Part shown: positions 1 to 64,000 of the stretch, piece by piece | How positions within the stretch are numbered: the first letter of the stretch is position 1 | How the letters are laid out: the number at the start of each line of letters is the position of its first letter | Source of the DNA: Bacteroidota bacterium | GTDB lineage: Bacteria > Bacteroidota > Bacteroidia > Bacteroidales > JAGONC01 | Assembly: GCA_026391695.1 (NCBI GenBank) | Contig: JAPLDP010000021.1 | Coordinates: forward strand, 1 to 64,000 | Length of the DNA: 64,000 bases | Direction: 5' to 3' | Made by a program: the position numbers and the translations under genes | Notes under the pieces: generated by a model | Database searches by the model: none | Told to the model about the DNA's origin: nothing | The model's input: only the letters and a program-made list of their open reading frames with translations

Positions 1-41
1 CAGAAACAAGATGGGTATTTGGGCTTTTTGTATCTTTACTC

Positions 42-113
42 ATGGAAAAGTTTGTTTAAAAGTTTATACACCTCAAAGATAATGATTATCAATGAGATAA
101 CAAACTTTTCCAT
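42..113. promoter_or_regulatory. 15-bp perfect inverted repeat upstream of the AAA/DUF4143 ATPase
   Basis: The arm ATGGAAAAGTTTGTT at 42-56 is repeated exactly as its reverse complement at 99-113, with 42 bp between, and the second arm ends just before the ATPase reading frame. A perfect 15-bp pair this close to a start suggests an operator or a terminal repeat of a small mobile unit. Which of the two cannot be decided from the sequence alone. Confidence 0.5.
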
Positions 114-160
114 TTTTTTATGAATAATTCAGGTTAGAAGATACCGTTAAAAAGTACCTT

Positions 161-1258
161 TTGCAGTTTCCAATCATAGGCATAACCGGCCCAAGGCAGT
201 CGGGTAAAACCACCATGATCAGAAAAACTCTTGGTAATAGCTTTAAATATGTCACTTTTGACGATTACAGGATGATTGATTTTTTCACTGCCGATCCGAT
301 ATCTTTTATACATCAGTACGACCGTCAGGTTATATTCGATGAAGTTCAAAAGGTGCCTGAGCTGTTCAATCACTTAAAAATTGCCGTAGATGAAAACCGT
401 GAAGAAACCGGCAGATTTGTCATCACGGGCTCCAGCCAGTTCTCGTTTGTCAAGGGGATCACTGAAAGTCTGGCAGGAAGGATAGGCCTGTTATCTCTGC
501 TACCTTTCCAGTTCAGTGAGATTCCGCAAGGACTTCGGGCGGAAGCTGTTTACAGTGGTTCATACCCCGAAGTGGTCAGAACGGGTTACCAGAATGCACA
601 TGACTGGTATTCATCCTACCTGGAGACATTTGTTCTCCGCGACGTCAAATCGTTGGTAAACATAGGCGATCTGCGCGATTTCAGGCAGTTCCTTACCATG
701 CTTGCAGCCCGGACATCCCAATTATTGAACTATTCTGAGCTCTCCAGGTCCATCGGTGTGTCGGTCTCCACAATCAGACGTTGGATTTCTGTACTCGAGG
801 CCGCTTATATTATTTTTCTTCTGCCTCCCTGGTACCGGAACCTTGGAAAAAGGATTATCAAAAGCCCTAAAGTTTATTTCTATGATACCGGTCTTGTTTG
901 TTTACTCACGGGAGTAACTACGAAGGAATTATACCACAAGGGTCCTATGGCCGGTAGCATATTCGAAAATTATATCGTCGCTGAAATAATAAAAAACCTT
1001 GTGCATTCGCATTCCTCTGACCAAATGTTTTTTTACAGGACAAGCCATGGAGAGGAAATTGACCTCATCATTGACCGGATATCCGGAAAACAGGTGATTG
1101 AAATTAAAAAAACGGCTACATTCCGGACTCAAATGGTTCGCAATATAGAAAAGATTCTCGGGCCGGAAGACATGGGATTTTTAATCTACGAAGGAAATAA
1201 TTTCCCCTATAACAGTAACATCCAAATAATGCAGTACGCACAGTATCTGACTGAATAA
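161..1258 (+). CDS. AAA-family ATPase with C-terminal DUF4143 domain
   Basis: Putative ATP-binding protein of the AAA_14/DUF4143 type. Walker A (GPRQSGKT) is at about residues 10-17 and Walker B (VIFDEVQ) at about 57-63. A winged-helix-like middle follows, and the C-terminal part carries a nuclease-like pattern (EEIDLIID ... IEIKK, about 300-318). The family is abundant in Bacteroidota and its cellular role is not established. The start is uncertain. The first usable in-frame codon is TTG at 161, but codons 134-160 read LEDTVKKYL, a natural N-terminal extension, while the nearest ATG (120) is one base out of frame and an in-frame TAA sits at 125. The gene may therefore have lost one base near 133 or use a non-ATG start. 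It is a single-gene unit behind a 15-bp inverted repeat. Confidence 0.8.
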   Translation: MQFPIIGITGPRQSGKTTMIRKTLGNSFKYVTFDDYRMIDFFTADPISFIHQYDRQVIFDEVQKVPELFNHLKIAVDENREETGRFVITGSSQFSFVKGITESLAGRIGLLSLLPFQFSEIPQGLRAEAVYSGSYPEVVRTGYQNAHDWYSSYLETFVLRDVKSLVNIGDLRDFRQFLTMLAARTSQLLNYSELSRSIGVSVSTIRRWISVLEAAYIIFLLPPWYRNLGKRIIKSPKVYFYDTGLVCLLTGVTTKELYHKGPMAGSIFENYIVAEIIKNLVHSHSSDQMFFYRTSHGEEIDLIIDRISGKQVIEIKKTATFRTQMVRNIEKILGPEDMGFLIYEGNNFPYNSNIQIMQYAQYLTE

Positions 1259-1267
1259 ATCTGGGAC

Positions 1268-2539
1268 TCAATCTGCCTTGGGCGGATGGAACCCCAAAGC
1301 TATATCCGCCCCGGTCGGATTCTGAAATACCTTCAGCCCAAAATAGGGTATTATGGCCAGCACATGATTCATGATCTCTCCCTGAATCTCCTCATAGTCC
1401 TTCCATTCCTGAATCTTGCTGAATGCATAAACCTCTACAGGCAGTCCTGTATTTAACGGTTGCAATTGCCGGACAACAAGCGTATTCTCCTTGCTGATGT
1501 CATCATCCAACTTAAGATATTCCTTCAGATAGACCATAAATATATTCAGATTGGTCAGAGACCTCTGATGCATGATCTGCAGATGTTTCCCATCATCACG
1601 AATGGATTGTTCATCAATCTCCTTTTGATGAGATTCAATATATTCCTTAAGCAGGGGATTCATTTTGAATTTTTCAAGCATTTCGGGTGTACAGAGCCTG
1701 ATGGTGGTCATATCAATATTCACCGACCTTTTAATCCGCCGTACGCCCGATTCATCCATACCCCGCCAGTTCTGGAATGAGTCGGAGATGAGCGTATACG
1801 TTGGAATCGTTGTAATCGTATTATCGAAGTTCCTGACTTTGATAGTGGTGAGTGCAATGTCCATCACTGTGCCATCAGCACCATATTTCGGCATGGTGAT
1901 CCAGTCGCCCTTCCGCAGCATGTCATTGGCAGCCAATTGTATGCCTCCTACAAAACCCAGGATACTGTCCTTGAATATCAGCATCAGCACGGCCGACATG
2001 GCACCCATTCCGGCCAGCATTGTAAGAGGTGGTTTATTAATCAATAATGAAATCAGTATGATACCAATAATTGTATAAACGATGATCTTTACAATCTGTA
2101 AATACCCCTTGATAGGTCTTGACTTTGACATCTCATAGCGCTGGTAGATGATCTCCGAAGCTTTCAGAAATGAATTAATGATACCAGCGGCGATAAAAAG
2201 GCCGTATATCTTTACCACTATCAGGGCAACCCGTTCGATTGCCGGATATTCCTGCAATGCCAGCGGAATCAGGATAAATAATGTACAGGCAGGAACCAGA
2301 TAGCTGAGCCTGTTAAAAAACTTATGCTCTACCAATACATCATCCCAGAGGGTTTTTGTCTTTCGGGCTATGGAATGAACAATGCGAAGGACAATGAGCC
2401 TGGTGATATGGTAGACTAAAAAGGCAAGGAGGATGATGGCTGCGATCTCTATCACTTTCCATAGAAAGATGATCAACTCACCGCTGAACCCAAAACGGTT
2501 CAGCCATTCTTTGATGATATATTCAACTTGCTGAAACAT
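1268..2539 (-). CDS. MscS-family mechanosensitive ion channel (YbdG-like)
   Basis: Inner-membrane small-conductance mechanosensitive channel, expected to release solutes on hypo-osmotic shock. The 423-residue protein has several N-terminal hydrophobic helices, then the pore-helix segment AGMGAMSAVLMLIFKDSI at about 175-192 and the beta domain that follows it (GDWITMPKYGADGTV ... TTIKVRNFDN ... IPTYTLISDSFQNWRG). The long C-terminal cytoplasmic part and the WRGMDESGVRRIKRS segment resemble the E. coli YbdG branch rather than minimal MscS. It is convergent with the ATPase and ends 9 bp from it. Family assignment is firm; the subfamily is inferred from recognisable motifs. Confidence 0.9.
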   Translation of the reverse strand: MFQQVEYIIKEWLNRFGFSGELIIFLWKVIEIAAIILLAFLVYHITRLIVLRIVHSIARKTKTLWDDVLVEHKFFNRLSYLVPACTLFILIPLALQEYPAIERVALIVVKIYGLFIAAGIINSFLKASEIIYQRYEMSKSRPIKGYLQIVKIIVYTIIGIILISLLINKPPLTMLAGMGAMSAVLMLIFKDSILGFVGGIQLAANDMLRKGDWITMPKYGADGTVMDIALTTIKVRNFDNTITTIPTYTLISDSFQNWRGMDESGVRRIKRSVNIDMTTIRLCTPEMLEKFKMNPLLKEYIESHQKEIDEQSIRDDGKHLQIMHQRSLTNLNIFMVYLKEYLKLDDDISKENTLVVRQLQPLNTGLPVEVYAFSKIQEWKDYEEIQGEIMNHVLAIIPYFGLKVFQNPTGADIALGFHPPKAD

Positions 2540-2564
2540 TGCAGTGAATTTGAAAATGTGTCGA

Positions 2565-2660
2565 TGTGATAATGTGCAAATTTATAAACAATGAACAATG
2601 ATCAGTGATCAATGATCAAAATTTAGCGATGTGACGATCTAGCGATGTAACGATGTAGCG
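2565..2660. repeat. Low-complexity intergenic repeats (GATCA and GCGATGTA units)
   Basis: The stretch between the channel and the lipid kinase holds two degenerate tandem motifs: aatgatcagtgatcaatgat units and gatgt-(a/g)-acgatgtagcgatg units. The same two motifs occur in opposite orientation at about 21055-21110 upstream of the macroglobulin gene, so they look like a dispersed intergenic repeat. No reading frame is supported here. Confidence 0.5.
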
Positions 2661-2780
2661 ATGTTATAAATAAAGGTCTTCAAGGAAATGCGTATACAGG
2701 ATAACGAATATAATGAATAACTCCGCGCTTTAGCCCAAAACCTTTGTGATGATCCTAATATTACAGTAAATAATAAAATT

Positions 2781-3677
2781 TTACGGAACGATGACATTCA
2801 GCGACAACGGATCAATTTTAATGATGAGCTTTTTCTTCAGCTTAACATGTTCGCCGTCGATATTGACGATTTTGCTTCGTTTTCGTGACAGTTTGATCTC
2901 TTTCCCTTTAATTATTGTGATATCGTTTGTTTGGTCAATTTTTTTCAGGAAGAGTAGGTTAGCGAGGAAAACGACCTTTGCCAGGGGGATTTTTTTGATG
3001 ATACATACGTCAATAAGCCCGTCGTCGACCGTGGCATGCGGGGCGATGGAAGCGTTATAGCCGAACTGGTTTGAATTGGCGAAGCTGATAAATAGCGCTT
3101 TTTCTTTATATTTTTTCCCGTCGATGGTGATTTTATATTTGCGTGGTTTATAGTTGAGGTATTCGGTGAGAATGATCCTGAAATAGGTCTGGAAACCACG
3201 GCGGCGGGCTTTTTCAAATTCTTTAGCCACCAGTGCGTCAAAGCCTACGCCTGCAATGCTTACACACAGTTCGCCGTTGATCCTGATGGTATCGATTTTT
3301 TTGATCTTCCCTTTATTGATGGTTTCTATTGCCTTGCTGATGCGAAAGGGTATACGCAGGTGGTGTGCCAGGCCATTTCCGGAGCCGGCGGGAATGATAC
3401 CCATAGCTGTGTCGGTTCCGATGAGGCCTTTTGCTATCTCATTCAATGAGCCGTCACCGCCAACGGCCACCACAATATCTGTTTTATCCCTGGCAGCCTT
3501 CCTGCTTAGCTCAATGGCATGGCCGGCCCGCTCGGTATATAAAATCGTTTGGTTGTACCGCTCCTTATCCAGGTATGTCCTGATCATATCCTCCATCCGG
3601 TTCTTGCTTCTCACACCAGATGCAGGATTTATGATGAATATGACCTCTTTTTTACGTATGTCAGCCGGTTCTGTCAT
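2781..3677 (-). CDS. Diacylglycerol kinase-like lipid kinase (YegS/DagK family)
   Basis: Predicted cytoplasmic, membrane-associated lipid kinase that phosphorylates diacylglycerol or a related lipid. The 298-residue length is typical. The N-terminal catalytic domain shows INPASG at about 15-20, the nucleotide-binding GGDGSLNEIAKGL at about 73-85 and PAGSGNGLAHHL at about 96-107. The C-terminal beta domain has GVGFDA and DGEHV. It starts 6 bp after the stop of the LTA-synthase-like gene, so the two are probably co-transcribed. In Gram-positive bacteria DgkB-type kinases recycle the diacylglycerol released by LTA synthesis, and the pairing suggests an equivalent recycling partnership here. That link is inference. 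Confidence 0.88.
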   Translation of the reverse strand: MTEPADIRKKEVIFIINPASGVRSKNRMEDMIRTYLDKERYNQTILYTERAGHAIELSRKAARDKTDIVVAVGGDGSLNEIAKGLIGTDTAMGIIPAGSGNGLAHHLRIPFRISKAIETINKGKIKKIDTIRINGELCVSIAGVGFDALVAKEFEKARRRGFQTYFRIILTEYLNYKPRKYKITIDGKKYKEKALFISFANSNQFGYNASIAPHATVDDGLIDVCIIKKIPLAKVVFLANLLFLKKIDQTNDITIIKGKEIKLSRKRSKIVNIDGEHVKLKKKLIIKIDPLSLNVIVP

Positions 3678-3683
3678 GAGGTT

Positions 3684-5621
3684 CTATCTGGCTGTTAATT
3701 TATTATCTATCATCCGGTTATTGTAATTCTGGATGATGGCTTTCAGGAACTCTTCCATCGGAAGCGCCCGTCGTGTATCTTTTTTAGATATTAAGTTCGC
3801 GTTTAAAAGCGGATCTTTTTTAAAATCATAGAGGCTAAATGTTTTATCCCCACCCCATTCCAGGATATACTGATCTTTAATGAGCTGGTATATGCCGGTG
3901 AGATAACTCACTGTGAACCTGTTTGCCGTCGAGTCAAAAACACTTTCTCCAAAAGCTACATAATCCTTATCGTACATCAGAAAGTCAAGTATTGAAGGCA
4001 TGATATCGGTCTGCTGGACTATGTCGGTTTTCAATGCTTTCAGCTCACCGCCAGGTTTAAAGAATATGATCGGTATACGGAACAGTCCGATCCGGGTTTG
4101 ATATGGCGGATAATATAATTCAGACGTATGATCGGCGGTGATTACAAATAGGGTGCTGTCGAACCACGACATTTTTGAGGCTGTATGAAAAAATTCCTTC
4201 AGGCAGAAATCAGAATACCCGATAGTTTCATGAATTTTCAATGGCCCTTTTTTAAATTTTCCCTGGTATTTTGGAGGTACGAAATAGGGATGGTGTGATG
4301 AAAGTGAGAAGATGGCCGATACGAAAGGCTGCCGCATGGTGTCAAGGCAATGGGCATAATACTGGAAAAAGGGCTCATCATAAATTCCCCATTGTCCGTC
4401 ATAATCGTTGTCGTTGTTATATTCTGTCCGCCCTACGTACCGGTCAAAGCCGGCCATGGTAACGAACGATTCAAAGCCCATGGTCCCGTTGGTGCCACCG
4501 TGAAAGAACGAAGACTGATACCCTTTTTCCCTGAGGAGGTTAGCCAAACTGTAAATGCGGTTGCCGGCATAGCTTGACGTGATGTAAGGGTTATTCATCA
4601 GCGCAGGAATACCCGATAAAATGGCAGGAATGGCTTCGATGGATTTCTTGCAGTTTGCATAACCATTGTACGACAGGCTGACTTTTATGAGCGAATCCAG
4701 AAATGGCGTATAACCGGTGTACGTTCCATGGTCGAGGTCACGGTTAAAAGCACCGATATATTCTGACGAGAAGCTTTCCATTATGATGATCACCACATTG
4801 TAGCCGTTAAAAGCCGATGAATCATTGACCAGAATGCCTCTGTGAACAGGGGAGTAAATGCTGTTGAGCTTTTGTTCGTTATAATAATAGATGTGTTTGA
4901 GGTCGAGCTGGCCAATGGATTTGACAATGGTAAAGGGTGAGTTGAGGACCAGGGGAGTGTTTTTGGCTTCGGTGTACTTGCCTGCAGTAATGATACTGAT
5001 AGGCCTTAGTTGTAAACCACCCCTGACGCCTGTGATGGTAAGGAAAATAAAAACGAAGAACAGGATTGTATTTTTGATATAAAATTTCGAACCGCCGGTT
5101 CTGTGCTCATCGGGGCGAAGTATAATGGTCGCGCTGAAGAAGATGGCTATGGCTGAGAGGAGGAGCCACAGCAGGCCGATCAACCAGAAATCCTGCAGCA
5201 TGCGCGGCAGGAGAACCGTGTAATCATCACCGGCACCCAGCATGTTGAAAACATCTCCAGTCATGCGTTTCCCCGTAAACCTCGAGTATACCACATCGAT
5301 GAAATTGGCTGCCAGCGCCAGAATAAACAGAATATACAGAAGGCTGTCGTTCAGCAGCTGGTATATGCGGTGTGACCTGATACGAATGGGTAATACATTG
5401 AAGAAAATGAATGGCCCGGCAATTATGCAAAGTGTGGAAAGGTCAAAACGGAGGCCGGTGAACATGATCTTAAAGAATTCCCTGTGATCCAGGTCGGACC
5501 ATAGGTGCAGATTAAGGAAATAGAGGCACAGCCGCGACAGGGTGAGGGCCACCAAAAGGATGACAAGCCGCAGCACAAGGACAGTATATATATTTCCCTG
5601 TAAAAGGTGACGTCGTTGCAT
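3684..5621 (-). CDS. LTA synthase-family sulfatase-fold membrane protein (phosphoglycerol transferase-like)
   Basis: Membrane-anchored alkaline-phosphatase-superfamily enzyme of 645 residues. About five N-terminal transmembrane helices (roughly 10-200) precede an exported sulfatase-type domain. This starts with NVVIIIMESFSSEYIG, carries the likely nucleophile region NCKKSIEAIPAILSGIP (Ser where LtaS has Thr), and has the metal-site motifs FHGGTNG and ITADHTSELY. Such enzymes transfer phosphoglycerol or phosphoethanolamine from phospholipids to envelope glycans. It lies directly upstream of the lipid kinase in the same direction. The exact substrate cannot be told from sequence. Confidence 0.85.
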   Translation of the reverse strand: MQRRHLLQGNIYTVLVLRLVILLVALTLSRLCLYFLNLHLWSDLDHREFFKIMFTGLRFDLSTLCIIAGPFIFFNVLPIRIRSHRIYQLLNDSLLYILFILALAANFIDVVYSRFTGKRMTGDVFNMLGAGDDYTVLLPRMLQDFWLIGLLWLLLSAIAIFFSATIILRPDEHRTGGSKFYIKNTILFFVFIFLTITGVRGGLQLRPISIITAGKYTEAKNTPLVLNSPFTIVKSIGQLDLKHIYYYNEQKLNSIYSPVHRGILVNDSSAFNGYNVVIIIMESFSSEYIGAFNRDLDHGTYTGYTPFLDSLIKVSLSYNGYANCKKSIEAIPAILSGIPALMNNPYITSSYAGNRIYSLANLLREKGYQSSFFHGGTNGTMGFESFVTMAGFDRYVGRTEYNNDNDYDGQWGIYDEPFFQYYAHCLDTMRQPFVSAIFSLSSHHPYFVPPKYQGKFKKGPLKIHETIGYSDFCLKEFFHTASKMSWFDSTLFVITADHTSELYYPPYQTRIGLFRIPIIFFKPGGELKALKTDIVQQTDIMPSILDFLMYDKDYVAFGESVFDSTANRFTVSYLTGIYQLIKDQYILEWGGDKTFSLYDFKKDPLLNANLISKKDTRRALPMEEFLKAIIQNYNNRMIDNKLTAR

Positions 5622-5703
5622 GCAGTAAAATTAGTAAAAAAAGAAAATCTGCGACGTCATAACTTGTCGTCATCAGCTTTACGGTATAGGGGCTGGAATA
5701 AAA

Positions 5704-5725
5704 AACCCCGCCAAATGACGGGGTT
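5704..5725 (-). terminator. Rho-independent terminator of the 5764-6663 lipoprotein gene
   Basis: AACCCCG (5704-5710) pairs with CGGGGTT (5719-5725) around an 8-nt loop. Read on the minus strand, the stem is followed by a run of T residues. It lies 39 bp past the lipoprotein stop. Confidence 0.8.
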
Positions 5726-5763
5726 GAGAAGTTAAGACCGTAGTTTATTTGTGGAAGTATCAG

Positions 5764-6663
5764 CTATTGCTGGACCTTGACGGAGATTTCGATAGTTCCA
5801 GCCGTTGTTCCCGTGATATTATCTACCTTAATTAATCCAAATTTGCCTGTAACTGTTTTGAATCCACTTATATTACCGACAACCAAGTCAGGGATTTTGG
5901 TTTCTGTGACACCATCCGCCGTCAATTGTTTTATGGTGCCATCATCAGTTATGGCAGCCCAGTCAACAACAGTAGTGATTTTCTTGAGCCTTGTGGCATT
6001 CCTTACTGACCAGGTGCTAAGTCCATTGGTTAAATCATTAAATACAATAGCTGCATCTGCATCATCAGGAGCTGCGATAGTTGCATGATTGGTTCCCCCA
6101 TAAAAATAGAGCCAATCAACTTTTGCAGCATTGGCTTTAGCATCAGCCAGGTTGTAAATTGATCCATCGATGGATGCAAATGAGCTACCCGTGCTGCTGG
6201 CATAAGAGCCTAGAATTTTCTGCGTGAAGAAATTAATCGGCCCATTCACCACCTGAGTGGTGATGTTCAATGCAACTTCATTGGTCTGCCCGTCTTTATC
6301 CGTCACCACGAAGGAAATTCTTTCGGTGCCTGCAACTGTCAATGCAAGGAAGCTGAAATCGATGTCAACATAAGCTACATTAACGGTGGTGTCCCATTCA
6401 AACCAAACAGCGTTGTTATAGGTACGTGTGACCTTCAGATTAGCCAGGTTTTTACCGGATGTTGTATTGGGAGATGCAGTGATACCAATGAGAAATTCCT
6501 GAAGGGTAGTAAGTGTGGCATCAGCAGAAATATAGGCTGCACCACCTTTGAAGTCGATGTTCGGCTTAAGATCCTGCGGCGTTTCAGTGGTGTCTTTACA
6601 TGACATCATAAAAGATGTTCCGGCTAAAAGCAGGATAGCGAAGAGATACGATAGTTTTTTCAT
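5764..6663 (-). CDS. Putative lipoprotein of unknown function
   Basis: A 299-residue exported protein with a signal peptide and lipobox (FMMSC, Cys22). The mature part is beta-rich. It starts with a Pro-rich linker and a segment resembling extracellular Ig-like domains of Bacteroidota (ISFVVTDKDGQTNEVALN at about 121-138), then a region containing FNDLTNGLSTWSVRNATR. I do not recognise a named family. It stands alone between a promoter at 6718-6750 and a terminator at 5704-5725, so it is a monocistronic unit. A surface-exposed role is likely, but function is unknown. Confidence 0.7.
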   Translation of the reverse strand: MKKLSYLFAILLLAGTSFMMSCKDTTETPQDLKPNIDFKGGAAYISADATLTTLQEFLIGITASPNTTSGKNLANLKVTRTYNNAVWFEWDTTVNVAYVDIDFSFLALTVAGTERISFVVTDKDGQTNEVALNITTQVVNGPINFFTQKILGSYASSTGSSFASIDGSIYNLADAKANAAKVDWLYFYGGTNHATIAAPDDADAAIVFNDLTNGLSTWSVRNATRLKKITTVVDWAAITDDGTIKQLTADGVTETKIPDLVVGNISGFKTVTGKFGLIKVDNITGTTAGTIEISVKVQQ

Positions 6664-6717
6664 AATTGATTGATTTTGTCAATATTGATTATGAGTTAAT
6701 ATACTCTTAAAGAGTTG

Positions 6718-6750
6718 CAAAAATAAGTAAATTATTAACAAGCTGTCAAA
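6718..6750 (-). promoter_or_regulatory. Bacteroidota-type promoter for the lipoprotein gene
   Basis: On the minus strand, TTTG (6750-6747) and TATTTTTG (6725-6718) are separated by 21 bp. This fits the -33 TTTG / -7 TAnnTTTG consensus. The -7 box lies 54 bp upstream of the start codon. Confidence 0.55.
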
Positions 6751-6831
6751 TTTTTATTAAATCATACAGAAAAATATTTTGGAAAAGTCATGCAAGGATG
6801 TGGGTTTTATGATAAATTTGAAGTCGTTTCA

Positions 6832-6852
6832 CCTTACCCCATGGGGGTGAGG
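6832..6852. repeat. GC-rich hairpin upstream of citDE
   Basis: CCTTACCCC (6832-6840) pairs with GGGGTGAGG (6844-6852), with one G-T pair and a 3-nt loop, 37 bp before the citDE start. It could be a leader structure or a dispersed palindrome; the outer sequence resembles the CCTCACCCC hairpin at 29511-29558. No T-tract follows, so a simple terminator is less likely. Confidence 0.35.
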
Positions 6853-6888
6853 CTGTAATTGTTAAGGTACAATTAAAACTACTACTAC

Positions 6889-8109
6889 ATGATAGTCACC
6901 ACCGGAAACAAAGGCGAAAAGGTGCGGTCGGATTGCTTTGTCACACTTGAACTGACCGACAGGGGAGGCCGTGAAGTCACTCTCACCAGCAAGGTCGGTG
7001 TCCTGTATGGACAATCCATTATCGCACTGGCCGGCACAATACTGGAATATTTCGACATTCAGCATGCCCATTTACAGATCGAAGATACCGGCGCACTGCC
7101 ATTTGTCTTGGCGGCACGCATAGAAGCTGCCATAAAGCTGCTGCTGAAAACCGACAAGGAATACCTCCAGGAGCTCATCCCGGAAAACCGGTACAAGACA
7201 GAGAAGGAGAAGTATCGCTTTACGCGGTTGTACCTTCCGGGTAACACACCCAGCCTGATGATCAATGCCGGGATACATAAGCCTGACGGAATCATCCTCG
7301 ACCTGGAAGATGCCGTGGCGCCCGATAAGAAACATGAAGCCCGCTATATGGTGAGGAATGCCTTGCGTCAGGTGGATTTCTATGGCGCCGAACGGATGGT
7401 GCGCATCAACCAGGTGCCCAAAGGGCTGGATGACCTCGGTTTCATCGTGCCGCATAATGTTAACCTGGTCCTCGTGCCGAAATGTGAAAGCGCCGACCAG
7501 ATACACCAGGTCAACACACGCATTGAGCAAATCAAAAAAGCCCATGGTTTGGCGTCTCATGTGTGGCTGATGCCGATCATCGAGAGTGCCAGGGGAGTCA
7601 TCAAAGCTTTTGAGATCGCATCAGCAGCGGAAAATATCGTGTCGCTGGCCATTGGATTAGAGGATTATACTGCCGATCTGGGAACTAAAAGAACCGCAGA
7701 GGGCACTGAGTCATTCTTTGCCCGCAGCATGGTTGTCAATGCAGCCAGGGCAGCGGGCATACAGCCCATTGATTCCGTCTTCTCCGACGTCGGCGACATG
7801 GAAGGACTGAAACAGAATGTGTTACGGTCTAAAGCCCTTAGCTTCGACGGCATGGGATGTATTCACCCACGACAAATCAGGGTCATATACGAGAATTTTG
7901 CTCCTGACCCTGATGAGACAGAAAAAGCCAAAAAAATCGTCAGGGCATTTGAGGAGGCCACGGCAAAAGGCCTCGGTGTCGTATCGCTGGGAACCAAGAT
8001 GATCGACCCGCCGGTGGTCAAACGCGCTCTCAAAACCATTGACATGGCCGTTAACATGGGTAAAATATCTAAAAACTGGAGGGAAGAGGATAATGAACAA
8101 AAAATATGA
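6889..8109 (+). CDS. Fused citrate lyase acyl-carrier and beta subunit (CitD-CitE)
   Basis: Two citrate lyase subunits in one 406-residue chain. Residues 1-90 match CitD, the acyl carrier protein: Ser14 in KVRSD sits exactly where CitD carries its phosphoribosyl-dephospho-CoA group. Residues from about 105 match CitE, the citryl-ACP lyase that splits citryl-ACP into acetyl-ACP and oxaloacetate: RLYLPGNTP (113-121), DGIILDLEDA with the metal ligands (133-142), and MPIIESARG. The gene overlaps citF by 17 bp, so translation is coupled. The fusion fixes the ACP:lyase ratio at 1:1. No citC, citX, citG or citrate carrier is nearby, so activation must come from elsewhere or the enzyme has another role. 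Confidence 0.88.
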   Translation: MIVTTGNKGEKVRSDCFVTLELTDRGGREVTLTSKVGVLYGQSIIALAGTILEYFDIQHAHLQIEDTGALPFVLAARIEAAIKLLLKTDKEYLQELIPENRYKTEKEKYRFTRLYLPGNTPSLMINAGIHKPDGIILDLEDAVAPDKKHEARYMVRNALRQVDFYGAERMVRINQVPKGLDDLGFIVPHNVNLVLVPKCESADQIHQVNTRIEQIKKAHGLASHVWLMPIIESARGVIKAFEIASAAENIVSLAIGLEDYTADLGTKRTAEGTESFFARSMVVNAARAAGIQPIDSVFSDVGDMEGLKQNVLRSKALSFDGMGCIHPRQIRVIYENFAPDPDETEKAKKIVRAFEEATAKGLGVVSLGTKMIDPPVVKRALKTIDMAVNMGKISKNWREEDNEQKI

Positions 8110-9658
8110 TAAACTGGTAAAAAATGCGGCAGGACGTATAGTGCCGACCATCATCAACGGCAGGGAACAGGTTCCTTTCATGGGTGTGGGAAAATACAAG
8201 CCCATTGGCCGGAAGTACGGGCCACCCATAGCCACTTGCGCCGATTATCCCTCCGATGGCAACAAGCTGGTGCCCGACCTGAAGGAAACCCTCATCAGAA
8301 GCGGCTTAAGGGATGGCATGACCATCTCCACGCATCACCATTTCAGGGATGGCGATCTCATCGCCAACCAGATCTTCGACATTGCCGCCGAGCTGGGTGT
8401 CAAAGACCTGGTGTGGTTCCCGTCGGCTTCTTTTCCCTGCCATCAACCTATCATCAGGCATCTTGAAAGCGGTGTGATCAACCGCATCGAAGGCAGCATG
8501 AACGGCCCCTTGGGTAAGTTCTGCTCCGAAGGCAAGATGAAAGGGCTCGGCGTGTTGCGTTCACATGGCGGAAGATACCAGGCTGTGCAGGATGGCGAGG
8601 TGGTCATTGACATTGCGGTTATTGCCGCGCCGACAGCCGATCCCTTTGGCGATGCCAACGGCGTCAATGGTCCTGCAGCATGCGGACTGCTGGGCTTTGC
8701 CCTCGCCGACTCACAGTATGCCCACAAGGTCATTGTCGTCACCGATAATCTCGTCCCATTCCCATGCATACCCTGGCAGATACATGGTAACTATGTGGAT
8801 TATGTGGTGAAGGTGGATAAAGTGGGCATATCTGAAAAGATTGTCTCAGGCACCACACAGATAACTAAAAGCCCTGACCGCCTCTTAATTGCCGAGTTGA
8901 CGGCAAAATTCTGCGACCTGGCAGGAATTGTGAGAGACGGTTTTTCTTTCCAGGCCGGCGCCGGAGGAACGGCCTTGTCGATAGGTATCTATTTTGCCGA
9001 TATCTTACGGCAACGTAAGATAAAAGCCCGTTTCATGCGTGGCGGAAGCAATAAATATCTTGTTCAGATGCTCGAAGAAGGCCTCGGCGAATTCATCCTC
9101 GACGGGCAGACCTTTGACCTGGAGGGCGTACGCTCCATGCGCGACAACCCTAACCACGTGAACACCAGCCCCTTCACCAGCTATAACTACCATGGCAAAG
9201 GGAATTTTGCCAGCATGGTCGACGTTGTCATCCTCGGTGCCACAGAAGTGGATGTGAATTTCAATGCTAATGTTGTCACACATTCCGATGGTTACCTTCT
9301 TCATGGGATAGGAGGGTGGCAGAACTGCCTGTTCTCGAAGTGCACGATACTTCCGATACCGTTATTCAGGGACAGGATACCGGTCATCAGGGATGAAGTG
9401 ACCACCCTGTGCGGGCCGGGAGAATTGATAGATGTCATAGTGACCGAACGCGGTATTGCCATCAATCCATTGCGTCAGGATCTCATCCATAAAGTGAAAG
9501 GCAGCGATCTTCCGCTGAAGACCATCGAAGAGCTGAAACATGAGGCTGAAAAGATCTGCGGGCCTCCTTCAAAACCCGAGCTCGACGACGAAATCGTTGC
9601 TGCAATCAAATGGGTGGATGGTACGGTGATTGATGCGGTGCGGAAGGTGAAGGGATGA
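8093..9658 (+). CDS. citF: Citrate lyase alpha subunit (citrate:acetyl-ACP transferase)
   Basis: CitF swaps the acetyl group of acetyl-ACP for citrate, making citryl-ACP for CitE. The 521-residue length is close to the E. coli protein (about 510). Matching segments are SGLRDGMTISTHHHFRDGD near the N-terminus, VLRSHGGRYQAVQ, NGVNGPAACG, the CoA-transferase-like QAGAGGTALS, and the C-terminal ITERGIAINPLRQDL type (VTERGIAINP). I chose the ATG at 8093, which follows a good GGAAGAGG ribosome site. An upstream in-frame ATG at 8039 lies deep inside citDE and has no such site. It is the second gene of a two-gene operon, convergent with the LytTR regulator. Confidence 0.93.
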   Translation: MNKKYDKLVKNAAGRIVPTIINGREQVPFMGVGKYKPIGRKYGPPIATCADYPSDGNKLVPDLKETLIRSGLRDGMTISTHHHFRDGDLIANQIFDIAAELGVKDLVWFPSASFPCHQPIIRHLESGVINRIEGSMNGPLGKFCSEGKMKGLGVLRSHGGRYQAVQDGEVVIDIAVIAAPTADPFGDANGVNGPAACGLLGFALADSQYAHKVIVVTDNLVPFPCIPWQIHGNYVDYVVKVDKVGISEKIVSGTTQITKSPDRLLIAELTAKFCDLAGIVRDGFSFQAGAGGTALSIGIYFADILRQRKIKARFMRGGSNKYLVQMLEEGLGEFILDGQTFDLEGVRSMRDNPNHVNTSPFTSYNYHGKGNFASMVDVVILGATEVDVNFNANVVTHSDGYLLHGIGGWQNCLFSKCTILPIPLFRDRIPVIRDEVTTLCGPGELIDVIVTERGIAINPLRQDLIHKVKGSDLPLKTIEELKHEAEKICGPPSKPELDDEIVAAIKWVDGTVIDAVRKVKG

Positions 9659-9674
9659 CCTCATTCTTTGTTTG

Positions 9675-10397
9675 TTAAAACAACGAATTTTTTGATATTT
9701 CCAGATAGCTCTTGCCGATAGGAATTTGTTTGTCAGCTATTTCCACCTGATTTCCATATAATGCCTTAACTTTTTTCTTATTGATGATATACGATTTATG
9801 GATCCGTAAAAAGTGAGAGGAAGGTAGTATTTCTTCCAGGTGTCGTAAAGATTCCAGAACCATAATTTTCCGTTCTTCAGTATAAAAAATGACATATTCC
9901 CTTGCCCCTTCAACGTATATTATTTTATCATAAGGGACTCTATAAATTCTGTAGTCAGCCTTTAAGGCAATATAATCTTTATTTTCCGTACCTGCTTCAT
10001 TTGGCTCTTTTACAAGAGTGTTATTTGATAAGGATTTCACCTTGATCAGTTCCACTGCTTTATTTACTCCTTGCAGGAACCGCTCAAAAGTAAACGGTTT
10101 AAGCAGATAATCAACAACATCCAATTGATAACCCTGAATGGCGTATTCTTTATAGGCTGTAGTAAAAATCACAACCGGTTTCCGGAAAATCGTCTGTAAA
10201 AATCCTATCCCTGTAAGTTCCGGCATCTGAATATCCAGAAATATCAGATCGATATCGTGATCCTGAACACATTCCATGGCTTCAATGGCATTCTTACATG
10301 ATTTCACCAATTTGAGGCTCGGTATGCGCTGGATATATCCTTCCAATAATTTCCGGGCCAATTGTTCATCATCGACCACTATACAATTAATTATCAT
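9675..10397 (-). CDS. LytTR-family response regulator
   Basis: Cytoplasmic transcription regulator of 240 residues. An N-terminal receiver domain has the acidic pocket VVDDEQ, phospho-acceptor Asp in DLIFLDIQMP (about residue 55) and the conserved Lys in DYLLKPF. A C-terminal LytTR DNA-binding domain follows, with VEGAREYVIFYTEERKIMV and HFLRIHKSYIIN. The start is ATG 10397; a TTG one codon earlier is less likely. The start overlaps the last 11 bp of the kinase gene, as expected for a translationally coupled two-component pair. Confidence 0.93.
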   Translation of the reverse strand: MIINCIVVDDEQLARKLLEGYIQRIPSLKLVKSCKNAIEAMECVQDHDIDLIFLDIQMPELTGIGFLQTIFRKPVVIFTTAYKEYAIQGYQLDVVDYLLKPFTFERFLQGVNKAVELIKVKSLSNNTLVKEPNEAGTENKDYIALKADYRIYRVPYDKIIYVEGAREYVIFYTEERKIMVLESLRHLEEILPSSHFLRIHKSYIINKKKVKALYGNQVEIADKQIPIGKSYLEISKNSLF

Positions 10398-11478
10398 CAA
10401 GTATTAATTTTAGTACAATTTTGTATGATGAACTTGTTTCTTCAACAATTAAAAAATGCCTGTCGGGATATATCAGATTTAATCTTCGTTTCACATTTTC
10501 CAATCCTATGCCTTTCGTGTTTTCCGTTATCATTTTTACTTCCGGGATGCTGTTTTCGACGATATAATGAAGTACAGCTCCTTCGGTTTGTGCTTCGACC
10601 CTGATCCATCCCTTTAATGTATCCTGGTAGTTACTATGCTTAAAACTATTCTCAACAAAAGTAATAAGCAACAAGGGTGCTATTTTTAAATTCGGATTAT
10701 CAATATTAAAGACATAATTTACCTTTTTTATTTCCTCATCCTTAAGGAGTTGTAATTCGAAATAGCCTTTAATATAATTGAGCTCTTTCTCGAGTTTAAC
10801 ATACGGTTCATTGCATTCATAAATAACATATCGCAGCATATCCGATAACCGCTGAATGGCGTCAGGAGTTTTTTCGGATTTAAATTGTGATAATGAATAA
10901 ATATTATTCAGCGTATTGAAAAGAAAATGCGGATTTATCTGCCATTTTAGCAGGTTTGATTCTGCTTTAAGTATCTGGTTGTGAAGCTCAAGCATTTTTT
11001 GTTCCTGTTTGAATCCGGCTGTATTTGTCCGATAGATGGTACTTATAAAAAAAGTAATTACAATAAAGAATGCCTCGTGAATGGTTCTTTTATATACCAT
11101 ATCCATCCTCATCCGGTTAAAGATGGTCAAATCATTCTCAAACGGGGGTCTTTCGGGTCCAACCATTCCAAATGGGCGTGGAAAAGCACGTTCGATGACA
11201 TATCTCTCAAATTCCATTAATATCAGTACTAAAAGGATAATCAGTACAGTAACTGATATAAAGTACACCCACGTTTTTTTCTTTTCCAATAAATGGGGCA
11301 TCAAAATATGCGAATTAAAATAAAACAGCCCGCATTGAATAAGAATGACTGTAGAGCTTCTTATCAGCGCAATTTTAAAATCCCATATTTCAGTATACAG
11401 CCATATCAAAAGGATATAGTAACTGAGCCATATGGTTATGTGAACAGTTATATTTTTTTTGAAAATTCCAGCGATCAT
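10387..11478 (-). CDS. LytS/YehU-type sensor histidine kinase
   Basis: Membrane sensor kinase of 363 residues (His_kinase, PF06580-like). Four hydrophobic segments lie in the first 150 residues. The long loop between the third and fourth (about 96-125) contains PRPFGMVGPERPPFEND, rich in Pro, Gly and Met. The H-box WQINPHFLFNTLNNIYSL (phospho-His in NPHFLF) and a HATPase domain ending in GIGLENVKRRL follow. It sits upstream of and overlaps its regulator, and is divergent from the 11751-19133 envelope genes, which are the natural candidates for its targets. Confidence 0.92.
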   Translation of the reverse strand: MIAGIFKKNITVHITIWLSYYILLIWLYTEIWDFKIALIRSSTVILIQCGLFYFNSHILMPHLLEKKKTWVYFISVTVLIILLVLILMEFERYVIERAFPRPFGMVGPERPPFENDLTIFNRMRMDMVYKRTIHEAFFIVITFFISTIYRTNTAGFKQEQKMLELHNQILKAESNLLKWQINPHFLFNTLNNIYSLSQFKSEKTPDAIQRLSDMLRYVIYECNEPYVKLEKELNYIKGYFELQLLKDEEIKKVNYVFNIDNPNLKIAPLLLITFVENSFKHSNYQDTLKGWIRVEAQTEGAVLHYIVENSIPEVKMITENTKGIGLENVKRRLNLIYPDRHFLIVEETSSSYKIVLKLILDDN

Positions 11479-11750
11479 AATTTCAGAATCAGAATGTTCA
11501 AATTTATTTAATTGATAAAATTAATCAGAGTTTTTTCAATCATCGGATTAAAATTATCGACCAACGCCCGGATCTTATCTATTTACGCATAAAAATTGAC
11601 ATTTTTCACATTGTTCGGCCGGATGTATCATTGGGTGAATATTCTTTCTCCTTTATTGAAAAAAATTGTCCACCGCTTTTCTCATGTATATTTTTAGCTC
11701 CGCAATTCAAAGAACCATTAGTCACAGATAAATATTAAAAAAGACACACA
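11479..11750. promoter_or_regulatory. Divergent intergenic region between the two-component pair and the lipoprotein/TonB genes
   Basis: The AT-rich 272-bp spacer must hold the start signals for both directions. A -7-like TATATTTT lies about 60 bp before the lipoprotein start. I could not see a convincing LytTR direct repeat by eye. Confidence 0.35.
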
Positions 11751-12596
11751 ATGAAAAGAATTGTAATTTTTAGTGTATTTGCTTTACTGTTAGGTAGTTG
11801 CGCTCAAACTCCAATTTATCTTTGTCAATGGCAGGACAAGGCATTCATTGTCGATGGCAAAGCAAACGATTGGAATGGAAAACTGACAGCTGAGTCCAGG
11901 TACGGCTGTTTATATGGCGTTTCATCTGACCATAACAATCTTTATGTCATGCTGAAGATTCTCGATACTGACTTCCAGCAAAAAGTACTCATGACGGGAC
12001 TTAACTTTTGGATTAATACAACAGGAAAAGCAAGAAAACAATTGGGAATCACCTATCCATTTCCCGGATTTTTGTCAGAACTCAGGAATCCCGGATCTGC
12101 GAAAGGTCAGGAAAGATGGGATAATCTTCAACAGTTGACACGTCAGTCAGAACTTCAATCACTTAATAAATATCTAAGTTCGGAGAAGACGAAAATTAAA
12201 CTGACAGGTTTTAAGGATAGGGCAAATTCTGATAGTGACGTTAATCAAAGTTCCAATCCTGTCTTTGCTATGATGCAATTTGACTCTTCCGGAGCTCTGA
12301 TTTACGAATCGAGAATACCAATAAGGTATATTTTCAAGGATCCGGTCAATTTCATTAAAAATCTTCAACGACATTTCAGTTATGGTTTTACTGCCGGACC
12401 GGATGAAGATCTCTCTTCTCCTCCTTTTGGTGGAAGCGGATTTCCTGGTGAGGGGAGAGAGAGTGCAGGAATGCGTCCTGAAGGTCCACCTCCGGGAGGA
12501 GGAATTGGCGCAGGCCCTCCCGATATGCCGGATTTTCAAAAAATGTCACAACCTGTTAAGCTTTGGGTCAAGAAAGCAAGATTCTTATATCAATAA
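11751..12596 (+). CDS. Lipoprotein with Pro/Gly-rich tail, unknown function
   Basis: Exported lipoprotein of 281 residues; the lipobox is LLGSC (Cys17). Residues 30-100 (FIVDGKANDWNGKLTAESRYGCLYGVSSDHNNLYVMLKI, read in parts) have the layout of DOMON/CBM9-like carbohydrate-binding beta sandwiches. The C-terminus turns Pro/Gly/Met-rich (GMRPEGPPPGGGIGAGPPDM, about 239-258). It is the first gene of a likely operon with the downstream STN-TonB receptor; the spacing is 121 bp. A periplasmic or surface substrate-binding role fits the context but is not proven. Confidence 0.65.
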   Translation: MKRIVIFSVFALLLGSCAQTPIYLCQWQDKAFIVDGKANDWNGKLTAESRYGCLYGVSSDHNNLYVMLKILDTDFQQKVLMTGLNFWINTTGKARKQLGITYPFPGFLSELRNPGSAKGQERWDNLQQLTRQSELQSLNKYLSSEKTKIKLTGFKDRANSDSDVNQSSNPVFAMMQFDSSGALIYESRIPIRYIFKDPVNFIKNLQRHFSYGFTAGPDEDLSSPPFGGSGFPGEGRESAGMRPEGPPPGGGIGAGPPDMPDFQKMSQPVKLWVKKARFLYQ

Positions 12597-12717
12597 CCAT
12601 TCAGACAAAGGAACTTTTAATCTTATTCGACCAATTACGGCATTTCCGGATGATGAAAAAACAGTTAAAATGATCGACTTTATGGCATTATCACGGCTGA
12701 ATAAGAAAAGCTTAAAA

Positions 12718-15402
12718 ATGATTAAAAAATGTTTTATTATTTTTATGGTATTGTCGGGTCAGATTTTGTCAGCTCATGCCCAATCTTTGGAAGAAATAAA
12801 GATTGACGGCACGTATTATGGCAATACACTGAATCAAATCTTCTTGGATATTTCTTTTCGATATCCGGTTCAATTCGATTATTTGAGTGAAGATATTCCG
12901 ATTGATATAGTCCCGGGCAGGAATTATAGTAAGAAACCTCTAAAAGAGGTCATGGATGATCTGTTAAGGCTGACAACGTTGGAATATATCATGGTTGAAG
13001 ATTTTATCGTTATCCGTAAGGCTGGTGTAAAGGTGGATCCTGAAAAATGGAGGTATGAACGAAAATCGGTTTTTCGATTGACAGGCGTCATCAAAGATAA
13101 AACCAGCGGGGAGTCTCTTCCTTTTGCCAATGTCATCATAAAGGGTACAAAAAATGGTACATCCACCAACGGCGACGGATATTTCACTCTGATAAATGTT
13201 CCCTCTGATACATCTGTCCTGGAAGTATATTATGTCGGATACAAACAGGAAGAGGTTAAATTATCACCACGTCTATTAAGTAAGCAACTTGTCATTGAGA
13301 TGACCCCTGAATCAACGGAACTGAAAGAGATCGTTATAGAAGGCGAACGGGAAGATCTGCTTGAAATACCTGAAAAAGCAAATATTGTATCGATGACGCC
13401 CAGGGAGATGTCGGTCCTGCCAAGTTTAGGTACAGCAGATATCTTCCGGACGTTTCAATTGCTGCCTGGTGTGAGCGGCAGTAACGAGTCATCATCGGGT
13501 TTGTATGTCAGAGGTGGAAGTCCTGACCAGAATCTCATATTATTTGACGGTTTTACAGTCTATCACCAGGAGCACTTATTTGGTGTCTTCAGCGCATTTA
13601 ATACCAACGCTATCAAAGATGTTCAGCTCTATAAGGGAGGATTTGAGTCAAAATATGGAGGCAGAATATCGAGTGTTATGGATATCATAGGTAAGACCGG
13701 CAACGAGAAGTATTTCAATATAGGTGCTGATATCAGTATGCTTGATTTCAACGGTTTTATCGAAATACCGCTTCACGAAAAAGGTTCAATCTTTTTTGCC
13801 GGGCGAAAATCATACAAAGGGTATCTCTACAACAAACTCTTCAACACCTTTGCAAATGATAATTCAACCAGCCCCCAGCAGTCCACACCACCGCCTATGC
13901 CTTCAGGAATGGGATTTAGAGGAAGGGCCTTTGAAAACATTGAGCCGCTATCGTACTTTTATGACCTGAACTTTAAAGCTACATACCGGACAACCCCCAA
14001 AGATATCCTCTCACTGAGTTTTTTTAAAGGACAGGATAACCTTGATAACTCCAGGGATGTCAACCGTTCCATTCCCTCAATAAATGTTAAGGGTGGGACT
14101 ACCGATATGACTAAATGGGGAAATTGGGGCAGCAGTTTCAAATGGTCGCATAAATGGAAGGAGAAATTTTATACAAACAGTCTGATCTCCTATTCGAATT
14201 ATTTTAGCTATCGCGATAGGACATCAGAAAGAACTTTTACCCAAAATGGAGTTGAAACGGTCACTAAAAGAGGCTCGGTTGAAGATAATAACATCAGGGA
14301 TTTTTCGCTGAAAATCGATAATGAGTACAATGTCAATGAACAGAACCTGATTGAAGCCGGGCTTCTATATTCCTTCTATAACATTGATTATACTTATGAA
14401 ATGAACGACACCATCCATATCCTCGATAAGCATGATAATGGAAATCTGGCAGCCTTATATTTTCAGGATAAGTGGTCCCCACTGTCAAAGATCTATTTTC
14501 TTCCCGGCCTCAGGGTGTCATATTTTGATATGACCGGTAAGCTATACCTGGAACCACGTGTACAATTCAGCTATTCTCCTTTAAAGAAAGTCACACTACA
14601 GTGTGCCTGGGGTAACTATTACCAGTTTGCCAACAGGATTATCAGGGAAGATATTATGGCTGGCAGCAGGGATTTCTGGATTTTGTCAGACGGAGGGGAA
14701 ATCCCTGTTGGACAAGCCATTCATTACACTCTTGGAGCAAAATATGAAAATAAGGATTATATTTTAAATATTGAAGCTTATTATAAGGATCTGAAAAACC
14801 TTTCGGAATACACGTTACGCTTCGTGCCTGCCCAGAGCAGCATGGAATATGATACTTTTTTTTATAATGGAAAAGGCTTTGCACGTGGAATCGAATTTCT
14901 TTTACAGAAAAAATATGGCCTGTTTTCAGGATGGGTGGGCTACACCCTGGGTCAGGTACTGTATAATTTTCCAATCTATGGGAATGGTTATTTCCCGGCA
15001 TCTCATGATGTGACTCATGAATTCAAAATTATCGGATCATATAAACTAAAAAAATGGGTCTTTTCAGGAACCTGGATTTATGCCACAGGTAAACCCTACA
15101 CACAACCTTTAGGAGGTTATGAATTGACCCTTCCTGACGGCGAGGTAAGAGAATATATTTTAACGGGTGTAAAGAACAGCGAACGTTATCCTGATTATCA
15201 CCGACTTGATTTATCGGCTAAATATGCTTTTACTCTCGGTGACATGTTTATTGGGGATATTGGAGTTTCTATTTTTAACCTCTATAATCGAAAAAATGTA
15301 TGGTATAAGGAGTTTGAAATTGATGACACCGGAATGACTGAAACAAACGTATATCTTCTTGGTTTTACTCCGAATCTATCTATTGCCTTGAAAATCAGAT
15401 AA
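12718..15402 (+). CDS. STN-domain TonB-dependent outer-membrane receptor
   Basis: TonB-dependent transporter of 894 residues. The ATG at 12718 begins a clean signal peptide (MIKKCFIIFMVLSG...AHAQ); a longer frame from 12382 runs over the upstream gene and is not credible. Domains in order: STN/secretin-like (about 22-100), CarboxypepD_reg-like beta sandwich (about 107-195), plug domain with LYVRGGSPDQNLILFDGF, then a barrel to the C-terminus. An extracellular loop carries a Pro/Met/Gly-rich stretch (STPPPMPSGMGFRGRAF). STN domains usually signal to an anti-sigma factor, but no FecI/FecR pair is present. The nearby LytS/LytTR pair may take that role. Confidence 0.9.
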   Translation: MIKKCFIIFMVLSGQILSAHAQSLEEIKIDGTYYGNTLNQIFLDISFRYPVQFDYLSEDIPIDIVPGRNYSKKPLKEVMDDLLRLTTLEYIMVEDFIVIRKAGVKVDPEKWRYERKSVFRLTGVIKDKTSGESLPFANVIIKGTKNGTSTNGDGYFTLINVPSDTSVLEVYYVGYKQEEVKLSPRLLSKQLVIEMTPESTELKEIVIEGEREDLLEIPEKANIVSMTPREMSVLPSLGTADIFRTFQLLPGVSGSNESSSGLYVRGGSPDQNLILFDGFTVYHQEHLFGVFSAFNTNAIKDVQLYKGGFESKYGGRISSVMDIIGKTGNEKYFNIGADISMLDFNGFIEIPLHEKGSIFFAGRKSYKGYLYNKLFNTFANDNSTSPQQSTPPPMPSGMGFRGRAFENIEPLSYFYDLNFKATYRTTPKDILSLSFFKGQDNLDNSRDVNRSIPSINVKGGTTDMTKWGNWGSSFKWSHKWKEKFYTNSLISYSNYFSYRDRTSERTFTQNGVETVTKRGSVEDNNIRDFSLKIDNEYNVNEQNLIEAGLLYSFYNIDYTYEMNDTIHILDKHDNGNLAALYFQDKWSPLSKIYFLPGLRVSYFDMTGKLYLEPRVQFSYSPLKKVTLQCAWGNYYQFANRIIREDIMAGSRDFWILSDGGEIPVGQAIHYTLGAKYENKDYILNIEAYYKDLKNLSEYTLRFVPAQSSMEYDTFFYNGKGFARGIEFLLQKKYGLFSGWVGYTLGQVLYNFPIYGNGYFPASHDVTHEFKIIGSYKLKKWVFSGTWIYATGKPYTQPLGGYELTLPDGEVREYILTGVKNSERYPDYHRLDLSAKYAFTLGDMFIGDIGVSIFNLYNRKNVWYKEFEIDDTGMTETNVYLLGFTPNLSIALKIR

Positions 15403-15413
15403 CACCGTTAATT

Positions 15414-16244
15414 ATGAAGAGAACAATCGTTATACTTTTTTCAGCCGGCTTTATTTTGGGATCAATCTCTTGTGAAACCGAAAGGATGGATAGCTTAGAT
15501 ATAAACGATATACCAGTTGTTGAAGCTTATCTGATACCTGGAAAGGAGGTTACAATTTCAGTCAGTCAACCTTTGCCTTTCTCTGACGATACGAATGTTT
15601 ACCAGGAAGCAATTTCAGGATTGCAGATAATCATAAGTGAAGATAGTGAAACGTATCTTTTATCGGATTCGCTGGAGCCTGGAATCTATACTTATGATAA
15701 TGAAGATTTTTTACCTGAAGAGGGTTCCTCATATTCAATGTATTTCGCATATCGCAATGATACTATTAAAGCCTCAACGATTATACCTTCCAAGCCTGAT
15801 GACTTTTCAATATCCGACAACAATATTCAAATGGAAAAAATTGAGGAAGGTGATTTCGGATTTGGTTTCACTGATCCAATTGAATTAACCTGGAGCAATC
15901 CTGACGGGTCAAATTATTTTGTATTCATTGAATACCTTGACTCTGCAAAAAACCTCATTAATTTGAATTTCGACACTGCTGATGTACCCAGAATCTCTAA
16001 TTCCCCAATTCTCACTGAAGCTGGTTACTCACTTAGGCCAATGGAAATTTACTTTTTTGGCGTCTATCGCATTGTGCTTTTTAAGGTTAACCAGGAGTAT
16101 GCAGATTTATTTGAAGGGAGTAACCAAAGTTCAATTGAGCTCACCAATCCGAACACCAATATTGAGGGTGGATATGGCATTTTTACAGGATTAAATTCAG
16201 ATACCTTGTTCCTAACGGTCAATGAATCATCATCCGATCAATAG
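15414..16244 (+). CDS. DUF4249-family lipoprotein
   Basis: A 276-residue exported lipoprotein; signal peptide with lipobox GSISC (about Cys20). The pattern PVVEAYLIPGKEVTISVSQ, then a GIYTYDNEDFLPEEGSSY segment, then the Pro-bearing STIIPSKPDDF is typical of the DUF4249 family. In Bacteroidota these lipoproteins follow STN-TonB receptors and are thought to form part of an uptake complex. It starts 11 bp after the receptor stop, so the two are surely co-transcribed. Function remains inferred from this pairing. Confidence 0.78.
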   Translation: MKRTIVILFSAGFILGSISCETERMDSLDINDIPVVEAYLIPGKEVTISVSQPLPFSDDTNVYQEAISGLQIIISEDSETYLLSDSLEPGIYTYDNEDFLPEEGSSYSMYFAYRNDTIKASTIIPSKPDDFSISDNNIQMEKIEEGDFGFGFTDPIELTWSNPDGSNYFVFIEYLDSAKNLINLNFDTADVPRISNSPILTEAGYSLRPMEIYFFGVYRIVLFKVNQEYADLFEGSNQSSIELTNPNTNIEGGYGIFTGLNSDTLFLTVNESSSDQ

Positions 16245-16304
16245 AATCTTTGATTAATTGACAATCCATACGCACATCGCTTGTCGTAAAAAAAATCTAT
16301 TACA

Positions 16305-19133
16305 ATGTGGAGGTTACCTCTTTTTTTTCTCGGATTGTTATGTTCAATTCATTCATTTGGCCAGAATGTTTCATTAACCGGGGTAGTAATGGATAGTACA
16401 AACAGGGAACCCCTTATGGGGGCACATCTTATCCTGATTCACCAGTTTCAATCAATCCAGTATGCTCAGACTTCAAACATTGAAGGAAGTTTTAATTTCA
16501 AAAATATTAAAAGCGGCAATTACTGGCTGACCATCTCCTATATGGGATTTAATACATATAATCATCCTCTTATTGTATCCAATACCCCAGTAAATCTCGG
16601 GAATATTTACCTGTCCAAGGCGAATATAAACCTGGATGAAGTTCAAGTAACTGACGTTGTGCCTATGTCAGTACAAAAAGGTGATACTCTTCAATTTAAC
16701 GCGAGGGCATTCAAGACGAATCCCGATGCATATGCTGAAGACCTCATTGGTAAAATGCCCGGGATGGTTGTCGAAAATGGGAGTGTAAAAGCCCAGGGTG
16801 AAGAAGTTAAAAAAGTACTGGTTGATGGGAAAAAATACTTTGATGAAGATCCGATGATAGCATTAAAGAATATTCCTGCTGAGGTAATTGATAAAATCGA
16901 AGTTTTTGATGAGCATAGTGAGCAAAACAAACTCACTGGATTTGATGATGGACAATCGGTCAGAGCTATCAATATTGTCACAGATCATTCGTTGAGGGTC
17001 AGTCAATTTGGTGAGGTTTACGCTGGATATGGATATCCTGGCAAATATTCAGCAGGTGGTAATGTGAATATTTTTAATAATGATAAAAGGATATCGGTTA
17101 TTGGTTTGTCAAATAATATCAACCAACAGAATTTTTCAATGCAAGACCTGTTGGGAGTTATTACTAATGAGGGAGGTATGCCGGGCATGGGACCTGGAAG
17201 TGGAGTTGGGCCACCAGGCGGCGGTGATCAAGGTACGCCTCCGGGTGGCCCCGGCTTACCTGGAAACAACTTCATTGTCAGCCCACAAAGTGGTATCTCT
17301 AAAACACAGTCGATAGGTTTGAATTATTCCGACTCACTGGGGAGACATATTAATATCAGCACAAGTTATTTTTTCAATTATTCCGATAACCATTCAAACC
17401 AAAAGGTCAATCAGCAGTATTTTTTGTCGGATGGTGGAGATCATTATTACAAGGAACTGAATAATTCAGGTTCTCAAAACATGAACCACAGGCTTAACTT
17501 AAGGTTAGAGTATGTCATGGATACTTTGAATACCCTCATTTTTAGTCCAAGATTATATTTCCAGGGGAATAAATCATCTTCAGATATCGCTGGTCAGTCA
17601 ATGAATGGCACCATCGTCGCCAGAAGTACAAAAAGTTACAATACCACCGATCTTACAGGTTATAATTTGTCAGGCGATCTCATGTATATGCACCGTTCTA
17701 AAAAGAAAGGCCGGACAGCTTCGATCAATATGAGGAGTGGATTAAACCAGAAAAAAGGAGATGACTCTCAGGAGTCATATGAATTCTATACTGATGGCAA
17801 CATAGAATATATTGATTCACTGGAGCAACATGCCGATATCTATTCGGATGGTTCCACCATTTCATCACGATTGGTATTTACAGAACCCTTAAATAAGAAT
17901 GGACTTTTACAATTTAATTATAGCAATTCATTCACAGGGAACTATTCTGACCAGCAAACTTTTATACCCGATACCCTTACCAGGCAATTTTCTCTGTTGG
18001 ATACTGCTTTATCCAACAAATTTAAAAAGCAATATTCTTCTCATAGCGTAGGTACCGGTTATTTATACCGAAGTAAAAACTTGTTTGTCACTGCAGGATT
18101 TGATTATCAATATGCTTCATTGAGATCGGAGCAACAATTTCCTGAAAAGTACGGTTTGAAACAGTCATTTTATTCTATATTACCTCAGGCCAGGATGAAT
18201 ATCAATTTTACATCCTTTCAGCGATTACAATTAATATACAGGTCTTTGGCCTCCTCGCCCTCAATAAAACAATTGCAAAATGTTGTGAATGATGAAAATC
18301 CGCTACAGCTTTCCGTTGGTAATGAAAATCTCAAACAGGAAATTGATCATAATATTCTGTTGAGATTTACTTTAAAAAATATCACGGGTTCATCAATTCT
18401 GATGTTATTAGTTTCTGCTGATTTTACGCGTAATTATATAGGTAACAATACTTTAATAGCCAATAAAGATACTCTGATTGGTAAGGATTTTCGTTTAAAG
18501 AAGGGAACTATACTCATTCAACCGGTCAATATTGACGGATACCGTGATTTTCGTTTTTTTACAACATGTGGTATTCCATTAAAGAGCCTGAGGTGCAATC
18601 TGAATTTGCAAGCCTCATATGGTTTAACCAGAGAACCCGGAATAATCAATGGCGCAGAAAATTTTTCCAATAACCATTCATTTGCTGTGAATATCATGTT
18701 GAGCAGCAACATAAGCCAGAATCTTGATTTTTCCTTTTCCTCACGTTCCACTGTTAACAACACTGTGAATTCTATTCAGAAAGAACTTAATGAAAAGTAC
18801 ATTAAGCAAAATACAATGCTTCAGTTCTATTCTATGTGTTGGAAAGGCCTGGTCATTCAGGCACAACTGAGTCATGAGTTTTATCACGGACTTTCAGCCG
18901 GATATGACCAAAATTACTTCATATGCAATCTTAGTCTTGGGAAAAAGATTTTCAACAATCAAAGAGGAGAAATCCGACTCTCAGCAAATGATTTGTTCAA
19001 CCAAAGTAAAAATTTACAAAGGGTTGTGACTGATGCTTATATAGAAGATATTGAAACAGAAATACTGCAACGATATTGTATGTTAACCTTTACCTATAAT
19101 CTCAGGAATTATTTGGTCAAAAGCAAGGATTAA
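16305..19133 (+). CDS. Outer-membrane beta-barrel protein with carboxypeptidase-regulatory-like and plug domains
   Basis: TonB-receptor-like outer-membrane protein of 942 residues (outer membrane beta-barrel family 3 type). After a signal peptide ending near FGQ come a CarboxypepD_reg-like domain (about 22-110), a plug-like segment (LIGKMPGMVVENGSVKAQGEEVKKVLVDGKKYF in parts, then IDKIEVFDEHSEQ) and a long barrel. Residues about 286-322 form a Gly/Pro/Met-rich insert (GMPGMGPGSGVGPPGGG followed by TPPGGPGLPG). It is 60 bp downstream of the DUF4249 gene on the same strand and is probably the last gene of the locus. Confidence 0.87.
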   Translation: MWRLPLFFLGLLCSIHSFGQNVSLTGVVMDSTNREPLMGAHLILIHQFQSIQYAQTSNIEGSFNFKNIKSGNYWLTISYMGFNTYNHPLIVSNTPVNLGNIYLSKANINLDEVQVTDVVPMSVQKGDTLQFNARAFKTNPDAYAEDLIGKMPGMVVENGSVKAQGEEVKKVLVDGKKYFDEDPMIALKNIPAEVIDKIEVFDEHSEQNKLTGFDDGQSVRAINIVTDHSLRVSQFGEVYAGYGYPGKYSAGGNVNIFNNDKRISVIGLSNNINQQNFSMQDLLGVITNEGGMPGMGPGSGVGPPGGGDQGTPPGGPGLPGNNFIVSPQSGISKTQSIGLNYSDSLGRHINISTSYFFNYSDNHSNQKVNQQYFLSDGGDHYYKELNNSGSQNMNHRLNLRLEYVMDTLNTLIFSPRLYFQGNKSSSDIAGQSMNGTIVARSTKSYNTTDLTGYNLSGDLMYMHRSKKKGRTASINMRSGLNQKKGDDSQESYEFYTDGNIEYIDSLEQHADIYSDGSTISSRLVFTEPLNKNGLLQFNYSNSFTGNYSDQQTFIPDTLTRQFSLLDTALSNKFKKQYSSHSVGTGYLYRSKNLFVTAGFDYQYASLRSEQQFPEKYGLKQSFYSILPQARMNINFTSFQRLQLIYRSLASSPSIKQLQNVVNDENPLQLSVGNENLKQEIDHNILLRFTLKNITGSSILMLLVSADFTRNYIGNNTLIANKDTLIGKDFRLKKGTILIQPVNIDGYRDFRFFTTCGIPLKSLRCNLNLQASYGLTREPGIINGAENFSNNHSFAVNIMLSSNISQNLDFSFSSRSTVNNTVNSIQKELNEKYIKQNTMLQFYSMCWKGLVIQAQLSHEFYHGLSAGYDQNYFICNLSLGKKIFNNQRGEIRLSANDLFNQSKNLQRVVTDAYIEDIETEILQRYCMLTFTYNLRNYLVKSKD

Positions 19134-19224
19134 TAAGATGCTTTTGATCCTAAGGGCTTGAAAAAAGACAGATTTGTCATGCTTGAGCACCTCTCTGGTA
19201 ATGTATAGAATTATATAATCTGGT

Positions 19225-20400
19225 ATGAGAATCCTGATGATATCCGATATCAATTCTCCCCATACACAAAAATGGGCAATCAGTCTTAAAATGAAAGGCA
19301 TTGACATTGCGGTTTTCAGCATAGCAACTCCTACACAGCATTGGTATCTTGACTTTTCAATTCCTCTTTATTCGCCCATGAAATTTGACCACAAAATTTT
19401 TTCTGCTTCGCTCTTCAGCAAGATAGTCTATTTAAGAGCAGTCCCTTACCTGAAAAAGGTCATTAAAGAGTTTAAACCCGATATAGTTGATGCTCATTAT
19501 GCTTCCAGCAATGGCCTTTTGGGCGCACTGAGTGGATTTAAACCCCTTATCATATCGGTCTGGGGGAGCGATATTTACTCTTTTCCGAAGAAATCTTTTA
19601 TAGGGAAATACATCCTGAGATTCAATTTCAGAAAATCTGCACTGATTTGTTCCACAAGTATGGCAATGGTATCGCATATAAAAAACTATACTGATCATAA
19701 TATCAAGGTTATCTATTTTGGAGTGGATCCTAATATTTTTAAACCTATACCTGTTGCTTCACTTTTTCAGCAGGATGATTTTGTGATTGGTACTATAAAA
19801 TCTCTGGAACCTGTTTATGGAATAGATATCCTCATAAAAGTTTTTTATGAATTGTGCCTGAAATATCCTGAACAAAAACTGAAGCTTCTGATTGTGGGAG
19901 GAGGTTCGCTTGCGACTGGATTAAAATCATTAGTACTGACTCTGGGATTAATTGACAAGGTTGTTTTTACCGGTCAGGTTCCTTATTCGAATATTGTGCA
20001 ATATTACAACATGCTCTCTCTCTATATAGCGCTTTCCAACTCAGAAGGCTTCGGTGTTGCGGTACTTGAGGCTTCAGCCTGTGAAATACCGGTAGTGGTT
20101 TCAGATGCCGGAGGACTGCCTGAGGTTGTTGATGACGATAAAACGGGAACTATCGTTCCTGTCAATGATATTCATAAAGCTGTTGATGCAGTTGAAAGGT
20201 TAATCTTTAATGAGCCTTTGCGAAGAGAAATGGGGAAAGCTGGTCGTGAAAAAGTGATCTCTTTATTCGATTGGCACAAAAATGTCAATAAGAAGGTGAA
20301 ACTTTACCGATCTTTACTAATCCCTGATATGGAGACTGAATACAGTCAAAAGGAAAGCATTCCGACCAAAAGTGTACCTCTGATAACAAAATATCCCTGA
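19225..20400 (+). CDS. Glycosyltransferase family 4 (GT-B fold)
   Basis: Cytoplasmic or membrane-peripheral glycosyltransferase of 391 residues that moves a sugar from a nucleotide-sugar donor to an envelope glycan acceptor. The N-terminal acceptor domain has SVWGSDIYSFPKKS. The C-terminal donor domain begins at IGTIKSLEPVYGIDILI and holds the retaining GT4 signature NSEGFGVAVLEASACEIPVV (E-x7-E type) and DAGGLPEVV. No other polysaccharide genes flank it, so acceptor and donor are unknown. It starts 91 bp after the barrel gene and may have its own promoter. Confidence 0.9.
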   Translation: MRILMISDINSPHTQKWAISLKMKGIDIAVFSIATPTQHWYLDFSIPLYSPMKFDHKIFSASLFSKIVYLRAVPYLKKVIKEFKPDIVDAHYASSNGLLGALSGFKPLIISVWGSDIYSFPKKSFIGKYILRFNFRKSALICSTSMAMVSHIKNYTDHNIKVIYFGVDPNIFKPIPVASLFQQDDFVIGTIKSLEPVYGIDILIKVFYELCLKYPEQKLKLLIVGGGSLATGLKSLVLTLGLIDKVVFTGQVPYSNIVQYYNMLSLYIALSNSEGFGVAVLEASACEIPVVVSDAGGLPEVVDDDKTGTIVPVNDIHKAVDAVERLIFNEPLRREMGKAGREKVISLFDWHKNVNKKVKLYRSLLIPDMETEYSQKESIPTKSVPLITKYP

Positions 20401-20455
20401 AATCCGTAATAAGCTGAATCTATCTACCAGTAAGGCCAATCAGCCATAAGTGATG

Positions 20456-20971
20456 TCATAACTTAATCACCAGTGTCTCCGCCAGAATATCATGCAGCGC
20501 CTGCTTCTTCTCGGTGAAGCCGGCCATGATATAGCCGATCATCAGGATCATCCCTGAGAGGATCTTGGCAAAATACCTGCCCGTGGCCCGGGCAAAGGAT
20601 ATCCTGCCGCCCTGCATGTCGGTCACCTTAGCTCCTATGGCCATCTTGCCCAGCGTAGCCTGGTGCTTCGACGATTCCATCAGCGCAAAATATAGCCATT
20701 GTACACATGTACTCACAACGACGGCATAAATGACGACTCCGACAAAGGGTCCGATGAATCCAAGCCAGCTTTCATCGCATGAATAATTTTCATGGCCCAT
20801 CATCCCGAAAAAGGATAAACCCAAAATAGCCCATACCGGCGCGATCAGGACGAAATTGACGAATGATAAGATGAAATCATCAATGATGTATGCCAGAAAC
20901 CGCCACCAGAAACCTGCATAGGTCACTCCCGGCGCCTGGACAACCTGTGGTTGTTGAAATTGTTCTTCCAT
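20456..20971 (-). CDS. RDD-family membrane protein
   Basis: A 171-residue inner-membrane protein with the RDD arrangement: GFWWRFLAYIIDDFILS (Arg and two Asp in the first helix), a second helix pair, then GKMAIGAKVTDMQGGRISFARATGRYFAKI. RDD proteins are broadly assigned to transport or membrane homeostasis, without a general function. I start at ATG 20971 (MEEQFQQPQ), which gives the usual short charged N-terminus; the upstream ATG at 21022 adds 17 residues of no family character. Confidence 0.82.
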   Translation of the reverse strand: MEEQFQQPQVVQAPGVTYAGFWWRFLAYIIDDFILSFVNFVLIAPVWAILGLSFFGMMGHENYSCDESWLGFIGPFVGVVIYAVVVSTCVQWLYFALMESSKHQATLGKMAIGAKVTDMQGGRISFARATGRYFAKILSGMILMIGYIMAGFTEKKQALHDILAETLVIKL

Positions 20972-21149
20972 AGAAAAATGTTTTAAATTATCATTCAAAT
21001 ATAATGTATATTTACGTACCAATCTCTAACCGGGTGTTATATTGTTATATTTTATATCGCTATGTCGGTACATCGCTGCATCTTTATAGTTTGATCATTG
21101 ATCATTGTTTTATAGTCTTTAATATTTGCTCTTTGAATTTTAATCTATC

Positions 21150-24100
21150 ATGAAAAATCTCATTCCCCTTTACTTCCTTGCCCTTGTCCTCATGGCAGGA
21201 TGTACATTTAAGAAGACGGTTAAAGTCGCTGAAACAAATTTTAAGGAGGAGGTAGCCAGGAATCAGGAGCTGGTATTTACTTTCAGCATGCCTGTGGCTG
21301 CCGACTCGCTGCTGAATATCTGGGACACCGTGAAGTACCTTGATTTTGAGCCTCCTGTGCAGGGCAGGTTCAAGTGGACGGCGGATAATACCCTGCTGTT
21401 TTCAGCGGCAGAACTTTTAAATCCCTGCTGTGATTTCAAGGCCTCTCTCAACACCAAAAACCTGAGTCTGGCTGGTGGCAAAAGGCTCAGTGTTTCCTCG
21501 CAAACCTTTTCGTTTCATACACCCTACCTGGCTTTAATGTCAGCCAATGCAAGCTGGATGATGAACGAGAACGCCGGTTACAGCGTAGGGATCAGGATCA
21601 GGCTGCAGTTCAATAATGCCGTTGACCCTGGTCTCCTCAGCAATCTGCTGAAAGTCATCATCGCTGAAAAGGATGTTTTCTTTACCCTGTCAGGCCCTGC
21701 CGTGGGGGAATCACAGGAGATTTTAATTGCGGAACCTGAGCAGTCAGACTCAGACGATATTTCTATCCATATCCGCATCTCACCGGGACTCGGTTGTGGT
21801 ATCTGCGGCTGGCAAAGCGACGAAACCATTGACAAAGTATTGACCCTACCTCCGAAAGAGCAGCTTCAGGTGAGAGAAATGCAAGGCTATTTCGAAGGTG
21901 GTTATGGTGTTATCAGCATTTTTACTTCACAACCTTTAGTAGCAGAAAACCTGGCCGACCTGGTGACTGTTGAGCCATATATTGACCTCAAGGTGGAACC
22001 GGCAAAGGAGGGTTTCCTTCTCAAAGGTAATTTCAGTGAGGGTCAGACCTATAAAGTGACGTTATCGGGTGACATAAAAGGTGTCTTCGGAAAGACAATA
22101 GGTAAAACATACACGCAATATGTTACTTTCGGCGACCTGGAGCCCAATATTGCCTTTACCGATAAGGCCGGCCGCTATCTTTCACTGAAGGGCAACAGGA
22201 ATGTCGGCGTTCAGATCATCAATGTCCCGAAAATCCGCATCAGCATATTTAAAATTTTCGAAAACAACATCCAGCATTACATGCGTGAAGGCAAATCCTA
22301 TGAATGGGAGTATGCTAACGACCAGTATTACAATTTTTACGACTATGGTTTCAGGGAAGACTATGGACAGACCATCTTTTCAAAAGTTATCGAAACATCT
22401 ACGCTACCTAAAAATGGCAACATACGATTGCTGAACATCAATACCGATGCGATAGATCTGTCCAATCTGTTGAAGGGTATTTACCTGATAAAAGTCGAAT
22501 CTATCGATAATAGCTGGCTGAAGGATGTTCAGCTTTTTGCCGTTTCGGACTTGGGACTCATCGTCAGAAGCGGGAAAAAGGATATTCTTGTCTATGTCAA
22601 TTCAATCAGGGACGCCACTCCTGTCACCGGTGTGCAGGTCAACTTCATGAGCAGCAATAACCAGTTGGTTTATACGATGACCACCGATAAACAGGGTATA
22701 GCCCATCTGAAGGATGTCGATGCCAATATTCCCGGATTCGTCATTACCATGATCACCGCCCATAAGGATAATGATTTCAATTACATCCTGTTAAGTGAGT
22801 CGATGGTTGAGACCTCCAGGTTCGACGTCGGCGGCAAGCGCACAGCAGGGCTGATATATGATGTGTTCCTTTATGGCGGCAGGGATATATACAGGCCGGG
22901 AGATACCGTCTATTTTAACACAATTGTCAGGACAATGGACTGGAAGACCGAAAGGGATATTCCGGTCAAGATTAGGGTTGTCAGACCTGATGGTCGGGAA
23001 TTCCTTGCATTCAGGAAGACTCTCGACAGCCAGGGATCGGCTGGCTCACACTTCTCACTGCCTTATGATGCCATGACTGGCGCTTATGTCATCGAAGTAT
23101 ATTCCGGAAATGATGTTCTGCTGAAATCATCACGCATACTGGTTGAAGAGTTCCTGCCTGACCGTATCAAGGTGACTGCTCTTGCCGATAAACAGGAATA
23201 CCGCTCACAAGAGGATATAAAGCTTGACATCAATGCGATGAATCTTTTCGGGACGCCGGCAGCAAACAGAAATTATGAGACAGAGCTGCAGATATCACAA
23301 AAGCGTTTTACGCCAAAGGAATTTCCTGATTATACATTTGAAATCATTCTGACAAAGGACCGTTCTTTTGAAAATGTAACCAGGGAGGGATCTACGGATG
23401 ATCAGGGCAATGCCACTGAGGTATTTCAGGCTGCCGGTTTTAAGGATATAGGTATCCTTCAGGGAAATATATTCACCACTGTCTTCGATGAAACAGGCCG
23501 GCCTGTCAACAGGCTGACACAAGTAGACATACTCACCCAGAATCTGTTTTTCGGGATCAAACAGTTTGACCGCTGGGTGGGTACCCGGAAGCCACTTGAC
23601 ATCGGATTGATAGCCGTCGATAAAAACGGTAAAAAGGTCAGCAGTGCCTCAGCCCGGGTGCAGATCGTTCAGTTTACTTACGAAACAGTGATAGAACACA
23701 CCGGCTACAGCTACAATTATAAGTCAGAACGGGTGGAACATGTCATCCTTGATAAGACCCTGACCATTGATGATGGTGTCACGACCTATACCTATACACC
23801 TGGCGCTTCAGGCAGCTATGAGATCCGCATCATGGCGTCCGGGAGTGAAGGTTATGTGGCACAGGAGTTTTATGCTTATGGCTGGGGTGACACAGATTAT
23901 ACATCGTTTGAAGTGAACAGGGAAGGACAGATCACCATCGAAGCCGACAAGCAGGAGTACAGGCCGGGGCAGACAGCCCGCCTGCTTTTCAAAACTCCCT
24001 TCGATGGAAAGCTTTTAATCACCGTTGAGAGGGATGATGTCATGGAGAGTCACGTAGTGACGACATCCAATAAGGCGGCGAGCATCAACCTCATGATAAA

Positions 24101-26603
24101 GGAAGAGTATCTTCCTAACATATACATAACGGCCACAGCCTTCCGCCCTCACAAGGGCAATGACCTGCCACTGACCGTAGCTCATGGTTTTGCCTCACTG
24201 AAGGTCATGGACCCTGATTCCAGGCTGTCGCTGGATATCAATGCTGCGGATGAAACACGGAGTAAAAAGCGGCAGGAGGTGGTGATAAAAACTGATCCCG
24301 GAGCTGAGATGACTGTCGCCATCGTCGACGAGGGCATCCTGCAGGTCACCGGCTTCCTGACGCCCAACCCGTTGGATTATTTTTTCCAGAAACGGGCACT
24401 GGAAGTCACTGCCAGTGATATCTATGGCTTATTGTATCCTGAACTGGGTACGAACCTTTCAAAAACAGGTGGTGACATAGGTTTAAAGCTGGGTAAATTC
24501 ATCAGCCCTGTCACCGGTAAGCGGGCGAGGCTGCTGGCCTGGTGGAGCGGCATACTGAAGGCCGATGCGAAGGGGGAGTGCCGGTTTTCATTTGACATCC
24601 CGCAGTTTTCAGGATCGCTGCGTATTATGGCCGTAGCTTATGATAACGAGAAGTTTGCAGCAGCGGAAAAAAATATCCGTGTTGCCGACCCTGTCATCAT
24701 CAGCACAGCGCTGCCGCGTTTCCTCAGCCCCGGCGACAATGCCCTGGTACCTGTCACGGTCACCAATGCCACCGGCAAGCCAACGAAGGCCACTGTCACC
24801 ATCGAAACAAAGGGACCTGTGCAGCCAGGTAATGAAAGTGTGAAAACGGTCACCTTACAGCCTAACAGTGAACAACAGGTACTGTATGATATAGCTGCCG
24901 GACCTGATGTAGGAGAGGCTGAAGTAAACATCTCTGTGGAAGCTCTAAATGAAAGGTTTACGGATATCACCGTCATACCTGTCCGTCCCCCTGCCGGGCT
25001 GTCACATGTCACCGGTTCAGGATCTGTCACCGGCGGCGACTCAGCGTCCATAAATGTCAGAACAGATTTCCTTCCTGCTTCGGCAGCATCGAAGCTGATA
25101 CTCAGCAAAACACCTACTATTGAGTTTTCCAAGCATTTGAATGACCTTCTCAACTATCCCTACGGCTGCTCTGAACAGCTCATATCGAAAGCTTTTCCGT
25201 TGATTTACTTTATGGATCTCGCAAAAATGCTTGGACAGGAGAAGAAAGAGAGGGCATATAATCTTGAGTTCCTCGTTCAGGAGGTCATCACGAAGATACA
25301 GTCGCTGCAGGTGGATGACGGCGGTCTATTGTTATGGCCGGGAGGCGGCGAGCCAAACTGGTGGGTGACAGCCTATGGTACCCATTTTCTTTATGAGGCA
25401 CGGCAGGCAGGATATGCCGTCAATGACAGGATCCTAAATAGTATGTTCAGGTATCTTGAGCAGAAAGTCAAAGAAAAGTCAACAGAGGAATATTATTATC
25501 CGGATAACAATGGCCAGTAAGTAAAAAGGGTGTTTGCCAGCAAGGAAATATTTTACTCACTGTTTGTCATGGCATTGGCGGATAACCAGAATCTGTCGCT
25601 GATGAACTATTACAAGGCTCATCCTGAAATGCTTGATGCTGACAGCCGCTATCTGCTGGCGGCGGCCTTCAGCCTGGTCGGTGACCGTGAAGCATTCGGG
25701 ACCACTTTGCCATCGTCCTTTGGAGAAGGGCGGTTGCGGCGATCCTTTGGCGGATCATTCTGTTCTTATCTGAGAGATATGGCTATATCGTTGTATACTC
25801 TGGTGCAGGCCGATCCCGGTGACCAGCAGATACCTATCCTGGCACGGGCACTGTCGCAAGAGCTCCGTGACGGCGGATGGTATTCTACACAGGAACAGGC
25901 TTTTGCATTATTGGCCTTGGGAAAGCTGGCACACATGATCGGCGTTAATCAGGTTAAAGCCAGTATCGCAATCAATGGCCGGAAAACTGCCGATTTCACC
26001 GGTAGTGACCTGATCCTCAGCGATGACATAAATAATAAGCCTGTCACTATCCGCACAAGCGATAAAGGAACCTTATATTATTTCTATGATGTGGAAGGCA
26101 TAAGCGCATCAGGTCAGGTAAAAGAAACCGACAATTATCTGTCGGTTAGAAAAGCCTTTTATGACCGTTATGGAAGGGCATTGATAAATAATGTATTTTC
26201 TCAAAATGACCTTGTTGTTGTGAAGGTCAGCATACGTTCACTGCTGGCCGGCACCATCAAAAATGTCGCTATCACTGACCTGTTGCCGGCGTGCTTCGAG
26301 ATTGAAAATCCCCGTATCACCCCTGCCAGGGAGATGAGCTGGATCAAAGACCAGTCGGAAGCGGATTATATGGATATACGGGATGACCGGATTTCATTTT
26401 TCATCACTGAAGGGGAGAATAGGGAAGATCGTCAGGGAGATAAGCCTCAGACGCATATAAGCATGGATAGATGGACCAACTTTTATTATACCGTGAGGGT
26501 AGTATCACAGGGTACCTTCAAGATGGGGCCGGTAAGCGCCGAGGCCATGTACGACGGGCAGTATCACTCTGTTTTTGGAGCCGGGGTGGTGAAGGTTAAT
26601 TGA
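21150..26603 (+). pseudogene. Alpha-2-macroglobulin-family lipoprotein, interrupted by one in-frame stop
   Basis: Bacterial alpha-2-macroglobulin, a periplasmic protease trap. The N-terminus is a lipoprotein signal (LVLMAGC, about Cys18). MG-type beta domains fill the middle, A2M core motifs follow (YRPGDTVYFNTIVR, RLLAWWSG), and the thioester motif GCSEQ lies near residue 1340. An in-frame TAA at 25518-25520 ends the first part (1456 residues). The same frame resumes at once as VKRVFASKEIFYSLFVMALA and runs to 26603, covering the rest of the thioester domain and the receptor-binding-like C-terminus. With one codon changed the gene would be a normal protein of about 1817 residues. This is either a recent nonsense mutation or a sequence error. 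No pbpC, the usual neighbour, is present. Confidence 0.85.
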
Positions 26604-26689
26604 TGATAAAGTTTTATAAGTCCTCAGTCGGCGGCGGAGCTAAGCGACGTCCCGACGAACGAACGAAGTGAGTGAGATCGGGATCAGCA

Positions 26690-26715
26690 GTCAGCAGTCT
26701 TCAGTCGGCAGTCAG
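26690..26715. repeat. AGTCGGCAGTC-type intergenic repeat, inverted partner at 28897-28920
   Basis: The segment repeats cagtcagcagt and cagtcggcagtc. The downstream flank of the next gene carries the same units reversed (gactgccgactgcc at 28897). The two therefore form imperfect inverted repeats around the 26786-28834 gene. Upstream of it, 26640-26690 holds a GACG/GAACGAAG palindromic stretch with no reading frame. Confidence 0.5.
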
Positions 26716-26785
26716 ACAGCCGGCACTAAGCACTATGTAGCATGCAGTAAGTTATTTTAGGCTGTAAATATTATACCATCATATT

Positions 26786-28834
26786 ATGAAAAAGCTTTAC
26801 ATTTTATTACTTGCAGTCTTCACATTGAATATTGCACATTCCCAGGACTGGAAATGGTTGTATCCATTACCACCAAACAATTGTTTAAGTGATGTAAAAT
26901 TTGTCGACTCAAATACAGGCTATGCGGTTGGTCAATATGGAACATTAATAAAAACTACTGATGGGGGAATGAATTGGACAATTTTAACATCAGGTACTTC
27001 TGATTTTTTAAATTCCATATATTTTACCAGCACAAATACAGGGTATGTAGTTGGTAACAATGGTATAATACTCAAAACCATAAATGGAGGAACAAACTGG
27101 ATAAGTCAGATATCTGGAACTTCAATTTCTTTAGGAGCTGTATATTTCCCCGACGCAAATACTGGGTATGCCGTTGGTTCTGAAGGCACAATAATTAAAA
27201 CTACAGACGGTGGATTGAACTGGATAAGTCAGACATCAGGAACTACAAATCATTTACTTTGTGTATGTTTTACCGATGCAAATACAGGGTATGCGGTTGG
27301 TTCGGATGGAACAATACTTAAAACAACAAATGGCGGAACAAACTGGACTAGTCAAACATCAGGAACTTTACATAGTTTAACTTCCATATATTTTACCGAC
27401 ACAAATACAGGGTATATAGTTGGTGGAGGGGGTATAATACTTAAAACCACGGATGGTGGAACAAACTGGAATAGTCAGATATCGGGAACCACCAATTGCT
27501 TAAATGCTGTATATTTTACCGACATAAATACTGGATATACGGTTAGTGATTATGGTAATATTTTCAAAACTACAAATGGCGGAACAAACTGGACTAATCA
27601 AACATCGATACCTTTCCATGGTTTACATTCCATTTATTTTACCAACATAAATATCGGGTATGCGGTTGGTGAAGATGGAACAATACTTAAAACTACAAAT
27701 GGAGGAGCAAATTGGACAAGCTTGACATCAGTAACTTCAAATTATTTATTTTCCATATATTTTACCGACGCAAATACAGGGTATGCAGTTGGTTCGGATG
27801 GAACAATACTTAAAACTACAAATGGCGGAACAAATTGGATAAGTCAGACTTCAGGGACCTCAAATTGCTTATATTCCGTTTATTTTACCGATGCAAATAC
27901 AGGTTATGCGGTTGGTTGGGATGGAACAATACTTAAAACTACAAATGGCGGAACAAACTGGAATAGTCAGATATCGGGAACCACCAATTGCTTAAATGCT
28001 GTATATTTTACAGACATAAATACTGGGTATGCTGTTGGTTCTGAAGGCACAATAATTAAAACTTCAGACGGTGGATTGAACTGGATAAGTCAGACATCAG
28101 GAACTTCAAATGATTTACGTTCTGTATATTTTACAGACATAAATACTGGGTATGCGGTTGGTTGGGCTACTATCCTTAAAACTACAAACGGAGGGACCAA
28201 TTGGGTAATTCAGGCATCGGGAACTTCCATTAGGCTAACTTCTGTATATTTTACAGACATAAATACTGGATATGCGGTTGGTTATGCTACTATCCTTAAA
28301 ACCACAGATGGAGGAATAAATTGGACAAATCCGACACAAGCTGTTTGGATCTCATTATATTGCGTATTTTTTACCGACGTAAATACTGGATATGCGGTTA
28401 GTGATGATGGCATTATTCTCAAAACCACTGATGGAGGTGCAAATTGGACAAGTCTGGTATCAGTAACTTCAAATGATTTGTGTTCCATACATTTTACCGA
28501 CGTAAATACAGGGTATGTTGTTGGTTATAATAATACAATTCTCAAAACCACAAATGGTGGTGGTACCTGGATTCCAGAAAAGCCTAAAGAAAGTCCGGAT
28601 ATTTTAATTTACCCCAATCCTGCAAAAGATAAAATAACCATTACCCTGCAAAAACCTTCAAATTTCCAGAAAACCTTCATCTCAATTTATAATCTCCAGG
28701 GACAATTACTTTTGCAAAAGCAGATCACACAGGAACAAACTGAACTTGGCATAAATAATTTTACAACAGGAGTTTATGTGGTGAGTATCAATAATGGGAA
28801 TGACACATTTGTATTAAAGTTTGTGAAGGAATAA
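26786..28834 (+). CDS. Secreted YCF48/BNR-like repeat protein with type IX sorting domain
   Basis: A 682-residue secreted protein. A signal peptide (about 1-19, ending AHSQ) is followed by 14 repeats of about 41 residues with the core FTDxNTGYAVGxxGTILKTT, then NGGTNW. Two of the repeats are 40 residues. The C-terminal about 75 residues form a type A T9SS sorting domain (IYPNPAKDKITIT ... GVYVVSINNG), which directs it to the cell surface. The repeats match YCF48-like propeller blades, and 14 would make two seven-bladed propellers. The DNA is clearly more AT-rich than its neighbours, and blocks are nearly identical at spacings of 4 and 7 repeats. Ligand or function is unknown. Confidence 0.88.
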   Translation: MKKLYILLLAVFTLNIAHSQDWKWLYPLPPNNCLSDVKFVDSNTGYAVGQYGTLIKTTDGGMNWTILTSGTSDFLNSIYFTSTNTGYVVGNNGIILKTINGGTNWISQISGTSISLGAVYFPDANTGYAVGSEGTIIKTTDGGLNWISQTSGTTNHLLCVCFTDANTGYAVGSDGTILKTTNGGTNWTSQTSGTLHSLTSIYFTDTNTGYIVGGGGIILKTTDGGTNWNSQISGTTNCLNAVYFTDINTGYTVSDYGNIFKTTNGGTNWTNQTSIPFHGLHSIYFTNINIGYAVGEDGTILKTTNGGANWTSLTSVTSNYLFSIYFTDANTGYAVGSDGTILKTTNGGTNWISQTSGTSNCLYSVYFTDANTGYAVGWDGTILKTTNGGTNWNSQISGTTNCLNAVYFTDINTGYAVGSEGTIIKTSDGGLNWISQTSGTSNDLRSVYFTDINTGYAVGWATILKTTNGGTNWVIQASGTSIRLTSVYFTDINTGYAVGYATILKTTDGGINWTNPTQAVWISLYCVFFTDVNTGYAVSDDGIILKTTDGGANWTSLVSVTSNDLCSIHFTDVNTGYVVGYNNTILKTTNGGGTWIPEKPKESPDILIYPNPAKDKITITLQKPSNFQKTFISIYNLQGQLLLQKQITQEQTELGINNFTTGVYVVSINNGNDTFVLKFVKE

Positions 28835-28922
28835 TAACTGACGGATGATATCAATTACACAAGAACTATTTCTTTAACTTTCAACTACCTCTTGGTGACT
28901 GCCGACTGCCGACTGCTGACTT

Positions 28923-29426
28923 TTAAAACGGCCAGAAATTATTATCATACCACACCTGCTCTTTCAGATCCTCATTGATCCTGTGCAACCATTTGTGGTG
29001 CCCCTTTTCCCAATCGGCCAGCATCTGATAGGCACTTTTCTCATTGGAGTCGGTGGCTTTCTCAGCCCGTTCTGAATAGATCTGCACAGCACGGGTTTCA
29101 AAATCCATGGCTGCCGATATCGCCGCTGCCTCAAAACTGGCGGCATTCACCTGCCTGGTGATCTCGCCCGACAGTACCTGCATGGCTATTTCATCGCTGG
29201 CATTCTCCTCATGCGTTTCATGCTCCATGAAATGATTGGTCTTCTGAAAGTGTGAAAACTGGTCGGATAAGAATTTGATGTGATCATCTTCCTCTTCGGC
29301 CATCATGGAAAAAATCTTTTTTGCTGCTTCACTTTTGGTCTGCTCAGCTGCTGCAGTATAGAAGGCTTTGCCTCTCCGCTCAAGCAATATTGCTTCTTTC
29401 AATATATCGGTTGCTGTTTTTGACAT
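28923..29426 (-). CDS. Rubrerythrin/ferritin-like diiron protein
   Basis: A 167-residue four-helix-bundle protein. Paired iron-ligand motifs appear as ILLERRGKAFY (Glu, helix 1), MAEEEDDHIKFL (ExxH, helix 2), MDFETRAVQIY (Glu, helix 3) and ADWEKGHHKWL (ExxH, helix 4). It lacks the rubredoxin domain of classical rubrerythrin. Such proteins take part in peroxide or iron handling in anaerobes. Start ATG 29426 gives the usual MSKTATDILKEA beginning; an upstream in-frame start adds 30 residues of non-family sequence over the promoter. A minus-strand TAATTTTG box (29464-29457) lies 30 bp upstream. Confidence 0.85.
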   Translation of the reverse strand: MSKTATDILKEAILLERRGKAFYTAAAEQTKSEAAKKIFSMMAEEEDDHIKFLSDQFSHFQKTNHFMEHETHEENASDEIAMQVLSGEITRQVNAASFEAAAISAAMDFETRAVQIYSERAEKATDSNEKSAYQMLADWEKGHHKWLHRINEDLKEQVWYDNNFWPF

Positions 29427-29456
29427 GGGTTTGGTTTTAGATGTTAAATGATCTTT

Positions 29457-29464
29457 CAAAATTA
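29457..29464 (-). promoter_or_regulatory. -7 box (TAATTTTG) of the rubrerythrin-like gene
   Basis: It matches the Bacteroidota -7 consensus TAnnTTTG exactly, 30 bp upstream of the chosen ATG. This also argues against the longer reading frame. No clear -33 TTTG was seen. Confidence 0.45.
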
Positions 29465-29510
29465 GTGTAAATCGCTTAAGGATAAAGCGAATTTGAACTT
29501 TAAAAATTGA

Positions 29511-29558
29511 CCTCACCCCTTTTTCCCCTCTCCTTAAGGAGAGGGGTTAGGGGTGAGG
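29511..29558. repeat. Large near-perfect palindrome between divergent genes
   Basis: CCTCACCCCT (29511-29520) pairs with AGGGGTGAGG (29549-29558), and inside it CCCCTCTCCTT (29525-29535) pairs with AAGGAGAGGGG (29536-29546). That is 21 perfect base pairs with a small internal bulge. It lies between two divergent genes, so it is not needed as a terminator. It resembles dispersed palindromic elements common in Bacteroidota genomes. Confidence 0.65.
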
Positions 29559-29593
29559 TGGTTATTTCCGATGCGACAAAACAACTTTTTAAG

Positions 29594-29601
29594 TAAATTT
29601 G
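29594..29601 (+). promoter_or_regulatory. -7 box (TAAATTTG) of the amgK-murU-addB operon
   Basis: It matches TAnnTTTG exactly. A transcript from here would begin about 29607, after the TTG at 29599, so it supports the GTG at 29626 as the true start of the kinase-RapZ gene. Confidence 0.45.
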
Positions 29602-29625
29602 TCATCAACCATTATAAATATTTTA

Positions 29626-31113
29626 GTGAATAGTATTCACAGCCATCTTACTGCACTTTTTAAATCATGGTCGGGTGCTGAACCTACAACAATTAATGCA
29701 TTGCCCGGATCCGGCTCCTCGCGGCGTTACTTCCGCATGGCAGGCCACGGCCATACGGCTATGGGCGTCCATAATCCCATTAAAAAGGAAAACCTGGCAT
29801 TTCTCGCTTTTACCCGGCATTTCCTGAAACATGGATTAAACGTACCGGAAATTTATGCTGAAGACCTTGTCCATGATGTCTACCTGATCAGCGACCTGGG
29901 CAACAGGACACTATTTTCACTGCTGGAATCAGGTAATGGTCATAAAAGCTTTACACCTGAAATTATTGATTATTATAAACTTGTACTCCGGGAGCTGATC
30001 AGTTTCCAGATCATCGCGGGCAGCGACATGGATTACTCATTTTGTTATCCGAAGAAGTCGTTCGATAAGCAGGCTATGCTGTGGGACCTGAATTATTTCA
30101 AATATTATTTCCTCAGATTTGCAGATACGAACTATGACGAGCAGAATCTGGAATGCGACTTCAGTACCCTGGCGGACTTTCTGCTCAAAGCCGACAGCCG
30201 GTTCTTCCAATACCGGGATTTTCAGTCAAGGAATATCCTCATCTTCAATGATAAGCCATATTTCATCGATTACCAGGGAGGCAGGAGAGGAGCTTTGCAG
30301 TACGACATGGCGTCACTTCTTTTCCAGGCGAAGGCTGAAATGCCCGTCGATGTCAGAGAGGAATTGCTTCACTTTTACATGGATGAACTTCAGAAACATA
30401 TACACTATGACATGGCAGATTTCGAGGATCTGTTTAATGGTTATGTGCTGATCCGTTTACTGCAGGTGCTGGGTGCATACGGTCTCAGGGGACTTATCGA
30501 GCACAAACCACATTTTCTGCAAAGCATCCCTTATGCAATTGCCAATATAGACTGGTTCATACGTCAAAAAAAGCTGGCTGTCAGTTTGCCTGAGCTTATG
30601 TCTGCGCTTGAGCGGCTCGTGGAAAACAAGACATACCGGATGCTGCCGGCAGCCGATAATACATTGACCGTCAGAATAAATAGCTTTGCCTATAAAAATG
30701 GTATCCCTGCCGATTATACCGGCAATGGAGGGGGATTTGTCTTTGATTGCCGTGCACTGCCCAATCCCGGGAAATTTGACGAATACCGTTTTGTCGCCGG
30801 AACCGAAATGCCGGTCATCCTGTTCATGCAGGAGAAAGAAGAGGTAAAAAAATTTCTTGACCACGTCTATGTTCTGGTCGACCAGGCTGTTGAGGATTAT
30901 CAGGCAAAGGGATTCATGAACCTTCAGGTAAATTTCGGCTGCACAGGCGGCCAGCACAGGTCAGTGTACTGTGCGGAGCAACTATGGAACCACTTGACGA
31001 CTGAGTACAAGATGAATTTCTCCCTTACCCATACTGAACAAGCCAATTGGATCCTGACTAACCCCATGCTTCAGCATGGAGCCCCTCCTCAAAACGAAAA
31101 TCGACCGCAATAA
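29626..31113 (+). CDS. AmgK-like sugar kinase fused to a RapZ C-terminal domain
   Basis: A two-domain 495-residue protein. The first about 320 residues are an aminoglycoside-phosphotransferase-like kinase: the region around SSRRYFRM, YRDFQSRNIL (the catalytic loop, where others have HGDxxxxN) and FIDYQGGRRG (Mg site). The next gene is MurU-like, so the kinase is most likely an AmgK-type anomeric kinase for MurNAc/GlcNAc in cell-wall recycling. The last about 140 residues match the RapZ C-terminal domain: FVFDCRALPNPG and GCTGGQHRSV. In E. coli that domain binds glucosamine-6-phosphate and the sRNA pathway. I chose GTG 29626 because a -7 box covers the TTG at 29599. It is first in an operon with murU and the nuclease. 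Confidence 0.82.
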   Translation: MNSIHSHLTALFKSWSGAEPTTINALPGSGSSRRYFRMAGHGHTAMGVHNPIKKENLAFLAFTRHFLKHGLNVPEIYAEDLVHDVYLISDLGNRTLFSLLESGNGHKSFTPEIIDYYKLVLRELISFQIIAGSDMDYSFCYPKKSFDKQAMLWDLNYFKYYFLRFADTNYDEQNLECDFSTLADFLLKADSRFFQYRDFQSRNILIFNDKPYFIDYQGGRRGALQYDMASLLFQAKAEMPVDVREELLHFYMDELQKHIHYDMADFEDLFNGYVLIRLLQVLGAYGLRGLIEHKPHFLQSIPYAIANIDWFIRQKKLAVSLPELMSALERLVENKTYRMLPAADNTLTVRINSFAYKNGIPADYTGNGGGFVFDCRALPNPGKFDEYRFVAGTEMPVILFMQEKEEVKKFLDHVYVLVDQAVEDYQAKGFMNLQVNFGCTGGQHRSVYCAEQLWNHLTTEYKMNFSLTHTEQANWILTNPMLQHGAPPQNENRPQ

Positions 31114-31124
31114 AATCACATCTG

Positions 31125-31880
31125 ATGAAAGCAATGATACTGGCAGCGGGAAAGGGTGAGCGGCTAAGACCTCTGACCGACACCACACCTAAGGCACTGG
31201 TCACCATCAGGGGAATCCCTCTTATTGAGATCATCCTGAGACGCCTGAAACTTGAGGGCTTCACTGACATCATCATCAATGTCCACCATTTCGCTGACCA
31301 GATACTCCGTTTTCTTGCAATGAATGATAATTTCGGATTGAATATCCGTGTTTCCGATGAGCGTGATAACCTCCTTGATACCGGAGGTGCATTAATAAAA
31401 GCATCGGCTTTTATCGATGACAATGAGCCATTGCTCATACATAATGTCGATGTTCTGTCAGATATCAATCTAAAAGGGCTTTATGAGCATCACCGCCATT
31501 CCGGTGCCCTGGTCACACTGACTGTGAAGGAAAGGGCTTCAGCGCGTTACTTTTTATTTGACAGCGAAAACCGGCTCTGTGGATGGAAAAACGTGGCTAC
31601 AGGCGAAACCAGGTGGACCGGTGAGCCGCAAAAGCAGTACACTGCGATGGCTTTCAGCGGCATACATGTCATCGGGCCGGAATTCTTTGCCAATACGCAT
31701 CTGTCACAATGTTTTCCGGTACATGAACAACGCTTTTCAATCATAGATGTGTATCTTTGTTTAGCGACGCAGCATAAAATCCTCGGCCATGACCCGGGTC
31801 ATGCTTTGTGGTTCGACCTTGGCAGGCCGGAGGATATCCAAAAAGCAGAACAATTTGTCAGTGAACTTAAACTGTGGTGA
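31125..31880 (+). CDS. MurU-like sugar-1-phosphate nucleotidyltransferase
   Basis: A 251-residue cytoplasmic nucleotidyltransferase. The N-terminal signature AMILAAGKGERLRPLTDTTPK and the substrate/metal motifs IHNVDVLSD and WFDLGRPED place it with MurU/RmlA-type enzymes. It starts 11 bp after the AmgK-like gene. MurU makes UDP-MurNAc from MurNAc-1-phosphate, so the pair forms the short peptidoglycan-recycling route that by-passes de novo synthesis. An alternative is a mannose- or glucose-1-phosphate enzyme, but the neighbour makes MurU the best choice. Confidence 0.85.
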   Translation: MKAMILAAGKGERLRPLTDTTPKALVTIRGIPLIEIILRRLKLEGFTDIIINVHHFADQILRFLAMNDNFGLNIRVSDERDNLLDTGGALIKASAFIDDNEPLLIHNVDVLSDINLKGLYEHHRHSGALVTLTVKERASARYFLFDSENRLCGWKNVATGETRWTGEPQKQYTAMAFSGIHVIGPEFFANTHLSQCFPVHEQRFSIIDVYLCLATQHKILGHDPGHALWFDLGRPEDIQKAEQFVSELKLW

Positions 31881-31883
31881 TGT

Positions 31884-34745
31884 ATGAAGCCTTTTCTCGA
31901 TAGTGTAGCCTCATATATTATAGATAATTATTCCGACAGGATGGCCGGCATGTGTGTTGTCATGCCAAACCGCAGGTCAGGGCTTTTCCTGAAGAAATAC
32001 ATGGCGAAAAAAATCGATAAGCCTGTTCTTCTCCCGGCTGTCTATTCAATTGAAGACCTGATCATTGAGTTATCCGGATTCCGGCTGGCCGACCCTGTTT
32101 CCCTTCTCTTTGAATTATATGATGTCCATTGCAGGATTGAAAAAGAACAGGCACAGCCCTTTGATGATTTTTTGCACTGGGGGAAAGTCCTGCTGCGCGA
32201 CTTTAATGAGATAGACTCCTATCTTATCGATACAAAAAATCTGTTTTCTTACATCAGCGAAGCCAAGGCACTGTCGGTGTGGAACCTTGACCAGCAGCCA
32301 CTGACGACCCTCCAGAAGAACTACATGGCTTTTTATTCATCTTTATATTCTTATTATACCATACTCACTGAATCCCTGGCTGCGAAAAAGCTGGCTTATG
32401 AAGGTCTGGCATCACGCCACGTCGTAGAAATCCTGCCTCAGATATCCGAACAGCTGAAATGGCATACGGTTCTGTTTTGCGGATTTAATGCCATGACAAA
32501 GGCAGAGGAGAAAATCATAGAATTTCTTGTCGGAAAAGGTAAAGCTGAGATCCTTTTTGATGCCGATGCATATTATGTCGGCAATCCCAAACAGGAAGCC
32601 GGTAACTTTATCAGGAAATACATTGAAAGCGGGAGATTCGGAGAAATTAAATGGACTACTGATGATTTTTTACAGGGCGAAAAGCAGATCACCATCATTG
32701 GCGTGGCGCAGAATATCGGACAGGTGAAGGTGGCAGGGCAGATCATACAGGATATCCGGAACGCCAGTAATGACCTGCAAAATACCGCTGTTGTACTTTC
32801 GGAAGAGAACCTGCTTATCCCTCTGTTGAATTCGCTGCCGGGCGACATCGGCGAATTCAATGTCACCATGGGCTATCCATTGATCTTCACGCCGGTTTAT
32901 GACCTCTTCGAAACTATCTTTACCATGCATGAAAATGCCGGGCGGTTCTTTAACCTGCCATCAGCCTCTGCATGGAAATATTATTACAAGGATGCTTTCA
33001 GGGTACTGAATCATCCCTATATCCTGTCGTTGAGCGATGATCCGCAAAAGCTGAGGGAGACCATCGCCGGTCTGCAAAGTACAAACAAAATTTTTTTCAC
33101 CGATAAGGAGCTGGAACCACTCTTTAAATCCGAAGCTCCAGGTTATAGCTCTGTGGTCAGGCTGATCTTTCAGAACTGGGACAATCAGCCCGCTAAAGCG
33201 CTGCAATGCTTTCTGGAATTACTCGAACGCTTCAGAGATCGCCTTATTGCTGATAAATCTGTCGGGCACCGTAACACCATCGAAATAGAGTACATTTTCC
33301 ACTTCGCCAGGATTATCCGGCGTATAACCGGGTTGAGCAGCACATATAATTTTATAACCAGTACATTAACGCTGCGGAATATCTTCAGGCAGATTGTTGC
33401 AGGTCAGACCATACCATTCTTTGGCGAGCCGCTCAAAGGGCTGCAGATCATGGGCATGCTCGAGACCAGGACACTGGACTTCGCTAATCTGATCATGCTC
33501 TCTGTAAATGAGGATATACTCCCCAAATCCAAGGTCACAAATACCTTCATTCCGTTTGATATACGTGTTGAATCCGGATTGCCGACATACCGCGACAGCA
33601 ATGCCATTTATGCCTACCACTTTTACCGCCTGCTGCAACGAAGTAAACAGGTCTTTTTGCTCTATAATACCGAACCAGGTGAACTGGGCGGTGGCGATAA
33701 AAGCCGCTTCATTACGCAGATCATTAACGAATTACCACTGGCCAATCCGCACATCACGATAAGTGAGAAATTACTGAACCAGCCTCCTGAAAAAGATACC
33801 AGGAATTTTTCGATAACCATTGATAAAAGCGATGCCATTGCCGGCAAGCTGCTGGAGAAAGCCCGCAAAGGCCTGGCGCCAAGTGCACTGAATGCATACC
33901 GTAAATGCTCTCTTCAATTTTATTTCAGGGAGATAGCCCGGCTGGCCGAAGCAGAGGAGGTAGAAGAAACTATCGAGGCCGCAACACTGGGCAAAGTCGT
34001 TCATGATGTTATGTACAGATTTTATAAACCCTGGGTGGATAAACCTCTGACAACAGATGCTATCGAACAGATGATGCAAATGATTGATAAAGAGACAGAA
34101 GCATCTTTTGGCAAGCACTATCAGGGCGGGGATATCAGATATGGCAAGAATCTCCTCACAGCCAATGTCGCCAGGATATTTATCAGGAATCTTCTGCTGA
34201 CCGAAAAGCAGTTCATTAGCCAAAGTGTGATAAACGGAACACCCCCTGTCATTCGCTTCCTTGAACAGTGGTTTGATACGATTGTGGATGTTAAAATGGA
34301 AGATAGGATCATACCTGTGAAACTGAAAGGTAAAATCGACAGGATAGACCAGGTTGGAACCCTCCGGCGTATCATCGATTATAAGACCGGCAACATCGTC
34401 GAAAGCAACCTGAAGGTGAAGAGTTTTGAAGAGATGAGAGATGATGCCAAGGCCGATAACAGCTTTCAGCTGCTGGTGTATGCGTATATCTTTCTTCTTC
34501 AGAAATCCCCCGGCGGCGCCCGTAGCGTCGTTCCCGGTGTCCTCTCATTCCATAAGCATAGCCAGGGACTCATTGAGGTTAAACTTCCCGGGGAGGCGGA
34601 TATTACTATTCAAACATTAGATGATTTTAAAAACCTCCTGGATACAATCCTTTTCGAAATGTTCGATCAGAAGAATCCTTTTACTCAAACGACTGACAGC
34701 GACAATTGTAAATATTGCCCTTTTAAGGGTATTTGTAACAGATAG
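31884..34745 (+). CDS. AddB-like PD-(D/E)xK nuclease with Fe-S cysteines
   Basis: A 953-residue protein of the AddB/RexB-like group. The N-terminal half is a degenerate helicase-like region (VVMPNRRSGLFLKKYM near the start). The C-terminal PDDEXK_1 nuclease starts near AYRKCSLQFYF, has KGKIDRIDQ and IIDYKTGN (the D...DYK active site), and ends with NCKYCPFKGIC. The early Cys plus the terminal C-x2-C-x5-C cluster is the arrangement of the AddB iron-sulphur nuclease. It begins 3 bp after murU, so it is co-transcribed with cell-wall genes. The AddA-type helicase partner is not in this window. Confidence 0.85.
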   Translation: MKPFLDSVASYIIDNYSDRMAGMCVVMPNRRSGLFLKKYMAKKIDKPVLLPAVYSIEDLIIELSGFRLADPVSLLFELYDVHCRIEKEQAQPFDDFLHWGKVLLRDFNEIDSYLIDTKNLFSYISEAKALSVWNLDQQPLTTLQKNYMAFYSSLYSYYTILTESLAAKKLAYEGLASRHVVEILPQISEQLKWHTVLFCGFNAMTKAEEKIIEFLVGKGKAEILFDADAYYVGNPKQEAGNFIRKYIESGRFGEIKWTTDDFLQGEKQITIIGVAQNIGQVKVAGQIIQDIRNASNDLQNTAVVLSEENLLIPLLNSLPGDIGEFNVTMGYPLIFTPVYDLFETIFTMHENAGRFFNLPSASAWKYYYKDAFRVLNHPYILSLSDDPQKLRETIAGLQSTNKIFFTDKELEPLFKSEAPGYSSVVRLIFQNWDNQPAKALQCFLELLERFRDRLIADKSVGHRNTIEIEYIFHFARIIRRITGLSSTYNFITSTLTLRNIFRQIVAGQTIPFFGEPLKGLQIMGMLETRTLDFANLIMLSVNEDILPKSKVTNTFIPFDIRVESGLPTYRDSNAIYAYHFYRLLQRSKQVFLLYNTEPGELGGGDKSRFITQIINELPLANPHITISEKLLNQPPEKDTRNFSITIDKSDAIAGKLLEKARKGLAPSALNAYRKCSLQFYFREIARLAEAEEVEETIEAATLGKVVHDVMYRFYKPWVDKPLTTDAIEQMMQMIDKETEASFGKHYQGGDIRYGKNLLTANVARIFIRNLLLTEKQFISQSVINGTPPVIRFLEQWFDTIVDVKMEDRIIPVKLKGKIDRIDQVGTLRRIIDYKTGNIVESNLKVKSFEEMRDDAKADNSFQLLVYAYIFLLQKSPGGARSVVPGVLSFHKHSQGLIEVKLPGEADITIQTLDDFKNLLDTILFEMFDQKNPFTQTTDSDNCKYCPFKGICNR

Positions 34746-34751
34746 GAGCGT

Positions 34752-36275
34752 CTATTTCAACTCTTTTTCCGAGAAAACATTGGCTTCGTAAGTATATATT
34801 TCGGCATCCTTCCATCCATCCCAGCCGATGCCGGCTTTTTCACGGGCGCAATGTCCGAGAAACTCTTCCTTTGTCCATCCTGTTTCTGTGGCCACCTGGG
34901 GAAGAAAGGTACCCGAAGCCCAGCCTTTTTTGATATAGATGCCATGCTTACCCAAGACAATTTCATCAATGGAGTTGATTTTTTTCATGGGTGTGAGAAC
35001 CGATATTTCAATTTCCAGTTCAGGTATTTCAGAAGCTGTGACTGGCGTGAAACGGGAGTCTTCAGTGGCCGATGCGATGGCCATCTGCTGGATGACCATG
35101 TACAGGGGCTCGGTAGCTGAAAACCGGCCTATGCATCCCCTGAGTTTTCCCTCTTTGTTGAGAGTGACAAAGGCGCCACACTGGGCTTTCAGCCGGTCAG
35201 AGTAACCGGATGCATCAAGCGCCGGTATTTTGCCGTTTTTGACATAATCTACAATAGTCGACCGTGCAATCTGAAGCAATGTTTTCTTGTCTTCCGGTGT
35301 TAACTGGAATTCCGCATCCGAACTGGCTGCGGCCTTTTTCAATGAGAATGCCAGCCCATAATATCCGACGACCCTGGTCTTATCGCCGAACGACACATCA
35401 CCAGAGTTCATGTATTTGATAGGCGTTATAGTGATACCGGGATTGTTTTCGGTCATGTATAGCAGTGTCAGCACTGATGTCCATCCGCACATGCTGGTAG
35501 CCAGCTGTTGAATGCCCTTTTCGGAATTGGCGTTGATGGTGTTGATTAACTGCTGCGGCGAATTGGTCATCACCGCATTGGCTGATGCTATATCACAGGT
35601 CATGGCATCTTTATAGGATGGGTAATGCGAGAAATCGGTGCTGATGACAAAGAGATTCTTTTCGTTCAGATAGGGCTTCAAGGCAGCGGCGATAGCCTGG
35701 CATGTCTGCGGCTGCTGTGTCCCCAGGATGATCGGGACAATCTGGAATGGCTCCTGCATGATATACTGCAGGAAAGGCAACTGTACCTCCACGCTGTGTT
35801 CATAGGCATCAGCTTCGTTGTCGAACATGAACACCTTGTTACTGCTGAGGAGCTGCCGGGCCAGATCCCTGTTCACTTTCACCTTACCTAGCGGAGTGAT
35901 ATAGTCGCCCTTGCTGTACACCGATGCCCCGTCGAAATACTTCACATGGCTCGACGCCAGTAAAAAGATGTTATCGTATTTCTTTTTTCGGTCGATCTGG
36001 TTAAAAGCAGAGGCAGCCACCTCTCCGGAATAGACATATCCGGCATGAGGTGATATGATGGCTATGACGTTTTCCATTTTTTTGGGAACAGCGGCAGAAA
36101 ACAGCTGTTTCAGGTCTGCCCTGAGCTCGGTGGAATCACCGGAGTAAAACCTGCCGGCAGCATACGGCTTGCGGTTTACAAGCTGCTCCTCGGGCTGCTT
36201 GTTTTGAGGGGAACAATGCGTGTTCATTATCATTAGCGTGATTAGTGACAAGGAATAAAATTTCTTTATACCCAT
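34752..36275 (-). CDS. AmmeMemoRadiSam B-A fusion (Memo plus AMMECR1), predicted lipoprotein
   Basis: A 507-residue fusion. From about residue 35 it matches Memo-family proteins: RPYAAGRFY-type start (KPYAAGRFYSGD), SPHAGYVYSGEVAASAF, SSHVKYFDG, YEHSVEVQLPFLQ, STDFSHYPSY and MCGWTSVLTLLY, which hold the His and Cys metal ligands. From about 310 it matches AMMECR1: GAFVTLNKEGKLRGCIGRF and EDSRFTPVTASEI. Start ATG 36275 gives a leader ending IMNTHC, a lipobox, so the protein should sit in the envelope rather than the cytoplasm. It is divergent, across 92 bp, from the spermidine-synthase-like gene; the radical SAM partner is third. Confidence 0.87.
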   Translation of the reverse strand: MGIKKFYSLSLITLMIMNTHCSPQNKQPEEQLVNRKPYAAGRFYSGDSTELRADLKQLFSAAVPKKMENVIAIISPHAGYVYSGEVAASAFNQIDRKKKYDNIFLLASSHVKYFDGASVYSKGDYITPLGKVKVNRDLARQLLSSNKVFMFDNEADAYEHSVEVQLPFLQYIMQEPFQIVPIILGTQQPQTCQAIAAALKPYLNEKNLFVISTDFSHYPSYKDAMTCDIASANAVMTNSPQQLINTINANSEKGIQQLATSMCGWTSVLTLLYMTENNPGITITPIKYMNSGDVSFGDKTRVVGYYGLAFSLKKAAASSDAEFQLTPEDKKTLLQIARSTIVDYVKNGKIPALDASGYSDRLKAQCGAFVTLNKEGKLRGCIGRFSATEPLYMVIQQMAIASATEDSRFTPVTASEIPELEIEISVLTPMKKINSIDEIVLGKHGIYIKKGWASGTFLPQVATETGWTKEEFLGHCAREKAGIGWDGWKDAEIYTYEANVFSEKELK

Positions 36276-36367
36276 ATTTTTATTATTTTCGTGATATAAA
36301 CTCTCCCTTTTTTTCTTTTTAATCATCAACGTCCAAGGGGGTGAGTTTCTCCTTACAAATATACTAC
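36276..36367. promoter_or_regulatory. Short divergent promoter region of the AmmeMemoRadiSam locus
   Basis: The 92 bp between two divergent genes must serve both. The sequence is AT-rich with no strong TAnnTTTG match, so the exact promoters are not located. Confidence 0.3.
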
Positions 36368-38512
36368 ATGGATACCAGATATAAAAATCGTTTCTACTTA
36401 TCTGTAGTGGCTGCCGGTCTGGTGTCCATCACTACACAAATCATCCTCCTCAGGGAGTTTATGGTGGTCTTTTACGGAAATGAGCTGGTGATGGGCATCA
36501 TCCTTGCCAACTGGATGCTGCTGACTGGGCTGGGATCTTTTTTGGGCCGGTTTTCCGGGAATATGAAACACGGCCCGGCACTCATTGTTATTTGCCTGGC
36601 CCTGCAGGCCATTATGCCCGTCATCACGGTTTTCCTGCTGTATGTCATGCGGAATGCCATCTTCCCCGTTGGGAAGATGATCGGCATTCTTGAAGTCTTT
36701 TATAGTTCCCTTATCCTTCTTTTACCATTTTGCATGGTTACCGGATTTCTTTTCACGGTCTTCTGCACCCATGCATTTCAGAAATTTCAGGAAAATCTGA
36801 CAAGCCGTATCTATGGCCTCGAATCAACAGGAAGCATAATCGGCGGTGTGCTGTTTAACTTCATTCTGGTGTTTTATTTTAAGACATTCCAAAGCCTCAT
36901 GGTTTTAATGGTCATCAGCTTTGTGGCAGCTTTTATCTTTTCACTTATGTTTAAAGGCTTGTGGAAATATCTGTTGATCTCCGTTGCTGTTACTGCCATT
37001 GTGATGATGAACGTCATCAGCCTCGATAGCCTGTCAAAAAAGAGGCTTTATGTTGATCAGGATATTTTATACCAGAAGGATACTCCTTACGGGAATATTG
37101 TGGTGACCCAGACCGGCGGCCAGATAAATTTTTATGAGAATGGAGTCACTTTATTCACCTCAGGCAATACCATTGAAAATGAAGAATCGGTGCATTATGC
37201 GATGGTGCAAAACAAGCACCCCCAAAATATACTGGTCTTATCAGGTGGAATGTCAGGAATCATTTCTGAGATCGAAAAATACCCAATCCACCGGATTGAT
37301 TATGTGGAAATGAATCCCTGGATCATCAGGATAGCTGAAAGGTATTTTAAAAGGCCGGCTGATAGCCTTGTCAGGATAATTAATAAGGATGCCAAATTAT
37401 TTATCCGGCAAACCGGCCAGAAATACGATGTGGTATTGATTAATCTGCCGGAACCGGCGACAGCGCAGATCAACAGGTTTTATACGGTGAATTTCTTTAA
37501 AAGCCTGAAAACGAAACTTGATCCCGGCGCCGTTGTGTCGACCAGCCTTATGTCGACAGCCAACTACATGAGTCCGGAACAACGCAGGATTCATTCAGCG
37601 TTAATGAATTCACTTCATCAATCCTTTAATAACGTCATCATCATACCCGGCGGAAAGAATTATTTTATCGCCTCCGACAGCACCCTTGACATCGGCATTG
37701 CAGAGCTCATTAAAAAGAGAAGCCTGGATAATGTATACGTCAACCAGTACTATATCGATGACGGCCTGCTAAAGGAAAGAAGTGCTAATATCCTGGCCTC
37801 TCTTGACATGAAAGGCGGTGTGAACACCGATTTCAAGCCGGTATCTTATCTTCAGCAATCCTTGCTCTGGCTGAGTTACTTTAAAATGGATTACCGGGTA
37901 CCATTGATGGTTATTATTGTTTTGTTGGTCATGGTTATCTTTTTTTTCAGCCCCGTCAACCTGGGCATGTTTGCAGGAGGTTTTACCGCCTCCTCCCTTG
38001 AATTTCTTATTCTGATAGCATTTCAGGTCATCTACGGCTATGTGTATCAGATGACCGGTGTCATCATCATGACATTCATGGCCGGCCTGGCGCTGGGATC
38101 CCTTTACATGAACCACTACCTGCCCCGGAATGGCAGTAAAAATTATCGCCGGATTCTGCTTGGCCTGGCAATATTTTCATTCCTTCTGCCCTTGCTTATC
38201 TTTGTCATGAGCAGCACCTATTTACCTGCTGTTGCCGTACATGCCCTGTTTATCATCCTTACGCTGATCCTGTCAGGCCTCGTAGGCATGCTTTTCGCAC
38301 AGGCATCGGTAATTCAAAGAGATAGTGTCAGCCATACCTCATCCGCAATTTACAGCGCCGACCTGATCGGCTCAGCCTTCGGCGTACTCATCGTATCAGC
38401 TTTTCTCCTTCCCTGGTTAGGCATAACACAGGTATGTTTCATCATCGGATGCCTGAATGTTTTATCCTGGATAATGCTCCTTGTGCGAAAAGGAATGATC
38501 CTGAATTTATGA
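36368..38512 (+). CDS. Polytopic membrane protein with divergent spermidine-synthase domain
   Basis: A 714-residue inner-membrane protein. About six N-terminal helices (1-220) are followed by a spermidine-synthase-type Rossmann domain (about 235-480) and a further six to seven helices (about 510-710). The SAM-site motif reads VLSGGMSGI where aminopropyltransferases have GGGDGG, and the catalytic-region motif reads LINLPEP where they have an Asp-x-x-Asp-Pro. Polyamine synthesis is therefore doubtful, and another SAM-linked or ligand-binding role is likely. I start at ATG 36368; the upstream GTG at 36341 lacks support. It lies 72 bp before the radical SAM gene on the same strand. Confidence 0.8.
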   Translation: MDTRYKNRFYLSVVAAGLVSITTQIILLREFMVVFYGNELVMGIILANWMLLTGLGSFLGRFSGNMKHGPALIVICLALQAIMPVITVFLLYVMRNAIFPVGKMIGILEVFYSSLILLLPFCMVTGFLFTVFCTHAFQKFQENLTSRIYGLESTGSIIGGVLFNFILVFYFKTFQSLMVLMVISFVAAFIFSLMFKGLWKYLLISVAVTAIVMMNVISLDSLSKKRLYVDQDILYQKDTPYGNIVVTQTGGQINFYENGVTLFTSGNTIENEESVHYAMVQNKHPQNILVLSGGMSGIISEIEKYPIHRIDYVEMNPWIIRIAERYFKRPADSLVRIINKDAKLFIRQTGQKYDVVLINLPEPATAQINRFYTVNFFKSLKTKLDPGAVVSTSLMSTANYMSPEQRRIHSALMNSLHQSFNNVIIIPGGKNYFIASDSTLDIGIAELIKKRSLDNVYVNQYYIDDGLLKERSANILASLDMKGGVNTDFKPVSYLQQSLLWLSYFKMDYRVPLMVIIVLLVMVIFFFSPVNLGMFAGGFTASSLEFLILIAFQVIYGYVYQMTGVIIMTFMAGLALGSLYMNHYLPRNGSKNYRRILLGLAIFSFLLPLLIFVMSSTYLPAVAVHALFIILTLILSGLVGMLFAQASVIQRDSVSHTSSAIYSADLIGSAFGVLIVSAFLLPWLGITQVCFIIGCLNVLSWIMLLVRKGMILNL

Positions 38513-38557
38513 TCCTTGATAATTGAAATCTTTGTGATTCTTTGTGTCTTCTTTGTG

Positions 38558-38565
38558 TAACTTTG
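38558..38565 (+). promoter_or_regulatory. -7 box (TAACTTTG) upstream of the radical SAM gene
   Basis: It matches TAnnTTTG exactly, 19 bp before the ATG, inside a stretch of CTTTGTG repeats that offers several TTTG candidates for -33. The gene may thus be transcribed on its own as well as from upstream. Confidence 0.4.
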
Positions 38566-38584
38566 TGTTATATCCTGGATCACG

Positions 38585-39745
38585 ATGAGCAAAAAGATCA
38601 CCAAGCGGGAATTCATCAAGTACAGCTTATATAGCACATGCGGCGCTGTGCTCGGTTTAAGCTCACTTGACCTGCTGGCCTCCGGCGCCGGGAAATTATT
38701 CAGAGCTCCAGCACAAGGTCCGCAGGACCTCTGGAAATGGAGCAAGGAAGCAGCCTTTTACATCCAGACACCACGGGGTATGAAATGCCTGATCTGCCCG
38801 ACGGAGTGCAGTGAAATATCAGAGATTAAATATGGCACCTGCCGCACACGCATAGCCTCCGGCAATAAACTCTATACCATCGCCTATGGCAATCCCTGTG
38901 CTGTTCATGTCGATCCTATTGAGAAAAAACCGCTTTACCACTTTCTTCCCACAACCACTGCCTTTTCCATTGCCACTGCCGGCTGTAATCTGGCCTGCCT
39001 CAACTGCCAGAACTGGACTATCTCACAATCCAGCCCTAAAGACACACAGAACTCCGACCTCATGCCCGATAAGGTCGTTGAAGAATGTCTGAACTCAAAG
39101 TGCCGGTCCATTGCCTATACGTATTCCGATCCTGTAGCTTATTATGAGTATGCTTACGACACAGCTAAGCTGGCCAGAGACAAAGGAATAAAAAATGTCC
39201 TGGTGTCGGCCGGGTATATTTATGAGCGGCCATTGAGGGAATTGTGCAAATATTTCGATGCGGCCACTATTGACATCAAGTCATTCAGCGAAGATATCTA
39301 TGCCATGCTGAATGGAGCTAAATTGAAGCCGGTGCTGGAAGCGCTGAAAATAATGAAACAGGAGGGCCTGTGGCTGGAGATATCCAATCTGGTTGTGCCA
39401 AGCTGGACCGACGATATGGAGATGATCAAACGCATGTGCGGCTGGTTCGTGGAGAATGACTTTGCCGGCAATCCCTTCCATTTTCTTCGCTTCCAACCCC
39501 AGTATAAACTTACCAACCTGCCGCCAACGCCCGCATCGACACTCGAAAAAGCCAGGGATATAGCGCTGGGTGCAGGGATGAAATTCGTGTATATCGGCAA
39601 TGTCCCCGGTGAAGGCGAAACAACCTTCTGCCCGAAATGCAAGAAAACGCTTATTGACAGAAGAGGTTTTCAGATCCTGGCCAATAACATTGTAAATTCC
39701 AGATGCAAATTCTGCCAGGAGCCCATACCGGGTGTATGGCAGTGA
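38585..39745 (+). CDS. AmmeMemoRadiSam-system radical SAM enzyme with Tat-like leader
   Basis: A 386-residue radical SAM protein. The cluster motif is CNLACLNC (C-x3-C-x2-C, about residues 137-144) in the setting IATAGCNLACLNCQNWTIS. Extra cysteines occur before it (CLICPTEC, then GTCRTR) and at the end (CPKCKK ... CKFCQ), consistent with the auxiliary sites of this family. The N-terminus MSKKITKREFIKYSLY followed by a hydrophobic stretch resembles a twin-arginine leader with Lys-Arg in place of Arg-Arg. Folded Fe-S enzymes use the Tat route, which agrees with the Memo-AMMECR1 partner being a lipoprotein. The substrate of the system is unknown. Confidence 0.86.
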   Translation: MSKKITKREFIKYSLYSTCGAVLGLSSLDLLASGAGKLFRAPAQGPQDLWKWSKEAAFYIQTPRGMKCLICPTECSEISEIKYGTCRTRIASGNKLYTIAYGNPCAVHVDPIEKKPLYHFLPTTTAFSIATAGCNLACLNCQNWTISQSSPKDTQNSDLMPDKVVEECLNSKCRSIAYTYSDPVAYYEYAYDTAKLARDKGIKNVLVSAGYIYERPLRELCKYFDAATIDIKSFSEDIYAMLNGAKLKPVLEALKIMKQEGLWLEISNLVVPSWTDDMEMIKRMCGWFVENDFAGNPFHFLRFQPQYKLTNLPPTPASTLEKARDIALGAGMKFVYIGNVPGEGETTFCPKCKKTLIDRRGFQILANNIVNSRCKFCQEPIPGVWQ

Positions 39746-39751
39746 GCCGGT

Positions 39752-40054
39752 TTAGCCCCCTAACCACTGAAATACCACCTTCTCAGCCCGCCCTGAATGT
39801 CCCTTCAGTACTTTTATACCGGCATTCTTTAGCACCAGTTCATCAGGTGACTCCAGCCTTTTGACAAAAAGGGTCGTCACTTTTGCATCGATGAGTTGGA
39901 AAACTTTACCTACTATGTAGTGGCATTTTTCAGCTTTGATCCTGCTCTTTTCAAGGATTTTTTTTTCTTTGGCATCGATGGTATAGATCTGAAATTCGCT
40001 GCATGAACGAAATTCATCGACATTATTGCGTGTAGTCGCGATGGCAATGATCAT
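39752..40054 (-). CDS. NifX/NifB-type dinitrogenase cofactor-domain protein
   Basis: A 100-residue single-domain protein (Nitro_FeMo-Co family). The typical opening MIIAIATTRNNVDEF is followed by a beta-alpha domain with AEKCHYIVGKVFQLIDAKVTTLFV and a GIKVLKG ending. Stand-alone members are often found beside Fe-S or radical SAM genes outside nitrogen fixation and are thought to bind metal clusters. It is convergent with the radical SAM gene, 6 bp between stops, and no nif genes are present. A link to the neighbouring system is possible but unproven. Confidence 0.75.
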   Translation of the reverse strand: MIIAIATTRNNVDEFRSCSEFQIYTIDAKEKKILEKSRIKAEKCHYIVGKVFQLIDAKVTTLFVKRLESPDELVLKNAGIKVLKGHSGRAEKVVFQWLGG

Positions 40055-40567
40055 GTTAAATTTTTAAAAGTCCGATAGATTTTTAATCCTACAAAGGTAA
40101 CGTCACACTCACTTGGTTTGTCCAAATTCTTTTTGTCATTGGTTTTTCTTTCTTGGCCATGGCCTTGCTGGGTAATGCTATCGGAAATTATGTTGGGATC
40201 GGTATGGCTTATCTCCTGCGATTAATTTGAAATATATATTCAATAATAGTTGATTTGCCCTGGAAATTATACTATCTTAGTGTCTTGTTTCACCTGCTCA
40301 CCCAATCCATTTAAATTTTAATCTGAATCATTGATTCAGGCAAAATGACTGATTCCGGATTTATTGGGAATTGAAATAATGCATACTTTTTTTCACCACA
40401 TTAGGCACATAGACCACAATAGGAATTTGTTTTTTATCTTGCTGATAGCATTTATGAAAAATCCTAATGTGTCCTACTGTGCCTATTGTGGTTAGAATTA
40501 TGTAATATAAGCGGCAATGAACTTTTGCTTTGTACCATATTTCTAAACATTACTAACTTTAAACCTA
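40055..40567. other. Intergenic region with a remnant reading frame and an imperfect inverted repeat
   Basis: From 40087 to 40230 an open frame of 47 codons without a proper start reads as two hydrophobic segments (WFVQILFVIGFSFLAMALLG, then IGNYVGIGMAYLL). It could be a degraded membrane gene or a tiny protein from the internal ATG. At about 40396-40425 and 40464-40498 two copies of a ccacattaggcaca-like motif lie in opposite directions and could form a long imperfect hairpin. Nothing else was seen. Confidence 0.35.
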
Positions 40568-41017
40568 ATGATTATGGACCCGAATCTGTACCACTTAGAC
40601 TATGAAAAACTGTTTGAAGTTTTGTTGACAATCGTCTTTTTGTCAATTTTCATCGAACGGGCATTAGCCCTTCTCTTTGAGTCCAGGGCATTTATCGAAA
40701 AAACTGAATCCGGCGACACAGTCGCGAAAATGAAACGAATTAATTTAGAGGATCCGGAGTATAAAAAATTATCCGAAAAGAAAAAGATTACAGGATTAAA
40801 GGAACTGATCTCACTGGTCGTGGCTGTTGCTGTATGCTGGATCTGGAAATTTGATGCCCTCACCATTCTATTTGTCACAAGCGACCAGATGCATTTATAC
40901 GGTTATCTTCTGACAGGGGCTGTGATTGCCGGCGGAAGCAAGGGATCGGTTAAACTATTTAAAGATACCATGGGAATTATGAGCTCGGCCGAAAAGCAAA
41001 GAGAGTCCATAAAATAA
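40568..41017 (+). CDS. Small membrane protein of unknown function
   Basis: A 149-residue protein with about three predicted transmembrane helices: around 15-35 (VLLTIVFLSIFIERALALLF), 77-97 (ISLVVAVAVCWIW) and 107-125 (LYGYLLTGAVIAGGSKG). A charged loop (about 40-75) and a charged tail complete it. I do not recognise a family; holin-like or phage-associated small membrane proteins share this size, but nothing else here is phage-like. Start could be ATG 40568 or 40574. It is 28 bp upstream of the endonuclease gene and may be co-transcribed with it. Confidence 0.65.
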   Translation: MIMDPNLYHLDYEKLFEVLLTIVFLSIFIERALALLFESRAFIEKTESGDTVAKMKRINLEDPEYKKLSEKKKITGLKELISLVVAVAVCWIWKFDALTILFVTSDQMHLYGYLLTGAVIAGGSKGSVKLFKDTMGIMSSAEKQRESIK

Positions 41018-41045
41018 GTGAATTGAACTATAAATAGCTGACCCG

Positions 41046-42104
41046 ATGAAAAAATATAGTACAATACTCTGTCTGGTAATCTTTTTAACCTCGTCTTATT
41101 TTTCTTATTCCCAATATCTTGTCGTGAGCAAGGCAGCCACAATCAAAGAACAACCTGATGTCGGTTCCGGAATAATTGAGAGAGTCGCACGCGGTGATAC
41201 TCTGCCTCTTCTTGAGCAAGGACAACAAACAAACGGTTATTATCATGTAAAATGTATTTCTGTCAACCAGCCAGGCTGGATATACCGGACACTGGTCCGC
41301 CGGTATGAAGGCCCGATACCCGGCAGTCAGCCTGATGATCAGACAGCTGTCGTAAATAGTTTAGTCGGCGTTGGAAAAATCCCTGCAGGATACTATACCG
41401 GCACTGAAAACCTTGAGGGACAGGATTTGGAAAGGAAGCTCTATGAAATAATCAGAAATCAGGTCGAATTCGAATATACCTCCGATGATACAACAGATGT
41501 ATGGGATATTTTAAAGGATACAGATCGTGATCCTGCAGATCCTGACCATGTGATATGCATTTATTCCGGGATTTCCATGGATGCTGCATCAGAGAAGAAC
41601 ACCTGGCAGCGCGAACATGTCTGGTCGCAGTCGCATGGCCAGTTTGGGAGGAAGGAAGGCCCCGGCGTCGACGTCCACCATCTCCGGCCGGTGCATCCTA
41701 AATTCAATGGTTCCAATGCCAAATCAAATAAGGATTTTGATGAAGGAGGAAAGGCTTTTAAATATGACGGCCGGGAATATGGCTGTTATGTCACCGATTC
41801 AACATGGGAACCCCGCGATGAAGTGAAAGGCGACATAGCCCGGATGATGTTTTATATGGATGTGAGATATGAAGGTGAAAATGGCGAACCGGACCTGGAA
41901 CTGATCAATAATTCCAACACATCAAAAAATTATAAGAACCAGCCTGTTTATGGTAACCTGCGTACGCTTCTGAAGTGGCATGAAGCCGATCCTGTCGACA
42001 ACTGGGAGAGAAATAGAAATGATCTCATCTATTCTAAATATCAGAAAAACCGGAATCCGTTTATTGACCATCCGGAATTTGTAAAAAAAATATGGCCGAA
42101 CTGA
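41046..42104 (+). CDS. Secreted endonuclease I with N-terminal SH3-like domain
   Basis: A 352-residue secreted nuclease. A signal peptide (about 1-22, ending SYSQ) leads into a bacterial SH3 domain (about 24-88, VSKAATIKEQPDVGSGII to GWIYRTLV). The endonuclease I domain (beta-beta-alpha metal fold) follows, with WQREHVWSQSHG and DVHHLRPVHPKFNGSNAKSN, the His and Asn of the active site. Enzymes of this family degrade extracellular DNA and RNA, for nutrient supply or biofilm turnover. No T9SS sorting domain is present, so it is probably periplasmic or released. A strong hairpin follows it. Confidence 0.88.
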   Translation: MKKYSTILCLVIFLTSSYFSYSQYLVVSKAATIKEQPDVGSGIIERVARGDTLPLLEQGQQTNGYYHVKCISVNQPGWIYRTLVRRYEGPIPGSQPDDQTAVVNSLVGVGKIPAGYYTGTENLEGQDLERKLYEIIRNQVEFEYTSDDTTDVWDILKDTDRDPADPDHVICIYSGISMDAASEKNTWQREHVWSQSHGQFGRKEGPGVDVHHLRPVHPKFNGSNAKSNKDFDEGGKAFKYDGREYGCYVTDSTWEPRDEVKGDIARMMFYMDVRYEGENGEPDLELINNSNTSKNYKNQPVYGNLRTLLKWHEADPVDNWERNRNDLIYSKYQKNRNPFIDHPEFVKKIWPN

Positions 42105-42152
42105 CCTGGATGGGCGGTAAATGTCGACAGAGATACCCGCTGCCATATAATA

Positions 42153-42188
42153 AAATAGCCTTGTACATAGTGTATGACAAGGCTATTT
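42153..42188 (+). terminator. Hairpin terminator downstream of the endonuclease gene
   Basis: AAATAGCCTTGT (42153-42164) pairs perfectly with ACAAGGCTATTT (42177-42188); the 12-nt loop holds a smaller CATA/TATG stem. The following T-run is short, so efficiency is uncertain. Confidence 0.6.
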
Positions 42189-42199
42189 AGCATCTTTGT

Positions 42200-42227
42200 G
42201 CGGTCTGGACGAGACTCGAACTCGCGA
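42200..42227 (-). repeat. Inverted 28-nt copy of the 3' end of tRNA-Asp
   Basis: This segment is the exact reverse complement of 42613-42640, which covers the T arm, acceptor 3' strand, discriminator and first C of the terminal CCA of tRNA-Asp. The adjoining minus-strand sequence forms only a partial hairpin (CCCGA/TCGGG) instead of D and anticodon arms. It is a tRNA fragment, not a functional tRNA. Confidence 0.75.
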
Positions 42228-42271
42228 TCTTCCCGATGAAAATCGGGACCTTCTAACACTCTCTATAAATT

Positions 42272-42475
42272 CTCCGGAGGAGAATCCCGTTTGTAGGTAT
42301 CGAGCGACAAAATCTACCAAAGCTCCGGAGGAGTGACCCGTGAAATTTTGATGTTGTCAATAGGGAAAAGATATAAATAATCTAATGGTCGAAATATTTT
42401 GAAGACGGATCACTCCTCCGGAGCTTAAAAGATATGTTTATTTTAACAGCTATAAACAGTTTGCTCCTCCGGAGC
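42272..42475. repeat. CTCCGGAGGAG palindromic repeat cluster
   Basis: Four copies of CTCCGGAGGAG or its inverse occur at 42272, 42322, 42413 and 42463: two forward, then two reversed. The middle pair extends to 22 bp (42320-42341 and 42405-42426) with one mismatch. No gene is supported in this interval. It looks like a dispersed intergenic element of the host lineage. Confidence 0.65.
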
Positions 42476-42533
42476 ATTTATCACTGGCAATTCAATTTTT
42501 TACAAAAATTACTGAATGATTTCAAAATTGAAT

Positions 42534-42541
42534 TATCTTTG
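42534..42541 (+). promoter_or_regulatory. -7 box (TATCTTTG) of the tRNA-Asp gene
   Basis: It matches TAnnTTTG exactly and lies 24 bp before the mature tRNA 5' end, a normal distance for a tRNA promoter. Confidence 0.5.
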
Positions 42542-42565
42542 CATGCTCGTTTAAGAACGATTCTT

Positions 42566-42642
42566 GGTCTGGTAGTTCAGTTGGTTAGAATGCCTGCCTG
42601 TCACGCAGGAGGTCGCGAGTTCGAGTCTCGTCCAGACCGCCA
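42566..42642 (+). tRNA. tRNA-Asp (anticodon GTC)
   Basis: The cloverleaf can be drawn fully. The acceptor stem GGTCTGG (42566-42572) pairs with CCAGACC (42632-42638). The anticodon stem CCTGC/GCAGG encloses CTGTCAC with anticodon GTC, and the T arm GCGAG/CTCGT encloses TTCGAGT. Discriminator G and an encoded CCA end the gene at 42642. A hairpin terminator follows directly. Confidence 0.95.
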
Positions 42643-42647
42643 CTTCC

Positions 42648-42682
42648 AATCCCGGATATAATCAGATACCCGGGATTTTTTT
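42648..42682 (+). terminator. Rho-independent terminator of tRNA-Asp
   Basis: AATCCCGG (42648-42655) pairs with CCGGGATT (42670-42677), followed by seven T residues. It begins 6 bp after the encoded CCA. Confidence 0.8.
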
Positions 42683-42883
42683 GTGCCTATTAGCTTTCCG
42701 TTGAAAATATATTTGATTTAACAGATTGTGCGGATTATATTGTGCTGACCCAAATGCATTATTATACCTATGATCTTAAATGAATTACAGTATAATGTTA
42801 ATAATTTTTACTAAAATTTGAAAAATCAGTCTCAAAATCATAGGTATATTTAGGCGAAAAATGGATCAACCAATAAAAGCACA

Positions 42884-43471
42884 ATGGGTACAGAAATATT
42901 GCCTGAATTCATTTTGACAAACTATGAAGTCCATGAATGGAAACATGCTGTTGCTGTGCTTGTTAGTGATTTTCCTGTTGAATTCAGAGATATCAAAGAT
43001 CTCTTGACCGGTTTCAGGCTTCATGAAAATTGGATAAAAGAACCTGGTGGAAGAAAATCACTGGTTTCAGAGAGTATTGATAAATTTCTCACTGACCGTG
43101 GCTGGCAGGAAAAGAAATTTGACACCTCAGTCAATGTAGATGACAGAGTTATGAAATCTCCAACACATAAGGTCGATTGCTATAAAAATCAAATAGCTCT
43201 TGAAATAGAGTGGAATAATAAAGATCCGTTTTTCGACAGGGATTTGAATAATTTCCGTCTGTTATTCGATCTGCGAGCCATAAGCGTGGGCATTATTATC
43301 ACACGCTGTGATCGTCTTCAGGAGATTTTTGACCGGCTTGGACGAGGGGCGTCCTATGGATCATCTACTACTCACATGTCTAAGCTTATCTCCAGAATCG
43401 AAGGCGGTGGAGGAGGAGGATGTCCTATTTTAGTTTTCGGTATTACAAATAATTTATACGTTGAGGATTAA
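42884..43471 (+). CDS. BglII/BstYI-like type II restriction endonuclease
   Basis: A 195-residue protein that resembles the BglII/BstYI restriction endonuclease family. The probable catalytic core is KVDCYKNQIALEIEWN (about 97-112), an Asp followed by a Glu-x-Glu pattern in a PD-(D/E)xK-like fold, then DPFFDRDLNNFRLLFDL and GIIITRC. An unusual run of six Gly (EGGGGGGC) lies near the end. The adenine methyltransferase 4 bp downstream makes it a restriction-modification pair. BglII and BstYI cut AGATCT and RGATCY, so a GATC-centred site is likely, but it cannot be read from sequence. Confidence 0.8.
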   Translation: MGTEILPEFILTNYEVHEWKHAVAVLVSDFPVEFRDIKDLLTGFRLHENWIKEPGGRKSLVSESIDKFLTDRGWQEKKFDTSVNVDDRVMKSPTHKVDCYKNQIALEIEWNNKDPFFDRDLNNFRLLFDLRAISVGIIITRCDRLQEIFDRLGRGASYGSSTTHMSKLISRIEGGGGGGCPILVFGITNNLYVED

Positions 43472-43475
43472 TACA

Positions 43476-44171
43476 ATGAAGGGAAAGGTAGCAGAAGATT
43501 TTATCAGACAAGTTCAGGGAAGATACTATGGAACTGTACTGGCCGATCCGCCATGGCAGTTCGATAACCGTACAGGGAAAGTAGCTCCGGAACATAAACG
43601 TCTCGCAAGGTACTCTACTCTCTCTTTGGAGGAGATCATGGAAATACCAGTCGACTTTGTCACTGCTGAGAAAAGCCATTTATACCTTTGGGTACCAAAT
43701 GCTTTATTGAAGGAAGGTTTAAAGGTGATGAAAGCATGGGGATTTGAATATAAGACAAATATAATTTGGCATAAAATACGTAAAGATGGCGGTCCTGACG
43801 GCAGGGGCGTTGGTTTCTATTTCAGAAATACAACTGAAATACTCCTGTTTGGCGTAAAAGGTAAACTCCGTACATCCGATCCTGGAAGAACACAGGTGAA
43901 TATCATTAAAAGCCGCAAACAGGAACACTCACGCAAACCTGAGGAACAATATAAGATTATTGAAGCCTGCAGCCCCGGGCCTTATATCGAACTTTTCTCA
44001 CGAGGATCCCGACCAGGTTGGGATGTATGGGGAAATCAATCGGAAGATTATGAGCCTACATGGGATACTTATAAACATAATAGCAGATCAATACAAAGAC
44101 AAGAGTTACTTAAGGAACGTTTTAGCAACGAGACTATAAAAGACGAAGTAAGGATGAAGGAAGAAAGATGA
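43476..44171 (+). CDS. MT-A70-family DNA adenine N6-methyltransferase
   Basis: A 231-residue methyltransferase that probably protects the host against the adjacent restriction enzyme. The catalytic motif DPPW is in VLADPPWQFDN near residue 28. Other MT-A70 marks are HLYLWVPNALL, WGFEYKTNIIWHK, NTTEILLFGVKG and YIELFSRGSRPGWDVWGN. Start ATG 43476 follows the endonuclease stop by 4 bp; the upstream TTG at 43461 overlaps that gene and is less likely. MT-A70 enzymes are an uncommon partner class for type II enzymes. Confidence 0.88.
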   Translation: MKGKVAEDFIRQVQGRYYGTVLADPPWQFDNRTGKVAPEHKRLARYSTLSLEEIMEIPVDFVTAEKSHLYLWVPNALLKEGLKVMKAWGFEYKTNIIWHKIRKDGGPDGRGVGFYFRNTTEILLFGVKGKLRTSDPGRTQVNIIKSRKQEHSRKPEEQYKIIEACSPGPYIELFSRGSRPGWDVWGNQSEDYEPTWDTYKHNSRSIQRQELLKERFSNETIKDEVRMKEER

Positions 44172-44559
44172 AATTATTATTTGCAACCTTGTCATGTCAT
44201 AATGTCCAGGATATTTTTCTCAAACATTTACATACATTTGTGACACTCCTTAATCCCATAGGGATTAAATATCGGTAGAAAAACAAGACATTAAATTTTC
44301 GGAAGTCCCGTAGGGACGAAATATTATATCATTACCTATTTTGTATTTGATATTTAATATTACGTCCCTGACGGGACTTGAATGTTATTGCCGTATTAAA
44401 TTTTTACCGATATTTTGTTCCTATGGAACAAAAATAATGGACTGGCTATCATGCTTATGAGAGTATATATGAGAAAAATCCTGGTTTAAACCCGATTATA
44501 GTCTCTTGCCATAACAGAATTAGTTGTAAATGTAAGATAATGAGGAGAAGAGGGACTCA
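44172..44559. repeat. GTCCC-NNN-GGGAC palindromic repeat block
   Basis: This gene-free stretch holds AATCCCATAGGGATT (from 44252) followed by AAATATCGGTAGAA, GTCCCGTAGGGAC (44305-44317), GTCCCTGACGGGAC (44364-44377) and an inverted TTTACCGATATTTTG (from 44403). The same motifs recur at 48655-48751. It is a dispersed intergenic repeat family, distinct from the CTCCGGAGGAG family. Confidence 0.7.
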
Positions 44560-44796
44560 TTAAGCGAATATTACCCGTGAATGGAATGTTTGAGAATATG
44601 AATCCTTGCCAGGAACACATAATTGAATCAGGAATGTTCCCAGTTCATGATTTTTTATCGTTTCAGTATAAGCTATAATTTCTGAAGAGTAAGCTCCAAT
44701 AACTTCTTCTTCTATGATCACAATATATTTACCATTATATTGCTTAACGAGTTCATTTTGGTTATCAATGTAGTATTTAAATTCTTTTTCTAACAT
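44560..44796 (-). CDS. Conserved small protein (DUF5678-like)
   Basis: A 78-residue soluble protein: an N-terminal helix EKEFKYYIDNQNELVKQY, then beta strands in GKYIVIIEEEVIGAYSSEIIAYTET, then FLIQLCVPGKDSYSQTFHSRV. This layout recalls small DUF5678-like proteins often found beside restriction, toxin or retroviral-protease-like genes. It has no membrane segment and no known activity. It stands alone between repeat sequence and the nickel transporter. Confidence 0.6.
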   Translation of the reverse strand: MLEKEFKYYIDNQNELVKQYNGKYIVIIEEEVIGAYSSEIIAYTETIKNHELGTFLIQLCVPGKDSYSQTFHSRVIFA

Positions 44797-44907
44797 GACT
44801 TTGGTAATTGGCTTGCAAAGATAGGAACGAAAGTAATCAAAAATTATTTCATTAGCAATTTTTAACGCTGATTTATTTTGTTTATTTATAAATCGGGAAA
44901 ATCTTAC

Positions 44908-44927
44908 GAACCAGTTGAGCCTGGTTC
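44908..44927 (-). terminator. Possible terminator downstream of the nickel transporter operon
   Basis: GAACCAG (44908-44914) pairs with CTGGTTC (44921-44927) with a 6-nt loop, 45 bp past the stop of the ATPase gene. The T-tract is poor, so the call is tentative. Confidence 0.35.
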
Positions 44928-44972
44928 TGTCAGGACAATGACAAGAAGCCGACTTTTATGTAATCAACCCCC

Positions 44973-45782
44973 TCAGTGCCTGTGAAAAACATAGTGCGAA
45001 TGAAAATGTCTGTGTGTTTCCTCACCATGGCGATGCACATGCTCATGGATCAGATTTACGCTCACCAGGAATTCTTCGTCGGTGAGTATTTCCGCCGCTG
45101 AACCGGTCTTTTGTATGGTATGGTCTTCGGAAAGCACGGCTACACGTGGCTGCAGATGATCAATGAGATCAAGGTGGTGGGTGGTGAAGATGACCGTTTT
45201 GCCGGCTTGATTCAACTTAATGAGAAGCTCAATGAAAAATGTCTGGGTTTTTGGATCCAGTCCTGCCAGGGGTTCATCGATGAGCAAAACATCAGGATTC
45301 ATGGTGAGAACAGAGGCGATGGCCACTTTTTTCTTTTCACCTCCCGACAGCCTGCTGACAGGGCGGTGTTTCAAATCATTTATACCGAGAGCGTCAAGCG
45401 TCTGGCAGGCTCTGTCATGGGCTTCGTCAATCGGCATATCTGTCTGCAGCGGCCCGAATAACAGTTCATCATAAACCGTCGGGCAGAAAAGTTGGATGTC
45501 AGGATTCTGAAAGATATAACCGACACTCTGCCTGAACGTCCTGTTAAAATGCACGTCCCCCAATGACTTTTTTGTCAGCGGTGATCCTTTGAAGAGTACC
45601 TGTCCTGAGTCGGGAGGAATAAGGGCATTGATGATATGCAATAGCGTCGTCTTGCCGCTGCCATTCTGGCCGATGATACAAAACAGCTCGCCTGCCCGCA
45701 CCGACAGGCTGACATTTTTCAGAGCCATGATCTGGCCAAAGTAGGCATAGCTCACATCCTGCAAAATGATAACATCTTCCAT
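44973..45782 (-). CDS. ECF nickel/cobalt transporter ATPase (CbiO/NikO)
   Basis: ABC ATPase of 269 residues that powers the ECF importer. Walker A is GQNGSGKTT (about residue 33), the signature LSGGEKKKVAIAS and Walker B DVLLIDEPLAGLDP follow, and the switch His is in TTHHLD. The C-terminal 24 residues contain ten His (HEHVHRHG ... HFHSH), a metal-binding tail that fits Ni or Co supply. The start ATG 45782 leaves 7 bp after the permease stop; the longer frame would overlap that gene. It is last in the nikR-cbiM-cbiN-cbiQ-cbiO operon. Confidence 0.92.
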   Translation of the reverse strand: MEDVIILQDVSYAYFGQIMALKNVSLSVRAGELFCIIGQNGSGKTTLLHIINALIPPDSGQVLFKGSPLTKKSLGDVHFNRTFRQSVGYIFQNPDIQLFCPTVYDELLFGPLQTDMPIDEAHDRACQTLDALGINDLKHRPVSRLSGGEKKKVAIASVLTMNPDVLLIDEPLAGLDPKTQTFFIELLIKLNQAGKTVIFTTHHLDLIDHLQPRVAVLSEDHTIQKTGSAAEILTDEEFLVSVNLIHEHVHRHGEETHRHFHSHYVFHRH

Positions 45783-45789
45783 CTCATTT

Positions 45790-46716
45790 TTATAATAAAA
45801 TAACACCTATACCAAAAGCCACCACCAGCAGCAGCCAGACGGCATCCATTATGCCCGGCCGGCTCAGCGCAGCCAGCTTTACTTTCCCGGTATACCCCCG
45901 CGAAACCATGGCAATGTACGTAAGCTCATAGTTTTGTGTCGACCGGCGGAATATGAACAACATCCGGCCAGCCACAAGAGTCCGGATGCCCTTGGTTTTT
46001 ATCGAACCCGTCAGCCTCGATTTCAGCGATAAATAGGTATCTTCAACGGTCGTGGCCAGGATAAAAATGTACTTATAGGCCAGCGACACAATCATCAGGA
46101 ATGTGTCGGGAACATAAAAAATTCTCAAGACCTTCAGCACATGGGCCAAAGGAGTGGTGTAAGCCATGAGCAATGCCAGCGATACCGAATTAAGCACCCT
46201 CAGGAACAGAAGCACCACCACCCTGCATCCCTCCATGGTGATACCAATATTCGCGGGAATATGATATATCCAGAAATGATGGACATGATTAAATGACATC
46301 AGGTTGATGATGACCGGGCCCGGAGTGATGACATTTAAGGCCGCAGGCAGAAAGACCAGAAAACCAAATATGAAAGCCACTGATACGATCTTCCGGTAAA
46401 CACTGAGCAGATTGATTTTTGCGATGACATACATGATCAGAATGGCCAGGGTGACTACACCCTGTGAAAGAATATTGCCGGCCAGGCTGATGATCACAAT
46501 CAGGTAAATAAAGGCCAGCACTTTTACGAATGGGTTGAGCTTACAAATGACATTGTTCTCTGAGGCGCTTCCGCCTTGCATGTGCATGGATTGCAGGACT
46601 TTTGCTGCTTTGTGCAGGGTACGATCGAGGAATGTCAGGCTGGATCTATTGGAGCCATGAGCCTGTGTTGAGCCATTTCGGGAGCTGAGTAAAAATGCCG
46701 GAATTTTATTTTTCAT
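45790..46716 (-). CDS. ECF transporter T-component (CbiQ/NikQ)
   Basis: A 308-residue polytopic inner-membrane protein with five to six helices that couples the ATPase to the substrate-binding CbiM. The family features are the ATPase-contacting helix with SLKSRLTGSIKTKGIRTLVAG (Ala-Arg-Gly type coupling region, shortened here) and AMVSRGYTGKVK. An extra hydrophilic N-terminus (about 1-60, rich in Ser and Arg) precedes the first helix. Its start overlaps the end of the CbiN-like gene by 11 bp. Confidence 0.9.
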   Translation of the reverse strand: MKNKIPAFLLSSRNGSTQAHGSNRSSLTFLDRTLHKAAKVLQSMHMQGGSASENNVICKLNPFVKVLAFIYLIVIISLAGNILSQGVVTLAILIMYVIAKINLLSVYRKIVSVAFIFGFLVFLPAALNVITPGPVIINLMSFNHVHHFWIYHIPANIGITMEGCRVVVLLFLRVLNSVSLALLMAYTTPLAHVLKVLRIFYVPDTFLMIVSLAYKYIFILATTVEDTYLSLKSRLTGSIKTKGIRTLVAGRMLFIFRRSTQNYELTYIAMVSRGYTGKVKLAALSRPGIMDAVWLLLVVAFGIGVILL

Positions 46717-47041
46717 TTCTGATGATGATTTTTGATAGCAACCACGTGACAGCTAAGGCGATGGCTGCACCGGCAATACCCGATATGATGTAATAAACCG
46801 ATTGACGTGATAACGAAGGATCATTCCCGTCAAGGGTATAATCAGACACAGGAGCTTTCCACGTATCCGTATATTTAGCAAGGCCTTCAGGCACATAGCC
46901 TATAATTCCCTTTACTGTTTGGGCCGACCATTCACCCCAGGCATCACCGGCATCAAAGAACATGGGAAGGAATATCCCGGCAGGTGTGATCAACACCAAA
47001 ACAATTAGAAAAACAAGGATTTTTTTCTGCAGCCTAGTCAT
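46706..47041 (-). CDS. CbiN/PDGLE-domain component of the ECF transporter
   Basis: A 111-residue protein with two transmembrane helices (about 8-28 and 84-104) and a loop containing DGLE-like VPEGLAKY. CbiN or PDGLE proteins assist CbiM in metal loading. Start ATG 47041 overlaps the end of cbiM by 8 bp, as usual in this operon; an upstream ATG would lie deeper in cbiM. Confidence 0.85.
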   Translation of the reverse strand: MTRLQKKILVFLIVLVLITPAGIFLPMFFDAGDAWGEWSAQTVKGIIGYVPEGLAKYTDTWKAPVSDYTLDGNDPSLSRQSVYYIISGIAGAAIALAVTWLLSKIIIRNEK

Positions 47042-47726
47042 TGTTTTTTTTCTTATTATATACATAGATGAGCCGGGGTTCATTTTTATTTATATACCTG
47101 ATGATCAGTGCGGTGACAAGTCCTTCGACGATGCCGAAAAGCAGGAGATGTTCAATGGCCATGGCCGGGATGGCCACTTTAAGATCATAGGGGCAATACA
47201 ATGCTCTGCCGTCGGGGGTGGAAGCTATCAATGGCTGGATGCCGAATTCAACAGCTGTGAGAATAGCTGTCAGTACCAGGCTGATATATCCGGCAAGAAA
47301 GGAGGCAACGAAAATCCTGTTTTTTTGCGGTTGATTGCCAGCGGTGATTTTGAAAATATAATAGGCCACAAACGGCATAAACACTGCCATATTAAAGCAA
47401 TTGGCACCAATGGCCGTGATGCCGCCGTCGCCGAATATCAGCGCCTGTATGATCAGGGCAACGGATACAGCCACACAGGCACACCAGGGGCCAAGGATGA
47501 TGGCAATAGCCGCCGAACCTACTGCATGCCCTGTCGTACCTCCCGGTATGGGCAGGTTGAACATCATGATGATAAACGCAAAGGCAGCAGCCATTCCTAA
47601 ATAGGGGATATTGCGCACCGATACTTCTTTTTTAACCTTTTTCACAGCTATGACCGTGGCAGCGACAAAAGCGCCATACAACGGGATATAGGTCTGCGGG
47701 CTCAGGTAACCATCCGGAATGTGCAT
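47034..47726 (-). CDS. ECF transporter substrate-binding component (CbiM/NikM)
   Basis: A 230-residue membrane protein that captures Ni2+ or Co2+. The hallmark N-terminus MHIPDGYLSPQ contains the His2 that folds back to bind the metal. The helix motif PGGTTGHAVG and the GDGGITAIGANCFNM segment are also typical. With NikR upstream and a His-rich ATPase tail, nickel is the more likely substrate. A candidate NikR site lies 11 bp upstream of its start. Confidence 0.93.
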   Translation of the reverse strand: MHIPDGYLSPQTYIPLYGAFVAATVIAVKKVKKEVSVRNIPYLGMAAAFAFIIMMFNLPIPGGTTGHAVGSAAIAIILGPWCACVAVSVALIIQALIFGDGGITAIGANCFNMAVFMPFVAYYIFKITAGNQPQKNRIFVASFLAGYISLVLTAILTAVEFGIQPLIASTPDGRALYCPYDLKVAIPAMAIEHLLLFGIVEGLVTALIIRYINKNEPRLIYVYNKKKNND

Positions 47727-47736
47727 GTTAGATCAG

Positions 47737-47764
47737 GTGTTACATTATTTTTAATTCGTGCTAC
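47737..47764 (-). promoter_or_regulatory. Candidate NikR operator 2, upstream of cbiM
   Basis: On the minus strand the site reads GTAGCAC-N14-GTAACAC over 28 bp. The second half-site equals that of operator 1 exactly. The known deltaproteobacterial NikR consensus is GTGTTAC-N13/14-GTAACAC, as I recall it. The site lies between nikR and cbiM. Confidence 0.5.
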
Positions 47765-47780
47765 TGATAAAACAAAAAAA

Positions 47781-48182
47781 TTATTCTATATCCGTCATTA
47801 CCAGCCTTCCGTGCCTGATACCCTTTGTTCCTATGATCTTATCCGACAGGTCGAGCAGTTGTTGCCCATTCCCTTTAACAGCGATGGTTTCGAGACAAAG
47901 ATCATGTGACAGGTGAATGTGCTGTGTCGACAGGATGAGGCCGTGGTAATCGTGCTGCACAGCCATCAGCTTGTTATTCAATTCACGTTTGTGATGATCA
48001 TAAACGATGATGATTGAGCCTGCAACAATTTTGTTTTTATCGCATTTCTCTGCAACAAGGCTGCTTTTGATCAGATGACGGATGGCTTGTGAACGGTTTG
48101 GAAACTGATGGCTTGTGACGAATTCATCCAATGCTTGCAATATATCTTCTTCCAGAGATACGCCGAATCGTTTTACCTGCAT
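47781..48182 (-). CDS. nikR: Nickel-responsive regulator NikR
   Basis: A 133-residue repressor. The N-terminal ribbon-helix-helix DNA-binding domain opens with MQVKRFGVSLEEDILQALD, and NRSQAIRHLIK forms helix 2. The C-terminal ACT-like domain carries the nickel ligands: H in AVQHDYHG, then TQHIHLSHDLCLE with His and Cys. Length and spacing fit NikR well. It is first in the operon with the ECF transporter, 54 bp before cbiM, and a 28-bp operator overlaps its own promoter, which predicts autorepression when nickel is plentiful. Confidence 0.93.
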   Translation of the reverse strand: MQVKRFGVSLEEDILQALDEFVTSHQFPNRSQAIRHLIKSSLVAEKCDKNKIVAGSIIIVYDHHKRELNNKLMAVQHDYHGLILSTQHIHLSHDLCLETIAVKGNGQQLLDLSDKIIGTKGIRHGRLVMTDIE

Positions 48183-48183
48183 A

Positions 48184-48211
48184 GTGTTACTTATTTATAA
48201 AATGGTGACAC
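48184..48211 (-). promoter_or_regulatory. Candidate NikR operator 1, overlapping the nikR promoter
   Basis: On the minus strand it reads GTGTCAC-N14-GTAACAC, a 28-bp near-perfect inverted repeat with 6 of 7 matching positions. Its upstream end touches the -7 box CAAAGATA (48211-48218, TATCTTTG on the minus strand), and it ends 2 bp before the nikR start codon. Binding here would cover the transcription start. Confidence 0.65.
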
Positions 48212-48218
48212 AAAGATA
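48211..48218 (-). promoter_or_regulatory. -7 box (TATCTTTG) of the nikR-cbiMNQO operon
   Basis: Exact TAnnTTTG match, 29 bp before the nikR ATG, and sharing one base with the operator. No convincing -33 TTTG at the normal spacing. Confidence 0.5.
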
Positions 48219-48960
48219 AATTTTTTGATGTATCATGACGTTTCAATTTGTAGAAAAATGCTACTTCATGGGAGGAATTTCATAAGGCAAGCTAATGGTG
48301 CTCCTCATTCCCCAAGACTACTTTTTTTCGCTCAGGCCGCGAGGCCTCGTTATGGCTTCACAACTGGGAAGCTCCCTCGTCGCTACGCTCCTTAGTCCTC
48401 TTCCCTAGGTTGCTCCGCTATAACTGGTAAATAAAAAAGAGTGTGTCTTACTTTTGAGACACTCCTTTTCTGCACTTGGCTTCAGCAGAATCTTCGCCCA
48501 GTGGATACCCCGCATAGGAAGTCCAGGCCTATCTATCTTATTGTTTTCTTTTTTCAATTGGTGAGCATCTACGAGACATACTTGAAATTTATTTCACTAA
48601 ATCGACTAATCAACTAATTATCAAATCACTATTGTCCGGTTAAAATTCTATTTCGTCCCGAAGGGACTTAATTCTATTTTGTAATTTACTTTCTTTCTAC
48701 CAATATCTTGTCCTACGGGACAGTCCCGTTAGGGACCAAATATCGGTAGAACAATAAACAACCCATAATTTTTTTAAGTCCCATCGGGAACGCAATATTG
48801 ATAAGGCTTCTGGCTTGTTCCTGCCTTTTTATCCGGACAGTAATGATTATTAAATCGACTAATTGATACATTGACTAATTTTCAAATTTTCAAATTATTC
48901 CATGTCATATAAAAACAAGTAACTTTGCACATTTATTTGCAGAATCCATAAATCAAATCT
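48219..48960. repeat. Long intergenic region with repeat family B and an orphan hairpin
   Basis: The stretch lies between divergent nikR and the efflux operon. It contains GTCCCGAAGGGAC (48655-48667), GTCCCGTTAGGGAC (48723-48736) and CAAATATCGGTAGAA (48737-48751), the same motifs as at 44252-44429. A hairpin GTGTCT/AGACAC (48443-48462) followed by T residues sits in mid-region without an adjacent gene end, in a GC-rich, unplaced stretch (48330-48530). No reading frame is supported. Confidence 0.6.
48920..48927 (+). promoter_or_regulatory. -7 box (TAACTTTG) of the RND efflux operon
   Basis: Exact TAnnTTTG match, 39 bp upstream of the adaptor ATG. Confidence 0.45.
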
Positions 48961-48966
48961 GCTTTT

Positions 48967-50022
48967 ATGAAAGCTTCCTGTTATCAGTACATCTTTCTGG
49001 TGGTCATTCTCGTCATGATGATGGCTTCATGTCAGAAGAAACAGCAAAATACCGGTATGCCAGCTTCTGTTCAAAAGCCAATGGAAGTGAATGGCATTAT
49101 CCTGAAACCAAAGGAGCTTGGCAATAAAATATTTACCACAGGTACTATTCTTGCCAATGAAGAGGTTGAGATCCGCAGCGAGGTGCCGGGAAGGGTTATG
49201 GCTATCAATTTTGAAGAAGGCAGCTATGTCGGCAAGGGGGCTGTGCTGGTCAAAATCAACGACGATGAATTACAAGCCCAGATGAAAAAACTTATCCTGG
49301 ATGAAGAGCTGGCCAAAGAGGATGTATACAGGAAGGGAAAACTATTAGAAATCAATGCAGTAAGTCAGGAGGAATACGATATATCGCAAAACCAGCTGGG
49401 TGTCATCCAGGCACAAATAGATCTGGTACGGTCACAACTGATCAAGACCGTAATCTCTGCACCTTTCAGCGGAAAGATCGGCTTGCGGTATGTCAGCCCC
49501 GGCGGGTATATCTCTTCTGCCATGCTTATAGCACGTATGCAGGAAACTAATCCGGTAAAGATTGAATTCGCTGTTCCTGAAAAATATATCAGTGAGATCG
49601 AAAAGGGTACAGTCATACAATTCAACGTAGATGGGACCGACAGCACCTTCAGAGGAGAGATATATGCCATTGAGCCTAAGATAGATCCTTCAACACGTGC
49701 ACTGACCGTACGGGCCAGGTGTTCAAATAACGGCAATCTGCTCATTCCGGGTGCTTTTGCAAAAATCGGTATTATCCTTCAAATCATCACCGATGCCCTG
49801 GTTTTGCCAACAGAGGCTCTGATTCCGGATATCAGGGGCGAAAAGGTATTTGTCGCTGTCAATGGCCAGGCAAAAGCTGTTTATGTTGACACAGGTATCC
49901 GTACTGAGCAGGAAATCCAGATAACAAAGGGTTTACAGCCAGGGGATACGATCATTACGACCGGATTGCTGCAGCTAAAGGAAGGAATGAAAGTGAAGGT
50001 CAATCAACTGATAACACAATAA
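48967..50022 (+). CDS. RND efflux periplasmic adaptor subunit (lipoprotein)
   Basis: A 351-residue membrane-fusion protein that links the inner-membrane pump to the outer-membrane channel. Signal peptide with lipobox MMASC (about Cys22). The lipoyl-like domain shows VEIRSEVPGRVMAINFEEGSYVGKG in parts and later TVISAPFSGKIGLRYVSPGGY. A short coiled hairpin (about 95-145) and beta-barrel/MP domain follow (LQPGDTIITTGLLQLKEGMKV). It is the first gene of a three-gene operon; no regulator is adjacent. Confidence 0.92.
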   Translation: MKASCYQYIFLVVILVMMMASCQKKQQNTGMPASVQKPMEVNGIILKPKELGNKIFTTGTILANEEVEIRSEVPGRVMAINFEEGSYVGKGAVLVKINDDELQAQMKKLILDEELAKEDVYRKGKLLEINAVSQEEYDISQNQLGVIQAQIDLVRSQLIKTVISAPFSGKIGLRYVSPGGYISSAMLIARMQETNPVKIEFAVPEKYISEIEKGTVIQFNVDGTDSTFRGEIYAIEPKIDPSTRALTVRARCSNNGNLLIPGAFAKIGIILQIITDALVLPTEALIPDIRGEKVFVAVNGQAKAVYVDTGIRTEQEIQITKGLQPGDTIITTGLLQLKEGMKVKVNQLITQ

Positions 50023-50043
50023 CCCTCCAAAAGCTGTCATTAC

Positions 50044-53000
50044 ATGAATATTTCCTCAGTAAGCATAAATCGTCCTGTCCTGGCTACTGTCATTTCCATC
50101 TTGCTGTTGTTGTTTGGAGCTATCGGATACACTTTTCTGGGCGTCAGGGAGTATCCTAGTGTGGATCCTCCTGTGATTACTGTTTCGACCAATTATGTGG
50201 GTGCTAATGCCGATGTGATTGAATCGCAGATCACTGAACCTCTTGAAGAATCCATTAACGGCATTGCCGGGATACGGTCGCTGAATTCAACAAGCAGTGA
50301 TGGCAGGAGTAATATCACCGTTGAATTTGAGCTTGGCGTGGATATGGAGGCTGCTGCCAATGATGTCAGGGACAGGGTGTCGCGTGCCATTCGTAACATC
50401 CCGCCCGACTCGGATCCGCCTATTGTGACCAAGTCGGATGCCGATGCCAGCCCTATACTTGTCCTCACCATTCAGAGCGATTCGCGTGACCTCATGGAAT
50501 TATCGGATGTAGCAAATAATGTTTTTAAAGAACGTCTGCAAACCATACCCGGAGTGAGTGAAATAAGGATATGGGGTGAAAAGAAATACTCCATTAAGCT
50601 TTTAATGGATCCTGCGAGGCTGGCCAGCTATGGCCTGACACCTGGCGATGTGAGTAATGCACTGAACCGTGAGAATGTCGAGCTTCCTTCCGGCAGAATC
50701 GAAGGATACAGGACTGAGCTGATCATCCGCACCATGGGACGGCTCACCACTCCCGAAGAGTTCAACAACATGATCATCAGGGAGTCGGATGGCATCCTGG
50801 TGCGGTTTCAGGATATAGGGAATGCAGCTCTGGTTCCTGAAAATGAACGGACTATACTCAGAGGCAATGGTGGAATTCCGATGGTGGGGGTATCGGTTAT
50901 ACCACAGCCCGGAGCCAATCAGATCGATATTGCCGACCAGTTCTATAAACGTGTTGAACAGATTAAGCTGGACCTGCCATCGGATATCAAGGTAGGCCTT
51001 ATGATGGATACGACGACAACTATCCGCAAGGCCATTTCGGAAGTGCAGGATACTCTATTAATCGCTTTCGGGCTTGTCGTGCTGGTAATTTTTGTCTTTC
51101 TCAGGAACTGGAGAACAACGCTGATACCTGTTATCGCAATTCCTATTTCGTTGATCAGCGGATTTTTTATCATGTATATTGCCGGTTTCTCGATAAATAT
51201 TCTGACGCTGCTCGGGATTGTGCTGGCCACAGGCCTGGTGGTGGACGATGCCATCGTCGTCCTTGAAAACATATACCATAAGGTCGAGGGTGGCATGAAT
51301 CCGGTTGAAGCAGGTCACCGGGGATCAAAAGAAATCTATTTTGCGATTATATCCACAACCATTACACTGGCTGCTGTGTTCCTGCCTATTATTTTCCTTA
51401 GTGGTCTGACAGGAAGGCTGTTCCGTGAATTTGGCGTCGTCGTCGCCGGGACAGTGCTTGTTTCGGCCCTGGTATCGTTGACACTCACGCCTATGATGAG
51501 CTCGCGCATGCTCAGGAAAAGCACGGCACACAGCAGGATATTCCGTATCACTGAGAAATGGATCAACGATCTTATCGCCGGTTATAACCGGACCCTTCAG
51601 GTCTTTATTCGCCGGAGATGGCTGGCCATCGTGATCATGATCGTGTCGGTTTTTATTATTCTCGGAATAGGATCTCTTATCCCGTCGGAGCTGGCTCCCA
51701 TGGAGGATAAAAGCCGTTTACAGATTGTTTCCACAGCACCTGAAGGCACTTCTTTTGAGTTGATGGATACTTATGTCAGCCAGCTTATGCAGATTTCCGA
51801 TACCATTCCTGAAAAAGAGTACCTCATGGCTATGACTGCGCCGGGATTTGGATCGTCATCATCCGCAAATGGAGGTTTTATCCGGATTTCGTTAAAAGAT
51901 CCTTCACAGCGCCAGCGCACACAACAGGAAATAGCCGACGAGTTAAGCAGGATTACCCGTCAGTATAACTTCGCCAGAACATACGTCACCCAGGAGCAAA
52001 CCATAGGAGGCGGCAGAGGTAGCAGCCTGCCCGTTCAGTTTGTCATTCAGGCGACGGATTTTGAAAAACTACGACGTTATCTTCCGTTATTTATGGAAAA
52101 GGCCCAGGCTGATCCTGCATTCCAGACAGTCGACCTGAATCTGAAATTTAATAAACCTGAGATTTCGGTAGAGATCGACCGCGACAAGGCTAGGGCTGTC
52201 GGCGTCAGTGTGAGAGATGTGGCTGAGAGCCTTCAGCTTTATTTCAGCGGCCAGCGCTATGGTTATTTTATTCTGAACAACAAGCAATACCAGGTGATAG
52301 GTCAGGCTGACCGCCAGAGCAGGGATAAACCTCTTGACCTGAGTTCAATTTATGTGCGGAACAATAAAAATGAGCTGATACAGCTTGACAATATTGTAAA
52401 GCTTACCGAACGAAGCAACCCACCCCAGTTGTACCGCTATAACCGGTATGTGGCAGCGACCATATCAGCCCAGCCGGCAAAAGGTACCACACTCGGGCAG
52501 GGCATCGCGAAAATGCGCTCTCTTGCAAAGGAAACACTCGATGAAACATTTTCTACAGCATTGACAGGTACCTCCAAAGAATATGAAGATAGTTCCAACA
52601 GCCTGCTATTTGCCTTTCTCCTTGCACTGGTTCTCATATATTTGGTATTATCGGCACAGTTTGAGAGCTTCATCGATCCCCTCATCATCATGTTCACTGT
52701 GCCTCTGGCGCTGGCAGGAGCTGTTCTGTCACTGTGGATATTTGGTCAGACCATTAATATATTCAGTGAAATCGGGGTCATCGTGCTGATTGGTATTGTA
52801 ACCAAAAACGGGATTCTGATTGTGGAGTTTGCCAACCAGCGCAAAGCAGCTGGGCTGGAGCTAAACGAAGCTGTCATTGACGCGGCGACACGCCGGTTGC
52901 GTCCGATACTTATGACCAGTCTGGCCACTGCACTGGGTGCGCTTCCTATTGCCCTCGCACTGGGAGCCTCGTCACAGAGCCGTATGCCAATGGGAATAGC

Positions 53001-53127
53001 CATCATCGGCGGGTTGATCTTCTCCCTGATGCTCACCCTTTATGTCATCCCTTCCCTTTATACCTATCTGTCCAGACGTGTTAAAAAACAATATACACCG
53101 AAATATACAGGTGAAAACAGAGAATGA
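50044..53127 (+). CDS. RND-family efflux pump, inner-membrane transporter (AcrB/HAE1-like)
   Basis: A 1027-residue proton-driven exporter with twelve expected helices and two large periplasmic loops. The start INRPVLATVISILLLLFGAIGY and the motifs VREYPSVDPPVITV, TNYVGANADVIESQIT, VVDDAIVVLENIYHK (helix 4 proton-relay Asp pair) and GIVTKNGILIVEFANQ are typical of HAE1 pumps. Such pumps export drugs, detergents or lipids; the substrate is not visible in the sequence. It follows the adaptor by 21 bp. Confidence 0.95.
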   Translation: MNISSVSINRPVLATVISILLLLFGAIGYTFLGVREYPSVDPPVITVSTNYVGANADVIESQITEPLEESINGIAGIRSLNSTSSDGRSNITVEFELGVDMEAAANDVRDRVSRAIRNIPPDSDPPIVTKSDADASPILVLTIQSDSRDLMELSDVANNVFKERLQTIPGVSEIRIWGEKKYSIKLLMDPARLASYGLTPGDVSNALNRENVELPSGRIEGYRTELIIRTMGRLTTPEEFNNMIIRESDGILVRFQDIGNAALVPENERTILRGNGGIPMVGVSVIPQPGANQIDIADQFYKRVEQIKLDLPSDIKVGLMMDTTTTIRKAISEVQDTLLIAFGLVVLVIFVFLRNWRTTLIPVIAIPISLISGFFIMYIAGFSINILTLLGIVLATGLVVDDAIVVLENIYHKVEGGMNPVEAGHRGSKEIYFAIISTTITLAAVFLPIIFLSGLTGRLFREFGVVVAGTVLVSALVSLTLTPMMSSRMLRKSTAHSRIFRITEKWINDLIAGYNRTLQVFIRRRWLAIVIMIVSVFIILGIGSLIPSELAPMEDKSRLQIVSTAPEGTSFELMDTYVSQLMQISDTIPEKEYLMAMTAPGFGSSSSANGGFIRISLKDPSQRQRTQQEIADELSRITRQYNFARTYVTQEQTIGGGRGSSLPVQFVIQATDFEKLRRYLPLFMEKAQADPAFQTVDLNLKFNKPEISVEIDRDKARAVGVSVRDVAESLQLYFSGQRYGYFILNNKQYQVIGQADRQSRDKPLDLSSIYVRNNKNELIQLDNIVKLTERSNPPQLYRYNRYVAATISAQPAKGTTLGQGIAKMRSLAKETLDETFSTALTGTSKEYEDSSNSLLFAFLLALVLIYLVLSAQFESFIDPLIIMFTVPLALAGAVLSLWIFGQTINIFSEIGVIVLIGIVTKNGILIVEFANQRKAAGLELNEAVIDAATRRLRPILMTSLATALGALPIALALGASSQSRMPMGIAIIGGLIFSLMLTLYVIPSLYTYLSRRVKKQYTPKYTGENRE

Positions 53128-53128
53128 T

Positions 53129-54445
53129 ATGAAAATAAAGGTTTTTCTGATGCTGGTTTTTGGTTTTCTGGGCATGACCGTTACTGCACAGGACACCCTC
53201 ACTCTTTACCAGGCTATAGAGGCCGGGCTGGAAAACAATTATTCAATTATCATTGCAAAAAATGATGTTCAGATAGCCAGGAATGATAATACATTAGGCA
53301 ATGCCGGCTTCTTGCCCGCAGTTGGTATTAATGCCAGTCAGAATAATACCATCACCACCACTCACCAGGAGCAATTCAATGGGACGGTGAAAGATGTCTC
53401 AAATGGGCATAACACTAATTATAACGCCGGTATTCAGCTCACATGGACCTTGTTCGACGGTTTCAGCATGTTCATCAGTAAAAACATGCTGGAAGTGCTG
53501 GAGAAAATGGGTGAGACGGAAGCACGCGTTGTTATTGAGAATACGGTATCCGAAATTATTTTGAATTACTATGGTATCATACAGCAGGAAAAGATGATTC
53601 AGGTGCTTCGTGATGCTGTGGATCTGTCGCTGCAACGGAAAAAAATAGCAGAGGCTAAGTTGTCACTTGGTTCCGGATCACAGCTCATGCTCCTGCAGTC
53701 AACGGTTGACCTGAATACCGACAGCACTAACCTGATCAAGGAACTGGCGGCTGTCAGGCACACCAAGGCTGATCTGAACCGTCTGCTGGCCCGCAATCCG
53801 GAAATTCTTTTTGAAGTCATCGACACAATAAACATGGCCTCCCGGCTGTCGTATGATACGCTTCTGGCCAGAGCCCGGTCGCAGAATGCTGACCTGATGA
53901 TAGCCAGAAGCACGATGGACCTGGATTTCCTTGCCCTCAGGGAGGCCCGGTCGCAGCGATATCCAAGGCTCAACTTCCAGGCCGGTTACAACTATAACCA
54001 GCTCAGTTCACAAACCGGATTCTCACAGTATAACCTGAGTTATGGTTCATCGTACGGATTGACCTTTTCATACCCGATTTACAGTGGCTTCAATGTGAAC
54101 CTGACCATCAGGAATGCAGAATTGCAGCTTAATTCCAGCGATATCCAGGTCAGAAGCACTGAGTCGGATGTGCATAATAACCTCTTCAAGATTTTTATTG
54201 ATTACCTGACCAACCTGCAGGTGGTCACTTTGCAAACGGCCAACCAGGCTGTAGCCAGGGAAAATGTGATCGTAGCTTTCGAAAAATACCGCCTTGGCAC
54301 CATCAGCGACATAGACCTGCGGGATACACAGAAAAAATTCATCGATGCACAGTATCAGCTCTTATTGTCACAATTTGAAGCCAAAAAAGCTGAAATCGAA
54401 TTGCTGCGTTTAAGCGGCGACCTTTTCCGATCAGTCGGAAATTGA
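53129..54445 (+). CDS. TolC-family outer-membrane channel protein
   Basis: A 438-residue outer-membrane efflux protein. I start at ATG 53129, which follows the pump stop by one base and begins a signal peptide (MKIKVFLMLVFGFLGMTV...AQ); the longer frame overlaps the pump. Two OEP repeats follow, rich in long helices: LYQAIEAGLENNYSI ... EKMIQVLRDAVDLSLQRKKIAEAKL and GLTFSYPIYSGFNVNLTI ... ARENVIVAFEKYRLGTISDIDLRDTQ. It completes the tripartite pump. A strong hairpin follows within 40 bp. Confidence 0.93.
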   Translation: MKIKVFLMLVFGFLGMTVTAQDTLTLYQAIEAGLENNYSIIIAKNDVQIARNDNTLGNAGFLPAVGINASQNNTITTTHQEQFNGTVKDVSNGHNTNYNAGIQLTWTLFDGFSMFISKNMLEVLEKMGETEARVVIENTVSEIILNYYGIIQQEKMIQVLRDAVDLSLQRKKIAEAKLSLGSGSQLMLLQSTVDLNTDSTNLIKELAAVRHTKADLNRLLARNPEILFEVIDTINMASRLSYDTLLARARSQNADLMIARSTMDLDFLALREARSQRYPRLNFQAGYNYNQLSSQTGFSQYNLSYGSSYGLTFSYPIYSGFNVNLTIRNAELQLNSSDIQVRSTESDVHNNLFKIFIDYLTNLQVVTLQTANQAVARENVIVAFEKYRLGTISDIDLRDTQKKFIDAQYQLLLSQFEAKKAEIELLRLSGDLFRSVGN

Positions 54446-54456
54446 ACCTGTGGGTC

Positions 54457-54500
54457 CGGATGACATCTTTTTATAAGATGGCATCCGTGCAAATTCACGG
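54457..54500 (+). repeat. Tandem hairpins upstream of the Y1 transposase
   Basis: CGGATG-A-CATCTT (54457-54469) pairs with AAGATG-G-CATCCG (54475-54487): 12 pairs with one A-G mismatch and a short AT loop. A second stem CCGTG/CACGG (54485-54500) overlaps it. Y1/REP transposases recognise such palindromes, so this is a candidate target or end. It could also terminate tolC, but no T-tract follows. Confidence 0.55.
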
Positions 54501-54574
54501 TTAAAATTTTGTTTTCCCAGGGTCACATTTTAATGATTTTTTGGATTAATGGTATAGGAATCCATTCCAATGCT

Positions 54575-55051
54575 ATGGCGTTACATTCCTGTACAAGGAT
54601 CTGGATACACCTGATCTGGGGAACATATAGAAAGAAATTGGTCATCAGCGATTTGCTCAATGATGAGCTCAATGCCACCATCCGTTCAAAAGCAAATCAG
54701 CTTGGAATTAGGATATTCGCCATCAATATCCAGCCCGATCATATTCACGTTTTGCTGCAATTACCATCAAATGTCAGTATCTCCATCGTCGCTAAACAAT
54801 TAAAAGATACTTCATGCAGATTGATCAGCCTTTATGTAAATGGTTTTTCTGATTTCAGCTGGCAGAGAGGATTTGGGGCTTTCTCAGTCAGTTCATCGGC
54901 AGTGGATATTGTCAAACGTTATATTAAGGCTCAGGACGTTCAGCACAGCCGGATGTCATTTCATGAGGAGTACGAATTATGGGACAGAATGTACAATAAA
55001 GATACTCATGTGCAGAGGCAAATGCAAATAGGTTTTCGGCCGGCTTTGTAA
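54575..55051 (+). mobile_element. REP-associated/IS200-type Y1 transposase
   Basis: A 158-residue HUH single-strand transposase. The metal-binding motif is HIHVLL in IQPDHIHVLLQL, and the catalytic Tyr lies in VKRYIKAQDVQHSRMSF. The opening TRIWIHLIWGTYRKKLVI matches IS200/REP-type enzymes. I start at ATG 54575, which gives this family beginning; upstream in-frame starts add an unrelated stretch. No accessory orfB, and the downstream gene ends 12 bp away on the other strand, so no right end is visible. It may be a host-adapted copy. Confidence 0.85.
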
Positions 55052-55062
55052 CTATCATTCTT

Positions 55063-55806
55063 TTATTTGGACTTAACAATCATCACACTGCTTTCAATAT
55101 CTGCCACTGGCACCAGGCTCTCAGGGATCTGCTCAACGAACTCATCAACAGCTTTTAGAATTCCTTCCCATTTATAATTATAATCATGTATGATAATCAC
55201 TCCACCTGGTGACAGACGAGGATAAAAATATTCAAGCCCTTTTTTGGTCGGATTATACAGATCAGCATCCATACTGACCAATGCATAGGTCTCATTTTCC
55301 AGTCCGGCTGCGGAATCCGGGAAATATCCCTGCCGGAATATAATATTTTGATTCCCACTTATATAGCGTTTGACCTTTTCAACATTGGTATCGGAGAAAT
55401 GTTCAGAAGTGTATGTCGCGGCCTCCCCGATTTCTGTTCTGAGATCCATATTGGTAAACCCTTCAAAAGTGTCGAAAAGATAAAACTTTCGTGTTGGATC
55501 GATGGTGTGAATTATTTTGGCTGTTACACCTTTATAAACACCAAGTTCTGCAAAAGAGCCCGGTATATGTTCTTTTTTTAAACGCTCAATCTGAAACCAG
55601 AAACTGAAAAACCGGACTTTATCGGGGTACTTCTTTTCGAGTTTTACCAGTAATGGTGGGATAAATCCACTATTGGCATTCTCTTCCCATGCGGCGGGGT
55701 AGTATGATTTCCCGAAAAACATTCCCCATAAGTATCTGATAAGGAATACAAGGATGACAACGATGAACAGAAGCTGTGTGATCAAATAAATAATGCTGCC
55801 CTTCAT
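55063..55806 (-). CDS. TylF/MycF-family class I methyltransferase with N-terminal membrane anchor
   Basis: A 247-residue SAM-dependent methyltransferase. Residues about 5-28 are a transmembrane helix. The catalytic domain has the motif GSFAELGVYKGVTAKII (SAM-binding), YLFDTFEGF, and the metal-binding LVSMDADLYNPT and IIIHDYNY. TylF-like enzymes methylate sugar hydroxyls, so envelope glycan methylation is a reasonable guess. It follows the PKD protease genes on the same strand, 18 bp after the nearer one, and may be transcribed with them. Confidence 0.82.
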   Translation of the reverse strand: MKGSIIYLITQLLFIVVILVFLIRYLWGMFFGKSYYPAAWEENANSGFIPPLLVKLEKKYPDKVRFFSFWFQIERLKKEHIPGSFAELGVYKGVTAKIIHTIDPTRKFYLFDTFEGFTNMDLRTEIGEAATYTSEHFSDTNVEKVKRYISGNQNIIFRQGYFPDSAAGLENETYALVSMDADLYNPTKKGLEYFYPRLSPGGVIIIHDYNYKWEGILKAVDEFVEQIPESLVPVADIESSVMIVKSK

Positions 55807-55823
55807 AGGCTAAATGCTATAAA

Positions 55824-57719
55824 TTATTTTATCAGAATGATTTTACTATATATGGTGGATTGACTTGAAGCGACCTTTAAAAGATAGAATCCTGCACTTG
55901 CATTTTCAAGGGTTATGCTCATTTCGGAGGGGCTGCCATGAATAAAAACAGGCTGCACTTCTTCACCGGGTAAACTGAATATCTTCATGCCGGGTAATTC
56001 CTTTACATCTTTGCCAAGGAAGACTTTAAACTCGCCTCTGGATGGATTGGGTGAAATGACAGGGATGACCTTAATATAATCCTTCCTCAGCAGTGTATCG
56101 GAGGTTGCATCATTAGTGATAATAAGTTTTACATCATAAAAGCCATATGTATCATATCTGATGCCTGATGGATTCTGGTCGGTTGACGATGCAGGATCAC
56201 CGCCTTCAAAACTCCAATTCCAGGTATCAGGCTGGCCTGCCGACAGGTCGGAAAAATTTACACGGCCTCCAATGGGTATAATGCTTGTATCAGTGGTAAA
56301 ATTGGCAACTGTGATATTACCGTAAAATGATCCTGTCAATTTTTGTGTGCCTGTGTTTTCCGGATCCAGCCATTCTTTGAGATGCTTGTCAGGTGTAGTT
56401 CCATTGGATTCCCAATGCCAGGAAAGCTTCCCAAAGAAGTCAGGGCCATTCAGGTTGGTGCATGAAGACTCGCCTCCTGTCAGCGTGCCGATGATATATC
56501 CTTCATTGTCAAGCAGAGGTGCTCCCGAAGAACCTCCTTCCGTGATGCCATGACCATTGGCTGTTTCATTCCATGTCACCTTCCAGTGCGATTGCAATCC
56601 GTTTCCATTCCATTGTGTGGTTAGGGTCGGTGAGGTATAGGTCGACACTTTTTTTATGTCGCCCTGCGGATGATGGATGCTCACACCACTCTGAGTGCCG
56701 GCATTTTGGTTATTCCAGCCGATAAAATAGGGATTATATGTCCCGGGCACATTCTGATTCAAAAGGAGCAGAAAAAAATCAGAGCCTGTATTTCCGGTTT
56801 CACCTCCGTGCGCTATCAGGCTTGTTCCGGTCATCGTTTGGTACTGTGGCTCATTAACCGGTTTACTGCAATTCTCCGCCTCATAGTTAAAATAAAAGAT
56901 CCATTGGTTCAGGTCCTGCGGCGACACATATTCTCCTGAATAAAATCCACAATGGTCGGCTGTCAAAAGATATGGAGAGTAATCGTGGCTGGTGTTATTT
57001 ACAAGAGAACCTGTACACCAGAAAAGGGAGGAGCCATTTTTAACTGATATCCTGACAACCCCTCTTTTTGCATCCTGCCATGATTGTCCCTCGCTGCAAT
57101 TGATATTTACTTCGCAGGAGCCTGAATCGCCAAAACCACGAATGCCCCCGTTGGATAATATACCGACGCCGCGGTATGCATGAGCAACCTCTGATACATG
57201 AATCTGAACCGGTTGTGAAGTGTAAATGGACTCGGAATATTCGAGTATCACCGATGAACCTTTAATTAATTCCGTGGCAAAGAGCCCTGCAGGGGTGTTA
57301 TTATCACTTGTAAAGGCACCTATGACCTGGGTTTTGTCATCATTGTAAAGGAATAGCTTTGAGCCGGCAGGCAGATGAAATTTATCATAGTAAAGGCCAA
57401 GTGCAAGTGCTCCCTGTGAGGTTATTTTTAATCGCCATATCCTGGTTTGTCCTGCAATGATATCCCATGTTCCTGAGTTGGATAGCGATAGGTCAGTTTT
57501 GATAGTGACTGCAAAACGGAAAGGTTCACCGGTTTCATCACGCCTGGTATCTTCCATGCGCAAAGCCTCGTCGTCGATCTGTCCGATATTAATTTCGGAA
57601 ATCTGATCCGGAAGATGATAAACTATACCCGGTGGCAGCCCGCCCTGGCTTATCTGGGCAATGGCTGAACCAGAGAAAAATGACACGATAAAAACAAGAA
57701 ATATGAACTGTATCTTCAT
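55824..57719 (-). CDS. Secreted trypsin-like serine protease with one PKD domain and T9SS sorting domain
   Basis: A 631-residue secreted protease. A signal peptide (about 1-21, ending AIAQ) and a non-catalytic beta region precede a lysyl-endopeptidase-like domain with the triad in LTADHCG (His), TGSDFFLLLL (Asp) and GGSSGAPLLD (Ser). One PKD domain (about 476-555, PDTWNWSFEGGDPAS) and a type A T9SS domain (ISPNPSRGEFKVF) close it. It is the shorter partner of the 57724-60675 protease, 4 bp away; the shared layout shows tandem duplication. Confidence 0.88.
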   Translation of the reverse strand: MKIQFIFLVFIVSFFSGSAIAQISQGGLPPGIVYHLPDQISEINIGQIDDEALRMEDTRRDETGEPFRFAVTIKTDLSLSNSGTWDIIAGQTRIWRLKITSQGALALGLYYDKFHLPAGSKLFLYNDDKTQVIGAFTSDNNTPAGLFATELIKGSSVILEYSESIYTSQPVQIHVSEVAHAYRGVGILSNGGIRGFGDSGSCEVNINCSEGQSWQDAKRGVVRISVKNGSSLFWCTGSLVNNTSHDYSPYLLTADHCGFYSGEYVSPQDLNQWIFYFNYEAENCSKPVNEPQYQTMTGTSLIAHGGETGNTGSDFFLLLLNQNVPGTYNPYFIGWNNQNAGTQSGVSIHHPQGDIKKVSTYTSPTLTTQWNGNGLQSHWKVTWNETANGHGITEGGSSGAPLLDNEGYIIGTLTGGESSCTNLNGPDFFGKLSWHWESNGTTPDKHLKEWLDPENTGTQKLTGSFYGNITVANFTTDTSIIPIGGRVNFSDLSAGQPDTWNWSFEGGDPASSTDQNPSGIRYDTYGFYDVKLIITNDATSDTLLRKDYIKVIPVISPNPSRGEFKVFLGKDVKELPGMKIFSLPGEEVQPVFIHGSPSEMSITLENASAGFYLLKVASSQSTIYSKIILIK

Positions 57720-57723
57720 TCAG

Positions 57724-60675
57724 TTACCTGGTCAGCGATATCTTTTTGATGATCACCTGATCAGAAGTCTGGATGTCCAGATAATATATGCCGGGTCTCT
57801 GACCTGAAAGATCCATTTGAATATTCTTATTGATGCTGCCTGGTTTATCCAAATAGAGAACTTTATTTCCAAAAGAATTATATACTTCTATTAATCTGAT
57901 ATCTGGCACACTGCCGGTAAACATCATGTTGACTATACCTGTTGTTGGATTGGGGAATACAAATACACCTTCGGCCGCTCCGTTCTGGTCGTCAATGCCA
58001 ACACCTCCGACAAAGATATAATCTGTTTCGGTCTTCGTGTTCTCTCCGAATTCATTAAAGACCTTCAGAGTAACATCATAGGTGCCATGTTCACTATAAA
58101 GGATATCAGATGGATTCTTCTCATTTGAAGTTCCGGGAGTGCCACCTTCAAAAGTCCAGTTCCATGTAACGGGATCTTCTGTCGATAAATCGGCGAAATT
58201 GACACTTTCCCCCTCTATGATAACTGTGTTATCTGCTGAGAAATTGGCAACAGGCAAATAACCGGCATGAATATAATCCGGTTTATTGAGGGTGGCATTG
58301 CCCCAAATATTGCCAACAGTAAGTGTGACATTGAAAGCACCTGGTGAATTGTACTGGATAGGCACCGGCACCGGCAGTATTGATGTTTCAGGAGTGCCCC
58401 CTTCAAATGTCCATTGCCATGTGTCAGGATCACCGGTCGACTGGTCGGTGAAAATGGTGGACGAACCTACAAGAATATAACTGTTGAAACAGGAGAAATT
58501 TGGCTGTGGTGGAGCTATCACCGTGATAAAATCTGTTTTGGTGGTATCACTTGTGCCGTATGGACTCGACACGGTCAGTGAAACAGGATATATGCCAGCC
58601 GTGTTGTACACAATACCCAGAGGATTCTGATCTTCCGATGATGAAGGTGTACCCCCGGCAAATGTCCACTCCCAGGAGGTTGGATAACCATACGACAGGT
58701 CGGTGAAGTTCACAGCATAACCTGTCGGTATCATGGCCGAGTCAACAGTAAAATCAGCAACAGGGGCACCATACACAGTGATATAATCATCCCTGATCTC
58801 CGAATCGGAGCCATAATCGTTGGTGGCAGTTAACTTGACCTGATATACACCCGCCGTATTATAGTGTATTGGAGCCGGATTTTTGTTGAATGATGTACTG
58901 GGTGTTCCTCCCTCAAACTGCCAGTGCCATTGTGTGGGGCTATTGGCCGAAGCATCGGTAAAAGTTATTGTTCCGCCAACGCCAACGACTGTATCGCTGG
59001 CATTAAATGCTGCCACAGGCGGATCATCAACATGGATAAATGCGGTTTTGGTTTCTGTATCATTACCATAGGGATTACTGATGGTAAGAGTGACACTGAA
59101 ATTACCATAAGTATTGTAGACAATATCTTGTGGATTCTCATCGGTCGAGCTGCTTGGTGTTCCACCCGGAAACGACCAGCTCCATTCTGTCGGGCTTCCC
59201 TGTGACAGGTCAGTGAAATCAACACTGCCATGTATGGGTATGGTTTCATCACTGGCTTCAAAATTTGCCTGCGGCACAGTGCCATCAGTCCCAGGCAGAT
59301 ATTGATCACCGGTATTAACCGGGTCGAGCCAATATTTTAATTGTTGTTCAGGCAGTGAGCCCATCTGGTCCCATGACCAATAAACTTTACCATAAAGCGA
59401 ATACAATGGATTTTCACAAGTCTGGTCAATGGGACTGCCACTTAAATCACCAACGATTCTGTGCTCATTATCAAACAATGGAGATCCTGATGAACCTGGT
59501 TCAACAATGGATGTACCATTTTCAGTTTCTGCCCAGTAAGCTTTCCAGTGTGACAGTACACCATTGTTATTCCATTGTGAATGTCCCAGTGTAGTTGTAT
59601 ATGTCGAAATTTTCTTGATATCTCCCATGGGGTGATGAATTCCCACCCCGCTGGGACTTGGGGTATTGGTTCTGTTCCATCCGTTCCAGTATGCCTGCAT
59701 AGATGATGGAGGATTCTGATTGAGGAGGAGCAAAGCAAAGTCCGACCCGGTAAAATCACCCTCTGCCTTTAATGAACACCCTGTCATGGAATAATTTGTC
59801 GGTCCTGAAGTGCCACTACATGTAGAGGCTTCATACCTGAAGTAAAAGATCCACTGATTAAACATGTATTGGGTGCAGCCCTCACCACAATGATTAGCTG
59901 TCAGCACATAAGGCGTCAGATCCCATGTTGTATTGTTGATCATTGATCCGGAACAATCGCCTACATAACCAGCAGGAAGGATCATATATTGGTGGACGAC
60001 GCCTTTTTTTTCTGCCTGCCAGTCATCACCTTCCGGGCAGTTTATATTGATCATGCACCATGAGGATTCCCCTCTTGTTTGGGAGTCACTCATATTTGAA
60101 AAAGAGACACCCCTGAAAATATAAGCAACATCAGAAATGCTGATGACGGGTTGGCCATAGTCCTCATTAGGTTGATAATATTCAAGCGTCACCGTTTCAC
60201 CCTGGATGATCTCCGTGGCAAAAAGGCCAGTTCCATCATTATTGAATTCGGTGAATGCACCTATCACCTGGGTTTTCATATCATTATACAGGTATAACTC
60301 CCCGCCTTTTGGCAACCAGAAATGGTCATAGTATAAGCTTAATGCCAATGCTCCCCCGGAATGCAGCTTAAGGCGCCAGATGCGGCCTCCATATGGCAGA
60401 TCAGTCCACGTCCCCGCATTGTCAATTGAAAGATTGACCGGAATAGTCTTTCCAATCCGGTAGGGTCCGGGTTTTCCAGCCATATCGTCATCAACATGTT
60501 GGATAATATCCTGCGTGAGCGGCTCAATATCTACTGTCTGAAAATCGGCCGCCAAACCTTCAGCCGAAAAACTTATGGGAACTCCTTCGCGGCTGATTTG
60601 TGCGAGGGAGACTGTTGACATTAAAAATACCAAAATTCCTGTCAGCAATAAGGGAATAATCCTGCCTGGTTTCAT
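57724..60675 (-). CDS. Secreted trypsin-like serine protease with five PKD domains and T9SS sorting domain
   Basis: A 983-residue secreted protease. Signal peptide (about 1-25), then the protease domain with LTANHCGEG (His), TGSDFALLLL (Asp) and PGSSGSPLFD (Ser). Five consecutive PKD domains of about 84 residues (about 475-895) each repeat a W-x-W-x-F-x-GGTP core. A type A T9SS domain (FPNPTTGIVNMMF) closes the chain. PKD strings act as spacers or protein-binding arms on secreted hydrolases. It is first of the tandem pair and has its own -7 box 58 bp upstream. Confidence 0.9.
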   Translation of the reverse strand: MKPGRIIPLLLTGILVFLMSTVSLAQISREGVPISFSAEGLAADFQTVDIEPLTQDIIQHVDDDMAGKPGPYRIGKTIPVNLSIDNAGTWTDLPYGGRIWRLKLHSGGALALSLYYDHFWLPKGGELYLYNDMKTQVIGAFTEFNNDGTGLFATEIIQGETVTLEYYQPNEDYGQPVISISDVAYIFRGVSFSNMSDSQTRGESSWCMININCPEGDDWQAEKKGVVHQYMILPAGYVGDCSGSMINNTTWDLTPYVLTANHCGEGCTQYMFNQWIFYFRYEASTCSGTSGPTNYSMTGCSLKAEGDFTGSDFALLLLNQNPPSSMQAYWNGWNRTNTPSPSGVGIHHPMGDIKKISTYTTTLGHSQWNNNGVLSHWKAYWAETENGTSIVEPGSSGSPLFDNEHRIVGDLSGSPIDQTCENPLYSLYGKVYWSWDQMGSLPEQQLKYWLDPVNTGDQYLPGTDGTVPQANFEASDETIPIHGSVDFTDLSQGSPTEWSWSFPGGTPSSSTDENPQDIVYNTYGNFSVTLTISNPYGNDTETKTAFIHVDDPPVAAFNASDTVVGVGGTITFTDASANSPTQWHWQFEGGTPSTSFNKNPAPIHYNTAGVYQVKLTATNDYGSDSEIRDDYITVYGAPVADFTVDSAMIPTGYAVNFTDLSYGYPTSWEWTFAGGTPSSSEDQNPLGIVYNTAGIYPVSLTVSSPYGTSDTTKTDFITVIAPPQPNFSCFNSYILVGSSTIFTDQSTGDPDTWQWTFEGGTPETSILPVPVPIQYNSPGAFNVTLTVGNIWGNATLNKPDYIHAGYLPVANFSADNTVIIEGESVNFADLSTEDPVTWNWTFEGGTPGTSNEKNPSDILYSEHGTYDVTLKVFNEFGENTKTETDYIFVGGVGIDDQNGAAEGVFVFPNPTTGIVNMMFTGSVPDIRLIEVYNSFGNKVLYLDKPGSINKNIQMDLSGQRPGIYYLDIQTSDQVIIKKISLTR

Positions 60676-60733
60676 AAAATATTAATTATTAATAGTTAAT
60701 TTTTTATTGTGGTGACTGTACCAATTCATCTTG

Positions 60734-60741
60734 CAAAATTA
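60734..60741 (-). promoter_or_regulatory. -7 box (TAATTTTG) of the protease genes
   Basis: Exact TAnnTTTG match on the minus strand, 58 bp before the start of the five-PKD protease. Confidence 0.45.
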
Positions 60742-60812
60742 AGTTTTTTCTCAGTTTAACCAGCCGTATGTGACGATTAATTTTCCGGATTTAATATTTG
60801 ATTGTAAAATTG

Positions 60813-60820
60813 TACTTTTG
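60813..60820 (+). promoter_or_regulatory. -7 box (TACTTTTG) of the MFS transporter gene
   Basis: Exact TAnnTTTG match, 41 bp before the ATG, in the divergent 186-bp spacer. Confidence 0.45.
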
Positions 60821-60861
60821 ACTGTTTAATTTATCCAAACCCTAAATTAAAAATTCATTTT

Positions 60862-62244
60862 ATGAATGAAATTAAAAAGGCTCTCAACGAATCAGCAATA
60901 ATGCGGTGGTCGATATTGCTCCTGGTTAGCCTGCTTATGGCTGCGAACTATTATTTTTATGATGTCTTGTCTCCCCTTAAATCAATATTACAGGAACATC
61001 TGAATATTTCTTCACAGAATTATGGAATAATTGTCGGTTTTTATTCCTTTCCGAATACATTTCTTCTGATGGCGATTTTAGGGGGTATTATTCTGGATAA
61101 GATGGGCATTCGTCCTACAGGATTCCTTTTTGCAGTCTTTATGGTAATTGGTGCATTTATCACAGCATATGGTGCTTCTGAACTTTATCATAATGGTGGT
61201 CTGGGATATAAGTTTATGGGATCTTTCTGGAGATCATACTCACCTGAGGTAAAAATGATGTCTCTGGGTATGTTGTTTTTTGGTCTTGGTGCTGAAACTA
61301 GTATCGTTGTGATTAGTAAGATCCTGGTCAAATGGTTTAAGGGATTTGAAATCGCACTGGCTTTTGCTATTAATTTAGGCATTGCACGATTGGGTACTGC
61401 CCTTTCTTTCAACCTTTCCCCGAGATTAATCAAACCGGATTTCTGGACTTTTCCAATCTGGTTTGCCGTCATGCTTCTCTTGATCGGATTCATATCTTTT
61501 TGCATTTATCTTATGTATGATGTCAAATTTGACCGGCAGGTTAAATCGCAGGGGAGCCTGCTGTCAAAAGAAGAAGAATTTCACTTCAGTGATGTCGGAA
61601 AATTGCTTACTAACCGTTCTTTCATTTTCATTGCTTTACTCTGTGTGACATTTTATGCTGCAGTATTCCCATTTCTGAAATATGCCCCTGATTTCTTTTA
61701 TCATAAATACGGAATGTCACGCGAAACAAGCGGTGACATTGCATCATTACTGCCTTATGGGACCGTTCTTTTCACTCCTTTATTCGGGTGGTTTGTCGAT
61801 AAAAAAGGCAGAAGCGCATCACTAATGATTTATGGCTCATTAATGCTTATTCTGGTTCATGTCTTATTTACCCTGACAAGATTCAATGTATATATTTTAA
61901 TGATTACGTTGGGAATTGCATTTTCATTGGTGCCGGCAGCCATGTGGCCTGCTGTAGCTAAAATAGTGCCTGTTCACAGGATCGGAACCGCATACGGTGC
62001 CATGTTCTCACTTCAGAATCTGGGATTGTTCGCAGTACCCATATTGGCAGGTCATATCCTGGATATAACCAATAAGGGAGTCACGCCGCAAATGATAGAG
62101 TCAGGTGCTAAACTCTTTTATACACCGACAATATTGATGTTTGTCGGTTTCGGTATACTTGGATTTATATTTGCCTTGTTATTGAAATGGGATGATAAAA
62201 CTTCAGGTTACGGTCTTGAAGTACCCTCTAACAAGAAAGATTAA
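60862..62244 (+). CDS. Major facilitator superfamily transporter
   Basis: A 460-residue inner-membrane transporter with twelve expected helices. The MFS loop motif between helices 2 and 3 is GGIILDKMGIRPTG, and its second-half counterpart is GWFVDKKGRSAS. A charged loop in mid-protein (about 225-245, KFDRQVKSQGSLLSKEEEF in parts) separates the halves. The overall pattern resembles MFSD1-like and organic-acid/peptide branches. The substrate cannot be deduced. It lies 33 bp upstream of hldD on the same strand. Confidence 0.88.
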   Translation: MNEIKKALNESAIMRWSILLLVSLLMAANYYFYDVLSPLKSILQEHLNISSQNYGIIVGFYSFPNTFLLMAILGGIILDKMGIRPTGFLFAVFMVIGAFITAYGASELYHNGGLGYKFMGSFWRSYSPEVKMMSLGMLFFGLGAETSIVVISKILVKWFKGFEIALAFAINLGIARLGTALSFNLSPRLIKPDFWTFPIWFAVMLLLIGFISFCIYLMYDVKFDRQVKSQGSLLSKEEEFHFSDVGKLLTNRSFIFIALLCVTFYAAVFPFLKYAPDFFYHKYGMSRETSGDIASLLPYGTVLFTPLFGWFVDKKGRSASLMIYGSLMLILVHVLFTLTRFNVYILMITLGIAFSLVPAAMWPAVAKIVPVHRIGTAYGAMFSLQNLGLFAVPILAGHILDITNKGVTPQMIESGAKLFYTPTILMFVGFGILGFIFALLLKWDDKTSGYGLEVPSNKKD

Positions 62245-62277
62245 CAGAAATAACACCGTAAAAAATTTTATTGTAAT

Positions 62278-63243
62278 ATGATCATCGTAACAGGCGCGGC
62301 AGGTTTTATCGGCAGTTGTCTGGTCAATAAGCTGAATAACAAAGGCTTTAAAGATATCGTCCTCGTCGATAATTTTTCCAGTCCGGTTAAGCTGAGGAAC
62401 ATACAGCATAAAATCTATCTGCTGGAAGTTGAACGGATGAATTTTTTCCTTTGGCTGAAGGAGCATCACAGGGATGTGGATTTCATATTCCATTTAGGTG
62501 CCCGCACCGATACGACCGAATTTAATAAGGCGGTTTTCGACGAACTGAACCTCAATTACTCGAAGTCTGTCTGGAAAGCCTGCGTGGAGTTTGATATCCC
62601 GCTAATTTATGCCTCATCGGCTGCTACCTATGGCTTAGGCGAACATGGCTATGATGACAGCCATTCAATTGTTGAAAAGCTCAAACCGCTTAATCCGTAT
62701 GGTGAATCGAAAAATGAATTCGATAAATGGGTGCTTCGGCAGGCACACCAGCCTTCATACTGGTCGGGGATCAAATTCTTCAATGTTTATGGACCTAACG
62801 AATATCACAAGGGGCGCATGGCATCGGTGATTTTTCATGCCTTCAACCAGGTCCAACAGACAGGGAGAGTGCGGCTATTCCGTTCGCATCGTCCAGATTA
62901 TGAAGACGGGAAGCAGCTTCGCGACTTTATCTATGTGAAAGATGTGGTAGATGTTTTATATTACCTCATGAAAGCCCGGCCTCAGCCCGGGCTATATAAC
63001 CTCGGTACCGGCACGGCACGCACTTTTCTCGATCTGGCAAGGGCAACATTTCAATCGCTGGATATCAAAGAAAATATTGAATTTATCGACACACCCATAG
63101 ACATCCGCGACAAGTACCAGTATTTCACCGAAGCCAAAATGGATAAGCTGCGCAGCACCGGCTTTGATTTTCCTTTCTACTCACTTGAAGCAGGAATTGA
63201 GGAATATGTGCAGGGATATTTGCTGCAGCAGGCTTATTATTGA
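62278..63243 (+). CDS. hldD: ADP-L-glycero-D-manno-heptose-6-epimerase
   Basis: HldD (RfaD) converts ADP-D-glycero-beta-D-manno-heptose to the L-glycero form, the last step in making the heptose donor for the LPS core. The 321-residue SDR protein has the Rossmann motif TGAAGFIGS (about 5-13), HLGARTDTTE, the Tyr-Lys pair in NPYGESKNEFD, and the family-specific KFFNVYGPNEYHKGRM. No other heptose genes are next to it. The start ATG follows a normal spacing after the MFS gene. Confidence 0.93.
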   Translation: MIIVTGAAGFIGSCLVNKLNNKGFKDIVLVDNFSSPVKLRNIQHKIYLLEVERMNFFLWLKEHHRDVDFIFHLGARTDTTEFNKAVFDELNLNYSKSVWKACVEFDIPLIYASSAATYGLGEHGYDDSHSIVEKLKPLNPYGESKNEFDKWVLRQAHQPSYWSGIKFFNVYGPNEYHKGRMASVIFHAFNQVQQTGRVRLFRSHRPDYEDGKQLRDFIYVKDVVDVLYYLMKARPQPGLYNLGTGTARTFLDLARATFQSLDIKENIEFIDTPIDIRDKYQYFTEAKMDKLRSTGFDFPFYSLEAGIEEYVQGYLLQQAYY

Positions 63244-63592
63244 GATGAGATTATAGGTTCACAAGTCCTCGGGTCTGCAGGTTAAGCGAGGCGAAGCCGA
63301 GCGAAATCCCGACGAAGTCGGGATCGCAGATCCGCACGTCTGTGGATGGCGACTTCCGCAGTGTTCTCTCCATAAAATTTTATCATTGATTATTAACGTT
63401 TTACGAAATATTTTTCATTTTGTTGATAAATATTTCATTTTTCACCCCGACCTTTTAGGGTGTTTTGGTATAAATAAATACTTAGGGTGATAGTTTGGGT
63501 GAAAATAATTATACATCAAATTTGATTTTTTTAAATATATTTTGTATCTTCGGAACTCATTTCAAGTGTATACCTTCCAATCCCTTGCAACT
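63244..63592. other. Intergenic region with hairpin and promoter of the last gene
   Basis: ATCCCGAC (63306-63313) pairs with GTCGGGAT (63317-63324) around GAA, a probable terminator or palindromic repeat after hldD. The rest is very AT-rich. Near its end a TTTG (63521-63524) and TATCTTCG (63545-63552) lie 20 bp apart, close to the Bacteroidota promoter consensus, 40 bp before the final gene. Confidence 0.45.
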
Positions 63593-64000
63593 ATGAAACA
63601 AATAATCCATCTGAGAGATCAGAGTTTCGGCATATTACTTTTTTGTTGCATTTCTCTGATATTTGATTGTTCTTTTTTATCGGCAGGCAACAGGCTACCG
63701 CATGGTATGAACAGCCCAACTACCTCCGTTTCAAAAAATCCGTTCATAATTGAACCGGAATCATTTACAGCCCTCGGGGGTAATAGCACCATTACCGGGC
63801 ATGTTTATATATATGGTAGTGATTCCATTCCTATTCATGACGCCACAATCACTATCACGGATGGGTCTTATACCTATTCTGGCATAACAGACTTCTATGG
63901 ATTTTATCTGATTAATTCCATTGAAGCGGGAACGTATACCCTTACGGCGGAAGCCGATGGATATGTAACACAGACCATTGAAGATGTTGTCGTCGGCTCC
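63593..64000 (+). CDS. Secreted protein with carboxypeptidase-regulatory-like domain (cut by window end)
   Basis: The frame is open from ATG 63593 to the window edge, 136 codons. A signal-peptide-like segment (FGILLFCCISLIFDCSFLSAG, about 12-32, given in two pieces: FGILLFCCIS and LIFDCSFLSAG) is followed by a linker and a CarboxypepD_reg-like beta sandwich: STITGHVYIYGSDSIPIHDA, then TITDGSYTYSGITD, then FYGFYLINSIEAGTYTLTAE and ADGYVTQTIEDV. Such domains begin many large T9SS proteins and TonB receptors. The function cannot be judged from this part. Confidence 0.75.
   Translation, partial: MKQIIHLRDQSFGILLFCCISLIFDCSFLSAGNRLPHGMNSPTTSVSKNPFIIEPESFTALGGNSTITGHVYIYGSDSIPIHDATITITDGSYTYSGITDFYGFYLINSIEAGTYTLTAEADGYVTQTIEDVVVGS

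Follow-up and report, generated by a model that had tools for sequence, protein, structure and literature searches.

A predicted exported AmmeMemoRadiSam set linked to a putative MFS-fold membrane protein in a Bacteroidota bacterium

Introduction

The AmmeMemoRadiSam three-gene set is usually predicted to reside inside the cell. The cytoplasm is where SAM and strong reductants occur, and radical SAM enzymes are for that reason regarded as cytoplasmic. A locus in the stretch of Bacteroidota DNA analysed here (64,000 nucleotides, hereafter the window) has all parts of this set predicted to be exported, with the A and B parts fused and with a dedicated membrane partner, here called SpdM. It therefore raises the question of whether an AmmeMemoRadiSam system could work outside the cytoplasmic membrane and, if so, what SpdM would contribute to it. 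The open-access literature yielded no description of an exported AmmeMemoRadiSam set or of an exported radical SAM enzyme. Burroughs et al. in 2019 reportedly connected the Memo clade with the modification of nucleotide bases and isoprenoids, and that work may already mention parts of the exported set.

Results

Organization of the locus

An ORF check of the window confirmed all four open reading frames at the positions given below, with one correction to the earlier note: it is the Memo-AMMECR1 gene that is divergent, the genes for SpdM and the radical SAM enzyme being co-directional on the plus strand. The Memo-AMMECR1 fusion (34752–36329, minus strand) likely starts at an internal ATG at about 36275, and SpdM (36341–38512, plus strand) likely starts at one at about 36368, placing about 90 bases between the two divergent genes. 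The radical SAM enzyme follows at 38585–39745 (plus strand). The three AmmeMemoRadiSam parts (TIGR04335, TIGR04336 and TIGR04337) thus lie adjacent in one locus and all score over cut-off. The fusion matched the Pfam models Memo (205 bits) and AMMECR1 (185 bits) and the NCBIfam models TIGR04336 (243 bits, cut-off 26) and TIGR04335 (175.6 bits, cut-off 99), and the radical SAM enzyme matched TIGR04337 with 341.4 bits (cut-off 220).

The predicted Memo-AMMECR1 lipoprotein, SpdM and the radical SAM enzyme are conserved together as a trio, and their co-location is not accidental. The trio is also present in a cultured organism, Mangrovibacterium marinum DSM 28823 (locus L038), where the Memo-AMMECR1 ORF was seen only in part. 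Clustering of 472 neighbour ORFs from 80 loci revealed no further conserved gene; each family found spanned no more than 10 loci, in a pattern that resembles ordinary synteny between related genomes.

A NifX-like small protein, encoded convergently at 39752–40054 (minus strand; Nitro_FeMo-Co, PF02579, 35.8 bits against a cut-off of 26.3), had been counted with the set. It was rejected as a fourth member: phmmer searches found no match in any of the 80 homologous loci (E 1e-5), nor within 2 kb downstream in L189 (E 1e-3), the one same-family locus with a flank of that length, although a very distant NifX could have escaped a search that used one NifX-like query only.

Predicted export of the enzyme and its Memo-AMMECR1 partner

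The radical SAM enzyme begins with a Tat-type leader (38585–38683, plus strand), which reads MSKKITKREFIK and then continues into a hydrophobic stretch. The twin residue pair in its motif, TKREFIK, is KR and not RR, a less usual variant. A Tat-type motif, [KR][RK]x[FL], was found on the enzymes of 77 of the 80 best related loci and a Sec-type leader in one; over the 78 loci scored, the leader motif reads I/M - S/T/N - K/R - R - E/D - F - L/I - K/R. TatC is encoded in the window genome. Of 19 sampled genomes that have an exported enzyme, 18 likewise encode it, and at L046, where the leader is of RR type, a TatC gene lies inside the locus. The sole sampled genome without a TatC match (L079) is the one in which the enzyme leader is of Sec type. 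By its motif, hydrophobic stretch and genomic TatC, the enzyme is predicted to be a substrate of the Tat route, which carries folded Fe-S proteins. Its cluster motifs are intact: the radical SAM CxxxCxxC (residues 134–141; Cys134, Cys138 and Cys141), the N-terminal Cys68, Cys71, Cys75 and Cys86, and the C-terminal Cys349, Cys352, Cys374 and Cys377 are kept in 82/82 aligned rows.

The signal sequence of Memo-AMMECR1 ends in a lipobox-like cysteine (IMNTHC, codon at about 36213–36215), and the protein is predicted from these features to be a periplasm-facing bacterial lipoprotein. An N-terminal hydrophobic segment was also seen in its homologues; a script sorted 55 of them into 23 with signal and cysteine, 15 with signal and no cysteine, and 17 unparsed. 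Human MEMO1 (PDB codes 7KQ8 and 7L5C) is sequence-related to the Memo part (E 1e-20) and shares its metal ligands, with His95 and His128 aligning with MEMO1 His49 and His81, and Cys281 equated with Cys244 by position. These residues are kept in 54/55, 54/55 and 53/55 aligned rows, respectively. Unlike MEMO1, the window protein is predicted to be exported and is fused to AMMECR1. A search of the window genome for a second Memo-AMMECR1 that would belong to its leaderless radical SAM enzyme (C35, L002/L153) found none. The sole other Memo-like protein in that genome (L177, 370 residues, Memo 89 bits) has an N terminus that appears signal-like by eye.

Linkage between the leader and SpdM

Of 81 loci with an exported enzyme, 74 have SpdM adjacent to it, with scores over 300 bits in 70 and as fragments in four (three at contig ends and one broken), and for six of the seven remaining loci it was found elsewhere in the genome. 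In a separate sample, SpdM was adjacent to none of 51 leaderless enzymes, 44 of which had at least 4.5 kb of sequence on both sides. A full SpdM was likewise absent from all 36 leaderless-only genomes searched (of 45), where matches to the SpdM profile reached at most 145 bits; in the genome search, SpdM matches scored at least 479 bits and all others at most 145. Thus, in contrast to the set described here, the sampled leaderless AmmeMemoRadiSam homologues have neither the leader nor the SpdM partner. The earlier note had proposed an exported set co-located with a membrane protein, and had offered leaderless homologues without that neighbour as a test of accidental association; both parts of the proposal held, export as a prediction from sequence, and the test revealed that leader and SpdM occur together.

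Leader and membrane protein are found together in loci from several phyla. On the tree, the leader label needs four changes, giving three independent pairs, with none against (sign test, p 0.25). Because so few changes are needed, the linkage mostly reflects a single old event that has been kept, and it rests mostly on one old clade. Individual loci depart from the pattern. The L009 genome (a 3.5 Mb chromosome) encodes a leadered enzyme and lacks both a full SpdM and a Memo-AMMECR1 match, the L013 genome has no Memo-AMMECR1 match, L076 has SpdM and an ORF found without a leader, and L062 combines an exported-looking Memo with a leaderless enzyme and no SpdM.

Fold and topology of SpdM

SpdM matched Spermine_synth (62.7 bits) and NF037959, "fused MFS/spermidine synthase" (50.1 bits, cut-off 40), the latter model also matching 38 of 48 SpdM homologues at E 1e-3. 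The window protein is thus placed within the NF037959 subfamily, from which the SpdM group is distinct in being tied to an exported radical SAM enzyme. An assignment as spermidine synthase itself (SpeE) was rejected, with TIGR00417 scoring 64.7 bits, under its cut-off of 249.55, and the catalytic acids mostly lost.

The AlphaFold2 model of SpdM (pLDDT 91.9) gave VIA Z scores of 28.6 to VMAT2 (353 residues aligned, r.m.s. deviation 4.0), 25.0 to NarK and 28.1 to Thermus thermophilus SpeE, and the model of a second SpdM (L038) gave a Z score of 24.7 to G6PT1 over 350 aligned residues. The models therefore predict an MFS transporter fold with a spermidine-synthase-like (SpdSyn-like) domain between its halves. 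The helices read as 7 + 7, with seven preceding the SpdSyn-like domain, and Lys plus Arg are more numerous in the inside-assigned than in the outside-assigned loops of 65/65 SpdMs (median 18 versus 2). By loop charges and helix counting, the SpdSyn-like domain is predicted to be periplasmic, in the same compartment as the other two proteins. Within the MFS halves, the polar residues Gln33, Arg38 and Gln562 are invariant or nearly so.

The predicted MFS fold, the predicted periplasm-facing domain and an extension in 22 of 65 homologues had all been overlooked earlier. This N-terminal, putatively cytochrome-b-like extension has two His columns invariant in 22/22 proteins, the window SpdM being of the short form. 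A Pfam search gave no call for the extension, and hhalign against six hand-picked DUF4405-like segments gave 84.6%, and 92.7% when repeated with default options; four control stretches gave at most 0.1% under the settings of the first run. No separate extension gene was found in the window genome with the L038 extension as query, in a search run without a positive control, and genome G000 has no DUF4405 match.

Residues of the SpdSyn-like domain

The SpdSyn-like domain (residues about 236–500; 37046–37840, plus strand; PF01564) is degenerate in the manner first described: SGGMSG, Glu323 and Asp350 are kept in the window protein, NLPEP replaces DxxDP, and the catalytic residues are lost. Across the 65 SpdMs, the GGGDG acid is replaced, mostly by Ser (34/65), the first Asp of DxxDP is replaced by Asn, Leu or Ala in 53, and the second acid is Asp or Glu in 38. 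Glu323 is kept in 63 (Asp in the other two), Asp350 in 65 and Asp363 in 64, and some family members have an altered glycine-rich SAM loop (Gly303 in 47/65, Gly306 in 49/65). The roles assigned to GGGDG and DxxDP follow in part PMC10349129. SpdMs therefore appear to keep SAM-type pocket residues and to have mostly lost those for aminopropyl transfer. With the GGGDG acid and the first DxxDP acid mostly gone, no evidence was found for the polyamine-like ligand that had been suggested.

Asn stands at the motif-IV position in 36/65 SpdMs. Among 48 SpdMs, a model for ornithine lipid N-methyltransferase (E 5e-4) and one for the methyltransferase TrmB (E 1e-7) are each weakly matched by a single protein. 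These features would suit a different role, in which SpdM is an envelope-side methyltransferase that acts in succession with the radical SAM enzyme on one exported protein or lipid, the MFS part being an anchor or a product mover. A comparable protein is fungal NHMT, which PMC10349129 describes as a 7TM methyltransferase with an SpdS-like domain that resides in the secretory pathway (ER) and methylates secreted LPMOs, and in which, according to its authors, a replaced GxG(D/E)G acid separates methyltransferase from spermidine synthase. SpdM shares the replaced acid and the seven helices before the domain. However, this likeness is one of architecture and motif change, the authors' search with their 7TM region returned fungal matches only, and SpdM differs in its second helix set, its predicted MFS fold and its radical SAM partners. 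A domain on the outside would still need SAM delivered, two MFS halves with (near-)invariant polar residues exceed an anchor, and some SpdMs do not keep the glycine loop. We consider such a methyltransferase unlikely, if worth keeping in view.

The MFS fold, together with the partly decayed glycine motif of some SpdMs, would also fit a protein that imports or exports a small molecule, either a substrate or a product of the Memo/AMMECR1/radical SAM pathway, with the SpdSyn-like domain as a sensor or SAM-free relic; Glu323, Asp350 and Asp363 are nevertheless kept more than a relic would predict, and this role appears distinctly improbable.

Discussion

The arrangement that we favour, at roughly even chances, is an AmmeMemoRadiSam system that works outboard, with SAM supplied or otherwise handled by SpdM on the outer side of the membrane. 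The radical SAM enzyme would be exported with its cluster motifs intact, through the Tat route in most loci seen, and the metal-site-bearing Memo-AMMECR1 would reach the periplasm as a lipoprotein or be otherwise exported. The SpdSyn-like domain of SpdM, with its SAM-type pocket and without aminopropyl-transfer residues, would face the same compartment and may serve as the outer SAM receiver, SpdM carrying SAM out or swapping SAM for spent adenosyl products. SAM supplied in this way could then feed radical SAM chemistry on an envelope substrate, if such a substrate exists. Against this system stands the need of an exported radical SAM enzyme for a strong extracytoplasmic reductant; for the short window SpdM, none was identified. 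Where SpdM bears the extension, as in a third of cases, it may pass electrons as well. A fuller extracytoplasmic radical SAM machine can be drawn from this, comprising a Tat-exported enzyme, SpdM as SAM transporter, electrons passing through the cytochrome-b-like domain in about a third of SpdMs, an exported Memo-AMMECR1 and an envelope substrate; we hold it to be tentative and rather less than probable.

That the proteins are instead membrane-anchored with their catalytic domains not translocated, the set working at the inner face like a cytosolic system, seems very improbable: export is a prediction, KR is less usual than RR, and the cytoplasm is where SAM, reductant and Fe-S repair are found, but the leader motif is conserved over the loci scored, the genome without a TatC match has a Sec-type leader, Memo-AMMECR1 carries a signal sequence and predictions place the SpdSyn-like domain outside.

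If the outboard system is correct, a conserved exported radical SAM enzyme with a transporter-like partner that bears a SAM-type pocket would give radical SAM chemistry a new compartment. The pairing of exported enzyme and SpdM predicts a SAM transporter, which is directly testable. Moreover, Memo and AMMECR1, which have human relatives and remain unsolved, would gain a setting in which partners and cellular place are fixed, so that the search for their substrate could turn to the envelope.

The locus and its genome

The four ORFs of the locus lie where the earlier note had placed them, with the Memo-AMMECR1 fusion gene (34752-36329, -) divergent from those for SpdM (36341-38512, +) and the radical SAM enzyme (38585-39745, +), and with a NifX-like protein (39752-40054, -), judged to lie outside the set, alongside. 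Each of the four products exceeded at least one Pfam or NCBIfam family cut-off. The window lies on contig C21 of a 3.63 Mb genome, which on C35 encodes a further radical SAM enzyme of this family, leaderless and 39% identical. A search with the fusion protein revealed a single Memo-AMMECR1 fusion gene in this genome, predicted to be exported. A second Memo-family protein (370 aa, 89 bits), with a signal-like N terminus, is encoded on C86 (locus L177, 3122-4234), where the 7 kb examined with the trio profiles contained no other match; L041, L045, and L053 have weak Memo matches close to it in length (374-388 aa) downstream of their trios.

Upstream of the trio, an APH-like kinase domain fused to a RapZ C-terminal domain (29599-31113, +) is followed by a nucleotidyltransferase gene (31125-31880, +), and the two (29599-31880, +) look like a sugar kinase/nucleotidyltransferase pair. 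An AddB-like PD-(D/E)XK protein (31884-34745, +) adjoins the trio; by eye, a similar-looking family precedes the trio in 9 of 80 homologous loci, so some of the synteny is common to relatives. On the other side, 42566-44171 holds a tRNA gene and then the genes for a restriction endonuclease of BglII type (155 bits) and for an MT-A70 methyltransferase (108 bits), likely a restriction-modification insertion beside the tRNA.

Export leaders and gene order

Scanning genome contigs with the window radical SAM protein gave at least 592 stretches, at least 589 of them encoding relatives, from which the best 80 were kept as loci; among the matches listed, the nearest named loci were mostly from Bacteroidota metagenome genomes. 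A [KR][RK]x[FL] motif was found near the enzyme N terminus in 77 of the 80 (KR 64, RR 11, RK 2); after it comes a hydrophobic stretch whose best-12-residue mean hydropathy was at least 1.0 in 76 loci and 0.73 in L018. The motif was missing from L062 and L076, which show no leader, and from L079 (969-2129, +), where MRSRYSISIVLVVSLCFACQSAMA is by eye a Sec-type signal. A second script, with another threshold, assigned no leader to L018, L037, or L043 and a Tat-like one to L079; all four were reassigned by eye from their sequences. The consensus of 78 scored loci, I/M - S/T/N - K(65)/R(13) - R(71)/K(7) - E/D - F(71) - L/I(58) - K(45)/R(25), is the Tat consensus with lysine replacing the first arginine; KR-type Tat signals occur naturally. 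TatC was found in the window genome and in 19 of 20 genomes sampled from the 80 (18 of the 19 with a predicted exported enzyme, plus that of L076), with no match in the L079 genome, a 1.7 Mb Omnitrophota record that is possibly incomplete. The L046 locus itself contains a TatC gene (8330-9013, -; 182 bits), placed between Memo-AMMECR1 and SpdM; the record is titled Woesearchaeota and the bin may be mixed.

Among the 55 Memo proteins of the 80 loci, a signal-like segment was detected by script in 38, 23 with a lipobox-type cysteine, and by eye in 15 of the 17 left unparsed, the other two being truncated. Beside leaderless enzymes, a signal was seen in 0 of 14 Memo proteins in the N-terminal residues inspected, several of these ORFs starting upstream of the likely start.

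The gene orders, counted over loci many of which are cut by contig ends, were Memo+ SpdM+ rSAM+ (36), Memo- SpdM+ rSAM+ (16), SpdM+ rSAM+ (13), radical SAM gene alone (7), and other (8). Clustering of neighboring ORFs in the 80 loci revealed no gene hinting at a substrate. In L059 the leadered enzyme is directly followed by another, shorter member of its radical SAM family (7162-8172, +; 336 aa), and in four related loci (L047, L048, L056, and L057) a protein with a signal-like start, by eye resembling methionine sulfoxide reductase B, is encoded downstream of the radical SAM gene.

SpdM accompanies the leader

SpdM occurs when, and nearly only when, the radical SAM enzyme has an export leader. 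The comparison sample comprised 198 genomes spread over the phylum, with a TIGR04337 match in 78 that exceeded the cut-off in 50. Besides the window, 55 over-cut-off places and one just below the cut-off (G161) were fetched, with 6 kb flanks where contigs allowed, and searched with profiles derived from the 80-locus set; a weak place in G133 was also fetched and left out of the tally, and two rows whose ORF lacked the N terminus (L158 and L175) were dropped from the leader count. The earlier note had held that homologues lacking both leader and neighboring membrane protein would mark co-location and export as accidental. SpdM adjoined 0 of 51 leaderless enzymes in this sample (44 of them flanked by 4.5 kb or more on either side) versus 74 of 81 predicted exported ones once the 80-locus set was added, and the linkage was not refuted; all three leadered enzymes of the sample itself had both SpdM and Memo-AMMECR1. 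Of the 74 adjoining SpdMs, 70 scored over 300 bits and four were fragments, three of them located at contig ends and the fourth split over two ORFs.

Whole-genome searches located a full SpdM elsewhere in the genome for six of the other seven loci (L004, L013, L021, L014, L037, and L049). The seventh, L009, is an exception to the pairing: it has a leader, no SpdM, and no Memo-AMMECR1 match, and its genome encodes only a distant relative (120 bits). In the search that covered L014, L037, L049, and 36 of the 45 leaderless-only genomes, SpdMs scored 479 to 880 bits and all other matches at most 145. A full SpdM was found in 0 of these 36 genomes, including G110, whose enzyme, L158, has an interrupted frame and a start without leader. 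G101 has SpdM together with one leaderless enzyme and a second cut by contig ends. The other exception is L076, where SpdM is present and the ORF found has no leader; L062 lacks leader and SpdM, yet its Memo protein has a signal sequence.

Exported-type loci occur in records titled Bacteroidota, Ignavibacteria, Desulfobacteraceae, Omnitrophota, and others. A quick tree of 135 rows sets a limit to this evidence, since the leader label required four changes and well supported branches provided only three independent pairs (mean 2.7 in the same direction, 0 opposite; sign test p 0.25). The case for the linkage therefore draws its strength from conservation that is deep and persists through rearrangement of the loci, not from repeated origin.

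Predicted structure and topology of SpdM

The AF2 model of SpdM (pLDDT 91.9, pTM 0.91; alignment of 48 sequences) matched MFS transporters through its helix sets (VIA-align), with VMAT2 at Z 28.6 (353 residues aligned, model range 1-723), VAChT at 27.9, SV2A at 26.8, and NarK at 25.0, and its soluble domain matched Thermus thermophilus SpeE at Z 28.1. A second model, from Mangrovibacterium marinum (L038; pLDDT 88.3), agrees (G6PT1 Z 24.7, SpeE 26.2). Seven membrane helices precede the spermidine-synthase-like domain and six follow it, the last being 53 residues long and read, in the model, as two helices.

Loops were assigned as inner and outer alternately from an inward N terminus. Over 65 SpdMs, mean Lys + Arg was 3.5, 2.7, 1.9, 2.4, 0.8, 3.0, 1.7, and 2.2 in the inner loops (87 residues in the window protein) and 0.1, 0.9, 0.3, 0.1, 0.6, and 0.1 in the outer loops (59 residues), with inner exceeding outer in 65 of 65. 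MFS proteins have an inward N terminus, which gives the same topology. Consequently, the prediction places the spermidine-synthase-like domain on the periplasmic side, in the predicted compartment of Memo-AMMECR1 and the radical SAM enzyme.

In this domain, Glu323 (63 of 65, Asp in 2), Asp350 (65), Asp363 (64), Pro372 (65), and Arg379 (65) are kept. The GGGDG acid is lost, with Ser as its commonest substitute (34 of 65); at the first acid position of DxxDP, 53 carry Asn, Leu, or Ala, and the second position is Glu or Asp in 38 and Pro in 18. This pattern is consistent with a SAM-type pocket that does not support aminopropyl transfer. The nearest functional parallel may be the fungal 7TM methyltransferase NHMT, which PMC10349129 tells from spermidine synthases by the missing acid of GxG(D/E)G and describes as possibly limited by SAM availability in the ER.

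In 22 of the 65 SpdMs (including L038 and L064) the N terminus is longer by around 110 residues (positions about 1-105), which form three helices in the model of L038; the window protein lacks this extension. Alignment columns 78 and 92 are His in all 22. No Pfam name was obtained for the extension in the five extended SpdMs scanned. Against six DUF4405-like segments, hand-picked by His pattern and to that extent biased, hhalign gave 84.6% probability for the extension; with identical settings, four stretches from elsewhere in SpdM reached at most 0.1%. In a repeat with the options left at their defaults, the extension scored 92.7% (E 4e-7). The extension may be a cytochrome-b/DUF4405-like membrane segment fused to the MFS-spermidine-synthase-like protein.

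Active sites of the Memo and radical SAM partners

His95 and His128 of the Memo protein align with MEMO1 His49 and His81, in a numbering whose offset we assume, and Cys281 corresponds to Cys244 by position only, the alignment ending before it. These three MEMO1 residues bind iron or copper (PMC11081632). The corresponding Memo residues are kept in 54 (His95), 54 (His128), and 53 (Cys281) of 55 rows, and the CxxxCxxC motif and eight further cysteines of the radical SAM enzyme in 82 of 82. By these residues, Memo-AMMECR1 and the radical SAM enzyme look like working exported enzymes, not relics.

A proposed role for SpdM

The component families are known. No description of an exported version partnered by a dedicated SpdM turned up in the literature searched, which did not cover Burroughs et al. 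2019, and within that literature the arrangement appears new. One rival reading makes SpdM an exporter of the pathway product. Another makes it a methyltransferase, and here the altered glycine loop in part of the family (Gly303 kept in 47 of 65, Gly306 in 49) makes it doubtful that every member is catalytic. To work beyond the cytoplasm, a radical SAM enzyme would require SAM and electrons there. Given the leader linkage, the transporter fold, and a SAM-type pocket on the enzyme's predicted side, the simplest reading is that SpdM would supply or exchange SAM for the exported radical SAM enzyme, and some versions may carry electrons as well.
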